Shown piece after piece: positions 1 through 64,000 of a stretch of 64,000 nucleotides of DNA (position 1 is the first letter of the stretch; each line of letters opens with the position of its first letter). Source of the DNA: Strobilurus pachycystidiatus (taxonomy: Eukaryota > Basidiomycota > Agaricomycetes > Agaricales > Physalacriaceae); NCBI GenBank assembly GCA_019915135.1, contig JAHLMK010000013.1, positions 310,001 to 374,000 of the forward strand, read 5' to 3'. The notes below the pieces were generated by a model. It was not told where the DNA came from and did no database searches. It saw only the letters and a list, made by a program, of their open reading frames with translations. A program made the translations under genes and the position numbers.

Positions 1-1173
1 AATTGTTGATCTCAACACACTCCGTAGTCTTTGGAACTACCGCGTTGGCATTGCTCGAGTGGGACCGCGACTGGACCCCGGAGCTGCTGAACATCACTAT
101 TGATTGGGAACATAGGTATGCTTTAGTTCCCGTTCAGTTGATAAATCCCAATCCTATTCGCAGCCATTTACTTACATATTTGCCAGACGTTCATCGTCAT
201 TGCCTCTTCGTCGAAACAAGGCAAAATGGCCGTCGTATTCAACACGAAAACTACGATGCATATGAACTTCTATGCGGACGGAATGCTCGTCATCCCTTAT
301 CCGATGTACACGTTTCATCACCGCGCATTGGCTCGCTATCCACATGTTATTGGTGCACGTCTCGCAATGGCTGTTGAATCGTTCCGATTCAGTATCTCAT
401 ATACTACGGCGCTCTGGAAAACAAAGTGTGGGCACGGTTGTCCGCGCAGTCGACGGACCATAAGTGGGTTTTCTGGTTGCATCGTCTTTGCCAAAAGTGT
501 GAAATTTGGCCAAAATGGCACGCCACACACGCTAGCTTGGTTAGGTAGCGAATTGAGCTACAGTTGGTGTTTCCATGGTACCTGCGCGAACAAACATTGT
601 ATATACTACAGGCCTAAACCTCGCGTCAATATTGTCCTGTAAATTGCTTTTTTTATTCATATATATTCGCGGCTTTGCGTTGCTCATCGTCGTCGTGCAC
701 TTATTGCTGCACGCATCCTTGTTTTAAATCGTTTGCAACCGGTCATGTGCCTAATATTTGGTGTAGTCGTTTCCATCGTTATCGGCGTGTCCACTGCTGA
801 TAATTGTCTGTACCTCGTACTGTTTTTGACATCAGTTTCACTGAACTCATGACCTGCTCCTGAGCAACTCCACCGGGCCCTAGAGAACGACAAAGAAGAC
901 GCTCACGGTTTGAAACCAAAAAATTCCATTTTGACGTGGCAACAAACACAAAAGAGATTCAAAGGTGACGAGGCGAGTTTTTTGGGCTCGTATGTGATTG
1001 GACAAGGCAAAATAAAATTCTCTGACCGACTACTCCTCGCACAAGGACCAGTGTTTTTTTTTTTTTTTTCTTTTTTTGATTTATACTTTTCCATGAAAGG
1101 TGCTTTGGGAATATGTGGTCTCCTTTTCTGCGGCGCTAGTGCACAATATCTCGAGAATCTGTCAATGATCAGG
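1..1173. other. Left-edge region, no gene assigned
   Basis: Open frames run from the left edge to about 642 on the plus strand, with an intron-like GT...AG stretch near 109-186, so the 3' end of a gene entering from outside the window is possible. No family is recognisable. A T-rich run lies at about 1053-1076. The dispersed repeat listed separately covers about 735-870. Nothing else is supported before the POLD4 stop codon at 1174. Confidence 0.3.
735..870 (+). repeat. Dispersed repeat, copy 1
   Basis: This stretch matches 15575-15722 in the same orientation with scattered mismatches, for example a shared run meaning 'ATATT(T/C)GGTGTAGTCG' and a shared 'TTTTGACATCAGTTTCACTGAA'-like block near the end. 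Read on the minus strand both copies keep a similar peptide pattern (FSE-D-VK-ST, then a P-T-T-T-PNI run), so the repeat may once have been coding. It belongs to no element class I can name. Confidence 0.6.
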
Positions 1174-1790
1174 TTAAGTATCCCATGTAAACGCTTGTGT
1201 GACTGGCACCTCCGCGGGTGGGTTCAACCCTAGATCATATGCCCTCTGCCATCGTTCTAAGCGAGATGCGCCAACGCAAGGTCCATATTTTGGCCATCTT
1301 TTGATGGTGTAAGAAAATTCCATCTTGTTTCGAAAGAACTTACAAATCAAAAGCCTTTAATATCGTGAGTACATTGTTGTTTTCTGGTGATACTGTAAAA
1401 GAGTTCGGTCAATCAATCGGTCAACTCGACGTGAATCCTTACCACCAGGAGCAATAACCCCATGCTCACTCAGACGTGTAAGGATATCTTTCCATCGCGG
1501 CAAATCTACATCGATGTCTTGATGCTATCAGTATGAAGACTGAGCCAAAACAAAAGAACTAAGATACCTGAATGTTGATTTTTGAATGATGGGACAGGTA
1601 ACAATTGTTCGGAATCAGAATCAGTGTGCACTTCTATGGGACGCTTGCAGCTGTATCCGTCGTTGATTGTGGATTTTCTAGGGGGATGTTTTTGACGGAG
1701 TACATTTGAACGGCGTTTTTGAACGGGAAAGGAAATAGTGGTTTGACTGGGATCCGGAAGCGCTGCCTTGTTCTTTTTTGAACGGGTCAT
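1174..1790 (-). CDS. POLD4: DNA polymerase delta subunit 4 (POLD4/Cdm1)
   Basis: Small accessory subunit of replicative DNA polymerase delta; in other eukaryotes it stabilises the complex and contacts PCNA. Four exons: 1790-1568, 1517-1443, 1392-1344 and 1297-1174, joined by introns of 50, 50 and 46 nt, giving 156 aa. The C-terminal half carries the family signature: ILKAFDL, then KYGPCVG, then SRLERWQRA, with LGLNPP near the end. The N-terminus is basic and disordered, with QTTISFPV resembling the degenerate PCNA-binding stretch of the human subunit. I chose the ATG at 1790 rather than the upstream one at 1814 because it gives the usual MxRxKK start. Exon joins are inferred but keep frame and restore the conserved block exactly, so the call is firm. 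Confidence 0.93.
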
Positions 1791-2229
1791 GCTTATAGTG
1801 AGGGAAGGAAACAAGTGCAGGTTGTGAGTTCTCCGAGGAATTAGGAGTTGGGAACCGACGGGCCGTAGCCCCGGGGTGTAAATGTTGATCTCCGAACTGT
1901 TCTAATTGCGAACCTAAAAATTCATACGTTAGAGTTAAAAGCTAAAAAGATATGACGTTATACGAATTCTCGGTTTGAGGTGTTGTGTTTCTATAAAAGC
2001 GAGGAAACAGAAAGCAATGAGTCGGATGGAGTCAGATGATTTTAGGAAGTATGATAAATTGATCGTTAAGCAACTCGTGCCCAAGTGATCGACGTCCGTG
2101 TAATTTCTTAGTGTCCGTCAGCGTCTGTCAGTCTCTGTCATCTTTGTCAATGATAGATGATGCCCTTGCCGAAAAAACTTGATTAAATGCGCACAATGAA
2201 GATCAAGACATTAGACTACAAATGACAAA
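1791..2229. other. Intergenic, 5' of POLD4
   Basis: No gene is seen. Positions 2098-2160 hold a cluster of TGTC/GTCAG repeats which, read on the minus strand toward POLD4, becomes repeated TGAC/CTGAC units. A comparable CTGA cluster precedes POLD2 (see that entry). Confidence 0.4.
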
Positions 2230-3031
2230 CTATTCAATAAGGTATCCTGGGTTGGAAACTTCTTCTCTTCGGAATTGATCAGACAAAACAGCTTCGGAAA
2301 GACTGGCCTGATTGGCGGAAAGATCATGTGTGACAAGAATTGGAATGTACATCTCTGTCAAAATAAGAGTCATCATTGGGTCTTGAGCGACACGACTCTG
2401 GGCGAAGTACGACGCCGCAAACCTAATTATCATGAAGATCAGTATCTAAGGAAATTTGGACAAATTAGATCTTACTCAAACACGGCTGTGTCCACCTGTG
2501 GTGTCGATTTCATCAACGATGTGGGAGTACCATCTGTCGCCAATAAGAAAACTACAAGGTTACCGTACCACCCATCATGGCCAGACATGGTAGACGATAT
2601 GATCCGATTACGAGGTAAATCCACTTTTGACTTGCCATGGAAGCCTTGATAACGGCAGAAAGCTACAACAGCGATGTCGTCACCGACTTTGATTCGTTCA
2701 AAGGCTCCGGCTTTATACCAGAATCCGTGGACGTAATGGCGAATAGCGTTGACAGCGGCAAATTCTGGATGTTGGGAATCCAAAGTCGGACATTGCAGGA
2801 TTGGCAAGTAGACTGGCGTAGGGTCCCATGATAAAGCGCCGTAGCATAATCCTTCAATGGCGAAATATTGCTAGGATTGGCCGATGTAAACATTAAACCA
2901 AGAGAGACAAAAAAAAAAAAAATGGATGTTGCGTTCACACTCACCGGCTGCTTGTGTCTTTGATCATCGAATCTAGCCCGCATTTCTTTACATTTTTCAT
3001 CGATGGATCGAGCAGAGCTTGGGACCGACAT
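2230..3031 (-). CDS. Hypothetical protein, 224 aa
   Basis: Three exons (3031-2945, 2870-2476, 2422-2230) with good GT...AG introns give a continuous 224-aa reading frame. I recognise no domain. The N-terminus is charged (SIDEKCKEMRARFDD), the middle is rich in aromatic residues, and the C-terminal part looks helical and ends GYLIE. The second intron ends at ATAATTAG after a CTGAT branch-like motif. The gene is head to head with the F-box gene, with 102 bp between the start codons, so they probably share a promoter. Existence is supported by the frame-preserving introns; function is unknown. Confidence 0.6.
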
Positions 3032-3133
3032 ATTGTCCTTGTCGATGTATGAGGAAGGATGGTATTATCCCAACATTGATTCGTATCGATCAAACGGTAC
3101 CCGATCACTATATAAAGCCCATCCCATGTCTGA

Positions 3134-4440
3134 ATGACGATTATGCCTCTCATCTTATCACCTGGAGCGACCGAACCCCCCATTCCCTTGGAATTGACCC
3201 TCGCCATGATCAACCTCGTGAAAGGGGATCGTGAGACGTTGCTTTCGCTGTCTTTAGTGACTCACGGCTTTCGCTTCTTGGTTTTACCAGAAGTGTTTAG
3301 AAATATGGTCATTGGCCATAGTGATGATGTCGAGGGTTGGAAAGAGCTCTTCATCGCCAATCCCAGAATCCTCCCAATGATTCAAAACTTCACGTTCACG
3401 GCGACACATCACCGCGAGCTGCGTCTCGAAGACGATCATTATGAAACCATTTCCTCTTGGTTGTCCTCTAACGCTCCGGCCTTGGACACCTTGTCGCTGG
3501 ACGGCCTATCCGATCACAATTCCGCCATGCACCGCGTCGTGAATCTCGGCATCCGTTTCCGCAAGCTTGTACTTACGAGTTGCCGTCTTGACGTGGGCAC
3601 CATGGAACTTTTATTCTTCCCTGGAAAAGCATGGGACACCTTCATAGCTGAAGATACTCGTTTCAACCTCGCAGGCGATGCCCTCCACAATGATTGTTTC
3701 ACAAATGTCCAGTGCATTCATTTGACTACGAACAGTGACCTCTTTGTCGACTTCTTGAACTCGGGTTTATCCCGTTGTTTCAATATGATCGCCACTGTCA
3801 GCTGCTTCACCCTCAATCTTGATCACGATCAATGGGGACTCGGAGAGGACTTGGGTCATTTTACCTCTCATTGTCAATTAGTGCGCGATCTTTATTTAGA
3901 AATGGACACAGGTGAGCTCGGATTTCGGTTTAACGCTTTTGCTGAAATCATATAGGCACTACGTGCGACTGGGATCTCGTCAGTCTCGCGTCGATGACGC
4001 AGCTTCAGAGTCTGCATGTCTCCCTTTCTGTGGATGACCTCGATGACTTCTTGGAGTTTCTGGTCAAATCCAAAAGTCCTTCCTTAAGGTCGTTGGTCAT
4101 GGTCATCACAGATCGGGGTTCTTGGCCAGAGATACTATGGTCGAAACTGAATAGAGCCCTTCTGGACGCGGACACCTTTCCAGCTCTGTTCGAGTTGAAA
4201 ATCTTCTACGGGTATGTTCGCCCCAATTCTGTTTACGAGATGGCCGATTGGGAGCCGTTGTCTCCGGAGCACCTGGGAGTATGGGCGGATGAAGTTAAAG
4301 ACGAATTGCGCGAACTCGCCAATCGCGCGGAATTGACGATCAAAGCTGCCCCAAAACTATATTTAATCGACGGTAAGAAATCTTCGGTTCGTCAAAACGG
4401 TGCCCTGATCGAATTTATAGCTCCTAATTGTTGTCATTAG
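3134..4440 (+). CDS. F-box/LRR-like protein
   Basis: Two exons, 3134-3911 and 3956-4440, give 420 aa. Residues about 14-55 read as a degenerate basidiomycete F-box (IPLELTLAM...LLSLSLVTHGFR...LPEVFRNM), followed by leucine-rich segments such as LDTLSLDGL, FRKLVLTSCRL and LRSLVMVI that suggest LRR-like repeats. Such proteins are usually substrate adaptors of SCF ubiquitin ligases; no substrate can be inferred. TATATAAAG lies about 25 bp upstream of the ATG. The intron has a clean GTGAGC donor and ATATAG acceptor. The F-box is weak, so the call rests on overall pattern. Confidence 0.65.
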
Positions 4441-4509
4441 ACTGACCCACATCTGACTTCAATTGACTTATTACATGAAATTTTGCTTACTACTTCACAC
4501 CCGTCTATC

Positions 4510-5568
4510 ATGTCTGCTGTTTTCGGCTACTTGAACATGGATGACCAGCACATATCTTGCGTTGAGAGCACGGCCGATGGTATTTCGACTCCTCGCCACG
4601 GTGACTGGGTGCCACACGACACCGATAAAATATTTTCGAATTCCATGAATTTGTGCGTCCTATTTTCATTGCAAACCGCCGTCGGACTAAGGCAAAATAG
4701 GACATTTCCTCCTTGGAGATTTTACGAGACGTTTGTACACGAACGAGTAATGTCTATTTTATTTTATTCCTTTACGCTGCTCATACGATACAATCAGGTA
4801 CCGGCATGGGAATGTCGAGTGACGGCCTGGGTGGTACGCGAATCCGAAGGGGCCTTGGTCAATTTGCCTGCTGAATACACCAAACATCTGTACACTCGTC
4901 TCGATATCACCGGCGTCATGATCACTCCATATGCATTCGAGCTGTTGACAGTATCAGGATGCCCAACAGCAACACAATACGGCGTCGTGATATCGTCAGA
5001 TCAACGCGGTAATCCGCTTGCACTAGTCATCAAACACAGTCCTTTCTGGAACCGATGCGTTGTCTGCTTGACGACTAGCGAAGGGAACGCTATCACGACC
5101 CAAGTCCAGCACATTCTACAGCGTTACATTGCTTCGGCTTCGGCAGCAACAACGTCGGCGCAACCTCTGGTCAGCCAACCCTGGTCTAGACGTCAAGTAT
5201 TGGCTACGGACAAAGTTTGTGTTCCCCTCAAACTCAGGTCAAGATTAACATATTTCCAGTATGCGGAACGATGGGCTTTCTCAGTCAGAGTATATCTCAA
5301 AACTGGAACACAAGAGCGTGTCGTTCGGGTGCGATGCGATCATCACTCTACGCAATGTTCCACTTTGTTCTTACGACATTTGGTCTCGGACGCGTTCTAC
5401 GCCCACCAATGTAGATTTGCACATATAGCTTTTTCTGTTTTTTCCGCAGACAACGGGCACAGCATGGTAATAGTGAAGCACAAACTTGGAATCTACGCAA
5501 ATGTATTGGACATACTGGATGAAGACCTAGATATGATCGAAAAAATGCACGCGACACTAGCCACATAA
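4510..5568 (+). CDS. Orphan protein, tandem copy 1 (304 aa)
   Basis: Four exons (4510-4652, 4701-4746, 4798-5214, 5260-5568) give 304 aa. I recognise no family. It is clearly paralogous to the next gene: shared blocks include the W-x-C-R-V-x-A-W-x-V segment, G-x-(L/I)-x-N-L-P-A, YGV-x-IS near the middle, a QPWS/SPWS-x-RR-V-L motif just before the last intron and an RHLVSD/RNIVSD block in the last exon. The copies share two intron positions; this copy has one more, after VHER, that the neighbour lacks. The codons CAA-T followed by GTAGATTT...CGCAG in the last exon look like an intron, but the alignment is better if read through. Cytosolic by appearance: no signal peptide or membrane segment. 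Confidence 0.65.
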   Translation: MSAVFGYLNMDDQHISCVESTADGISTPRHGDWVPHDTDKIFSNSMNLCVLFSLQTAVGLRQNRTFPPWRFYETFVHERVMSILFYSFTLLIRYNQVPAWECRVTAWVVRESEGALVNLPAEYTKHLYTRLDITGVMITPYAFELLTVSGCPTATQYGVVISSDQRGNPLALVIKHSPFWNRCVVCLTTSEGNAITTQVQHILQRYIASASAATTSAQPLVSQPWSRRQVLATDKVCVPLKLRSRLTYFQYAERWAFSVRVYLKTGTQERVVRVRCDHHSTQCSTLFLRHLVSDAFYAHQCRFAHIAFSVFSADNGHSMVIVKHKLGIYANVLDILDEDLDMIEKMHATLAT

Positions 5569-5651
5569 AAATGACTTACGTACGACATAAAAAAATTGCG
5601 TCTAAGCACCCCCGTGATTGGTTTCTAAGCCTTTACGTCTTTCTTTTTGTC

Positions 5652-6641
5652 ATGATGCCCTCAGGCAGCGAATTCCATTATGCCATGGATAGCTTCACCA
5701 ACAGGAAGCATGCACTGTGTGTTTACACAGGAGGCGACAGCATTTGCACAGCACCTAGAAACGGGCCCTTGGCTTGCTACGAGAGGCCGTGAGTAAATTC
5801 TCGGTGCTGCATATTATCTTATACAAATACTCGCACAGCTCTTTGCCTACTCTGAGATTCTGGCGTATCTTGGTTCGGCCCAAGGTTCGTTGGAGCTGTC
5901 GAGTTCTAGCTTGGTGGGTGGGACGATTCAACGAAGGCCCAATAAACCTACCGGCGACATACACATGTGCGAGGGCGACCCGACTGGATGTGACACATGT
6001 CATGCAAGATGTGCTCAGCCTGCATCTGGTGACAGTCCCGTCTTGCCCAGACGATGAGGAATATGGTGTCGCGATATCATTAACTCCGAGGGGGGAACCG
6101 ATCGCGTTAGTCTTCAGACATTGCCCGATGCGCGGACGTGCGATTATCAACTTGACTCGTCAAAATGGAGAAGCAGTTACAGCCACAGCGCGCGGCCTTC
6201 TCCAATGTCACGGACCCTCCTACTGTTCACCGCCCTACAAAGAAAAACCAATTCTCGCGAGCCCTTGGTCAGAACGTCGTGTTTTATCCACTGACGATGT
6301 ATGTTTGCCATTTTGAAACTTAAAAACTCTCACCCACCCCTTTTCCACAGTACGTCGGCAAATGGCCATTCACAATATGTGTATTCAAAAGAACACAAGA
6401 GGATTCGGGAATTGTTCGTGTCCCATGCGATCGGGATGGCGCATTACGTTGCAGTGTCGACTTGAGAAATATAGTTTCCGACCCTATATTCCTCCGCGAC
6501 GTGATTCTCGACGGCTTTGCTTTCTCGTGGTTCACATGGAGCGGAGGCGGGATCCTGGTGCTGAAACAGAGACTAGAACCTTCAGGCTATTTGATAGACA
6601 TTGATCTTGACGATGTGGAGGCCCTTCAAGTGGGGAAATAA
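5652..6641 (+). CDS. Orphan protein, tandem copy 2 (295 aa)
   Basis: Three exons (5652-5788, 5839-6298, 6351-6641) give 295 aa, about the length of the preceding paralogue (304 aa). Exon 2 starts with SLPTLRFWRILVRPK, equivalent to TFPPWRFYETFVHER in copy 1, and runs without the intron copy 1 has at that point. The last exon begins YVGKWPF where copy 1 has YAERWAF. The two genes lie head to tail with 83 bp between them, a local duplication that has diverged strongly. No domain is recognised. Two in-frame ATGs open the gene (5652, 5655). Confidence 0.65.
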
Positions 6642-6789
6642 TGTCATTGGTGTTAATTCATTCAGTCAATGATTCGCGGGGGTCATTATCCAAGTCAGTC
6701 ATTATAGACTGGATGACTTGTGCGCTATTGCGGAATATCGGAGGGAATTTCATGGTAAATATGGACAAACACATTGGACCGCAACCACC

Positions 6790-8213
6790 ATGAGCGAACA
6801 AGAAAGACAGGTCTGTCTGTGTAGAATAAAATCCGGACATCACACTGACAATTTCTCAGAATTGGCAAAACGTGAGGTACAGCGCTCCATACGACAAATG
6901 CCCGCCTGACTTTATAGTTTCGCGCTTTATTGTTAGACTCAATTCGAAGACCCGAGGCGGATGCTCCTCTAGAAGGCCTCTGGTTGAGTGACCTGCGTGA
7001 TTTGGCTTCGAAGCTATCACCCGATGACATGGAACGTGCTCGCGCTGAAGCGGGGGAAAGAATTTGGGTCCACTTAGTTTTTTTAGGGGTCAGGAAGGAC
7101 GGTCGCAAAATGTCACGTCAATTGGACGGGAGACTTCAAATCTCGGGTACCGATATTTCGAACTGGGACCTTTTCCCTTCCGTTCGCGATGAAACGGTGA
7201 TTTCCCGTTCATTGTCAAATTGAGGCATCCCTGATTCTGAATTACAAGTGTGGGACGTGTCTCAACAAAAGTGTATGTGAACATACCGCTGCGGCAAGAA
7301 AGGGAAAAAAATGTCGCGAATGTCATCTTCAATTGAAGGCTTGTCGGACGCCTGCCGAGGACAAGGACAAACCGTCTCTCCAAGCCCGTCCAAGCGCAGA
7401 GACATCTAAACCGAGGCCAGGACCTAAACAGGTTTGTTATCTTGCGTCTTCTCCCTCGCCCAACTCAAATGCAACGTCTAAGTGTTCATCGGACATACTT
7501 ATCGCTGTATCCGAATTGCCGAAAGCGGGCCGCGAGAAAATAACAATCACAGACGGTACATCCTCTAAACTTTTTATCGAACCTGTTAAGCTCAACTAAA
7601 ACTAGATGCAGCCAAGAATAAGGTGCAACCTTTGCATCTCAAAAAGAAAGGAACGCAGAAACCATCCTCTTGTGGAAGTCTCCCATCCGGAGCGGATGAT
7701 GAAAAGAGGCTTCCTTTTGTGCCAAGTCTGAAGTTGAAGCGTGGGGACGAAGATGGGAAACCTGCAAGCCCCTCGAAAAGACTTCGCACAGTCCAAGATA
7801 TCGAGGGCAACACTGAAGACCCCGTTAACGTCAATGCTGTCATTGAGGAGGATGCGGGCCGAAACTCTGAAATGGCCACTGCGAGTTTTGGTCTTCATGT
7901 CGAAACTGGAACAATTATTGACAACACAGATATCAACATTCGGCGAAATGATGACGCCTACCGCCAGCAACATCTCGAGCTCCCGACGCCCCAACTCCCA
8001 CGTTTAACAAGGATTGATGTCGCAGCCGAGTATAAAATCCTACATGAAGCTGCAATTCATATGTTGGGTGAGGTGCAGCAAGTAAACGCTGAAGTTGTCG
8101 AGCAGAGACAAATTCAAGCCAGCTTTCACCATTTGTCGCTACGGAATCTTGATCAAATGAGGGATGCATACAAATACTTGATGAAGAGTGCTCGTTACAA
8201 TATCTTGGATTGA
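6790..8213 (+). CDS. Zinc-cluster family protein A (type I, 408 aa)
   Basis: Five exons: 6790-6810, 6860-6871 (12 nt), 6918-7196, 7249-7555, 7606-8213. The protein opens with a short leader, then a 93-codon exon (FRALLLD...GERIWVHLV...DISNWDLFPSVR), then a six-cysteine cluster C-x2-C-x5-C-x11-C-x2-C-x6-C that starts exactly at exon 4. A basic proline-rich stretch (KPRPGPKQ) sits where the sister gene at 22.5-26.8 kb has an AT-hook. The tail is acidic then coiled-coil (MLGEVQQVNAEVVEQRQI) and ends in a motif shared with that gene. The spacing is close to Zn2Cys6 DNA-binding clusters, but those are normally N-terminal. A nuclear regulatory role is inference only. The gene ends 219 bp before POLD2. 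Confidence 0.7.
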
Positions 8214-8309
8214 CGCTACGCAGATGACGGTATCTCGTAAATTTTCGTATCAATTTAACTTTTTCTTTTCAATGATGAATGTTCACTGGTGATCCTCGAC
8301 AATGCAAAC

Positions 8310-8380
8310 GTTCGGATACTGACTATGAGTGTACTGACCAATGCTGATGTGCACTGATGGACACTGACGGTCACTGAAAC
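8310..8380 (+). promoter_or_regulatory. CTGA-repeat cluster upstream of POLD2
   Basis: Between the stop of the zinc-cluster gene and POLD2 there are about six CTGA/CTGAC units in 65 bp, including GGACACTGACGGTCACTGA. The POLD4 5' flank (2098-2160) carries a similar cluster on its coding strand. Shared regulation of the two polymerase subunits is a guess from this resemblance. Confidence 0.3.
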
Positions 8381-8432
8381 AATTTTGAACTCCGCATCCG
8401 AACGCATCCGCTGGTTTCCCTCTCCCATCGAC

Positions 8433-9894
8433 ATGCTGCCGTCTTTTAATACGGGTACACCCACATTCTCTTCCCAATACGCGAATGTGTATTTTTATAG
8501 GCTCAGTCGTCTCAGACCCCAAGTCAGTAACGCGGCGGTTGTAAAATGGTGCACGGAACAAACAGGTTTGTCTCGTCGGCCGTTGGCGTTTTCTTTATTA
8601 ATTGCAAGCAGATCCTCCGATGCTCGTAGAGCGTCTCATTGATGTACAGCCATCTGTTTCCTGTGTCATCGTTGGTACTCTTTTCGTGGATTCGCCATTA
8701 AAACCCGACGCTCGAGAACAAGTAATTGCTAATGTTGGTCTCAAATCGTATATCGTCGGATTCATAGAAGCTGACTCCATTAGAATGGTAAACTCGGCAC
8801 GGCGTGGGCTGATACTTATTATTCGGAGCTCTCCAGTATTTGGGTGGAGGACGAGAGCGCTCGTCTGGCTTGTTCTATGATATCTCGTCTCAAAGTTCCC
8901 TTGGTGACTGGTTGTGTGATTGGACTCCTTGGCGTTTTGAAACACGACGGGAACTTCTACGTAGCAGATGCTGTTCTTGCTGGATTACCTGATCCTTTCC
9001 CCTCTCCAGTCGCAACAACTGGTATGTTCTATCTTGTTTTCCTCAGTTATTCGTTCAATTGATTGAAATTTGAGTTGATACAAATCGCAAAGCCTCGTTA
9101 ATAATCATGGGCGGCATTCGTGTCGGGGATTTGGATAAAGAAGGTCATAAATGGTCCCTAGCCGTTGATTGGATTCTCCAAGTTTGTTCTTCATTCTTAT
9201 AACCGCCTTGTCTGAATCATCTACAGAATATCGATTGTGTTCATTCGGTCCTGTTGGTTGGAGGTTCTTTTCTTTTGCACTCGGTAACACATTACATATG
9301 ATCCGTTCGAGTTTCTGATTCTTATTTTCCCAGGCAACGGGTGTCTCTGCTTTTCGCCATCAGTTGTCGCGCCTGCTTCCGGTGCTTCCTGTTCATATTA
9401 TGCCCGGTGACGTCGATGGCTCCAGCGCACTTTTACCACAACCTGCGTTTCCTCGATTTCTGTTTCAAGATCAACAGCAATGCCCAAATTTGTCTCTCTT
9501 GACCGATCCCTCCTACATCTCCATCTCCGGTCAACATCGAACACTTGTTGCTCTTGTCCATTCTGGACGAGCAATCCACGATCTCGTCAAGTATACTGAT
9601 GGTGGCGATACCATTCTTGACTTGTTGCAGTATACCCTCTGTTGCAGGCATTTAGCGCCGTCGTCACCGGACACATTGCCTTCTCCACCGTTCTTCAGCA
9701 ACGACCCATTCATCGTTCCCTTTTGTCCAGATGTCTACATCGTGGGTGGGCAGAGCTTGTTTAGTACCAAAACTTTAGAATTGACAGGTGGACGTCAATG
9801 TCGCCTTCTCACTATACCGGATTTTACATCCTCGCATACAATTGTTTCTTTAGACTTAGATACTTCGGAAGTGCGAGCACATCAGCTGAATTGA
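8433..9894 (+). CDS. POLD2: DNA polymerase delta subunit 2 (POLD2/Cdc1/Pol31)
   Basis: Regulatory B-subunit of polymerase delta, bridging the catalytic subunit and the third subunit; it has an OB fold and an inactive phosphoesterase domain. Exons as read: 8433-8565, 8612-8721, 8768-8787, 8837-9021, 9093-9181, 9227-9283, 9334-9894, about 384 aa. Family blocks in order: QYANVYFYRL near the start, VGTLFVDSPLKP, VEDESARL, VADAVLAGLP, LLVGGSFLLHSATG, LPVHIMPGDVDGSSALLPQ, then DPFIVPFCPDVYIVGGQ and LLTIPDF near the end. The stretch 8722-8836 is the weak point: the 20-nt exon is provisional and the protein is slightly short there. The rest is unmistakable. Confidence 0.9.
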
Positions 9895-10184
9895 TCTTGT
9901 CAATCTTTGCAGTAGTCGACAGTGAATTCGTCACTTGAATCATCGTTTTAGAAACATTGTTGTTTGTCACCGCAGTCATTGATCTTGGATAACACTTTGC
10001 CCGGATAAGATCCACATTAGCAGCCGGACACGTGTTTAATGCCCACGCGGCCGACGAAATTCAGCTGGTTTCAGGTGTGACTATATTTGGGCCGAGAGAT
10101 GGCAAAACTTGAAACCCACGGGGTTTATACTTATGCAACGTCAGTATATCCCTTTCCATTTCCTCTGCTACTTGTCTTACTGAC
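9895..10184. other. Intergenic between POLD2 and BTB gene
   Basis: About 290 bp, AT-rich in the first half, with no coding signal. It must hold the POLD2 3' end and the BTB promoter. Confidence 0.4.
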
Positions 10185-11278
10185 ATGGCCGAAACCCGGG
10201 GGGTCGCCAAAAAACGTAGACTGGACGAGCTCGCAGAGCCTCCGCTTGTGTATGAGCGAGACTCGGAATTTTGGTTTCCAGACGGAAATATCATCCTTGT
10301 CAGCAACAGGTCTGGCGCGTATCCGTCTTGGTATGCCGATAACGAAGCATGCCAGTCAAGGCGTCAAACCCCAATTGGATGTTGCGTCCATCGCGGCGTC
10401 CTCGCCATGCATTCCGCCTTTTTCAAAGACATGTTTGAATTGGCTACCGCCCCGCTCCATCCGGATTCCAATCCAGAACATTCGATCTCTCTGTGCACAA
10501 TTCTCCCTCTGGATGACAATATTGATCAACTACGCATGCTGTTGCGGTTGATGTACCAATTCAGGTGCGTAATTATTTTCAGGTTGATTCTCGTCGTCGT
10601 ACCTGACATTGAAGCAGATACTTTCAACCAACCAAGGATTCCTTACGGTATAGAGCCCTCGCCGATATGATGGACGTGACAACCAAATATCTTTGTCCAG
10701 CATTCCAGCAGTCGATAAGCGAGCATCTCAAGTCTATTTATCCTTCGGACAGGAAGACTTTTAGCGACCAAATGAGTGATGCTTCAGGAATAATACGGCG
10801 CGGCGACATGGCGATCTGGGCTGTTTCTGTCGCACGTAAGGAAAATCTCCCTACTTTATTGCCCTCCGCTATCTATGCGGCTTCTCTTCTGCCAGTCGCA
10901 GAATACCCTCATACGGATTTGCACGGCTTAGACGCACACGCCCTAATCCTTGGTCGAGAAGCGCTTACCCGGGCCGTCATACAGGATGGATGGGCTTGGA
11001 TTGGAGACGTGGATTCTGGAAGATGCAACCAACACCACTGCCGCAGTACGCGTGTGACCATCTCTCAGCGTCTGCTCAAAAATGCTATCGATTTCGCGAT
11101 GGAGGCTTTCATCCGGCCCATGCCGCATACAATGACAAAATTTTGGGCTGGGAGACAACTGCCGGAGGAAGGCAAAGTGTGCGAGGACTGCTGGGAGGAA
11201 TGGTCCGAAGACGAAGAAAAGGCATATGATAGGATATGGTCTAGTATTCTGACTTTGTTCAAACTGGGCCCCGCCTAA
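10185..11278 (+). CDS. BTB/POZ domain protein, 346 aa
   Basis: Two exons, 10185-10564 and 10618-11278. The N-terminal part reads as the short agaricomycete BTB type: FWFPDGNIIL at residue about 28, VHRGVLAMHSAFFKDMFEL in the middle of the domain, then LPLDDNIDQLRMLLRLMYQF before the intron. The second exon continues as an alpha-helical region with RYRALADMMDVTTKYLCPAF and a C-terminal cluster CEDCWEEW. BTB domains mediate dimerisation and often link substrates to Cul3 ligases; no specific partner is visible. There may be one more intron around 10310-10360, where the frame stays open but the alignment to the family loosens. Confidence 0.82.
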
Positions 11279-12523
11279 GCAAATATGTTTGGACTTTACA
11301 ACTGAAGTTACGACTCAAATCTCAACTTATTTTGACCACTCATCGACCTTGTTGCACATATATAATGAATGTTATCTGCAGCACGTCGCCACCAAAAACG
11401 TAGTTGTCAAATTTAAGGGGTCTCCATTTTGCATTTTATGGCCCGCTCACTGTGTCGAAGACGACAAATTTCACCTCCCCGTCGAATCGTAGGTCCCTTT
11501 CGACATTGCTATTTTTGGAATTCAATTTGTTGTTGTTTTCGCACTTCAATCCGTTGAATTTGTATGTGAGTGGGGTTTCTTTACTCCTGCCCTCATCATG
11601 CACACCGCACCTCTATTCTCCCAATTGCCGAGAACTTCTCATTGCCCCAGACTCTGCGGTTGAAGGCAAACAACACGAGGACATTGACTCAGACAAACTC
11701 TGTGATGCGACGAGCACGATGCGATGACCAAGAGCACGACCCGATGACCGAGAGCACGACCCGACGACGAGGACATTGACTCAGACAAACTCTACGATGC
11801 GACGAGCACAAGCAGGATGCGACGACCAAGAGCACGACCCGATGACCGAGAACACGACACGAAGACCGAAACGCGACGACGCATATCACGACCCAACTAT
11901 TGCGAGCACCACACGACGATTACGAGCACAACCCGACGACCGAGAGTCAACGACCGATAGCACGACACCACGATTGCGAGCATGAGACGACGACTGCGAG
12001 CACAACCCGCCGACCACACGAACCGATGACCGAGAGTAGACACAACGACAACGAGCACAGCGCAATACGACTATCGAGGAGACAACGTGATGGACCTTAT
12101 TGCTTGCAGACAAGTGGAGCCCTCGCTAGCAACAGCAAACATTACGTGACCTCCGCCTGTGCATCGACTCGCCTGCGAGACCTCGGGGGTGTTTAATCAT
12201 AATGGACCCAAGCAGCGCTGTTGGGTAAAATATATCGCTTTTTGGTGAACACAAATTGGCCGACATCCCGACTATCCCGACACCGCATTGCCTGTCCTTG
12301 AGGAAAGTGGCCAGGCACTAGGTTGAGCTGCGATCTTGTGCCCCAAGATTCTATTAGAAGGCATACTGCTAGAAATGAGGCTTATCGAGTATCTGCCAAA
12401 AAAGGAGCCAGGAAGCTCTTCTATGTGGCACCGGGACATAAAAGGCGCTCTCGGCGAAGAGGCATCTTTCCATCCTTCCCCTCGTAAACCCGCAACATCA
12501 TTCGCTCTCCGCGTACACACACA
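11279..12523. other. Intergenic with minisatellite
   Basis: No gene is supported. The centre is a tandem repeat listed separately. The flanks are AT-rich. Confidence 0.5.
11670..12070 (+). repeat. Degenerate minisatellite (GACCGAGAGCACGAC-type)
   Basis: About 400 bp built of imperfect units resembling GAGCACGACCCGATGACC (period about 18-21 bp). On top of this a longer unit is duplicated: CGAGGACATTGACTCAGACA at about 11676 recurs at about 11768. Spurious open frames on both strands come from the repeat. Confidence 0.8.
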
Positions 12524-13095
12524 ATGTTCACCATCTTCGTCTTCATGTTTACCCTCTTTTTCGCGCTCAGTGCTGTCGCATTGCCCATAAGGAATCCTCC
12601 TCAAACTCTCATCGCCTGGAGTCCAACCATCACCTCGCCAAAGCCCAATGAGAAGCCATGGGCCGTTGGTGAATGGCGCACTGTGACATGGGGTCCGTAT
12701 ACCGCCCTGGCGCACCGGCGCTCTCGCTAATTCAAGTTCGCAGAAACCAACAACATCCCGCAGGAAAAGGTGCACGACAGTGGCTGGGTTGTCCTTGGCC
12801 ACTGGGCCGATCTAAGCCGTCGCAAAAATCTGGACTACAGTGCATATATTTCTCTCTCCAGCCCTTATATACATCCTGAATTTATTCTGTAGTGCATCCC
12901 ATGGCTTCTGGATTCAACCTGACTCAGGGCTGGGTCGAGTGCCAGATGCCTACCCACGCCCCCACAGGAGACAACTACTTCATCGTTCGTGAGTCGCACT
13001 TCCTTCACGGCGTGTCTAGCTCTCACTTTCCGACTAAAGTCTTTTGCGACTCGGGCAACACGTCGCCGACGTTCAGCGTCGTTTCGCCTCAATGA
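12524..13095 (+). CDS. Kre9/Knh1-like secreted cell-wall protein
   Basis: Four exons (12524-12692, 12744-12839, 12893-12988, 13040-13095) give 138 aa. A hydrophobic signal peptide (MFTIFVFMFTLFFALSAVA) is followed by one beta-sandwich domain of the Ser-Thr-rich GPI-anchored membrane family: ITSP near the start, VGEWRTVTWETNNIP, HPMASGFNLTQG, and a final FCDSGNTSPTFSV. The yeast relatives Kre9 and Knh1 act in beta-1,6-glucan assembly; basidiomycete single-domain versions are uncharacterised. There is no C-terminal hydrophobic GPI signal, so this copy is probably soluble. All introns keep frame and rebuild the conserved core, so the model is reliable. Confidence 0.88.
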
Positions 13096-13629
13096 ATGAA
13101 TCGGAATCAATTTCTTGCATCTCCTTCCGCTCGTTTACCTCGAACCCACCATTGGACCTTCTTGAATCGTGACCATCGCTTTGTTCAAATCGGAACTGTT
13201 CCTACTCACGTACATTCTAACACCGCTGCCTTTTACGTATCATAGTCCTCTTTCGCGTCCACTGTACCATATATTTGATAGCTCGTAATTTATTTTGAAT
13301 GCAATGCTAGTATCTGTTACCGAAGGACTTGTTCTCGATACTTCTCTTAGCGTGGGCTTACGGATTTGAAAAATTCGACGCGACCTTTACTGTGTAAAGA
13401 ATTGGAAACGATGACGCATGTGTTCGTATGTCTTCGCGTTTCCCCCACGCTGATCATACAGCAATGGCCGATGACATTTTGTTGTGCACTAGAGTATATA
13501 TGTGGCTGAAACAATGCGGCATCTCAGAGACTACTGTAATATGCCCCTGCAAGGCGCACTTCGAATTGCAGCGGTCAAGTAGAAACGGTAGATGATATTG
13601 GGTATAGAATAAGATTGCGTTTTCAGCAC
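13096..13629. other. Convergent intergenic region
   Basis: Lies between the 3' ends of the Kre9-like gene and the EBP gene. No coding signal is seen on either strand. Confidence 0.5.
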
Positions 13630-14532
13630 TCATGCCGTCTTGACCTTGATTTGAGTGGCGCGAGCAGACTTGGCAGTGATCGAGTAAGATTCCACCATGA
13701 GCCATATCGGAATGACAACCCTGCTAGAGAGTGTGTTAACTGAAATCTCAACGGAAATGAAGGGAAGAAACATACATGACGTTCATGAACTGTTCATTAT
13801 TGTTAGCAAGCATTACTGTTGTTGGCAATGACTGGGACGTACGAAAAGGTAAACACAATTTAAAAGATACAGCGGATTCGAGGTATACAAGTTCTCGCTT
13901 CCAGTCAACCACTCGGGGCAGAAAGTCATCCACCTAGACGTGGAAGTTGAATGAAGGCGACCACTGCAAGAAATGAAATACGCGCCCTCCATATATCTCT
14001 GCCGTGCTCAACACCACAATCCAATAATGACGCGCAGGATCGTCAGCCACGAGTTGTTTGAGGATGTAGCAGCATAGCGGGCCAGCCCCGAGGACAGTGA
14101 GAAGCTCCAAAGGGACGACCGTAGGATTCGAGACCCCCCAACGATAGTCGGCTGCCGCGTATTCTCTCCCTAAGCGGTCGAAACCGAAATCATGCTCTGC
14201 CCAAGTTTCACAAAGAAATATAGAGGACGTACACATTTCCGCAAATGGGCCCACACTTGTGTTCACTTGGCGTCCCAACACGGACAGGTACGACCAGGAT
14301 CCTTCAAATGAAAAATGTATCATAACATCGAATGCCTATTAAACGATATTTTTCTGCATTTAGAAGGGCTCTTGGGGACACAGAAGGAACGGTCCAGCCA
14401 CATAAACGTCTAGCGATCTCGCACGCTTGCCGTTTTGGGTAAGAGCGCTTGGGCGCCCCCGTACGCGATCCCTGCAAGTGCTGAGACACCAAGCAGAGAG
14501 AACAAAAATGTCGTCGTGAATATTCCGTCCAT
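13630..14532 (-). CDS. EBP/EXPERA-family sterol isomerase-like protein
   Basis: Emopamil-binding protein family, multi-pass ER membrane proteins; EBP catalyses sterol delta8-delta7 isomerisation, though many fungal paralogues are untested. The core is clear: IHFSFEGSW, then WREYAAADYRWG after an intron, SNPTVVPLELLTVLGAGPL, STAEIYGG, WMTFCPEWLTGSENLYTSNP, and the tail VVIPIWLMVESYS. The last exons are 13789-13776 (14 nt) and 13720-13630. Two oddities: the intron after AEIYGG seems to use GCGCGT as donor (GC-AG), and the first exon beginning MDGIFTTTFLF runs into TAG just after VRDR when read straight. The N-terminal exon structure is therefore unresolved; a damaged 5' end cannot be excluded. 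Confidence 0.82.
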
Positions 14533-16444
14533 TGCGCAAGGTTCAAACGGCAGTTGGCTGCAGTTGGTCGTGGGTCGAGAATCGAAACTTCGAAAGTCGG
14601 TGAGAATTAAAATTTGAATGGCCTCGCGCAGGGTCGTTTAATATCGAATACATTCGCCTCCCAGCGGGAGTTCGAGCCTTAGACAGGACGCTCCATTGAA
14701 AAATAACAAGTAAGTAGGAGACGTCAAGAATCCGTAGCGAAGCAGTGACATTCTCGTTGTTTGCCACAGCGCGAGTGTATTGACTAGCTCGGGCGGCAGG
14801 GACACGAGCAATGCACCCAGAAATATCCCCAACGAGCGAGGGAGAGTTGTTCCTGGTCAGTTGGACAACTCCAGTCAGAGCGAGCATCTGGATTACAGTA
14901 CGTCTGGATCTCTGAGGCTAGCTTACTTGATGACGAGGGTACTTGCAGGAGACAATTATATCCATGCGGATCGCGGTAGTCAAATGTGACTTGTGTGACT
15001 CCGGACTCCGGACAAAATGGTGTGGTTTAGCGACTGGTGACTTGAGAAATGAGCGTGCATTAGCGCCACAACGTGCTTCGCGGGTTTACTCCGAGCTTGG
15101 AGGTCTACGCTGGGCTGTTACGAGAAAGTCGACGGGACTACTCGATGACTGGGTCCCTGAAATTAGACGCTTACCCTCAGAAGCCAAAACGCGTCGCGGG
15201 GAAGCCAGTGTTCCAGTCACGTCCTTGACAGAAACATTCATGTGCGCCCATCTTCAATATGATGTCGACTTCGCTCTGGTATGTCGGAGCATAGAATGAG
15301 GTCCAATCAATGGTGGAAAAACCCCGAATCGGACGTGACCCAACGCGTAGCTCTACGTTCCTCCGAGTCGGAAGACGGAGTTTGCAGTTATCTCTTCCGG
15401 AATCCTGGGCACACAGACCATCAAGGTAGAATTCGATGAATAAGGAAACTCAACTTCATTGCTACGATGTAGAATTCTGTGGTAACTCTGATTCTAGTGT
15501 TTTGCTGCCATCGCAATTTCATGACGAGATGACTTAGTAGAGATTGCGGAGGGTTTTTGTCGCATGCAGTGAATCGTTTGTTGGTCCCCGGTTCTCTGTT
15601 TAATATTCGGTGTAGTCGGCTCCGTCGTTGTCGGGGTGTCCAAGCCCCACTGTTCTCTGGAACTCGTACTGACTTTGACGTCAGCTTCACTGAAATTACG
15701 CACCGCCCCCCGCTCTGCGACACTGCGTCACCGAATCGCCCCGTCCTGCGTCCGTCGGTATGTCGCCCAGGTTGAGCATGGCTCCTCGTCCTGACCGCCT
15801 TTTCGTTTTGGCCGATGCGTCTCGTCCTCAACATTTCAGTCGCAGTCGCAGTCGCCGTCAGACCTGTCTTCGTCCTGTTAACTCAATAATCCGCCCTGCT
15901 GTAGCTGTCATTTTCGGCCCTGGCCCGTTGCGAGGGCCACGTCTGTTAATTGTCCCATGACCAGTCGATGCGGCAGCGCCAATGCTCAAAGGTGGAGGCG
16001 ACGGAAAATGGACGGATATAGCGCATCCCAGGAAAGAACCCGCCGGGAGGGGAACCCTCCGTTGGCATTGGCATTGTCCTATCCTGATGTTTTTACTCAG
16101 ATTACCACTAGCTCATCCCAGCTCGTGTCAAGGTCAGCATTGCCGAAGGATATATCGACTTTGTTGTGCGAACGGTGGAGACACTTCGATTTATCCTCGA
16201 GTGCACGCGTCACGACACTATCGAGGGCTGTCGGAAGTGAAAGACATCTATCATTCAAGCCTGTTTTCGTAACGACAAACCTCATCTCACCCAGGCGCAA
16301 GTGGGTTGGAATTGTCTGCGAGCCACAGTGTAAGCCACTTTCACGCCCGCATGAATAAACTACGCGTCTCGCGCATTAGATTAAATATGTGGCTTGTAAG
16401 TACCGTTGATGAAGAAATGGTCGAAACAAGAAGGCGACATCGTC
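14533..16444. other. Region without an assigned gene
   Basis: Open frames of 60-140 codons occur on both strands (for example 14543-14887 minus, 14943-15299 plus, 15957-16358 plus) but none shows a recognisable family or a convincing splice chain. The region contains copy 2 of the dispersed repeat at 15575-15722. Confidence 0.4.
15575..15722 (+). repeat. Dispersed repeat, copy 2
   Basis: Matches 735-870 in the same orientation at both DNA and minus-strand peptide level (FSEADVKVST here, FSETDVKNST there; DTPTTTEPTTPNI here, DTPITMETTTPNI there). The conserved peptide suggests descent from a coding sequence, perhaps of a mobile element. Confidence 0.6.
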
Positions 16445-18097
16445 TCATACTACTTCGTTGCGGGTTAATCTATTTCAGTCATTTCGATGTTGTATTGCGA
16501 GCCGTGTCGACAAACCGTGCCGTAGCTGCGATGCGGCCGCCCGAGGGTATCACAGTATGTTGCAGGCCAGTCTGCAGATCGAGGCCATCCATGATAAGAA
16601 TATCGCCCTAGGCGATGGCTTGTTATCGCTGAATCAAACAAACGTAACATACTTACGTGGAGTAGGTTCAAAGTAAGTACATGTTCCTCGGTTGTTTTCT
16701 TTCGAAAAGACATGCGGGCATCTGATCCGAGTGAGAGACCAGCAACGGTCGGACCCAGTCCCGCCTCGTCATCACTGTGGAACTGAACAAATAAGATAAT
16801 GAATCGACGACCGTCGAACGCAAATTACCGCCATGGATTGGTGTTCCAGATAAGCGACACTGACAAGATTTCAATTGTGAATATTAGATGGAACGAGGGA
16901 CGCTTTACCTGAGGAGTTCATTGAACGGTGTTCGCCCTGGGAATAACATATCGCATGACTTTTGAATGACTCTAAGAACCCTGGGAATGAAAGCAGGGCA
17001 TCGTTCCAGCGGAACTGTGAAATCCGAGCCACCGACATACTAGACCCAGAATCAACGCTGACGCGCGGATAAAAAAACAATGTTGTGTCGCACCTCGTAA
17101 ACGGCACCTGCTAGAACGGAAATGAGCCTACCGAAACGTGTTTCAATGAATGTGGACCTACCATTATGCGAGAAATAATTGGTCAACATAGCACCTTGAC
17201 CTGAAACCGTCAGTGATTGAAGCTGAGTATTTGTGGCGCGCACATCGATGGGACCGTAACGGTGTACGTTGCAGAAGAACCTGTCCTTTTTGAGCGGCAG
17301 TCAAGTACTCTTGCAACAAATCATCGGCATTGTGGTGTTTAGCAGTCCGAATGAGATGAATGACGCCACTGTCAAAGTGTTAGGACATGTGCGTCAATCC
17401 ACTGATGGCCTACACAAGGTTTTCTATACCGAAAGAATGGACTGTTGCCCCAGTAAATTCGGTCTTGTATCGCTTTTGTACTGCATCACATCCTGCAGGT
17501 CAGGGATAAGAAGATATATATTCAATCGATATGCTAACCGAATGGCGAGGTTTTGACCAACACGGGATCTTGCCTCAACGTCGCGCGTACAATCAAAAAA
17601 TCCACAGTGACAGTCTGTTCCACATGGCAGTTGTCGCATCTAAGCATATGCCACAATCGCCTTCAAACGGAACATCAGTTAAACACTAAGGTTACGGTAA
17701 TAACACACCTGCAACTGAGTCGACCGCATTGCGTGCAAAGGAATCCATCAAGTTTCTTGGACGCAGTCTCAGGCTCCACCGCAGTGCGGACTGATTTGGC
17801 CATGTGTGAAAACATGAGTGCGCAGACGAGAAAACGAGTGTCGTAAGACAAAAGCTCGGTGGTGCTAGATGAAAACGAAGGACAAGTGACCGTACTGCAT
17901 ATAGCGCCCTCTGAAAAAATCATCGGTTGCCAAGAGTCGCAATCGACACATTTGAATAAAGGTAACGACAGATCGAGGGCAGGGAAGTGGTCGTTGTACA
18001 CCGCTTGTTCGGCGGAAGACAACCACCACATATCCTGGACACCATCGGTGACTTAGAATCTGGATATGTATAAGAAGGACGTACCGAATTCGGACAT
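16445..18097 (-). CDS. AlkB-like 2OG-Fe(II) dioxygenase with cysteine-rich N-terminus
   Basis: Multi-exon gene read from MSEFVTDG at 18097 to the TGA at 16445. Catalytic part: FNELLR, an 11-residue exon VSLIWNTNPWR, then FHSDDEAGLGPTVAGLSLGS (iron ligands H and D of HxD), and near the end GDILIMDGLDLQTGLQHTVI with the distal histidine, followed by GGRIAATAR with the 2-oxoglutarate arginine. This is the AlkB order and spacing; AlkB enzymes oxidatively remove alkyl groups from nucleic acids. The N-terminal half is unusual: cysteine pairs in CVDCDSW, GFLCTQCGRLSC and CDNCHVEQ suggest a zinc-binding module that could contact DNA. The catalytic residues are intact. Exact exon limits in 17.2-17.7 kb are unsure. 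Confidence 0.75.
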
Positions 18098-18129
18098 AGG
18101 GTTGCAATGAGTTTGTACATTACGCCACG

Positions 18130-19229
18130 CGAATTTTTCTCGTCTGAATTGATAAGTCATGGACAAATAAGGAATATGGGGACTTACGCCAGACGTGTTG
18201 AATGTAAAAAGTGCCCAGAAAGCAATATTGGGCCGAAGAGGGCAGCCCTAGGAAATAAGGATACTTGCGGCCAATGTATACACGAACCGGATGTCCGTTC
18301 TGACAAGCTCGCTGAGCCGCATGGCCACGGTCCGTGGAATCGTTCACGAAACCGCTGTAGGCATGTCAATGAGATCTTCGTTAAGTCTATGGCCGATCGT
18401 ACGCGTGTGTAACAATAACGCGACCATCAAAGAAAAACCCGTCCCGCCTATCATTGGTGAGATACGGAAGAGGCGAAGAAGAAAACGCGCACTCGGCCGT
18501 AAACTCAGAAAGGAGCAATCCAAACAGAACACTCTTGCATATATACATGCCAGAATGGTAAGACTTGAAATATGTCTCGTTCTCACATAGCTCTTGACGA
18601 GTAACGCACCAGCGCATGGTGGTAAGATCCAGAAGCGATTTTACGTAATCGGTCTGACGACTAGCGAAGGGTCGATACACTAGTCTAAGTTTGTGAGATG
18701 GATCGGCCTGCTTCTTCGCCAGAGCCTTCGTCGTGGCTGTACTCAACAGCTTGGACAATATACGCGCATCTGCTCTGACTAGCAACGTCACCATCGACGA
18801 GTTATTGATCTGGGCTCTCGTGGAGACACGAGGGCCTGCGGCAGCCCATCCGTACTGACGACGGTGTACGAACGTCCTTAACCCACGCAGCGCCATTTCC
18901 GTCGTTTTGTTCGGTTCTTCATCTAATGTACTGAATAAATCAGATCTTCTTGCTGGGCTGTCTTTGCAAGATACGGTACCCAACCGACGCTAACAGAACG
19001 GCGAACGCGTACTCCGGTCTGGGGTTGTTTCCGAGCCTCAGAGATTGTGGAATCCGCGGGATAAAGTCGAAGACTCCAAGGTGAGGCCCAATTCGAGGTA
19101 TTTGACGAAAAACAGCTCCGAATGATTTGGGTCGAAGACAATTTCCTGGGTCCGTTGCACAAGGCGCGCGACCTGTTTCCAAAGATAACTCAGTCTATGT
19201 GTGTCCAGCAACATTTGCAAGAAACTCAT
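18130..19229 (-). CDS. Unassigned membrane-protein-like gene (uncertain)
   Basis: A chain of minus-strand segments reads plausibly as one or more exons: MSFLQMLLDTHRLSYLWKQ starting at 19229, EYAFAVLLASVGYRILQ near 18.97 kb, MALRGLRTFVHRRQYGW near 18.89 kb, then after an intron at about 18.57-18.52 kb the hydrophobic GGTGFSLMVALLLHTRTIG and, after another intron, FVYTLAASIL. The pattern suggests several membrane segments. I recognise no family and could not close the reading frame near 18.2 kb, so start, end and number of genes are provisional. Decay is possible. Confidence 0.3.
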
Positions 19230-19398
19230 CCACCGCGATATTGGAGATTTTGATGGCGATGGACAGTCAGCGAATGTGTAGCTTAGAAGGGCAAGAACGC
19301 AAACCTCGACCAAATGAAACAGAAGCAAGGAACGCGAATGGGCCAAAAACGTGTGATTGACAACTACTGCATGTAAGAAATGATTGTTCAAAATACGA

Positions 19399-20286
19399 CT
19401 ATATCGCTCGGGTCTCTTCCAGTATTCGGCGGCAGTCGTTAATTTTTCGATTAAGTTCTAAAATCTTGCGACGTAAGTCATCAGCTTGACCAAAGTCAAG
19501 CAAAGTCCCGAGTCTACTGGTGTTTCCGCAGGTCTCTCCCAATATCGCACAACGACGACAACTAACGGCGGTGATTTTGTTCGTCAATTCGCAAATATGT
19601 CGGTTAATTTGACAAGCCACACACTGCAAATGATCAGTTGGGACACCGACGCTCAACAATTCGTCCGTACCGGTTCATTTCGCAAGGCAGGCTTCAGGTC
19701 CCACTCAGAGATGTCTGCGCATCCTAAGTAGGTCAAGTGGACCTTCTTGCCCGCGCCCATCGACTCTCCTATGATGTTCGCCCAGATAGTGGGGGGACAG
19801 ATGCTCCTCATCTCGTTTAATTCGTCTTCTGTTTGCGTGGCCATCAGCGGCTGAAGATATGTCGACCATACAACTCCCATGTCCGGGGATAAGGTACCCC
19901 GATAGAGTCGAATAATGTTCTGAAACTGTGTCCGTCAATAATGCGTATGCTTAGGCCGATGACGCCTCACGAAAATGGTGCTCGTCTCGCGACTTTTGAT
20001 GGCGAGTAGATCCGTACTGTCCACCGGGTACCATTGCACTGGCATGCTTGACAGTTCCTCGTGTAAATCACGCTAATTGGATGTTAGCAAGATATAGAAG
20101 CGTGTAGAAACCCCCTACCAGAAGCTTGTCCCGAGGGATTGCAGTCTCGGAAGTACAAGCTGCGAGTTTCTCTAGCATTTGCTCGATTTTGGTCCACTGT
20201 TCAGGAGTGACGGGCGGTACGAGCGTTGATATCGTTTCAGTAACGACGAGGCGGAAACCATTGGGACCAAGTACGCGCACGACCAT
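19399..20286 (-). CDS. Zinc-cluster family protein B (type II, 249 aa)
   Basis: Four exons: 20286-20119, 20072-19971, 19925-19671, 19623-19399, all introns in phase 0. The first two exons form an N-terminal domain of about 90 residues shared in plan with genes C and D. Exon 3 contains CPPTIWANII, equivalent to CPPWLWSRMI in C and CPPRIWSSLI in D. Exon 4 opens directly on the cysteine cluster CVACQINRHIC-x10-CRRCAILGETC, exact Zn2Cys6 spacing (C-x2-C-x6-C-x10-C-x2-C-x6-C), followed by a short helical tail (LRRKILELNRKINDCRRIL). The gene is head to head with C; start codons are separated by 96 bp. Function is unknown; DNA binding is inferred from cysteine spacing only. Confidence 0.7.
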
Positions 20287-20382
20287 GAGAGGCAAAGGTG
20301 AATCGAGTCGATCGGCCAACTTACCAAAACGGAAGAATTCAACAGTGTTTGTGACCACGTGCTAGGCTTATCCGCTACCGCG
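20287..20382. promoter_or_regulatory. Bidirectional promoter B/C
   Basis: Only 96 bp separate the divergent start codons of genes B and C, so the two genes must share promoter elements or have their 5' UTRs overlap. No TATA box is evident. The GT donor at 20323-20322 and an in-frame GTG upstream of B make a slightly longer B first exon conceivable. Confidence 0.5.
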
Positions 20383-21435
20383 ATGACCGCAGACCTCCTC
20401 GAACTCCCTGGCTCTTATGTGGGGGTAGAATCGTTCAAAATCTTCTTACCTGGGCCACATACTCCTGTGTTCTGTCGCATCGTGCATGATCTTGTCCGCG
20501 AAGTCGAATACTTCTACGGCCAAGCGAAGGATAATTCGTACTGGTCGCCCATCTTTCAGCACCGCAAAGTACGAGTCGCGTTTGTCAATTTTTTTTTTTT
20601 TTTTTGCTAATCATGGGCAGGCTCAACTGCTCGCAATACTCAAGGAACGACTGGGACTGGCCTGGGTCGTTTGCGCCGGGAACGAGATCATGGACGACAT
20701 CCTGCCCAACGTGAACGATTTAGGCGAGTCGCTATCCCGCGTAAGGACTTAGTCTATGTCCGTCCTACTGCGTCGGCTGATGCAAACTTAGCTCGAAAAA
20801 CTTTCCCATTGTCGTTGCCCTTCCGACATTCAGGACGATATCGTTATGAACTTGGCGGACAGCATGGATCTAGAACCCCAACACGTTCAGCGCCATGCCT
20901 TTCTGATCTGTCCTCCGTGGTTATGGTCACGAATGATTGCCATCCGGTACGACTATCATGGGTCGCAGCCGCTTCATCGCTGGCCGTGGGTTGGTCGACT
21001 CCGTCCGTGGCGCGTCAGTATCGCTCCTGTTCCCAGTGCACTACGTTAATCAATCTACAGTGTGACTATTGTATGGACATTGGCAAGGAGTGCGAAGACA
21101 TCATGACCGGCGACGACCGGCGCTGCCGTGCATGTTTCGCTCATGGAGGCCAATGTTTACATCCGTCGGTTATCGATATACGTCCGCGGAGTTTACTCGA
21201 CTCTAATCTCCTGCAAGCGCAGATGATTCTTGACGCCGCGCGTAATAATCCGCTCGCCTCCACCTCTTATGCTTCCAATCACATCGTTCACACATTGGAC
21301 GAGACTACACGTTTGGTCTGGGAAACGCGAAAGCTTCTGACGGAAAATCGCGAAAGACGGAGGCAACACAATGTATTTGTGAAAGATGCGCTTAATGAAG
21401 TAGCCAAAGGTTTTGGCGATGTCGATTATGCCTGA
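20383..21435 (+). CDS. Zinc-cluster family protein C (type II, 300 aa)
   Basis: Four exons (20383-20568, 20621-20740, 20792-21013, 21061-21435), all phase 0. Plan as in B and D: N-terminal domain over exons 1-2, exon 3 with CPPWLWSRMI and a tryptophan-rich end (HRWPWVGRLRPWR), then exon 4 starting on the cluster CDYCMDIGKEC-x10-CRACFAHGGQC, again perfect Zn2Cys6 spacing. The tail is a long charged helix (DETTRLVWETRKLLTENRERRR) likely to form a coiled coil, as in dimeric zinc-cluster regulators. Intron 1 contains a long T run before its AG. Divergent from B; convergent with D, with 44 bp between the stop codons. Function is unknown. Confidence 0.72.
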
Positions 21436-21479
21436 TTCGTATGCAATTACAAAAATGGATACCGTTGATTAAAATTTGT

Positions 21480-22463
21480 TCAATTCGAATAACGAATCAG
21501 CAGAGTTTTGATAGTGTGTTTACATGGTGCAAGATCCCGAGACGGCTCTGATTCTTGTTTCAATAATGAAATGAGAACGGGGAATATTCGATGTTCTCGA
21601 TAGCCTGTGATGTGCCTGGTTCGAGTCAAAGACGCTTGTACGACGACCCGACAAAATTCCAACACGTCTTCTCCGGCTAAGTCGAGGGAACGGAGGAGGG
21701 TAAGGCATGTATCGCGATTCAATCGGGGTTGCCGAACGATTGCGCCAGGAATACACGTACAACCTTTCTGAGCGCACGCCCGGCACATACGAGCTCCTGC
21801 GTAGGAGATGTCTTCACATGAAACGCCGACGCACTGCGAACACTGAAATCCTTGAGATGCAGAGTACGCAACTGACCAAAGTACTTACCTGGTGATCCCT
21901 GATCCTACCACGCCAACTCCACGAAGTCCGCATCTCGTCTGGGGCCTTTGGATAACGGAATCGGATCAGGGAAGACCAAATTCGTGGAGGACACTGAAGC
22001 CGAATACATTCGGCCTCCCAGGCGGTCAGATCGTCGAGTTTGGACGCAATGTTTGGAAGAGAATCCACATCCGTAGGTGAAGACAGGCGACAAAGCTACG
22101 GAATTGCGATCTAAATACGGTATGGTCATTGCAGTGGTGTGTCTCACCAGATTGTCATAGTTGCTGGACAATGAGTCAACGTCTGAAAGGATATGATGTC
22201 CCGAAGTTACGGCCCAGGAATTCCAGTAGTTAATGTCCAACCACTGTGTAAGAGTTTGCTAAATCGTATTAGCATATGAACATAAAGTCCCGCGGGTTCA
22301 TACTTACGCGATCGTAGATGAATTTTCGGTGAGCCGACTCATTCTCGAATCGTACGCGTGACGCCGCGCAAATGAGCTCGATGAGTAATGCAAGGAAGGG
22401 TTTCGTGTCCAGGTCGCAATCGATTGACACGGCGACGGCCAGTTCAGGGCCTCCGATGAGCAT
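21480..22463 (-). CDS. Zinc-cluster family protein D (type II, 278 aa)
   Basis: Four exons (22463-22308, 22258-22148, 22095-21889, 21842-21480), all phase 0. Exon 3 carries CPPRIWSSLIRFRY and ends SWSWRGRIRDHQ; exon 4 starts exactly on CSQC. Its cluster, CSQCVGVSC-x10-CRACAQKGCTC, has a four-residue gap between the second and third cysteines instead of six, plus one extra cysteine, so metal binding may differ. The tail (LLRSLDLAGEDVLEFCRVVVQ) is helical but lacks the long coiled coil of C. It is head to head with gene E, with 61 bp between the start codons. Confidence 0.7.
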
Positions 22464-22524
22464 GGTATGTAAAGAAGTCGACAACAACAAAACCAAACAA
22501 GTTTCCTCTTGCTCGCTCACCACG
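22464..22524. promoter_or_regulatory. Bidirectional promoter D/E
   Basis: The divergent ATGs of D (22463) and E (22525) are 61 bp apart, the tightest spacing in the window. The interval contains AAGAAGTCGACAACAACAAAACC-like A-rich sequence and no TATA box. Expression of the pair is almost certainly coupled, or one gene's 5' UTR lies in the other. Confidence 0.5.
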
Positions 22525-23021
22525 ATGCCGCCGAACTCCGCTAAGAAAGAGGTCAGTTCTTCGACTCGGCTACTGATTGAATTTTAACACAGCTTCAGAA
22601 ATATATTCAAGTACGCGGAGACAACACAAACTGGGGCGATTATTGACATAACTAGTTCCGAGCATTATTGTTCGACCTGAAAAAACGTCCGGAAGCGGGG
22701 AAGGCTGCCGGCACCGAATGGCTAAAGGACTTGCGTGAAATCGTAGTCGAACTGTCGACGGAGGACTTGAAGAAGGCGCGAAATGAGGCTGGAGACACCA
22801 TCTGGACTGAGCTAATCTTCATGGGGCTCGACACGGACGGTCGGAAGAATACTCGCAAGTTGAATGACAGGCTGCAAGTCGGAAATATTGCCATCACAGA
22901 CTGGGATATGGTGCCTGTCGTTAGACCTGACGCGGTGCGTTTTCATCCATCTTTTGCTGAACGAGTATTGACTTGAATAGTGCGAGACGTGTGACAACAG
23001 ATCCGTATGCGAGTATACGTT

Positions 23022-23028
23022 TCACGAC
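23022..23028 (+). repeat. Target-site duplication, left copy (TCACGAC)
   Basis: TCACGAC immediately precedes the left terminus CACCCTATGC; the same seven bases follow the right terminus at 25960-25966. Confidence 0.85.
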
Positions 23029-25959
23029 CACCCTATGCTGTAGGTATATAGCTATATACCCTTTAATTAGAGGGCAAAAACTCACAATAGAACCTGCAAT
23101 TAGAGGCTCTCTATTCAGAGGCGCAATAGATATACCCACTTCCGGGGCGGCTGGGCACGGCTGCCAGAGCGGCATAGCCGGCACCCGGACATAACGGATA
23201 TCCGAGCGATCCGAGCGAATGGACGGATAGCGTCACGTGGGTGGGAGCGCATACGTGGGCGGGGCAGCGCGCTGCGGGCGGTGTGCATCCTCAATGGCTG
23301 AAAAACACCTGCAACATGTGGTGAGTGCTATGGAATGGAGGAGCGGCGGGGAAACAACTGGGGCGGGGTGGATGGGGGACACGGCTGGGGCGGGGGGTTG
23401 AGCGGGCGTACGGCGGGGCGGGGGAACCATTTCTTCCGTTGGGGGCGCGGAACGCTCAAAAGAGCGAGCCACATACCCCTCGACGGATGGGTTATGGCGT
23501 GAGAGATGGGGTGAGGATGATGATGGGGATGGGGATGGTGGTGGGTGAAGCTGGGGTCTGGCGCATGTTGGAGGGAAGGCGTGGCGTAGACTCCGGCCAC
23601 GATGGCGATAACGGCGACGCTATGTGGTTGTGGTCCGGTTCGGCGGTGAATGGGGGTGTGGCGGAGTTGAAGGTGGGGGCCGGATTGGACGCGGGCGCGA
23701 CGGCGGCGAGCAGGGGGCTGTGGGGCGTGCAGTATTTAGTAGCAGTGCAAGAATTGATGAAAAGAAACATACCTGACTGACTGGAACGTCCGCAGACGTT
23801 CAGTCAATCCCACAATACCTACAACCGGCGTGCCCCGCAGGTAGTCGCGTCTGCGGGGCCTGGGCTCTTCAACGCCCGATCCAGATCGTCGAAGTATCAG
23901 CCGCCTGCGTTGGCAGGGCTTACGCGGTGCGTAAGTCGTCCAGATGACGGTTGGTGCGCGTCGTTGCGCGCCAACGTCATCCACGGCTGTCGTGAGCCAT
24001 GGACGCCCAATCCGGGGGAGGCGACTGTCGGAAGTCGTGTAGAAGAGGAATAAAATGCCCCAGGCAAAAGCCTGGGGCTGGATGGCACGGCGTCGTCGCC
24101 GTACCGTCGTGGTAAGAGGGTAAAGACGAAGAGCAAACGGATCCGATCACGATCCGGCGAATGCCGGATCGCGTTCGGACGACATTCGGCGTCGCGCTCA
24201 GCAACGTCGACGGGCTCGGCTGTCTTCGCCATGCTTCGGAAAGTGTATATAAACATTAATATATTGACTTCAAAAGAAAATCAGAACGATTACTTACATT
24301 TGCAGGCACGTAAGGCAATCCGATGCCTTACGTGGTGAGTTCCCCATCGCACTTGCATGGCGATGGGCTCTTCACAAGGCTCGGACAGTGAATCTGACGT
24401 TCGGAAAATGATTTCGATGTGTTAAAGTCAGTGTGAGTGCAACTCTCCGGATGGGGTACACAGACCTAGCATTCACAGGACCACATTCCATGTTTTGGCA
24501 TTCTCTGATATACGGTGAGTACATCGAGTGAACTTTCTTCACTCATTCTTTCTGATACTTCGTAGATTGAATACAACATGGTAAAAGACAACGTATGCCA
24601 AATTTCAGCCCTCACAGACGCGTACGTCGCCCGCTACCGTCGTCGTCGTTGACGCGATTGAGGCGCGGTGACTCGGACCGAGATCCGAATCCGTGTTCGG
24701 ATTCGTTTCTCTTCCTCGTACCACGACGACGGCGAGCCATCCAACCTCGGGCACCTGCCTGAGGCTGGATGAGCTCTATATCTCTCGACTGACAGCGTCG
24801 CCGACGTCGTCGAACGTGTCCACGGCTTCCAGCAGCCCTGGATGATGTTTCCCGGCCAGCATCCGCGCACCGCGTCACTTCGACGACGCGCTGAGCCGTG
24901 TAAGCCCTGCCAAAGCAGGCATCCAGTCTCTGAAGATCTGGATCGGGCTCTGAAGCCCCCGCCAGTTGTCGCGCTCGGCGTAAGCCCTCAAACGAGGCTG
25001 CGATCCCGTAGGCCCCGGCGATGGACAACAACAACGGCGACGACGCGCGTCAGGACAACGACAACGCGTGTCAGGACGACGACGACGACGCCCGACACTG
25101 GCTGCGACGGCCGCTGTCGCAGCAACGGAAGACCGAGCGGGATCGGGGGGTGGGATGGCGCAGACGCCGCGGACGCGACTACCCGCGTGCAGAGGGGAGG
25201 ACGAGGACTGGATCGTCGCTCGGCGACGGCGCCAGTCACGGGTATGTATAAATACTCCCACAATCCGCCTCCCTCCCCCTCATCCCCATCCCCATCCCCA
25301 TCCCCACCCCTCCCCCCCCCCCTTTTCTAATCTCATACTCCTACCCCCATACTCTCCACCTCCCCACCCCCGCCCCATCGCTACCTCAACGGTCGTCAAA
25401 ACAAGACGCCCGCTGCGACCGTCTACGCGCGCCGCCCGCCCGCCGGACTGCACCCCACCATGATTGCCAACCCCCCTCCCCTCCCCTCCCCATCCCTCTC
25501 CAACTTCATCACCACTACCCCCACTTTCGTCGTCGGTATGTGGATCGCTCCATTGAGCGTTCCGCGCCGCCGCCGAAAATACCGGGTCCCCCGCCCCAAC
25601 CCCCAGCAGCATCCCCCGCACCCTATCTTCGCCCTCACCAATCCCCCATCTCTAAATCACACGCTCTAGACGTCACAGTCATTTTCCAGCCGTCGCGGAG
25701 GCGCACCGCGTACCGCGCTGCTGCCCGCCCCCGTGTCCGGTCCCGATGCACGTGATAACATCCGTGCATTATCTCGGATCGCTCGCATGTCCGTTATGTC
25801 CGGGTGCCGCTGATGCCGCTCTGGCAGCCGTGCCCAGCCGCCCCGCCAGTAGGTATATCTATATGGCCTCTAATTGCAGACCCTCTAAATAGAGGTTCTA
25901 TTGTGAGTTTTTGCCCTCTAATTAGAGGCTATATAGATATATACCTACAGCATAGGGTG
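23029..25959. mobile_element. 2,931-bp foldback-like DNA transposon, inserted in gene E
   Basis: Both ends are CACCCTATGCTGTAGGTATA in inverted orientation. The terminal inverted repeats run about 190 bp with few mismatches and share the blocks GAGGGCAAAAACTCACAATA and GGCGGCTGGGCACGGCTGCC. Similarity continues inward: GCGGAACGCTCAA-like blocks at about 23446 and 25550, and CCCGATCCAGATC with GGCAGGGCTTAC at about 23875 and 24910. The whole element is thus a diverged palindrome with arms over 1 kb and an AT-rich centre at about 24240-24600. It is flanked by TCACGAC on both sides. No transposase is recognisable; open frames inside are GC-biased shadows. Superfamily unknown; it is probably non-autonomous. 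Confidence 0.88.
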
Positions 25960-26806
25960 TCACGACGACCCTAAGGGAAAGTGTCGCGAATGTCGCCTTC
26001 AGTCAAAGGCTTGTCGAGTCGCGTCGAAGTCCCACTCCCGGACCGAACTCAACAAACATTCACCCCGTTCGAACGCGTCAACGGTACCCACTTTCCGCGA
26101 GGTCACGGTGGAGGCCCCGATTAAACGAGGGCGTGGGAGACCTCCAGGCTCCAAGACAAAGGCCGCCGCAGCGTCAACCTCGAAAGAGCTCCCCCCGTTT
26201 CCCTTTCCAACACAACCGTCCGGGATCTCGAAGAGGCTGAGGAACCCGCGAAACGACGATTTGGAGTCACGTCCTCGTAAAAAGACGCGGAGAAGCGAAA
26301 AGGCTGAGGCCGAATCACCTGAACCTTCTGAAAAGTCGGCAGAAGCTTCGGAAGATGAAGATGTAGAGGGGGAGGAAATGGATACAGGTACTGTCGCGCA
26401 ACAGATATCGCCCGCTCCTGAACCACTCTCGCCGGGTTCTGTGGTACCTTCCCCTGCTGCCGAAGGCCCCATCCAGGACCACACTCAACCAGAACGACGC
26501 GATGTCGGCATTCAACACGACGGCGAACCAAGTGGCGAATTGATCCGAGCGAGGGACGCCTGGTTGTCATCTGAACTATACGCAGCTCGTTTGGACACGA
26601 TGGCGAAAGTGTCCTTCGACAGAGAACTTGCGGCGCTTCAGGGCGAGGTGGACCGTATGCTGGGTATGGTGCAGGAGCTTCGCGAGGACGTTCTGGAGGA
26701 CAGACGGATCCATCAAGATTTCCGGGATAAATCAGTGAGTGGTTTGGAAGTGTTGCGCGAAGGTTTCGTGAGGTTGAAGGGTAGCGGACAATATAGGATA
26801 GCTTGA

Positions 26807-27955
26807 GCGCTTGGGTTCGAAATTTTTTGGCGACCATCTTGTATATATATATATAGTTCCGACGTATAGAAATTGTAAACATGGGATCAAACGCTAAGTA
26901 GCAGGCCCTGCCGGACCCGGCCCTACGCCCACTTATAACTTGATGATAACACTTGATCGTCAACGCGTCACGCGTCTGGTTTCAATGTCGGACGTTTGAC
27001 AATGACTGTTTGACTTCGACTTCAAGTTCAAGTTCGTATGCCAAAATTTTCCCTAGACAAGGGCCTGCCTTGGTCTTACTTCAGGCCTGTCTCGAGATTT
27101 AAGATTCAACACAACTTCGCGATGTGTGACCTGCAGTTTCATATGCAGAACCCTGTAATGCCAATCTGATGCCAATGGTCCGGTACTTGTGCACCCGACC
27201 CTCATCGACATACTTTTTGATGATGTGTCTGATGGCTTCTTCCGAATCGGAACTTGGTCCGTTCCATCAAACAATGCCGCCACTATTGGACAAGCGCCCA
27301 CTGACGAAGTCCGAGTCTTACGAGTTGACGACGCGACGGTCAGCCGGCCGTTTTTCTGTGGTACAAAGACGATGACAATAAGACTGCAATCAAAGAGCGC
27401 GAACGCAAGAGAGTGCGAGGGGTGACACTGATAAAAGCGACGAGGAAGACGGTCTCGGAGCTCGGATAATTTCAGCGACGGAGACGTCAGCAATAGCAAG
27501 GACGTCGAAGATTATACTTGGCATTGTTGACTTTCTATACCTCAGCTTCTACAGCTTCCGACGCAGGAGTAGTTTACGAAGCACCCACCGCCTTTTTGGT
27601 GCACAAATTGGGCTAGCAGGCTGTAGATGATGTACATACAAATGAAGCTGGAGTATAACACGAGTTATGGATACAGTCGAGATGTCCAGAGCCTGCTCAA
27701 AAACCGAGAAAGCCCACATGTCTATGGGTCGAGACGCACGCTCTTCCGCACAGGCGGTGGCGGGTATGGCATCAGGTCATCTGCAAGCGCGCGATTCTCA
27801 CTCTAGGAATCTATTAGGCCGAAGATGAGAGAGAAACCGTCCGACTGACCCCACCATCCTGTATTTGAGGCTTGCTTGTCCGCCCGGAATGGTTCATTGT
27901 GGGGTCGCGGTTGAAGTCTAGGGGAGAAGAAACCGATCATGCTGACGTCCATCCT
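26807..27955. other. Region without an assigned gene
   Basis: A TA microsatellite lies at about 26841-26854, just after gene E. An open frame at 27053-27499 on the minus strand and overlapping plus-strand frames around 27169-27425 show no recognisable family. The rest contains no supported feature. Confidence 0.4.
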
Positions 27956-29404
27956 TCAGAGCATCATCGACGTACGCATGGGGTTGAGAACGACAGGCTC
28001 CGTTATTAGTTCACCTGTGGGAGGCAAGGTGAAGGTCTCATTGCTGACGTATTTGTGTGTTTTCAACAATATCAGGTTGAGGAGGACTGTTAGGCTGTAC
28101 ATGCGTCCCAGAATCCCAAACAAGAAGCCAAAGCCTGCGAATTGGAAATGAAACGGATTCTGAATAAGTTCCGAGAATAGAGGGGCAAGAAAAGAATACG
28201 AACCAGTGGTATTGGTGAAAAGGAGTGCGACCGTGAGGATAGTGGAAACTGCGGTGATGAAGCCACATGAAACGGAATACACCGAGACTCGGCGAAGGAG
28301 ACTGTAAGGTGTGTCAAAGCGAGTCAGACATGTGAGATATTGGGCTACCTCTTTGTAGCCGAGTATGGCGACTCGATGCGCGACAATCTCCAGCTAAGCG
28401 CCACAGCTAAAATGATATCCGTTGCAGCATTTATCGAGGCTGCCGCACTGGAACGATGTTATGCACATACATATATAGCAACCACCTGAGCTCACATGGT
28501 CAGGTTTAGGCCATCAGACGCAGCCTGTAGTTTGGGGTCAATGATCAGGTAGATTGAGGTTGCGAGGGCACACGAATACTGTAGAGCCATAAGTAGAGGT
28601 CATGAGGAAGTGTTAGAGTGAAGATACTGACATGGGCTACTACCAGGACAAAGACCGTGCAGGTGACCCATTTATCTCGTGATCTGGAAAAGTGTCAAGA
28701 CCTGGGCAGGACGTATGGACATGGATCGCGTACATCAACCAATATCGATATACGAAGAAGGCTTGCGCGATAGCCGAAGACAGGTACGTGAGAAGGATAG
28801 TCGCGGGGACCGTCCAGATCAGCTTGGTGGGGATTCCGCCTGTAGTTCCCACATGAGATTTTGCTCCAGTTTGAAAGCACCTCGGACTGACTGGAATATA
28901 TCACCAAGAACTGGATGCGCAAGACAATCAACACTCGAGTGAAATATGGTGATGTGAACCCACCTCATATTCATTTGCGATCACAACGACCGAACACGCC
29001 GCATCTATCACCATCAGTGCATAGATCCCATAGTAGTACAGGCGGTTCAGCTTGTAGCGCGACAGACACCACACAGACAGCCCGACTTGGACCGTATAGA
29101 AAATCGTGTTCAGGTGCGCCTCGGGAATGAATACTCTGATCGTGTCGTCGGTCCATGTCAGTCTCCTTGAAATATGTTGTCTGTGCTCACCCTGTGGTGG
29201 AGTCGGCCATGGCGCGCAAAGTGAGCCGCTGAGCGGTGAAAAGGGAAAAAGAGATGAGAGTCGCGGACAGGTCACCAAGTATATGCACCGTACGACGTAA
29301 TATAACTTATTAACATGAAGGGCAACGCGACGCCAGCCTCCAGGGACCACTGTAACTCTGTTCAGAAGAACCACCCTTTTCGCCACCATCAAGGGTGAGC
29401 CCAA
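27956..29404 (-). CDS. DUF6534-type multi-pass membrane protein
   Basis: Multi-exon gene. Membrane segments in order: VGLSVWCLSRYKLNRLYYYG and YALMVIDAACSVVVIANEYE, then after an intron TKLIWTVPATILLTYLSSAI with AQAFFVYRYW, then DPKLQAASDGLN, AAASINAATDIILAVALSWR, and finally VSCGFITAVSTILTVALLFT and LGRMYSLTVLLNLILL. This order, with the FFVYR motif and the final SRxY-type segment, is characteristic of the DUF6534 family, which is expanded in agaricomycetes and has no known function. The first exon and start codon are uncertain; I give the longest frame. Its last exon ends at 27956. Confidence 0.7.
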
Positions 29405-29430
29405 GCTGCCCGACTCAGTACAAATGGATG

Positions 29431-29438
29431 GACGTTAT
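29431..29438 (+). repeat. MITE target-site duplication, left copy (GACGTTAT)
   Basis: GACGTTAT precedes the element at 29439 and is repeated exactly at 29852-29859. Confidence 0.9.
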
Positions 29439-29851
29439 AGGACCCCCGAAAATGCTACAAAATGTCTGATCGCGGTGCGGATAAAATTTGGACTTTTGGC
29501 AGATATGTTTGATGCCTTTCCGGATAAAATTTTGGGTTTTTGGTCGTGTACTTTGGGTCCTGGTGCGGATAAAAACTAGGTCTCGCGCGGATGTCTGATG
29601 CTGGTGGCAGTGGGTGCGGATAAAAATCCGTAATCTGAGCCTGACTTGAAGCGGACCAGAGCGCGCGGCGCGCCGATTTTTCCCTTTTTGAACGATGCCG
29701 GGATGCCGAGGCGCCCATCTCTGTGGCAAAGTGCGGATAAAAATCGACCTCCGTGGACGTCTGATGCAAGGTGCGGATACGGTTTCCTTTTTGGGATCCG
29801 GATAAGATTTTGGGCCAGTATCAGACATTTTGTAGCATTTTCGGGGGTCCT
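29439..29851. mobile_element. 413-bp MITE with 8-bp target duplication
   Basis: The ends are perfect inverted repeats of about 32 bp beginning AGGACCCCCGAAAATGCTAC, flanked by the direct repeat GACGTTAT. There is no coding capacity. The interior carries seven copies of a GTGCGGATAAAA-type motif, all in the same orientation (about 29476, 29520, 29563, 29616, 29731, 29771, 29800). An 8-bp duplication fits hAT or related superfamilies, but the termini do not match any consensus I can name. The perfect ends imply recent mobility. Confidence 0.9.
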
Positions 29852-29859
29852 GACGTTAT

Positions 29860-31911
29860 GATTGTGGCAGCATTGTGGGCTGGGCGGTTTAGCGACAGGA
29901 GGGCACCGCGTCCACCTTCCCAGTGGCTCGAGGTGGTGTGCGTAGACCGTTAGACCGTGGCCGTGGCCGTGGCCGTTGAGTGTCAAACCTGCAAGGACGT
30001 CTCAACGTTAAACGCTGACGTTGAGTCTTGGGACTAAGACCGGAAATGGATTGCCGAGATACTGCCGCCGATCTTGATCGGGCATGACGCGTGACGCGTG
30101 ACGGGCTACTGGACTTATGGCTACTTATGGACGTCCGTCGTCTTTCATGTCTCCGCGGTTGTAACATGGCTGGCTACGGCTGCATTTATTTCAATGCAGG
30201 CAAACGGTCACCGAAGACTGGCGCCCGGAGATGCATGTGCAGCCTTTCATCATGCCCTCTGCCCAGTCGAGATTGCGACCGCCCAGGCCCCTCATGAAAT
30301 CAGTCCCCACTTCTCCCTCGTCAACGACTATATCAGGGCAATATACAGTGATATCACCCAATATCCCTCGAGTACCAACAATGAAGCGTGGCTCTCTGGC
30401 TGCCAATAATGTCCCGACCGTACTATGTTGGTACTATGCGAATAGCTCTTCGTGCAGCACGTTGATCATGACACTCGACCCTACGGTATGCACCGACTTA
30501 CGCATATTCAGGTGCAGCGCGGTCATGTTCTTTCCAAGGACGATCGATAGAAATCGGACCTCCCAACGGGTTCCACTTGATGGATGTCAGATGGACGGGT
30601 AGCGACGCTGCGACGGTGAGGTCAAGGTCGCCGCGTGAGCTGATCGTCGACATGATGGATGGTTATCCTCTCTCTCTCTCTCTCTCTCAGATCTCAGCAC
30701 CTAGAAGGAAGTCGCATTGAACTTGACCAGCACCTAGAAGGAAGTCGCATTGAACTTGACTGCGTCCCCCAACAGCAGGTCAAGTCACGAAATCGAGCTA
30801 GTAGGAACCCACTTCCCACTCGGCCGGCAACCTCGCAGAACTGGAGAACGAAATGCACTGAAACCAGGCGCGGGCTTCGTAAAGACTGTAATACTGCTGT
30901 GTTTAGATGCATCAGTACGTATCCACAAATTTGTTTTTTTGCTTGGAAACGCCCTATACAATTTGACAGGCTTTCAAAACCGACCCGGCAAGCCGACCAA
31001 CATATTGTTTACTTTGGTGCGGTTCCGTGTCTCGGTTACGACAGCGTGCCATTGTATCTGCCAGTCCCAAACGCTATCTGTTTGTAGGTGGTGGCACGTC
31101 CAGCTTCCTTTCAACGCCACAACCCTAAGACTAACCGGTAGCCGCTGACCTTGACAGAAACAATGGACATCTGCCTTACTACCTACGAGTCAGTCTGCTA
31201 CTCATGAATCTGAAATCACCACCACCGGTCCTAATTGACGACGATCTTCTACATATTCGTCGTGGAAGAACACAAGGGCTGTGTCTTCTATCCTCTATGA
31301 ACGATCATGAACGCGGTCTGGTGGAGATTTCTGTCGTTGAAATTTCGACAGTCAGGCCTTTTGTCATCATCTTAGAGGTGCCCTTCCTGTCACCCATCTC
31401 GTTTGTACTATGATGATCTGACATTACACAGGCAGGACCACTCATGGAATCTTCCATTTGAGCACATCATGATCTCCCCTTTTCGTCGATACATGTACAC
31501 ACGCATCGTGAAATTGCGCATGACCGAGTTGGACCGAGGCGTGTCCTACTGTATGTCTCACGCATTAATTCACGGGACGGGCATCAAATGGCGGGATAAC
31601 CGAGACAAGGCATGACAATATGCCCCACAACTTACGCGCTGTACATGTGGCTTGATGGACTCCAAATTACAGAGCCCAGGCTGTGTTTCATTTGACAATT
31701 CATAATTGGTTCAGCCATTCAACGGCCAAGCGCAGTTGTCGACCGTGTGAGCGATGTCATGTCTTGCGGGGAGGTCATGGGACAGATGTCGCAGATAGAA
31801 TGCATATACTAGTGCTGAGTGTTTACGAGAGAGCTTGACGACGTTCCCACCGCGTGCCCAGGCGACCCATCCCGACCCAGCTAGCTAGTCAACCCTCCAT
31901 ACGAAACAAAC
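29860..31911. other. Repeat-bearing region without an assigned gene
   Basis: Contains a short CGTGGC run at about 29957-29978, a CT microsatellite at 30669-30688 and a perfect 33-bp tandem duplication at 30695-30760. Several open frames of 60-140 codons (for example 30098-30409, 30750-31148 and 31204-31413, plus strand) show no family and no convincing splice chain. Confidence 0.4.
30695..30760 (+). repeat. 33-bp perfect tandem duplication
   Basis: Two identical head-to-tail copies of a unit starting CAGCACCTAGAAGGAAGTCG (30695-30727 and 30728-30760), directly after a CT microsatellite. The unit length is a multiple of three, so any frame through it stays open. Confidence 0.9.
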
Positions 31912-32276
31912 ATGTCTCAGGCTGGCACGCCCCCGCCAGGTGGCGCAGGGTTCGGCGCAAGCTCCCAAGGGCCGTTTGGAAATTCTAAGACCGGAAGGGT
32001 GAGTCGCTTGGCTATCCCGGCTACACTGACTGAGTCTCTTCCAGAACTCCCTCATCGCCATAAGCACTCTCGCACTCGGCTTCGCTGGGTTCTATGCCTA
32101 TTTGGACAGGCGGGACAAGAAACGTATCAGCGAAGGACGGTTGAGTGGACGTGCGTACATCTTGTTGTCGGCGTGTGAGAAACTTACGCGCAGGCTATGC
32201 AGACGAAGAGGCACTTGCCCGTGCCAAACAGAGCAAAGGATATGTCATTGAGTCAAGGAAGGAGGGTACTAGTTGA
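31912..32276 (+). CDS. Small single-pass membrane protein, 91 aa
   Basis: Three exons (31912-31998, 32045-32150, 32194-32276) give 91 aa. The N-terminus is glycine- and proline-rich (SQAGTPPPGGAGFG), one hydrophobic segment follows (LIAISTLALGFAGFYAYL), and the C-terminus is charged with RRDKKR directly after the segment and a lysine-rich end. The positive-inside pattern places the C-terminus on the cytosolic or matrix side. The size and layout resemble small mitochondrial or ER tail-type proteins, but I recognise no family. The last exon ends in TGA at 32274. Confidence 0.65.
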
Positions 32277-32800
32277 AGGAGGCATAGGAGAAAATGGGGA
32301 GAAACCCTGAGAGACAGGCTCTGGGAATTAGTGAGACTTTGGAAAATGCAAGCTTGTTGTATGTATTTGTAACGCGCACCTTGAACTCCAAGCAGAAAGA
32401 GCACTTGCCCGCGCTCAGCGTTGGTTCAAAGCAACATGCGACGAGTGATGGCCATTGATTTGTCGTCAGGATAGCGAGGGCTCTGCGGCGGAGTTCGACT
32501 CCAAGTAGGACATCATGTAGCGAGAAAGGGATGTCAGACTCAGAGAGCAACAGGGAGCGATGGTCGTGATCGATGATCGGTAGCTCCTGGGTAGCTCTTC
32601 CTCTTGACGTTCTTGTTCCGACTCCCCGATGGATGCATCCTCTAATTCCAGTCCCGCACCCTACCGGCAACGCGACGCCATCACATAAGTATACCTATTG
32701 AATTCAATGCCTTACGTTGCTCTCATGACCAACCACCATGCCATGGGCCGTCTGACCGCCTTCGCTGACCATACTAATAGGCGATGTATCGCTATAATAT
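32277..32800. other. Intergenic
   Basis: A minus-strand frame at 32269-32670 is open but overlaps the 3' end of the small membrane-protein gene and has no family match. I see no supported gene here. Confidence 0.4.
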
Positions 32801-34156
32801 ATGGCAAGGAAATTGAGGTTTTCTGCGACGTACGCACCTAGATATGCGGACCAAATCAGGTGTGTAACTACGTCCGGCTTGCGCTCGCTGATTGAAAACT
32901 TCCTGGGCATAGGACGCTTGGAACAATATCACTTCACCCGTGCCACAATTCACGCAGATTCGTGCGTCCTTTGCGCGGCACAATATTCTCACTCTCCGGG
33001 GCCATCGTTTCTTACAGCGGAGGTCCTGTATCCGGCGCTGTCCCGGCTCATACAAACGAATGCTGCTCTTGGCATTCGCGTCGTCGGGAAATCCCCTAAT
33101 CGCTGCTCATTCCGTAAATTGGATACGGTCGACCTAGATCACGCAGTCACCTTTGTTGAGGGACGTGGCATTGCGGAGCTCATGCAGGAGCAGCTGACTA
33201 CCGAATTCGACATCTCTTCCCATAATCCACTCTGGCGCGTCATCGTCCTTGACGCGAAGATAGTCATGTTCGTGTGGCACCATGGCATCGGCGATGGACT
33301 GAGTGGGATTGCGCTTCACAGAATCCTCTCCAAAGCGTTGAATACGCCTGCGGCAGGGAACACAGAGAGTCTGGTCGCAGTCCCTACTTTGGAAATGGTA
33401 CCAACTGTTGAATCTCTCATCAACGTCTCTACGCCTATTCCCAAGTTCCTCGGTAGCTTCTCCGATCTCTTCATGCCCATTTCTTGGACTGCCGGCGCAT
33501 CAGCCTGGACGGGCAACAAAGTCGGCTCTGTTCCATCGCCTGCACTCACACTCAAAGTCGTCGCATTTTCTGCCTCCGAACTTTCCCAACTCCTTTCCGC
33601 ATGTCGAACCCACAAAGCCACGGTAACCTCCGCACTACATGGCGCTGCCATCGTCGCTATCTCCGACGCTATCGGCTCGACGAAATACAAAACACTCTCA
33701 GCAGGCGTAGCCATCTCACTTCGTGGTCTGACGAAGACTTCGTCGGAGGTACTTTGCTGTCATGTCTCATCTTTTCACAAGTATCGCCACATCAGCACCG
33801 AGTTCTCCTGGGAACTTGCAGCTCAGACGCAGAGTCACAAAATCGTCGGCCTGCTCAAGTATCTCTTGGGGAATTATTCCACATACTTCACTTCTCAGTT
33901 CGGCAAAAAGCGTGAAGTCTCCTTCAACGTGACGAACCTTGGTGTCTTTGAAAACACCGGAGGTGCGTGGCAGGTTAATGACTTCTGGTTCGCGCATTGC
34001 GACGCGTTTGTTGGGGCAGCCGTTGGAATTAGCGTTGTTGGAGTTGCTGGTGGGGGCTTGAAGGTCATTCTCTCAAGTGGAGTGGGGGTGTTGGATGAAG
34101 GAGTTTTGGAAGCAATAGTATCAAAGTTCACGGAAGTTGTCTATACGCTACTTTAG
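32801..34156 (+). CDS. Alcohol acetyltransferase-like protein (AATase family), 451 aa
   Basis: Acyl-CoA-dependent acyltransferase of the AATase/condensation-like fold; relatives transfer acetyl groups to alcohols. The 451-aa frame is uninterrupted. N-terminal signature GRLEQYHFTRATIHADSCVL corresponds to the family's LE-YHxxR start. The active-site motif reads WHHGIGDGLSG, i.e. HHxxxDG with both histidines and the aspartate kept. Later blocks are VTSALHGAAIVAISDAI and VSFNVTNLGVF. Length is typical of the family. The first 20 residues do not align with the family and an upstream or spliced start near 32860 is possible. No membrane segment is visible. Confidence 0.82.
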   Translation: MARKLRFSATYAPRYADQIRCVTTSGLRSLIENFLGIGRLEQYHFTRATIHADSCVLCAAQYSHSPGPSFLTAEVLYPALSRLIQTNAALGIRVVGKSPNRCSFRKLDTVDLDHAVTFVEGRGIAELMQEQLTTEFDISSHNPLWRVIVLDAKIVMFVWHHGIGDGLSGIALHRILSKALNTPAAGNTESLVAVPTLEMVPTVESLINVSTPIPKFLGSFSDLFMPISWTAGASAWTGNKVGSVPSPALTLKVVAFSASELSQLLSACRTHKATVTSALHGAAIVAISDAIGSTKYKTLSAGVAISLRGLTKTSSEVLCCHVSSFHKYRHISTEFSWELAAQTQSHKIVGLLKYLLGNYSTYFTSQFGKKREVSFNVTNLGVFENTGGAWQVNDFWFAHCDAFVGAAVGISVVGVAGGGLKVILSSGVGVLDEGVLEAIVSKFTEVVYTLL

Positions 34157-34740
34157 CATTGTTGACACCGGTCTGGCCTTTCGTCGAAATAAGACTAGTC
34201 GTGGCTCACTGGCATGGAATGAATACCGTATTTTCAATCTTCGGATCCTTTTCAAAGCTCAGGCAATTTGCAACTTGTACACACCATGTGTCGAAAACAG
34301 CAAAGGGGTTTCCACACAATTGCAATTTGCGAGTAAAGCAGAACAAAGGCACACATATCCATAAAATATGAGAGGAGCTTAGGAGGTGGGTCGAGGCTAT
34401 GACTCTGAGGGTGACAAGTCAAAGATCGCACGCGGTAACAAAGGTTCAGGCGGGCGCCATAAGCTACACAGAGCTTCAGGTCAGTTCAAACGGCCAAGCA
34501 AGCGCTGACAAGGCCTTCGAAGGTCCCCATCGTGGCATGTATGTTGTACCATGGCAAGTGTCAATGCTTCCTGCGACTAACCTACCAACAAGCCGAATCG
34601 CAATCGCAGGCAACTCCTGTCGATCTTTTTCTGAGAAATACTGAAGTCTGAGGATCAACATCAAGGGAAATCGCCTAACACAAAAACTTTGCAGTCCGTC
34701 GAAAGTCTCATAAAAGCATGGTCCGCGTTTTTCCTACTCA
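34157..34740. other. Intergenic with dispersed repeat
   Basis: Lies between convergent 3' ends. It contains the repeat copy at 34455-34540 (see that entry); nothing else is seen. Confidence 0.5.
34455..34540 (+). repeat. Dispersed 85-bp repeat, copy 1
   Basis: GCGCCATAAGCTACACAGAG through CATCGTGGC matches 41626-41706 in the same orientation, sharing blocks such as CAAACGGCCA(A/G)GCAAGCGCT and AGGGCTT/AGGCCTT. Both copies lie just beyond a gene's 3' end. Confidence 0.7.
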
Positions 34741-36813
34741 TTAGTACTCAATATGCTTGAGACAGTGCACAATAGCATCCCAATCCTTCAACCTGGGATG
34801 CTGCAATCCAAGCTCCAACCGCCGAGATTCCAGCTCCAGGACTACACCCGCAAGCTCCTTAACTACACGAAGGGACCCACACAGGGCAGCCTTTCTGACG
34901 ACCACACCCAGCGTCGGATACGTGAGATGCGGCCAGTCGGTCAGAATAATCTCGCTGCCTTCGATTCGCATGACGGGAAGAAAGCATTCGGTAATAATGT
35001 ACCATAGAACCATATGCACCGTAGGTTCTTGTTCGCGCCAGCTTCGCTTGGACTTTTCCTTGAACACGTTCTTCAAACAAGCATCGACGGCCATGATAAA
35101 CATATGAGCGTGCTCTGTGTCACTGGCGGCGCGATCCGAGCAATGTTTATACCATAATTTCCCGACGTAACACTGGTGTCCCAGTCGCAGCCTTTCTGAA
35201 CAGCAAAGGCGAGAGATCCAAACGCTGAGCGAAGGAATGGCACGATCGACGCGCATGCCTCTGGCAGGGTGTTGTACGAGGTAGTCATCTTCTCGAAGTA
35301 AGGCTTTAGAACTCGTCCCATATGAGAATTCGTGCGTACGATAGCTGTAGAGGTCGAGATTAGTACATATCAAGCTGCCGACCTGCGTGAGAACTTACTC
35401 GCCGAGAAGGTTTCCTTGATGTATTTTTGCAAAACCAGATCATCGCTCCGGATGATATCTTGCAGGCGGATAGAGAGCTGCACCCATTCCAGCATGGTCG
35501 CTACGTCGAATTTGCTCTGGTGGTCCACTAGATACTGACATCGAACCAGATCGCGCACGACCGACTGTTCCGCACTTGTCAGGGCGCTCGAATGCTTGTT
35601 CCCAAAGACCCAGACCAAGTGTACCGGCTTCATTGCGTCAATACACTGCGCGACATCCATCACGACGATCAAATTCTGCGAGTAATTTTCATCGACCCAC
35701 TGTATTGCACGCGAGAGGTACGCCTCGTTGATGTCCTCGGTAATCTGCTGTCGCTCCAGATGCAGCCATGTGTCCAGCGGCACCTCTTTTGTTTCCGAAT
35801 CCTTCTGGACAGAAGGAAAGAACACGCCCAACGCCCGCTCGAGGAACACCAACGCCCGCAAAAAGAGCCAGGACTGCGGGGATTTGAACGCGCAAGGAGG
35901 TATCATTTGTACAGATGGTGACACGAGGTACAGGAAGCTGGGAAGCAGTGTCGTCCCCACCAGTATAGAATATCCACCTGCGACAAAGGATGTCACGATG
36001 ATGGCAACGAGTCGGTTCTTGTGCCACAAGAGATCAAGCATCCCCGCAAAGAAGAGGAGGAGAGCTATCTGGAGAAGGAGCGGGAGGTAGGAAAGGATAT
36101 CCTCCAGTTTCCAGAACTTGAATGCCTCGAGACGCATTTGGCGCACGGAGAGCATGTCTGCATACGGCAGGCTCGCATCCTTCTGGTATTCGCGCAGCCA
36201 CTGTTTGCACAGGATTCCGATGAGTGCCGTCATAAGCGATACAGAGAGACTAAGGAACCAAAAGATATTGATCCTTATCTGGGAGATGGCGGAGTAAAGC
36301 TGTCGTTGTTCGGTATCACGATAGCGCGCGTGTTGGGATTGGCAAGCTGGGCGGAAATGTGAAGCAGAATCTTGAGGCCCGTATCGGTGTCGTCTGGATC
36401 GAGCCATTGATAGGATTCGATAACGAACGCTGTAACGACAGCGGAGAAGAGACCAGTCTGTGAAATATGAGGATCATCAGACACGCTTTGATAAAGATCA
36501 GCTCACGAAGGTAAGCAAAGTGTCGATGTCGTTAGCCCAATCAGCGCAAAGCCCATTGTCGTGCTTTTCGACAAGCTCGTGGGTATTCCGCCAGGGATCG
36601 CGATTAGAGCGCTCGTAAATTTCCTCCTCTGGATGGCCAGCCTAAGGCAAATATCATCAGTTCGGTTCGGAACAAGGCAGGACGAATCATGGTGGTCAGT
36701 ACCTTCCTGTCGCATGATGCCGCAAAAGAGGCGTATTGGTCCTTTTGCTGCTCTTTTCCTTCAGCCGTCTCAGCAGTGATATACTGCATGTTGTCCATGT
36801 CAGTGCCATCCAT
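34741..36813 (-). CDS. DUF6535 membrane protein, 604 aa
   Basis: Six exons: 36813-36703, 36641-36507, 36457-36320, 36278-35399, 35344-35124, 35070-34741. The DUF6535 signature spans exons 2-4: DPWRNTHELVEKHDNGLCAD, IDTLLTFTGLFSAVVTAFVI, ESYQWL, then RINIFWFLSLSVSLMTALIG, ILCKQWLREYQKD and LPLLLQIALLLFFAGMLDLL. Four membrane segments are visible. The family is restricted to agaricomycetes, often multi-copy, and of unknown function. The 44-nt intron at 36319-36279 removes an apparent frameshift. The last intron (35123-35071) is inferred; the frame before it is open in two ways, so the C-terminal 180 residues are less certain. Confidence 0.85.
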
Positions 36814-37569
36814 GTCAAAGATTGAGATTCATATGGGGAGATGGGCCTACAGGGAGTTTTGGGGTCCTTGCGGGGCCGTCCACGACGTTTTCCTTGTCCG
36901 TTGACACAACAGGCTGCTGCAGGAAGTGATTAATAAGATGACTGCCAGCCAGGTAGCAGAACGAACGAACCTCGAAGTTCATGGTGATTGCAGAGAAAGA
37001 AGGTGTTCGCGTAGCAACGAGGTACACTTACTAGCTGTAGAGCACAGCTATAACAATCATGGGAGATACCCGTTCCCTGCAGTGACATATATCAGAGTCT
37101 TGTTAATGGTACCGGTCGGGCACAAGTAGGCCCTTACGGTAAATGAATGTGGACTCGAACGTGCAGGAAAGATGCGACTGGATGACAATGGAGGATGGAT
37201 GATAGACGTACATAGCTTTCATGAAGGACATGTACTCCAGTGATTCTGAGGGGTTTTCCCTCCGAGCCATACTTGTCTCCGATAGCCATGAAGGCATCGA
37301 TAGGTCCAACGATAGCGCGTGACTGTGGCATACGTTCAGGGAATGAGACTGGCGGGAGGCCACGAATCAGCTGTCGCCTATGCGTGTAGGTGGACGCGAT
37401 CGAGTTCTGGGATACGATAGACCCCATTCGACTTCACGGCGAGTGTGGCGGATTACGATCGCGGAGAACATAGTTCGAGTGCCGGCTTGAAAAGGCCATA
37501 TACAGCGCCAGCGAGGCAGCATGAGCCAAAGGACCAGGCCCTCACCGCGTCGAGGGTGTATCCACCACC

Positions 37570-37990
37570 GTTGAGCTCGTTATGCGTGCTTGTTGTCGTC
37601 CGAGCTCGAGTCCGCGGTAGACTCGGAGACGGGCTGCTGCAGGTTGGAAGGAATAAAGCCGTGAGGTACGATGAGGAGGGGAATGCAAAAGATCAGCCGG
37701 CATAATTCAAGGCGCATCGCAGTTGTCTCTAATGACGAGGGCGAGTTCAGGGCGAGCAGGAGAGGATGGGAGTGAGAGAGCAAGAGCAAGACATCAATGG
37801 CCGCCGGCAAACCAAGTCCACACAGTGACATAGCTTCAGCTTAGCTTCGTCCACCGACTCTTGCCCTCTGACCACTACAACCTGCTCTTCGCCGCGTCTC
37901 ATCCATCTCTCCTGGGTGCCCGCCCTTATTGGCGTTCTCTGCTGCCGCTTTTGACGCCGGTGACGTGTCCTGCCATCTCCCTATGTCCGC
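37570..37990 (+). repeat. Diverged direct duplication, copy 1
   Basis: Matches 39120-39440 in order: GCGTGCTTGTTGTCGTCCGAG, GACGGGCTGCTGCA, AACGAGGGCGAG-like and GCCGCCGGCA blocks, then CTGACGTGTCCT(G/A)CC(A/C)TCTCCC. On the minus strand both copies end a frame with SDD-x-KHA and a stop, suggesting the duplicated piece includes the 3' end of an old gene. Confidence 0.6.
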
Positions 37991-38629
37991 CTTCTGCACG
38001 ATTCGGAGTAGCAGCCATACAGGATTCGATTACAGAATTTCGCACCAGCAATCTCCCTGAACCTTATGGATGGTGCCCTTGCTCTTGTTACTCCGCCCAA
38101 TTTCCTCGCTGTCAGTATGTAGTATGGACATTGTATAGCATGCCCCATCCTGGTGCGTCACTCTTTCCATTACCATTCACTTCATCCTGACACACTTGAA
38201 AGGCGTAATCTTCGACGCGTTATATGTCTCTGCAGGAAGGTGCATCCCGCTCATCGATAGTTCTGGCTTCTATATCACCGCCGTCCATCATGACACGCGC
38301 TCATAACTCCAACCGTCTGCTGTGCATTAGCGTCGACCGCCCCCAGGTCGGCGAGACCTACTTCTCAGTCTGACGTAGGATTACTTCGGCAGCCGTTTCA
38401 CTATTTCTTCTCAAGCGCATGTTGCTGCTTCCCGTCTCGCCCACCGCGGTGGACCCAACATTCTTGCAAGCCATGTGGTCGTCGCGAACGAATACGTTGT
38501 GAGTTTGCCTCTGTCTGTGGTGATTGAATTGACGGCTAATCAGCCTGCGCGCCCAGAACCTAGTAACGGCCGACGGTCAGTCTCAGCGCTGCACGGTAGA
38601 CTAAACTTTCTCAACGTGGAACACTGGAC

Positions 38630-39060
38630 TTAGGCGAATTTATCACAGCGGTGCCCTGGACAGTGTTGATGATGATTCTGCTCATGTACACGTCTTTAAA
38701 TGTCGGGACCCCGGACAATGTACGTGTTCCATTTTCATAGTCTCATCGTAGATGCTGACTTTTTTTCAACTCAAGGTCGCAAGATAAATCGTCACCTGGG
38801 TGACTTTACGAAAAAAACTGGCAGCCGTCAGTATACCCACACCGGTCTCTATAGGTCGTAAGTCTTGTCTGATCCTTCAATCATACGCGCGCTGTTACGG
38901 TGTCGATCTTTCTGCTCATGTACCCAATCCTATCTTTCCCTTCTCGTCGCTTGTTACGATTTCCTTGTCTCCTTGGCTAGAACAGTGCTATCTTCGATCC
39001 TAAGCCGCATCCACAGCCTGACAGTCCTGATCAACATGATACTGTTGACACGAACAAATA
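38630..39060 (+). pseudogene. DUF6534 gene remnant
   Basis: SRIHSLTVLINMILLTRTNT at about 39000-39060 matches GRMYSLTVLLNLILLKTHKY of the DUF6534 gene at 28 kb. Hydrophobic fragments such as FITAVPWTVLMMILLMYTSL occur upstream in broken frames. No continuous gene can be assembled, so this is a decayed copy. Confidence 0.45.
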
Positions 39061-39120
39061 CGTTCACGACGAACTTTCACATCACCCGCCATCGATGACA
39101 CCGATCCGCCTAGCTCCTCA

Positions 39121-39440
39121 GCCTAGCTCATCACGCGTGCTTGTAGTCGTCCGAGAGTCCGAGTTCGTAGTGTGGCCGTCCAATGAGACGGACTGCTGCA
39201 TGTTGGGCGACATAATGCTGTGAGGAGAGTCAGCGGCATAATCTGTGTCGAAGCCTCTGATAACGAGGGCGAGCAGGGGAACATAGGAGTCGGAGAACAG
39301 ATCATTGCCGCCGGCAGGACTTCTTAGTTGCTGACCAGTTGTACAACGACCTGCTCGTCGTCGACGCGTCTATCCCGTCTATCCAGCCCCTGTACGGCGC
39401 CTCCGCTCGCTGACGTGTCCTACCCTCTCCCCATGCGCAC
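39121..39440 (+). repeat. Diverged direct duplication, copy 2
   Basis: Counterpart of 37570-37990; see that entry. Copy 2 is shorter because of several deletions. Confidence 0.6.
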
Positions 39441-39466
39441 ATTCGCCTGTACGACCTCCAAGAGCG

Positions 39467-39770
39467 TTAGCGTTGACCTAAGAGGTTGGGACACCAACGT
39501 CTCGTCGTGCTGTCATCCACCGCTGCCCAAAACCTCTCCCGTTCCGCGACGCATTCTCCGACAACAATACACTCGAGGAGCATATGCTCCGGGGTCTCTA
39601 GAGCACTGGCAGTGACGACAGTCATGCAGAAGGGACACCGCCCGATTAACACCGCGGAGAGAACGGTGCCCGCCGAGTGAGACCTTCGTCAACTCCGTGC
39701 GATGCTGGGGAATTGCAGGACTGTGGACTTCGTCGAAGGACGTCTTGCGGGAGCCCTCAATCACAATCAC
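39467..39770 (-). pseudogene. Reverse-transcriptase C-terminal zinc-knuckle remnant
   Basis: A minus-strand frame reads GRCPFCMTVV then ETPEHMLLEC then RERFW, the CxxC...H...C pattern of the zinc-binding tail of non-LTR retrotransposon reverse transcriptases. Nothing of the polymerase domain is seen around it, and adjacent frames are broken. It is an old fragment. Confidence 0.45.
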
Positions 39771-39975
39771 AATCTACCATCTTGGCAGTTCTACCATCTT
39801 GGCAGTTCTACCATCTTGACAGTTCTACCAACTTGCTCTCTACGGAGTCCTGAATCAGGTTGCATGAGGAAAGGACGTCTTGGCGTAGCCTTCAATAACA
39901 ATAACAATCACAATCTACCATCTTGACAGTTCAACTCTAGCTGCACTCCAACTCTAGCTGCACTCCAACCATCTA
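39760..39975 (+). repeat. Short tandem repeats (CTACCATCTTGGCAGTT)
   Basis: Three consecutive 17-bp units CTACCATCTTG(G/A)CAGTT at about 39775-39830. A larger unit starting GGACGTCTTG and including CAATCACAATCTACCATCTT recurs about 110 bp later, followed by a doubled AACTCTAGCTGCACTCC at about 39930-39965. Confidence 0.8.
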
Positions 39976-40125
39976 GGGCGATGAAACCTGATATATAGCC
40001 TGAGACGCTATAAGACGAGGACGAATGGAACCTAAACATTATCACCCACATTCTTTCACGCTCACTTCTAGTTTCCTTGCCCATTGCCTTCGCTCTACCG
40101 TTCCTTCATTTACATTCACAACAAC

Positions 40126-41278
40126 ATGCTCGGCTTGACCGTTCTGACTTCTCTTCTCGCTGCGGGTGCCGCTTCGGCCATGCCCACTACGTTCAGCGCG
40201 CTGGCGACCACCCTTCCTCGGGACGTTATTCACATTGGTCTTGACGAGGTCACTCGCGAATACGTCGCGTACAAGCGCGATGGAACGCTGTTTGGGCGCT
40301 TCCCCGTCGCTCGAACTGAGAGTGCACTCATCAAGCGCAATGGTAGCCAGTGTGGTGACCTCAGCGTAGCCGACGCGCAGAAACGTAATGTTTCTCCCTC
40401 TCCATATCTCCCTGTGTTTTGATCAAATCGTTTTAGTGCCTGGATGGGGTACTATTAATCAGTACGCCAACGACAACTGGGGAACTGGGTCTCGCAATAT
40501 TGTTACGAACCCCGAAGACTACCTCTCCCAGCCAGCCCAGTACTGTATCACCGATGAGGTTGTTGAGCTCAGCTTCAATAGTACGTTGCCTTGGTATCTT
40601 GCCATATCGTGTACTTATCTCACCTAGGTGACCCGGTCTGCCAGACACAAAACACTACTACCTCTGGCCAGCTTGTTGGGACGAGTGGCCAAGTGGGCAT
40701 TGAGGTTGACCAGGGCTTCAGCAGTGACTCCTCGTATACTGTCAGCCAAGATTCAACCATTGGTATCGATTCCACCCTCTCGGTCGAGATTGGCATCCCC
40801 GATGTTGGAGGTGTCTCCGGATCCGTCACCGCTAGCACATCGGTCACCAACACACTCTCATCCACGTAGGTCGAGTCCTACTTCCCTTTCTGTCCTTGAT
40901 TTTTGACAACACCCCTTCTTTGAGCTTTGACGTTTCTTACAGCGATACCAGCGAAATCACCATTACGATGAACGCATCTGAGGGCGAGACATGCTCCGCT
41001 TATGTGCGTCTCACCTTCATCGTCCCCTCACCATCTACTTACACTGATATTCACAGGTGAGCGTCACCTCCTGTAACAGGCAAGCGAGTGGGCAAATTCG
41101 CTACCTTGCCACCGGCTGGGTCTGGTTCAACTACAACTCACAGACCCATGGACACTACAAGTGGGCCGCGAGCATCGACGCAATTCTCACCAACGAGGAT
41201 GACCGCTCGAGCTTTGCTGAATTCAAGGGCTCCATGTCTTCTGCTACGCACGCTGCTTACTCTGGTACATGCGCTTAA
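40126..41278 (+). CDS. Secreted beta-rich protein, 307 aa
   Basis: Five exons: 40126-40384, 40437-40580, 40628-40865, 40943-41003, 41057-41278. A signal peptide (MLGLTVLTSLLAAGAASA) is followed by a propeptide-like stretch ending in a KR site, then a region dense in Ser, Thr and Val with alternating hydrophobicity (SSDSSYTVSQDSTIGIDST, VGGVSGSVTASTSVTNT). Six or so cysteines follow the signal peptide, in CGDL, YCIT, VCQT, TCSAY, SCNR and the final GTCA. The Ser/Thr amphipathic strands resemble the insertion region of aerolysin-type beta proteins, but no diagnostic motif is visible and I do not assign that function. TATATAG lies about 130 bp upstream. Confidence 0.72.
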
Positions 41279-41625
41279 GTGACGGAGTACCTATTCAGGC
41301 TATTTCAACCGGCGTTTATCGTAGGGACCGTGCTTTCCTTCCTTTTCCCTAGTTTATTCATACCCATTTCTGAGCGCCGCGCTAGACTAAGTACAGTCTT
41401 TACTCCATGCTTGATTTTCTATCGTTGATATCTTCTTATCTATCTATCTATCTCATGCGCATGCGAGATAGCACGACTACCCAGTCTGTCAGAGACAGCG
41501 AACGGACCCTGCAATTGAGTGAGTGACACAGCTCTGCTCAAATGAAACCAAGTTCTGCGTCGCAATTGTATCTCATAGATGGCATTGGCGCTTCGCAACC
41601 GTGACCACAATCCGATGCTTGTGCG

Positions 41626-41706
41626 CGCCATAAGCTAGAGCTTCACGTCGGTACAAACGGCCAGGCAAGCGCTAGACAGGGCTTTGAAACACTCCAGCGT
41701 GGCGCT
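41626..41706 (+). repeat. Dispersed 85-bp repeat, copy 2
   Basis: Counterpart of 34455-34540; see that entry. Confidence 0.7.
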
Positions 41707-41914
41707 TCCTTAATTCTTGATGGCTCAGAATCCGTCGAAGTGGGCAAGGCAATACAGTTTCAATTACGCGGCGCGCATCCTTCACTTGTCGATTATGTTA
41801 TGAAGCAAGTGGCTCTACAGCGAGGAGGATACGTGCCCGAGAGGGCATTCGTTTGAGACGCAAGCTCGGCCATGAGGGTTCTTTAGACAGTCGTGCTCGC
41901 ATCAGCAAGTTCGG

Positions 41915-42055
41915 AGGCGTGTAAACCGGCATAATCGGCATAATCGTGTAAACCGGTGTAATTGAGGCCGAAAAATTACACGCTTTACACCGATCACGCT
42001 AGATATACGACCAAAATGCTGTTTACACCTTTACACCATTACACTGTATGTTAGC
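41915..42055. repeat. GTGTAA/TTACAC-rich palindromic stretch
   Basis: GTGTAAACCGG occurs twice (about 41920 and 41946), GTGTAATTGA follows, and the inverted forms ATTACACGC, TTTACACC (three times) and ATTACACTG fill the second half. This makes an imperfect hairpin of about 130 bp that may be a small MITE. I could not define target duplications. Confidence 0.45.
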
Positions 42056-42423
42056 TTGTAAAAGTAAATCTTGCTGTAGGTCGATTTTGGTGATTGGGAC
42101 ACACGGGCGAGCTCGTGTTTTCTTCGCAAAGCCTACCTGTATATCCGCAGGCGTTCTTCATTCCTGACATGGCTGCCAAGACGCGGTGCATTGGTACGAG
42201 GGGCAGGGCCTTGGGCTGGGCACCGAAGTATGTATTAGAGTATCTCGAGAAACACATCAGGCAAACGACGCGCAAGATGGCCCGGGCGGCTTCTGCAAAT
42301 TAGCAGGACACACACCGCTTGCTCGATGCTCCAACTACTAGGAATATGACAAGTGAAACCGTATAACCAAATAGGTTAATAGAAGTCAAAAGAAATACAG
42401 GCTATGGAATCAACTTGAATCTG

Positions 42424-43090
42424 TCATACAGACTTGGCGGCGTCTTCCCTGTCCTTTCGGATTTTCTCAATGTAAACAAAGGTCAGCAATACAGTGTCCG
42501 TCATATGCTCCGCCTGCGGAAGGATTTCGAGTGAGGCTTTTCTCTTTGCACGAAAAATGCCTAAGCGGCGTCGACGATGAAAGAGCGCGACGGGGGTGTG
42601 TGAGGTGTCATTGGTGACAAGCTACTGCATGATCAGATTCAGGGGATGCAAGGCCCGAGGGAAGCCCACCTTTGGTCGATTGTAACCCAATATCCACTTA
42701 TACTCTCGCCCATCTGGACCCGTGAAGACTCGATGTCTGGAATGGAAGTAGTTGAGCGGACAACACGCACTAGACGGAGAAAGCATACCTGCCGTACCAC
42801 CCCCAACCATCCTTTCGCATATAAGACCTCGCTTCCACCTCCTGTCCAGCAAATCGCAGTAGCGTGGGTCCTTTTATCTTCCAGTCAATCTGCGCCATGT
42901 GCGCGAAACGAGCCGTCTGAAGGTCTGGCGCCCCCTCGCGAGTAGGAATATCGTCAGGCAGGGCCCGACTAATTGTCGTGGTCCTGCTCCCAAGTTTGAA
43001 TGGGGTGTGGGTCTTGTATAAGGGATGCCCGTCAGCAGAGGTGTAGATCGTGTTGATAGGCGAGGATGAGGTGAAGAGGTAGAGGTTCAT
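42424..43090 (-). CDS. DUF6593 domain protein, copy 1 (188 aa)
   Basis: Three exons: 43090-42789, 42736-42670, 42621-42424. The sequence opens MNLYLFTSSSPINTIYTSAD and contains the family blocks ARFAHMAQIDW, EVEARSYMR, VFTGPDGREYKWILG, LVTNDTSHTPVALFHRR and EILPQAEHMTDTVLLTFVYI. DUF6593 is an agaricomycete family of unknown function with a compact beta fold. Exons 2 and 3 are the same length as in the copy at 56.6 kb (67 and 198 nt). The acceptor of the last intron must be the second AG (GCAGTAG) because the first would put TAG in frame. Divergent from the gene at 43451, 360 bp apart. Confidence 0.88.
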
Positions 43091-43450
43091 TGTGGGTATA
43101 GAGAGAGAGAGAGAAGACTCCGCAGCAGTATTCAGATGGCAATTAGCCTGTTTGGCATCGAATGGGTGACATGAATCAGTATAGAGTACATGAACCCCAA
43201 ACCAGTCAGGTAATTTGTACGTCGTGAAATGCGTCAGAATGAGACAGTGAGGGCGAGATGAACGCTGTGAGCTGCCAGAATAGCAGGCAGTATAAACGCC
43301 ACAGAAGATTTCAATAGACAGTGCCGCCCAGAGGAAATTAGATGTCAATCCGGCTCAATCGTCGAAGTTTAAGGTCAAGTCCTTTCGGCAAACGCCGATC
43401 AGGACGAAAGCAGCTTATTTCAAATTTCGTCTTGTCTTCCTACCGCCGCA
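43091..43450. promoter_or_regulatory. Divergent intergenic region
   Basis: 360 bp between the divergent start codons of the DUF6593 gene and the 787-aa gene. A GA microsatellite (about 43100-43114) lies 10-25 bp upstream of the DUF6593 ATG. No TATA box is evident. Confidence 0.4.
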
Positions 43451-46400
43451 ATGCCAACACCAGCGAAGAGAATCGTTATAAAACGCAAACCTCCGAAAGC
43501 GGCCAGCACACCATCAGCATCGACGCGAGCTGCGGCGCGTCGCGCGCCGATACTACCAACGTCGCCTTCTGCCTCAGACAACCTTTCTCCTGAGGCAAAA
43601 GCTCAATTGCATAAAGATAGGGCTAAAAGATGGGATGCACCGAGCCCATGGGCAGCAGAATGGTTTGAAAACGCGGTCAGATTCTGTCAGACCCCGGAAG
43701 GCAGACGTCAGTATGAAACTTGGTGTGCTGATTTTCCTGAACCCCAATTTGTCCCTTTGACTTGACGCGTTATATGCCAGGTTGAGAAGTCAGACACCGC
43801 CGGATGAGATACCTGACATCTTGAAAGCCGTCGACGAGCCGCCGCATAAGAAATATGGGAAGGCGTGGGGCAATGCGAAAATGTGGAACTCTGCCGCGGT
43901 ATGTGGTGATGGTCTCTTATTTTGAAAAAAAAAAAAACCTGACTATGAGTTAGTACGAGCTCGGCATTAGTGATGAAGCACTGAAGCAGTTCCATAACTT
44001 CACCGCTGCGAATAATTTATGCCACCCGCCCCGCACACTGCCTGCAGTCAAACGAAAGAGAGGCGAATCGTCGACCGCATATCTTACTGTGCGTACGCTT
44101 AAGTGTTTTCGGTTTCCGTCCTCTGATTATTCTGCAGCGCATGCATGGTACGTTACGGTTACCAGCATTGTGAACATACTGTCAAACACTCCTTTCAGAA
44201 TCCCTCTTGCAGGGATGCAAAATACCTGATATCGACTGGAACGAAATCCGCAAGATTGCTATGGCTCAATATGTCCGCATCGCTACTCGATTTTCGACAT
44301 TCTTTGCTCACCCATCTTAGGATGCAACACGCGATACCTTCGAGGCTTGGCACCTTGACATGGATTACTACATCGATGTTGTCAAGACGCGTGCAAGCAC
44401 CACGGTCGCCACCGACAATGCCCTTAGATATGCTAGACAGAGCGAGTACCCAGAACGACAAGTAGAGAGGCAACTTCGGACGGACGCGTACCGGTCAACA
44501 TTGTTTCTCATGCATGTACGTGACCTGTCTCTCAAACGATCCTCGAAAGACTAAGTCCTTCTCTAGCTCGCACACGCAATGTGGAGTCGAGCTTCTGAAC
44601 TGCTGGAGGACCTCGCCAGGCGAGGACTTGTCACCACCTCCGCCATCGAACGTGAATACAGGAAAGATCCTCGTCTAAAATGGCGACTTGTATCGATTGG
44701 TCAACTCAGTAGGGTTTACACGCAGAAGGCTTCGGCAAGGCTTTCCACGGTGTTTGCTTGTCTCCCTGCTTTCCGAAATTACATCAAGCGTTACAGGGTA
44801 CCATTGGGTTTCTCACTTGCTCTCGTAATTCTGACCTTTCACAGACGAACGATGGCCTACTTCATCTGGATCTCGACCGAGCGTATATTGCTGCTCATCC
44901 GTTCGACCCAGAAACTGTCGATGAACATATCGTCTATATGTGCACCAAGCCGACGTCCTCGTTCCACGCGTACTTCCAGAAACTCACCGAATTGCTTGTC
45001 AGTATCAATTGACTTGCATCTCTCAAGTAACAAACTAATTATCAGCATATAGCATCAATATCCTAAAGAGGCCCTGAAGTTCAACAGCAACGCTTGGGAT
45101 GAAATTGGTACGTTGACCTTTTGTCTCGGTCCAAATCTCTTGACACCATTTCTTAGGTACCATATGTGACATCAACAGCTTCACAGTAGCCTTCAACGAC
45201 TCCTCCTTTGGCCAGGCCCTCATGGACTACGCAAACATCCCCATATCACCCGACGAAGCAAAGATCTTCAACCAAGAAGTCTGCTTCATGAACCCCGCCT
45301 CGCTTTCTGAAGACGACTTAACCGAGCACGTCTCTTTTGCAAAACGATACCGCCAGGCCGAGAAAGTCATGGACGACCTCGTCAACACCTGGAGCAACCA
45401 AATCTATGACCCCGAGATGACGCCCGACGAGTTTATCCTCTTCACCATCGTGCGCGACTTTGAGCCGGACTTTGAGGGGTTCCGCGGGTTGACAGAGCAG
45501 GAGCGCCATGTGATGATGATCATCCCGTATGATAAGTTGTGGGTCTTGACGGATGTGATGATGTGGGGGAAGGCGCACAGGTTGGACCCGCCGGGGAGGA
45601 AGGGGCTGGTGGCGAAGACATTTGGGCTGTACGATCCGAAGGATGTCAATCGGCCTGTGTATACAAAGGTGTATCTGGACCGCATGAAGGAGGCGGAGGC
45701 GAGGATGAAGGGGCTGAAGATTGAGGAGCCGAAGATCCAGAGGAGAGAGTATCAGCCTTCGTTCCCAGTCGGGGAGTCGGTGGCTCAGAGTGGGCGTGCG
45801 TATGTTTCGGCAAAGGGGGACGCGAATGGCAAAGAGAAGGTGAAGACGAGGAAGCAGGGTGACGTGGTAGAGAATGATGAGCAGCAGGAGGAGGAAGACG
45901 AGGAAGAGCCCGAGCTTCCTGACGCGCTCCCGCTTTACTTTGACCTTCCTAAGAAAGTTTGGAAGGTCAGTTGCATTCTCTTTCTCATGTCGTTCCATGC
46001 TGATCTGTTCAATCAGCTGTTCAACCGACTTTTGGAGAGCGACACCTCAGACGACAGTGCACAAAAGAAGGGCCAGGTCCGGTGGGGTGACTTTGAAAAG
46101 GTTAGTGGTCGACCTGGACCTTGACAGGCAACTAACACGATCATCTCAACCTCAAGGGAATGAAACGTATCGGTTTTGACGTGATACAAACCGCCGGCTC
46201 GTCCGTTCGCTTCGACCCTCCTGCAAAGAACGCTCGACCTATCACTTTTCATCGTGTACGTCCATCAGACCTCGATTGTTGTCTTGACGTGCTTATATTC
46301 AACAGCCTCACCCGGATTCGTTGCTGACACCACATATGATCAAATGGTAGGTACCCCAGACTCTTGAGGGATGAAGGCGTAGCTGACATCGTTTCCAAGG

Positions 46401-46487
46401 GTTGGCGGACGGCTCAAACGATGCTATGGATGGACGGCGGAGACTTTCCAGCGGAGAGAAGGGGAGGAAACGGAGGTTCTTGATTGA
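43451..46487 (+). CDS. Conserved agaricomycete protein with HicA-like C-terminus, 787 aa
   Basis: Fourteen exons give a continuous 787-aa frame (43451-43722, 43781-43898, 43954-44088, 44138-44147, 44199-44272, 44321-44515, 44567-44797, 44845-44997, 45053-45107, 45157-45965, 46017-46100, 46157-46255, 46306-46346, 46400-46487). The N-terminus is basic (RIVIKRKPPKAAS). The middle is helical and contains LVTTSAIEREYRKDP and TNDGLLHLDLDRAYIAAHPF. An acidic linker (QQEEEDEEEPELPDALPL) leads to a C-terminal domain: WGDFEKGMKRIGFD, TAGSSVRFDPP, ITFHRPHPDS, and IKWVGGRLKRCYGW. That order resembles the HicA/YcfA fold, but the catalytic histidine position is Ser, so RNase activity is unlikely. Function is unknown. 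Confidence 0.75.
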
Positions 46488-46811
46488 TTGAATGTGTGTA
46501 CTGATATTTTGGCGATCTAATGAATCTAGTGTATATAGATTATTGTATATTTTGATGTTGTTTGTTGTCTCCCTCAGTGCCGTGCCTTGCTTGGTGAGGC
46601 AAGAGTCAGAAACTGCAGCGACAGGTTCCGGGGTTGCCTTCAATTCAGCGCCTCTTTGCGTCTTGGAACCGATTGAGTCTGCACGACATAAGGCTGTTGA
46701 GGTCATCACGATACAACAATAACTAAAGTCTACAATTACTGTTACATGCAACAAATTAACGTATAAAGTAGGGAAGAGTATAAATAAGCAATACATAGTC
46801 GGGAAGCAGTA
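46488..46811. other. Convergent intergenic region
   Basis: 324 bp between convergent 3' ends; AT-rich, no coding signal. Confidence 0.5.
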
Positions 46812-48404
46812 TCATCTAGTCCGTTCCGGCTCGTCATCAGAGTCAAAGTCTACTATGTTGATGAGGGGAGACGGTCGCCTGCGACTCGGAGTTGATAGGA
46901 GATGGTGTCGTAGTGGAGAGGGTGGTCGAGGTTGTTTTCGCTGGGGTGGCGATCTGAAGAGTGAGGTATACTTTGTAGGCGGCGTGGATTCTGGTGTGGG
47001 TGGTGTGGGCGGTGAGAGAGTGAAGAAGGATCTGACTCGTGCGTTTGGCGGCGTCGTCGGAGGCTTGAAGATGGGAGGGATGCGGATGGTATTGGGAGCG
47101 TGTGTCGCTTGTGAGGGCGGCGAAGCGATTCGAGAATGTTTGGACGGCGATCCAAGTTTTGCTTTCTTCTTTGGCGTCTGTGGGGCTTCCGCGTTCGCCT
47201 CTCTTTTCCTCTTCCGCGCGTCCCTCTGGCGCACCTCTCGATCGAGCTCGACCTGCAGCAGATCGGCAAACTCCTGGGCGTCGCCCTGTATCCAGGCATC
47301 GAATACGCCCTCCCACTCTCGCGTCGGGACTGGGAAATCGAGGTTGAGATAGACGGCCTTGCACGCGGCAGGTTCTTCTTCCGGGCCACGAGATTTGGTG
47401 GCCTTTGAGAACTCCCTGACCATTCGCTTCGTGCCTGGCACTCTGAGACTCGTTCCGACGACGAGCAGGAGGTCGGCGCCGCTCCGTCCTTTGGATCCTA
47501 CTAGATCCCGCCGAACAGCCTCTCCCACGCCCTCACCGTCCTTGTGGGTCTCATTGTAGAGTACGACACTCGGTCTGAGTTTTCCAACGCCGCGGATGCG
47601 CTTGCCCACGAGCTTGCGTGTATGTTCAACGGTGGTACATTCCGGGCAGTGGGGTGGGAGTCCGGCTGAGAAGGAAGGCAGGTGGTCCTCGAATGAGTAC
47701 GAGTGGTTGCAGATCTGGCAATGAACGTTCTGTAACGTGCCGTGGAGAGGAATGCAGCGCGGCGTCTCGGTCGGAGGGGTCGGCAGGCGTGATCCTTCGG
47801 CGTATTTTGCGGGCTTTGCTCGTCGTTCCTCGAATTCGGGGACTCCGAAGGACAGACCGACTTTAGACTCCAGGGCATCAATGTTTTGAGTGTAGACACG
47901 TAGTAGTTTCCCAGAATTGTCCAGGGATCGCAGAAGACGATGGAAGGGGGTAGGCTGGGCCTCCTTAGAGAGCGCCGAGAGCTGGGTGATCATCTGGCAG
48001 AAGAGCGTCGTTGTGTGCTCGGACTGTGCGACGGAATGAGTGCGCAACGTCGACGCGGACAGAATAGACACGCACCTTGAACACCGACGCATCGAATAAG
48101 TCTTTTCCAGAGGCCAGTACATCGCGCGGATGGTCCTTCTTCAGCGACTGAAACAGGCCTTCCGGAGAGCGGAAATCAGGGATTCCAGCCTGAACCGAGA
48201 TACCAGCACCTGCGAAGATGAGAATGAGCGCCCTCCGGCACGGAATAGGCGCTACAACGCACCGCTGATAACTACTATGCGCCTCGCTTTGAGAATAGCC
48301 TTTATCGCACTTGCTAGCTGCGCGCTCGGCTCGCTGGGCTCGATGAGAAAGGGCGGCGACGACGGCAGCGGCGCCGCGACGTCGAGCGGGAGGAAAAGAG
48401 TCAT
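46812..48404 (-). CDS. Sirtuin (Sir2-family NAD-dependent deacylase), 495 aa
   Basis: Three exons: 48404-48263, 48209-48076, 48023-46812. Sir2 motifs in order: GAGISVQAGIPDFRSPEGL (NAD binding; split by intron 1 inside the GAG motif), TQNIDALE, PLHGTLQNVHC with the catalytic histidine, two cysteine pairs CQIC and CPEC for zinc, RPSVVLYNE, and LLVVGTSLRVPG. The RPSVVLYNE form and NID-LE spacing favour the Hst3/Hst4-like branch, which removes H3K56 acetylation in yeasts; this assignment is tentative. The C-terminal 170 residues are a proline-rich disordered tail with a lysine-rich PKKKAKLGSPSKH that could be a nuclear localisation signal. Confidence 0.93.
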
Positions 48405-50351
48405 TCGCCGGTCGTCGCGGGGGAGGAAAGAAAGGTCAGTGGTGCATGTCTCGAAACTTATAACGACCATTGCCATTTATATCCATCTCCTCTTCTTCAA
48501 GTCTTGCGACGATCATCGTCCCGTCATTTGTCCCACATCTGCACTCTGTTGTCTTGTTCGAACAAAGGAGCTCGTGCCTTTATATCTTTTGGTGGCCTTT
48601 CATTCAAATAACAACGGTTTCTACCGTTGGCGATCTACATCATCCTCGGACTCTGCCTTCTCATACTTGGCGAATCTGTAGATCTTTTGGCGTTTAGATG
48701 GCATGTTGCCAAGGGTTTGGATCTTACCCACTGTCGCCTGAGATACATGGGGTGCGCATATGTACTCAGGACTGCACGAGCCCTCCGTTCAAAAGCACGC
48801 TGCATTTCACTACATGGATCCCATGGCCCCCTTCTTCGGCGTTCTCGTGAAACCCACGAAGATAGCGAGTTTTACCGCAACCTCGCCCGTGGGCCGGACT
48901 ACTATGATGCTCAGACTGATATCATGCATGCTTGGGATTGACTGACGGGTTAGTGGAAGTATTCCCAGGAACATACAAGGTGACAGGACCTTTCACTGTT
49001 TTCGTGTGGCGACAGACCCTCACAGTATCACAGCTCAGCTTTTCGCAAGGATCGGAAATCAACACACGTCGAGGTCACCCCGGCATCCCGCCCCTTTCTT
49101 CGAGTAGATATGTTGATCGCGCACCTTCTTCGCTTGACTTTGCAGTTCGCGCCCCCACCGCCTGTTCTCGGTACTCTATCGCGAAGCGGCGAGCTTCACG
49201 CGGCACGACCACTTCGGAATTGAAGGTTCCTCACGAAACTGGGCCTAATAGACCTCGCCGGAATGGCCTCTATTCCCTTGGACATTGAGTGCGAGGTATA
49301 ATTTGCGATGTACGAAGGCCCGCGGCCTGCAGATGATAGGATCTTGACGAAGAGTCAGCGTGGGTACCAGTGTAGGACTGAAGGAGCCGGATGCATTGAT
49401 GAAGAGGAGCGCGACGTGTCGGCTAAGTCGGATGGACAAGTTTGAGCAGATGAAGGTGAATCTACCTACCCACCTGTTGCCTTTGACCACTAGATTTTAT
49501 GAACGCGGTACCATCAGCTTCTTAGGTGTGGTACCTAGTCATGGGCAATTCGCATGTTGACATTCAAATCTGAGGCTTCTCGCGATATGACCATCGACAC
49601 TACTTTGTAGAAACAATCATATGAGTGGTGTTCGAGAGAGAATCTACGATCTTTGCGAGAGAGTCATATCAACATACGAAGTCGATTGGCAAGGCCGCGA
49701 CGGCGCGACCGTACTTAGGTGCATATCAAGCATTCTTCGAATGTATCTAATCAGCCTGAGCAAACAGACGGCCGAGTCACGACGCGACTGTTTAACCGAA
49801 GCGCACAAGAAGCGCACGTCCGGGCTCTCGACCATTTGGGGGTGGAGCTGTGAGCGCGCGGCCGCCATTTCACGTTCTCTGCAGAGAGTCCAGATGTGGG
49901 CGACATGGAGACTTGTATGTTCGCTGACTGGAGTTGAGAAATGCCCATTCGGCAGCATTACGGCACTCGGCTCCCATTGCCGAGGACCGTTGTATGATAT
50001 ATCGTCACCTCTTCGTTCATCCCACACTTTCATGAACGGCTGTCGCTGGCTGCTACTACTAGTGTCCCACTGGATTCATACGCTGCTCACGTCTTCCCTT
50101 TCCAGACAGAACACGCCGCATGGGCAGCTCGCTTGCAAATGCTACGCCGGCTTTGCAAATAGCCAAAAATAGCTCTGGCCATTGGCCACATCGTTGTTCC
50201 ACTGCGATGACGCGCTCTCCCCGGATCCAAAACCTGTATACCGTCTCATACATATGACATCACGCTCTGTGGATGCCTATACATAAGAGCCCAAACCCGC
50301 GGGGTCTCCCCACAGAAACCCCAGTTCTAAAAACATCACAGCCTAAACACT
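48405..50351. other. 1.9-kb region without an assigned gene
   Basis: Open frames such as 48130-48681 (overlapping the sirtuin on the other strand) and 49621-50172 have no recognisable family. TATACATAA lies about 75 bp upstream of the transporter start at 50352. The segment 48.7-50.2 kb may hold a decayed or unrecognised gene; I see no splice chain. Confidence 0.4.
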
Positions 50352-52364
50352 ATGGCGCTCTTTTACATGTAAACGCCTTTCCCCTTCACCGTAGCAAAAC
50401 AACGCTAACTCGCCTTGCAGGCAAGGCGTCCCCATTGGCGCGGTTGCGATTATGCTCGCAATCATCGCCTCGATGGGTGGTTTTATCTTCGGCTACGACA
50501 CTGGTCAAATTTCGGATATCCTTCTCATGGACGATTTCCTCGAGCGCTTTGCCGATTGCTCTTCTGGGAAGTGTAAGTTCAGCGACGTGAGGAGTGGGTT
50601 AATCGTTGGACTGTTGAGCATTGGAACACTCGCAGGCGCGTTAATCGGCGCTCCGTACGTGAAAATCCTCATACATCACATCAATGTCTCAACGTTGACA
50701 ATGTCTTTCCTTGTGCAGAACGGCTGATTTTCTGGGCCGCCGATACGCCATGATTGTGGAGTGCGGCGTCTTCGTTATTGGCGTGATCGTTCAGATTTCA
50801 GCACGCAGTGTCTGGCAACAATTTGCTGTTGGGCGATTGATTAGCGGTTTGGGAGTCGGCGCGCTGAGTGCTGCAGTCCCCATGGTACGTGTCCTCTTCA
50901 CGCGAAAACAGCATATAATTGATGCCAAAATGCGTTTAGTATCAAGCTGAGACTGCCCCACCGCAAATTCGCGGAGCGTTGACGGCTACGTATCAATTGT
51001 TCATCACGTTTGGTATCCTCGTTGCTTGTAAGTGCTTCAGCCTTAGCTTGTCGCTATCACTCTAACTCCTCCCAGACTGCATCTCCATCGGCGCTCGCGG
51101 TATCTCCGGTTCAGGCTCCTGGCGGACGGTGGTCGGCATCGGCCTCGTTTGGCCCCTCATCCTATCCGTCGGTATCCTCTTCATGCCTGAGTCACCACGG
51201 TGGCTCGCTCGCACTGGCCGTTGGGACGACGTCCGTCGCTCCATCGCTCGGACACGTGGTGTCAGCATAGATAATGAAAACAGCGACTTCCTTGTCAACA
51301 GAGAGGTGGAAGAGATCAAGAGCAACGTTGAATATGAGAATAAGGTCAAAGCAGGCTGGTTAGATTGCTTCAGGCCGAGAAACAAGACTCTCTACAGGAC
51401 GCTTCTCGGTACGTCACAACATCCTGCATATCTTATTCGTATAGGTGAACATTCTTTTCAGGCATGGCACTTCAAAGTTTCCAGCAGCTCACCGGCGCAA
51501 ACTACTTCTTCTATTACGGCGCTACTGTCTTCACATCTGTTGGTATATCCGACTCTTTCGTGACGCAGATTATCCTAGGAGCTGTTAACTTCATCTGTAC
51601 CTTTGGAGGGTTGTACGTTATGGAGAGGGTTCGTGGTGCTCATGTTTACCATGGCCGGCCACTGATGGCTTTTACAGTTCGGTCGTCGTGTACCACTTAT
51701 TGTCGGTGGTCTTTGGCAGTCGGCTTGGCTGTTTGTGTTCGGCGCTGCCGGGACTGCTAAGGATCCCACTGACAACAAAGCAATTGGCCAGCGTGAGTGT
51801 TTTCTTCGACTGTATGTATTGCTCGACGCTGACATATCCCCCCCAGTCATGATCTTTTCTGCATGCATGTTCATCCTCGGATACGCCATGACCTGGGCGC
51901 CCGGCATCTGGATTCTCATTGGCGAGACCTTCCCCACTCGCACTCGTGCCAAACAAGGTGCACTGGCGACCGCGAGCAACTGGCTCTGGAATTTCCTCCT
52001 GGCATTCTTCACGCCATTCATCGTCAGTGCCATCGATTTCCGATACGGCTTCGTCTTCGCAGCGTGTAATCTCTGCGGTGCCATCGTCGTATATTTCTTC
52101 CTCTATGAGTCTTCGGATCTCTCACTTGAGGGTGTCGATCAGGTTCGTCTCTTCTTTTCTCTGGGTGTCATAGTGCTAATATTTTCCGCGTAGATGTACA
52201 ATGATCCCAATTGTCATCCGTGGACCTCGAGGAAGTGGGCACCAGCGGGCTACAAGGACAGGGACGATCTGATTGAACAGACACGAGCGGCTGAAAGCCA
52301 GAAGCCGGTTGCGCGCGAGGAGCGATTGGAGCATAACACACCAGCGAGAAAAGAGGAGGTATAG
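50352..52364 (+). CDS. MFS sugar (hexose-type) transporter, 528 aa
   Basis: Twelve-helix plasma-membrane symporter of the sugar porter family. Nine exons: 50352-50368, 50421-50654, 50719-50884, 50940-51027, 51076-51408, 51462-51628, 51678-51792, 51847-52142, 52194-52364; every join keeps frame. Motifs: [16 protein letters not shown] in helix 1, DFLGRRYA in loop 2-3, [27 protein letters not shown] after helix 6, [16 protein letters not shown] in helix 7, VMERFGRR in loop 8-9, and [20 protein letters not shown] in helix 10-11. The end of helix 12 reads [15 protein letters not shown] where the family usually has YETKGLTLEEVD, so the ETKG part is altered. The first exon (17 nt, MALFYM) is a best guess; the rest is firm. 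Confidence 0.92.
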
Positions 52365-53029
52365 GCTTGACGAACGTCTCGTCATTCTCTCCTCTGATTT
52401 GAAAGATGTACGATGGGCCGCCTACCACGAAGAAATTTAATGTACTATTACTTATATTATGCATAAACTTAATGAAGAAGTTACTATCATTCCATCACAA
52501 TGAAGCAGTCTCCATACCATGTCCTTGTCTCAGCGATACATACTATCATACCATCACCCTACAGATTATACTTGCACTACGATTGCTAGAGTTCGCAAAC
52601 TTCTTCATGAGATAACCCGCTTGGGCACAAACTCTGCCAGTATGGTACGCAAATACTAATCATACCACCGAAGGTGGCATGTGCACAGATCGCAGTAGCA
52701 ATTCCAGGATACGCGCAAGGGTCCTGAACACTAATCTAGCCCGTCGCTTTGGAAGCGGCATTTCGAACAGTCATAAGTAGGGAGACCATGTTCTTGCAAG
52801 AAATCAACAAACGGGATCCCAAATTAATGGAGCGTTGAATGAGATTGGATGCAACTCGGATGAAAGAAAGAAAGAAAGAAAGAAAGAAAGGAAGAAAGAA
52901 AGAAATAAGATGAGATCACTATTACAGGCTAGTCGTTGAAGCTGACACAGCAAGGTCTCTCGAAAAGGCGGCATGAGATGTGCGAATCACTTGTATCTAC
53001 ATTCTCGCTAGATATGATGAACTTTTGTA
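52365..53029. other. Convergent intergenic region with microsatellite
   Basis: No coding signal. A GAAA microsatellite spans about 52862-52907. Confidence 0.6.
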
Positions 53030-56004
53030 CTACGCTCCTCGCTTCACGCGCCTAGCCTCCCTCCGCTCTACCCTCGCTTGTTCCATCTTCAGAATCGACA
53101 AGACAATCCTTGCAGCCTCCGCATCCTCCCTCCGATAGAACGCCCTTATGAACATCCTATACAACGGCCTCGTATGCTTCAAGAAATCGATGTTCGGGTC
53201 CATATCTTCCGGCAACGTGAAGCTCAGCGGCGCCTTCTCCGGTGTCATGAACGGAACGCCATCCCGCTGGCCATGTCGCCACTTAGAGTCCACCGGATAC
53301 CCCAGCCGCACAATCTGGTCAAAGAGTATACGCAACCTCTCAGCATCTATGCCCGTACCCCACCGCAATATGGCTTTGATGATGATATGCAGCGTGACCC
53401 TATCCTCCACGAATCCGTACTCCTTGGTGAGGAAATCCCGATGCTTCAATACGGTGCGAAGGAGTTGGTGATTGCGCGTCCCAACATGCTCCATAGGGCG
53501 ATGGATGAGGATGTTCCCGAGGTGCGTACGGGCCTCGACGTCCAGAAACGGAATGCACGCAGCGTAAAGCCGTCGTGCCGCCACGGGGCGCTTCGCTCTG
53601 ACAAGGATGCGCATAGCCAGCGAGAGCGTAGGAAGATGACGGCGATTCCTGAGCGCAAAGCGGTAAACTCGGATACTGTTCGCACGATCGGGGTTTTGAG
53701 GACGAAAACGGACGCGGTTGAGCAACCTCTCTCGTAGGTCCCCACCTCCCGCTCGGTATGCATGTCTGGCCAGACTGCTAGCACGCCCGTGTGCCATTGC
53801 GATGATCATCCTCCGCCGAAACGGGATGCACGCCTCATGTTCCCATCCCTTCGTAGCCGTCCATAAGCGGATAAGAAGGCGATAGCGATGCCCTTCCAAA
53901 AGCACAGATCCCAACTTCAAGACGAACTTGACGTCAAACTCGATGGACCCGAAGCGAGCTAAACGCTCCACAAGGTCGACGGCCTCCCTGTGATGCCCTG
54001 AACGCGCACAGATGACAAGTGCATACTGCAGAGGCTTCGGATCACATTGGACCTTGCGAAAATGCGCCAGATGTCCGACGAGGACCTTTCCAAGTCGTTC
54101 CGAAACTTGGGGAATAGATCTTCGGTATAAACCACGTATAGTGGCAAGGAGAAGGGTACTGGCTTGGGCATTTGAGAAATTGACTCGGCCCAGCAAACGA
54201 AGAGCCCCCTCAGGGTTCACAGGAGCAACCCGAGAACCAATAGCATGCATGAGTTTGTGGGGAAGGATGAGACGGGCGTCCAAGCAGCGATGTAGGATGT
54301 CGTTGGCACGAAGAACGTCTGTCGGAGTGATTCTCGCCAATAAACGTTCTACGATAGCCGCTTTCTGGCTTGATAGGATAGAGATGTCGAAGAGAAGGAG
54401 CAGGTCGGCGTAGGAGTGCCGACGACAGATGATAGAGCAGAGACCATAATCGACGACCAAAGCATAGAGTTGCACCCTTTCGTTTCTCGTCGGGGCGTGG
54501 TCTGCGCTCCAGAGATGATGCTTGATGATATAACCATGGACACAGTCCAGGAGGACGGTGTCTTCCGAATACGCGGCGAGGTGGATGAATACAGCCATGA
54601 TAGCACGATTGACGCATGGTGGGGGAACATTGTCGTTTGGACATCGTTCGTATTGCTGCCACAACAGCCGCGCGACTTTGCGTATGGCTTCTATCGAGTC
54701 CTCACCAACAGCATGGGTGACCGTGAAGTCGCGAAAAGTGGCGAGCATGAAGACTGTTCGCCACACGACATCTGATGGCCGGGCATCATCGATTGGGGGA
54801 GGAGTGACAGCAGATTTCAGATGAGATGGTGCATGGATCATGGCGAGGCATAGAAAGTTGTTCCATCGAGTAGAGGAGGGAAGGTCAGCAGAGAGGGCCC
54901 GCCGACTCTGCTCGATGGCCCACTGGCGTACATCTGCAGGGACCAAGACGAAAAGACGGGGAAAGATAGTGCAGCCCAGTGCGTTGCATAGATGGTCTAT
55001 ACCGATGACAGGCGGTGTATAGGAGCAGGTGATAGGATCCAAAGTATTTGTCGGGTCTATGGTAGATGCGCGTGGTAAATGGGAGTTCGCGTTGACAAAG
55101 GTGGAGACGCGGTGCAAAAACGCGTCTGATATATGGTCGCGGTCTGCGGAAGAGACATCAGGCCCTAGAATGACAGGCCAGATAATTTCCAGGAAGTCCG
55201 CTGGTAGACTGGGCTGGGTTTGCAGAATGGAGGCGATGTCTCCAATGACACGACTATGCTGACTCGAAACCATGACCTTGAGAAAAGCGATATGGAGTGG
55301 CAGAGTAACGATGGTAGGCTTGGACTTTAGCTGGTCGTACAACGTTGTGATCCGGGGATTGACTGAAGAAATGTGAGGGTTAGACGAGCATGGTGGGAGT
55401 TCAACGCACCAGGAGTTGTGTGCCCAAGAAACAATAAAGCACGCAGCACATAGCACTGACTTTGCGCGCGTATTGGGTGCCCCAAAGCCTCCATATCGTC
55501 CCCAAGTTCAAGTACGAATCGCCAATGACTCTCACGCCGCCTAGCATACTCCTCAGGGACCTCATCCTTAGCATTCATCTTAGACGCTAGTCCGCCGTAC
55601 AGGGCAAGCAGACGGTGAAACTGACGGGCATCCAGGGCGGAATGTCGCTGCGTCCGCTTCGCATGGTGGTATAGAAATTTGAGGGTCGGACGAGTATCGG
55701 GTGACGGTGGCCAGTCTGGTGATGAGAGACGCTCCGCGAGAGCAGACTTTCCCTGCTGGCCGTACGGGGCGGTGAGCACAAGGGGGGCAAGGCCAGGAAA
55801 AGACTTCCGGTCGCGTCTTGGCGCGACGTGGTGGTTCCCACTATCGCGATGAGACCTGGCTGCGATCACTTGGGAGTATTGTCTAGGACAGAGGACAGTG
55901 ATGAGCGCGGTCGAGGCGGAGGTGGTGGAGGAAGCACACCGTATGGGAGAAATGCCGCCATGGCCGTCCAAATTTCGGACGGTTGACAGAACCCATCTCA
56001 ACAT
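53030..56004 (-). CDS. PPR-like putative mitochondrial protein, 975 aa
   Basis: Two exons, 56004-55410 and 55362-53030, give 975 aa. The N-terminus (MLRWVLSTVRNLDGHGG) with arginines and few acidic residues looks like a mitochondrial presequence. The body is all helical, with repeat-like units of about 35 residues such as QYALVICARSGHHREAVDLV and FVLKLGSVLLEGHRYRLLIR, consistent with degenerate pentatricopeptide repeats. PPR proteins bind organellar RNA and act in processing or translation. The C-terminus is basic (RVERREARRVKRGA). The repeats are weak, so the fold is likely but the family label is tentative. Confidence 0.7.
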
Positions 56005-56606
56005 TCCATGTCATGTACAACTTTGGGGAGACAAGGTGCGACGCGCGCAAGTTTATACCGGCTCGTCGTCGTGCTCAACGATGACAAGGCTCGTCTGAGA
56101 ACGCTCGGTGGCAAACAGGCGGAATCGAGAGACGGTGAGTGGTGGCGGAAATTGCCGTGGCAAAATATTGCATGCTTGGTCGTGTTGACCTGTGGCTTGC
56201 CGACTCAGGCCGCAGGACCAGTGAGTCTGACCACTCTGAGTCTCAAAGCATTGAATTTGTCGTCGCTATCGAATCAAACTAAGTCATCGTGACTGCATAT
56301 CGAATGGCCGTCTGGTGGGTCAATATGGTCTCTGTCTACTCCAAGTTCTCTGCATCTGTCTATTGACAGGCAAACTCTCTCAAGTTCAACGTGTCAATGC
56401 TTTCAGACGCGATAATTATCACTCATAACACTGGGCAGCAAACAACTCCAGCTCTACCTTACTCTGCTTAGCTTTGAAACACCGTCTGGGAACTCTTTGC
56501 GTTCTAGCCGCGTCCTGGTCCAGGAGCTCTCATGAGGCTGTGTTGATTTATATCACACACCCCATGTTTCGACGTTGCTACGGATGTCTCTCTCTCCACA
56601 ACCACG
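56005..56606. other. Divergent intergenic region
   Basis: 600 bp between the PPR-like gene and DUF6593 copy 2, with no supported gene. TTTATATCACACAC lies about 55-60 bp upstream of the DUF6593 ATG and may act as a TATA element. Confidence 0.4.
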
Positions 56607-57281
56607 ATGAACCTCTTCCTGTCGACATCATCCTCGCCCATAAACACAATCTACACCACCGCGGATGGGAATGCCGTATACAAGACCCACTCCGATCGCA
56701 AGGTCGGTAAGCATAGGACCACAACAATCAGTCGCGTCCTACCCGATGATATGCCTATCCGAGAGGGGGCGCCATCTTCGCAAACGGCTCGGTTCGCACA
56801 CATGGCACAAATTGACTGGAATGGCTCAGGGCCAACGAAATTTCGATTTGGTGGTGAGGAAGTTGAAGCGAGGTCTTATCTGCGAGACGATGATTGGGGG
56901 TATTATTGTCGGTAAGTTTTGCAACCTGCAGGTCCTCCTCCAGCTCATGCTCACTGCGACCATTCTAGAAATCGAGTCTTCGTGGGTCCAGATGGGCAAG
57001 AGTACAAGTGGATAATCGGTGCCTACAAACCAAAGGTGTGCTTGTCTCGAGACATCCATGCATCGACATTGAACTTCCAGCAGCTTGTCACCAATGATGC
57101 CTCACAGACTCCCGTTGCGCTCTTCCATCTCTGTCACTCGGGCCTGTTGCATAAGAAGAGGAAGTCGTCCCTCGAAATTCTTCCGCAGGCGGCGCACATG
57201 GCGGATACTGTGTTAATGACCTTTGTTTACATTGAGAAGATGCGAAGAGACTACGAGGGCAGCTCTAGTGCGTTCGAATAG
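56607..57281 (+). CDS. DUF6593 domain protein, copy 2 (189 aa)
   Basis: Three exons: 56607-56911, 56969-57035, 57084-57281. It has the same plan as copy 1 on the opposite strand 13.5 kb away: MNLFLSTSSSPINTIYTTAD at the start, ARFAHMAQIDW, EVEARSYLR, VFVGPDGQEYKWIIG, LVTNDASQTPVALFH and EILPQAAHMADTVLMTFVYI. Exons 2 and 3 have identical lengths in both copies (67 and 198 nt). The copies differ at roughly one residue in three to four, so the duplication is not recent. Function is unknown. Confidence 0.88.
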
Positions 57282-57547
57282 GAAATGGCGGTGTTTGCTT
57301 TTGTCAAGTTGTCTAGATGAACAAGTCCATCCAACTTCTTTGCTCCTTAGCAACAGCGATTTTGCGTGTCATTGCCTTGATGTCTTTCTCGAGATCCACC
57401 GATCCATACTTCGATACTCAGCACAAGGCCTTGCCCCTCGTACCAGTGCACCGTGTGTTCGCACCATGGATTTCGCCTCGTACGACACGCGGTCTCAATG
57501 AGGTTTACGAAAAGCAGAGCACAATGTATCATCCCCGGGCAGAAGGT
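57282..57547 (+). other. Downstream part of the DUF6593 segmental duplication
   Basis: Sequence at about 57350-57480 (CTTTCTCGAGATCC... CACCGTGTGTTCG) matches the region downstream of DUF6593 copy 1 (42140-42290, opposite strand). A conserved short peptide (ALPLVPVHRVFA here, ALPLVPMHRVLA there) suggests a further small gene in the duplicated block, but I cannot define it. Confidence 0.4.
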
Positions 57548-58240
57548 AGGCAATTTGGCGTCAGTCACCGGACGGTCTTCTGGGGTCTGGTTCGCCAAAA
57601 AGTGATTTTGCTGTCTGGGCTGCAGTCACAGAGACTGTGCACATCTCGATGTCACCGTTCCCAGCAAAGAAGTAGCCTTCTGGGCCGTGCGGGACAATTC
57701 AGGAGCTCAATCTTCGATATGAACGATGGACCACCGGTTCTTTCCTTCACCGATGTAGCCGTATTGTCGAGGGCCAGCATCGGCATCAGGCTGATGGTAA
57801 ACGAGGCAGGGTTGGACCGTTGGAGCCCCCGCGTCGAGTAGAGGATTGGACAGGCCACCGAAGACTGCCCCAGGGATTACAAGATACGACTGGATATAAC
57901 CTTATAATCGTGTCAGGTCGAAGACATTCCAAATCATCGATACACAGACCTTCCGCGTGAGCTTTGAAGGAGTTCCACATCGACCTTGCGATGAACCCTT
58001 TCGTACGGTATCCTCGCCATTTCTTCGACATCTGACACCAAAGCAAAGGTCACGCAGCTCGTTGGATCTGTCAATGTTGCGAACTAGAACAGTCACTTCG
58101 AATCCTCTGATCTGAAGAGCGCGTAGAAGGACAGAGCCAGCGATATGACCTGTACAAACGTCAGTCTCGCGCCGTGTAGAGAGAATATTGAACCGGCCTG
58201 TGGCACCAAGAATGCCAAATTTGATAGGCGTGGAAGACAT
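57548..58240 (-). pseudogene. Broken NmrA/atypical SDR-type NAD(P)-binding protein
   Basis: Starts MSSTPIKFGILGATG (glycine-rich nucleotide-binding loop), continues GHIAGSVLLRAL and VTVLVRN as in NmrA-like or atypical short-chain dehydrogenases, then jumps to DVEEMARIPYERVHRKVDVE, GYIQSYLVIPGAVFGGLSNP, GEGKNRWSIVHIED and a helical tail. These pieces lie in different frames, about 80 residues normally found in the middle are missing, and a 45-nt insertion separates GATG from GHIAG. It is best read as a decayed gene; a highly spliced functional form is less likely. Confidence 0.6.
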
Positions 58241-59497
58241 GTTGGATAGTTTTGGGTGCTGTTCCAGGCATTGTCAGTTGCCCTCTTGACAGATTTGACA
58301 CTGCTCGTGTTCGGATATGCGGTTTGATGGAAATGGATGCGAGCCAGTCGACTCAGCATTTCCGGAGAGGATCAGATATCCTAGCATGGCGGAGGAGGCG
58401 AAATGATGACAGGTTCAGCTTGGCCCACTCATGCGGCATGTCGCCACTGGACGAGGCCCTTTTCGTCGGACAACCCGAGCACGCGTACGGGCTCGGGCAG
58501 TGACCACGCGAATTCGGGCGGCCAAATCGCATTCTCATTCCTACGCGGTCAAGAAGGACGCGAACTCAGAAGGAGCGTGTTTAGTATGCCAATTAGGCAG
58601 CGAGATGGTGATAGAGACTAGCAATTGATCAAGATGGTACTGATTAGGTCCGTGCCGAGTGATGATGATGATGATGTCTACTCGAACGGGTATAAACAAT
58701 CGTAAATATACCCTTGCATCTTAACTACGCACCAAGCCATCGTGGGTATTGCGTGGGGGAACGTCGCTTCTGGCCTCAGTGGATCGTAGCGGTGAAATGA
58801 CGCGTCATCTTTCTCACAACTCGCCCACTGCAGTCTGTAGGCACTTGACAGCGTGCACGTGGATCATATCTGGTGCTCTTTTCCAACTGTGTCTTCTCCA
58901 TGGTCGCACAGTACACTAGTGTGGTCCCATTGCATTCCTGTGATTTCCGCCACTCCTGATGTACGTCGGAAAGCCTTTGCTCGTCACTCTGGATCTGGGT
59001 CCCAAACTCGCGTGCCAATATTTTCAAGAAGGGATAATCTTCAACCGAGCAAGCCGTCTAATGCGCGTCTTTGGGAGCTCCAACCTTATCTTTGCGCACG
59101 TCTGTGGAGACAGAAACTTAGCCTAGCCTTTCGAAGGACTACAGAACCGGTGTCGACACTAAACCACTAAACGATTCCTAGCTCCAATCACTTACTCTTT
59201 CTCGATTTGAGGATGATCCAGCAGGACTCTTGCGATAACCAGCACAATGAGCAAGATGGGCCTCTCTGGGCGACGTATCCGTCATGCTGAGTTGAGCTTC
59301 TGACCCCTTCCATATCAAACTTACTACTACCAACTGAGGAGCTGACAAAATGGGGCGCCGCTTATCGAAAATGTCGATTCTGCCAACTCGAGCTTCTGAC
59401 GTGTCTAATTGCTACTCAGTATTGCGAATGAGAAGCTGCAAGATCCGTCGATGCTTATAAGTTCTGCCCCAAACATTCAGATACCTAACTCTTTGTC
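58241..59497. other. Intergenic
   Basis: No supported gene. A short GATGAT run lies at about 58660-58675. Confidence 0.4.
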
Positions 59498-62064
59498 TTG
59501 TCCTCCTTTCATGTCGTCGACTTCAGCCTCACTCTCGAAATCGTTGGCGAGTGCGATGTGTCATACGGATCGTTCGATGCCGCTCGCGAGCGCAAACTGT
59601 GGAGGAAACTCGATATCCGAATCATGCCTATTATCTGTCTGATTCACGTTTTGTTGTATCTTGGAAAGGGTATTGTTAGTTGCTCTTGCGGAGAGACACG
59701 ACTACTGAGATCCAGCGATGCGCTCACAGGTAGCATAGGTGACGGACATTTTTTCGTCGGCGATACAAGATCACTGACTTTGCTCTCAGGCATAGCCAAG
59801 ATAGAGGGCCTTGAACACCAGTTCCAGCTGACTGGCGATATGTTCAACATGATCCTAGTACGTATGCTGCTCCCTGTACTTCTGCGGTGCACTTATTCAT
59901 ATAGACGGCATACTTCATCGTGATTATCCCCATACTTGTCATGTTTACGCCTTGCTCATGGCCAGGGACACAGCCATATTGCCTCTTCGAATTTCCCGTC
60001 AAGTATGTGTTCTTGATAGCCTAGCGATGTACAACCTTGAGTTGCCAATTTTGCTTTCACAGCCTCGCTCTCAAACGACTGCGGCCCTCCAGGTCAGACC
60101 ACACACCTTCCGATGTTAGAGACATTTTTACTCATGCTCACAAGGTGTATTCCAGGACTGACGGTCCGTGCTCCGATACTCTCAGCCGGTCTGACAACAA
60201 GAGCTTGATAGGCCGTGTTTGAATAGATTGTCTGGGGAATTGTGATGTCTGCCCCGATTGTTCTTCCCGCGCACAGCCTTTCATTCATCTCGCTTTGACA
60301 GGGTCCTGACTGCTCTGGTACAAACGTTCGTGCCACTACTTTCATATCTTCACATTACTTCATCATAACGACCTTTGCTGTATAGATATCCGCAACTACT
60401 GGGGCTTAGGTTCGCTCTCGGCGCGGTGGAGGCTGGTTTACTGCCCGGCATCTCGTACTAGTATGTGCTAGACTTGAAGTCATCATTGCCGCATTCAAAC
60501 GCGTCATTATAGCCTCACGTTCTGGTACCCTCGTCATGTAGTACAACTTCGCATGGGGTATTTTGTAGCATCGAGCTGTATCGCCGGAGCTCTGTCTGGC
60601 ATGTTAGCAATTGCGATTAGCCGACTCAGCGGTACTCGGGGACTTCTGGGGTGGTCTTGGATCTTTGTTCGCCCATGATCTCTATCATCACTGTATGGTG
60701 TTCTCACCTATGTTCTCTCTATGTAGATAATCGAAGGCACGCTTACTTCGATCTGTGCCTTCCTGACGGTATTTGGTATGCTGTCTTATATCTGCCGATT
60801 TGGCGTCCGGATGTCTCATTCATTTCGTAGTTATGCCCGATTTTCCGGCAACGGCAAGCTTCCTCGATGAAGAAGAGCGGGCGTTTCTGCGTCACGCAAA
60901 GGGTGAGGTATTTCAAACCGCTTGCGACTCGAAACTGATAGAGTTCTGGGTAGCCCAGGAGCAATCTACCGTTGGAGAGAGCGAGACCTTCTCGAAGATA
61001 TACATCTACGCAGGTACAGAAAATTCGTACTCAGCGCATTGCCTTGCGACTAAGACCGAAGGCAAGGTTTGGTTACATATCTTGATATTCTTGTCATGCC
61101 TTACTCCCGGTGCGTGGTCTGCCTCCAAGTCAGGAGGGGGCTAATGTATCTCATTTCGATCTAGTGATGTCTATAACCCTACTCATGCCGTATGTACAGA
61201 ACTTCTTCATTGTCTACAGCTCGCTCATGTTGCACATTGATAGCATACTCATCAAGGAGTACGTGTATTCGCAATATCACACTTGCGAAAGCATGACCTC
61301 AGTAACCTTCTTTTTCTAGAAGCTTCGGCCACAGCACGCTAATCAGTGAACTGCTGACTGTACCACCGTATATGCTTGGAGGTTCGTAGTCTCCAGATGT
61401 AGATGTGGATTTGGCCGTACTGAATTTCGAGTCTCGTCTCACTAGCTGTCGCTGTTATTGCCATATCGTATATCTCCGACCGGTGTAAACTACGTTCCCC
61501 ATTCATTTTCGGAGGCCTCTTGGTCGCGTCCATAGGCTTCCTAATCAACATCGTGGACACGTCTTCTGCTGTGAAGTACTTCGGCACATTCCTGTGTGTA
61601 TGTGGGAGCTTTGGAGCGTTCCCGGGGTTATTGTTTGGTAGGTTACTTCTTCCACAGCCAACAAATTAATTCCTGATCGCCGCGTAGGCTCGGAAATAAC
61701 TTGTCTGGCCAGTACAAGCGCGGAGTAGGCATGGCCATGCACATAGGTCTCGGAAACTTTGGTGGAGTCATCGCCTCCAATATCTATCGTGACGAAGACC
61801 TGCCGCGGTTTGTGCTGGGACGTACGTAGCTGACTGATTATCGTTCGGATGACATACCGATTACATTCGAATCTAGACGCGTTCACGATCATGCTCATAG
61901 CCTTGGGGCTTGTGTGTACCCCTGTGGTCGCGGCCCAATATGCGCGCGTCAACAGGCAGAGGGATAGAATCTTGGATAGTATTGAGCCTGAGAAGCGGGA
62001 AAACGCTGCTACTGAGTGGAGGCAGTTTGGCGATAGAGCGCCAGATTTTCGGTATACGTTGTAA
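59498..62064 (+). CDS. MFS anion/allantoate-nicotinate permease-like transporter (Dal5/Tna1 type)
   Basis: Twelve-helix permease of the anion:cation symporter family. The gene is cut by at least twelve short introns, yet the pieces join into the family pattern: FDAARERKLWRKLDIRIMP, AKIEGLEHQFQLTGDMFNMI, TAYFIPYCLFEFPVNLALKR, VWGIVM with VLTALVQT, YPQLLGLRFALGAVEAGLLP, LTFWYPRHVVQLRMGYFVAS, GWSWIFIIEGTLTSI, MPDFPATASFLDEEERAFLR, LMPILIKESFGHSTLISELL, TVPPYMLG, and GQYKRGVGMAMHIGLGNFGG near the end. No stop or shift is needed once introns are removed, so it is probably functional. The ATG is unsure: the frame is open from 59498 but begins with TTG there. The introns at 59.67-59.79 and 60.09-60.22 kb are also provisional. 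Confidence 0.8.
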
Positions 62065-64000
62065 ATCTCGGGGTAGTCAACGCTTCTATGAAAGCTGCGA
62101 GTTGCTCATGAGATCAATTCATGACATTTTGCTGTGTGTTCACGCTCGCGGCTCCGGGCTCATCCCGGCCGAGGAAACCCTGTCACCTAAAATGACACTC
62201 CTGAAAATGGGCTTTGCATATGTGGGACTGGTAATCGATCGATTCACGTATGTGCGTTTGCTCTCATGATGACAGGACGCGTCCATCTATATAGTATCAA
62301 GCGCGTCAAGCCGCGACCACGTGAGTTGTCAATGACCAGCCCAAATCAAATTGTGATGGTCCTACTAATACTATACATGGCGTGGACCCATCCAAACACT
62401 GAGTACTATGGACGGGTCTCGCCAGAGATAGCAGCGCGATCTTATGCCATCACCTTGTTACCAAGTTGTTGGTGACTGGCGACCGTGTTCGGAGACACCG
62501 CCTCAGGTCTCGTTCGATATCCTGTCTGGGAAGCGGACCTTTTGACTTCGAGCAGTCCTCCGTGACGCGACTTGACCCAGACTTAACCTCAGTACGACGC
62601 GTCGCTTGGTGAGAATATGCGGCATTGTATTTTGTCCATTCTGCAGCTAAAATGGGCCTACGACCACCGAGAAAAAGTTTCATTGTGGTCCAATTGTGTG
62701 AATGGACGCAGTAGATCCGGCAACACTTAGCTGTTGAACCAGTAGTGAGCTGTACTCGTGGGAAGATGCATCTGCAGGGCTATTGTTCCTGGGAATCTGG
62801 CCACACTCGAAACAGTCAAATTTAACAGCGGATCAGCAAGTTTGCAGCTCATACTGCGATCACGATCGAGACTTTTACCACATTCGGTCCTCCTCCCAGT
62901 TGTTGTGCGTTCAATAATGTCAAGTACTGAGTGCTTTCCAAAACTTCCTGTGTCATTCTTGATTGTGCGGCGGTCGGTGGGTTCCAGGTGCGGTTCCTGA
63001 TGTTCCGAGGGATGTTCCAAAATGATTCGATGCATTCCCGACGACAGATACACATTTTCTCGGGCGCTAAAGTCAGAGGGAAAGAGGCGCTTGCCTCATC
63101 GAGTCTAAGTATTTCATTCTCGATCACAGACCAGAACGCGCTTGCGTTTTTCGATGCGAAAAGACTCAACCAAGGTCGCATTCCCAACACGTGCAGAGCC
63201 CGCTATAGCAGGCTATAGCTATGCGTGACCGACATGATTCAATACCGGAGAACGAAATTGCGACAGCGTATCAGTTGTCTAGTCCGGCTACAGTCATACG
63301 GAGCGCTAAGCAACAGTGTATCCGCGAGACATACTTGGGTGAGCATATGTCCAGTTATGACCAGAGTCAGACACAGTGCATTGGGGGTGGCGGGTAGTAG
63401 AGCAGATCTTGGGCGGAGGGGGTACTTGGCGCTTGGCGGAGATCCAAGACTCTCGGCAGACGTCGACGATGCGTCAGCGGCGGGATATACACATGCTTGC
63501 CTTCATTGAGAGCTTGGACTCCGTTGGAGGCGGTGTTCGGAGAAGATGGGGAGAAAAGGAACAGTCGACCTATTCGAGAGTTGGGGCATATCAATATTTA
63601 TACGCGCAAGCTGCGCAAGCCAAGATGGGAAGGCTGTGTACCTGCTCGGAGGCTGCTCCAGTGGCTGAATTGACTATTTAGGAGACACCGTCAGTGTTGC
63701 TGGCGCGGCATACTCTAGATGACCTACAAGCTTCATAGAAGTCTCAGTGACACGGCCGTAGTCACTGCGTCTACACAGCAATGACATGTAAGTATGAGTT
63801 GGAATCAAGAGCCTTCCGGAGGAAAACCTCCGATTAGGCGCGAATCGGACGACTTCTAAGTCTGATACTGGAGTTCAAAGAGGACTGGGAAGACTGAGGG
63901 AAACGCAGCTTTGACCATAGACAGCGTGGAAGGTGATTGTGAATTATGTTCTGTATGTAATTGATTGATTTCGGGAAAACCGAAATAAATAAGTAAGTCG
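62065..64000. other. Right-edge region without an assigned gene
   Basis: Several short frames (for example 62727-63190 minus, 63225-63509 and 63376-63681 plus) show no family and no splice chain. Confidence 0.4.

Follow-up and report, generated by a model that had tools for sequence, protein, structure and literature searches.

The window, by which we mean the whole 64,000-nucleotide stretch analysed on contig C13 of Strobilurus pachycystidiatus, contains four zinc-cluster genes (B, C, D and E) arranged as two divergent pairs, with a further gene (F) beside them and a zinc-cluster gene of the same family (A) standing apart. Exon boundaries in the following list were placed by means of GT-AG sites, reading frames that stay open, and conservation.

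6790–8213, + strand: gene A, a solitary E-type zinc-cluster gene without an adjacent D-type match; the model covers the first exons and the cysteine exon, with joins past about 7430 uncertain
16479–18617, − strand: gene F, multi-exon; C-terminus AlkB-like 2OG-Fe(II) oxygenase, middle part cysteine-rich; splice joins approximate
19399–20286, − strand: gene B, 4 exons, 249 aa; CX2CX6CX10CX2CX6C followed by a predicted long helix
20287–20382, no strand: B/C divergent intergenic region, 96 bp
20383–21435, + strand: gene C, 4 exons, 300 aa; CX2CX6CX10CX2CX6C
21436–21479, no strand: C/D tail-to-tail gap, 44 bp
21480–22463, − strand: gene D, 4 exons, 278 aa; CX2CX4CX10CX2CX6C
22464–22524, no strand: D/E divergent intergenic region, 61 bp
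22525–26806, + strand: gene E, exons 22525–22551, 22593–22610, 22656–22934, 22981–23028 and 25967–26806; transposon within the zinc cluster
23029–25959, no strand: inverted-repeat element inside E, 2,931 bp, with a 7-bp direct repeat (TCACGAC) on either side; absent from contig C5

The layout given in the first-pass annotation was recovered when read from the sequence: the start codons of B (20286, −) and C (20383, +) are divergent and 96 bases apart, those of D (22463, −) and E (22525, +) are divergent and 61 bases apart, and C and D lie tail to tail across 44 bases, the stop codon of C ending at 21435 and that of D reaching down to 21480.

The six-cysteine clusters and their relation to Zn2Cys6 domains

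All five proteins A–E had been credited with six cysteines at Zn2Cys6-like spacing. This is correct for A, B, C and D, which account for the four matches to the six-cysteine pattern in a six-frame scan of the window (mean 0.05 matches in 20 first-order Markov controls), but not for E, whose cluster is split here 3 + 3 by the element lying between cysteines 3 and 4. The spacing read from the sequence is 2-6-10-2-6 in B and C, 2-4-10-2-6 in D and 2-5-11-2-6 in A and in the C5 copy of E, and all five genes have a phase-0 intron with its acceptor immediately 5′ of the first cysteine codon. The spacing rule for PF00172 is CX2CX6CX5-12CX2CX6-8C; B and C follow it, whereas D, A and E depart from it in the first loop (4 residues in D and 5 in A and E instead of 6) and fit the remainder. 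In keeping with the description of the family as undescribed, Pfam scans of A–E and their relatives gave no match above cut-off. The last exon of B scored 9.4 bits against the curated PF00172 cut-off of 21, the other nine of the ten proteins scanned gave no match to that model, and a scan at E-value ≤ 1 of B–E together with 165 residues of A returned none. Weak matches below cut-off among A–E and relatives (DinB_2, Pox_A_type_inc, FrhB_FdhB_C, Di19_C, TIL and zf-CCHC) were set aside.

An AlphaFold model of the last exon of B (mean pLDDT 75) contains, besides a helix at 35–73, two short ones at the cysteine pairs, and weakly resembles Zn2Cys6 domains: the 20 Foldseek matches at E-value ≤ 10 were HAP1, PUT3, PPR1, LEU3, GAL4 and 1cld chains, all of which we take to be Zn2Cys6 DNA-binding domains, the titles stating this for PPR1 only. 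The closest PDB sequence to this exon, an SPX domain (E-value 0.025), was put down to chance similarity between helical sequences, and the model of E exon 3 (8 sequences, mean pLDDT 62.7) was too poor for a fold search. B and C share the CX2CX6CX10CX2CX6C arrangement with Gal4/Hap1/Put3-type regulators, and in the B model the cluster is followed by a long helix as in that class, to which the weak structural matches belong; the family differs from the class in having its domain mid-protein, after roughly 105–180 residues, in the glutamate (E) that follows cysteine 3 in nearly all aligned sequences, in CRxC at cysteines 4–5, in the shorter loop of D, A and E and in never reaching the Pfam cut-off. 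This suggests that Pfam's model may miss some Zn2Cys6-like proteins.

In the tree, C and D are split from B, E and A at 100/100; B–E are all paralogous, and each divergent pair is therefore heterotypic. Relatives in a wider protein collection were few: none of 6,686 candidates reached an E-value of 0.1 with full-length E, and two exon-sized profiles found one protein each, the first P0001 (469 candidates, E-value 0.025), whose standing as a B relative comes from pairwise comparison (52% identity), and the second P0002 (2,531 candidates, E-value 5.5e-55; 55% identity to C). Both list the source lgn and a longest contig of 13,081 bp, P0002 being listed on 4 contigs, and the equal figure and common source suggest that they share one contig. 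Searches of the protein collection found no E or D relative beside them in that source, and a scan of viral_contigs with P0002 gave no match.

Recurrence of the island and its companion gene F

The quartet and F recur at three divergent places in the genome (C13/C5, C16 and C14). In genome-wide protein searches, the counts from which are lower bounds, every match of C, D or B type fell within one of these islands. Whether homologues occur as divergent pairs had been set as a check, and they do: D and E are head to head in 3/3 islands, with gaps of 61 bp (window), 68 bp (C16, where the start of E is uncertain) and 64 bp (C14), and B and C are head to head by orientation in 3/3, one pair being separated by 13.6 kb (96 bp in the window, 113 bp in C14, and 13,573 bp in C16 with a retroelement ORF between). 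In C14, B and C have been flipped together as one block with respect to F, D and E, and both pairs remain head to head; the two C14 copies had equal scores in nearly all search results. Scattering of single homologues, which would have spoken against pairing, was not seen for B, C or D, but two near E-type copies do stand alone, namely gene A, whose exon 3 shares 86% identity with the C14 E gene and 47% with E, and an extra copy on C16. More distant E-like matches lie at 220–222 kb on C16 and on C1. Homology between C13 and C16 in blastn spans the gene stretches and has no shared ends. Between island copies dN/dS is 0.12–0.34 (B 0.12, D 0.13, C 0.22, E 0.30–0.34), and it is 0.13 between A and the C14 E gene; the island genes are kept under purifying selection.

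The copy on contig C5 is nearly identical (99.9% across shared blocks by blastn) and is without the element, whose inverted repeats in the window are 211 nt long and 86% complementary; E in C5 is one open model of 403 residues. Within 10285–23035, outside the element edge, C13 and C5 differ at 7 bases, 3 of them in D and 2 of these protein-changing. Identity stops sharply at 10285 and 26937, from which a recent 13.7-kb mobile block was suspected, but this was largely rejected, as window 3227–10292 resumes at C5 1929255–1936319 (3227 being simply the start of the C5 stretch compared). The same continuation traces the left break to an insertion of 13.2 kb in C5, which has GAAATATC on its flanks. 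Beyond the right break, window 27001–28500 matches itself and otherwise gives just short or 66–73% matches, and 53033–55507 matches itself only. Collinearity, on the left side only, suggests that C13 and C5 are two haplotypes, and if so allelic diversity at the island is low.

Gene F was overlooked in the first-pass annotation and lies with the quartet in every island found. By its sequence it is an AlkB homologue, matching PF13532 with 48.1 bits against a cut-off of 31.2; human ALKBH3 is its best solved relative (E-value 0.0014). Fragments of the other copies scored 40.2 bits (C16) and 21.7 bits (C14, below cut-off and covering 33 residues only), F being conserved in both. The AlkB signature consists of HxD, a distal H and RxxxxxR, and HSD, QH and RIAATAR are present in the window and C16 sequences; in C14 the HSD alone is readable, the compared stretch ending there. 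F resembles AlkB/ALKBH dioxygenases in its catalytic core and differs from them in its extra N-terminal and cysteine-rich parts and in its linkage to a zinc-cluster quartet. The eight PF13532 matches in the genome comprise four other places and the island F copies in C13, C5 and (two) C14, the C16 copy lying outside these eight and having been identified by separate comparison. A possible SRA domain (PF02182) at the N-terminus of F scored 18 bits against a cut-off of 30.7 in the whole protein and is kept as a hint only; three N-terminal F fragments gave no match to it, and the six genome-wide matches at E-value ≤ 1 are on C19, C10 and C3, all of them away from the islands.

Proposed partner regulators and the competing explanations

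The reading we prefer, to which we give about an even chance, is that the island encodes co-expressed and probably heterodimerising Zn2Cys6-type regulators within a conserved set of five genes. B, C, D and E would be four paralogous nuclear regulators of Zn2Cys6-plus-coiled-coil type, forming two pairs each with one C/D-type and one B/E-type member and one promoter of 60–115 bp. The common promoter would give matched levels of the partners, the coiled coils would join B with C and D with E, and the heterodimers would bind DNA through two zinc clusters, presumably after binding zinc. Both pairs may derive from one ancestral pair and, with F as a functionally linked fifth member, would have been copied to three places and retained by purifying selection. 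The heterotypic make-up of each pair strengthens the idea that its members are partners. A further step, that two obligate zinc-cluster heterodimers bring F to defined chromosomal sites, where it would remove base or nucleic-acid methylation locus by locus with matched targeting pairs of its own, we regard as quite improbable.

A possible but less probable account is that transcription-factor genes were duplicated into an ordinary lineage-specific cluster and came to lie head to head by accident of tandem duplication, their products acting as homodimers or separately and F being a bystander. It would suit the paralogy of all four genes, the solitary E-type genes (A and the extra C16 copy) and the distant E-like matches on C16 and C1, and compact fungal genomes do contain many short divergent gaps. 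Against it, B/C is inverted in C14 as a unit and not split, both pairs are heterotypic, F, B, C and D occur together in 3/3 islands, and the B and C relatives give the same longest-contig figure in another source. It is unlikely that the island is a mobile element, or the descendant or cargo of one, in which zinc-cluster proteins and dioxygenase serve anti-silencing. There are several copies in different places and an oxidative nucleic-acid enzyme adjoins DNA-binding-like proteins, and DNA transposons in fungi are described as carrying TET/JBP dioxygenases (PMC12730594), with whose genes F shares its 2-oxoglutarate dioxygenase character and its repeat-rich surroundings. However, F belongs with AlkB, and that paper, searched for the terms AlkB, SRA, zinc and HMG, contained none of them; no transposase domain was found in the 30 window ORFs scanned (of 223 listed), the C13/C16 homology is without shared ends, and the copies are old, with dN/dS values that speak of purifying selection.

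The resemblance to mating-type loci raised in the first-pass annotation was dropped as a main reading, and a role of the locus in non-self recognition, mating-type-like or other, now seems very improbable. The HD1/HD2 (bE/bW) genes of basidiomycetes encode two related but distinct proteins and lie head to head across a short shared intergenic region, and the divergently transcribed heterotypic pairs B/C and D/E may be likened to them; the disruption of E in one of the two C13/C5 copies and the share of D in the base differences (3/7, 2 altering the protein) could also be taken in favour. Unlike those pairs, the genes occur in several islands and their copies are near-identical (C13 and C5 at 99.9%); the two C14 copies score alike in nearly all search results. 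The reported lack of a homeodomain was upheld for B–E and the 165 scanned residues of A (Pfam, E-value ≤ 1), and the five matches to Homeobox_KN (PF05920, the only homeobox model searched) are on C4, C8, C12 and C1, none on an island contig.

Many agaricomycete proteins carry CX2CX6C repeats in their middle part, and the same genomes encode zinc-ribbon AlkB proteins, so we do not call the family undescribed beyond the literature searched. No such quartet was found there, in titles and the beginnings of abstracts and in passages of PMC13297926, subscription papers lying mostly outside its scope. If the pairs do form heterodimers, they would show, without any homeodomain, the head-to-head arrangement of partners familiar from mating-type genes, and one genome would offer several diverged versions for testing which combinations of partners have kept their mutual recognition. 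An AlkB-like neighbour in every island found is a testable lead on the possible role of this zinc-cluster family.

Layout of the zinc-cluster genes

The zinc-cluster genes A–E and gene F, which encodes an AlkB-like dioxygenase, lie in the window as follows:

about 6790–8213 (+), gene A, related to E
18617–16479 (−), gene F
20286–19399 (−), gene B
20383–21435 (+), gene C
22463–21480 (−), gene D
22525–26806 (+), gene E

The first-pass annotation had described B/C and D/E as divergent pairs with short gaps, and C and D as tail to tail; this layout of B–E is real (start codons 96 bases apart in B/C and 61 in D/E, with 44 bases separating the stop codons of C and D) and its conservation goes beyond what a first reading of the window could know. 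Six cysteines had been assigned to all five proteins; the pattern is found in A, B, C and D (four matches in the window versus 0.05 on average in 20 Markov controls) but not in E, where the cluster is split between cysteines 3 and 4 by a 2,931-bp element (23029–25959) with inverted repeats of 211 nt (86% complementary) and a direct repeat of 7 bp. A phase 0 intron acceptor directly precedes the first cysteine codon in A–E; an AG is present at this place in the pattern-matched relatives on contigs C16 (four) and C14 (three); of two distant C16 matches, one has it and the other lacks it. Two relatives from outside this genome, P0001 (128 aa, 52% identity to B) and P0002 (196 aa, 55% identity to C), each carry an in-frame insert at the place of this intron, which may be the same intron, unspliced. 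As their source ('lgn') and longest contig (13,081) are the same, we infer that they lie on one contig.

Elsewhere in the window are two related tandem genes at 4441–6629 (+; about 42% identity over 141 aa, no Pfam match), an inverted related pair at 42174–43117 and 56580–57463 (69% protein identity over 111 aa), an imperfect-repeat array at 11690–12014 (copy spacing mostly 20 bp) and the following genes:

9319–9894, DNA polymerase alpha/epsilon subunit B
32798–34156, alcohol acetyltransferase-like
35370–36473, DUF6535
46812–48140, Sir2 family

Copies of the island and of the window

The genome searched comprises 51.8 Mb in 61 contigs, the window being on C13. Among the matches listed in genome-wide protein searches, whose row counts are lower bounds, C-type genes (at least 19 rows) and D- and B-type genes (at least 27 rows) occur only in islands of F with the B–E quartet, while E-type matches (at least 20 rows) comprise the islands, A (C13 and C5) and an extra C16 copy, with distant relatives on C16 at 220.6 and 222.5 kb (same-strand neighbours, 220.6–222.6 kb) and on C1 at 1351 kb. 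In window orientation the C16 island (936–960 kb; its copies are primed) begins with the extra E-type gene, followed by F' and B' and, across a gap of 13.6 kb, by C', D' and E'. Two ORFs of the gap were scanned, and one encodes retroelement domains:

L012 (C16 stretch) 5146–9114 (−), retroelement ORF (RNase H, integrase zinc domain), between B' and C'

The homologous ATG of E' is absent, and the D/E gap of 68 bp on C16 is counted from its next ATG. The C14 island (from 453 kb to slightly beyond 460 kb) reads F(−), C(−), B(+), D(−), E(+) in window orientation; B/C is inverted as a block and is nonetheless head to head (gap 113 bp), and the D/E gap is 64 bp. Matches on C14 occur as mirror pairs (about 450–1012 kb), so that its island is listed twice and C14 has the appearance of an inverted duplication, which may have arisen when the assembly joined two haplotypes. 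At the DNA level a BTB/POZ gene (window 10113–11275, +) has an 80% match some 26 kb from the C14 island; its order and orientation with respect to the island agree with those in the window, so the duplicated stretch may be larger than the island alone.

On C5 the E locus is uninterrupted, without the 2,931-bp element. Identity to C5 is 99.94% over window 3227–10292, 99.94% over 10285–23035 and 99.90% over 25957–26937, so that the two copies probably represent either the two haplotypes of a single locus or a recent duplication. Within 10285–23035 there are eight differences, one at the element's edge; three of the remaining seven are in D, two of them altering the protein. Relative to window position 10292, C5 has a 13.2-kb insertion (C5:1936319–1949539) flanked by an 8-bp duplication (GAAATATC). 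Similarity is lost from 26937 onward, with no shared stretch to its right in a comparison of 36 kb from C5 with 47 kb from C13, and no near-identical second copy of probes 27001–28500 and 53033–55507 in the assembly; a haplotype-specific region, a rearrangement or an assembly join may account for this.

Gene F and the probable pairing of unlike partners

Gene F, outside the region singled out by the first-pass annotation, was found through its conservation with both other islands, and lies beside the quartet at all three. Its middle part is cysteine-rich and its C-terminus AlkB-like (PF13532, 48.1 bits against a cut-off of 31.2; ALKBH3, E = 0.0014), retaining the residues known for iron and 2-oxoglutarate binding. 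A genome-wide PF13532 search (E ≤ 0.01) gave eight rows (C18, C25, C11, C1, C5, C13 and C14 twice), of which those on C5, C13 and C14 are F, with individual exons all below the cut-off; the C16 copy is a tblastn match with a fragment above it. At the N-terminus an SRA-like hint stays short of the cut-off; fragments of F gave no SRA match and none of six rows in a genome-wide SRA search is at an island. The presence of F at each island suggests a joint function with the quartet, possibly in nucleic-acid demethylation.

In a tree of 14 rows (exon 3 plus cysteine domain), a split with 100/100 support has the C and D genes of every island on one side and the B, E and A genes on the other, although six of the 11 inner branches lack resolution and the program warned of possible false joining of long branches. 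Both divergent pairs are thus heterotypic, with one gene from each side of the split. In exon 3, A is 86% identical to C14 E versus 47% to window E.

dN/dS by Nei–Gojobori; the ratios are rough because synonymous distances are 1.0–2.0
B, window vs C16: 0.12 (211 codons)
C, window vs C16: 0.22 (292 codons)
D, window vs C16: 0.13 (275 codons)
E, window vs C16: 0.34 (368 codons)
Window E vs extra C16 copy: 0.33 (369 codons)
The two C16 E copies: 0.30 (373 codons)
A vs C14 E: 0.13 (151 codons)

The earlier suggestion of a recognition locus is disfavoured by the near-identical copies, by the lack of a homeodomain in the scanned zinc-cluster proteins and by the position of this genome's Homeobox_KN genes elsewhere, away from the islands. 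The pairs probably work through a shared promoter of 60–115 bp, which would match the expression of both partners, and through coiled coils that would pair unlike partners into two heterodimeric DNA-binding regulators. The block inversion of B/C on C14 is consistent with selection keeping each pair whole. The chief alternative is a simple tandem cluster in which partner specificity is absent. The most interesting aspect of the locus is this recurrent five-gene island with its heterotypic pairs.
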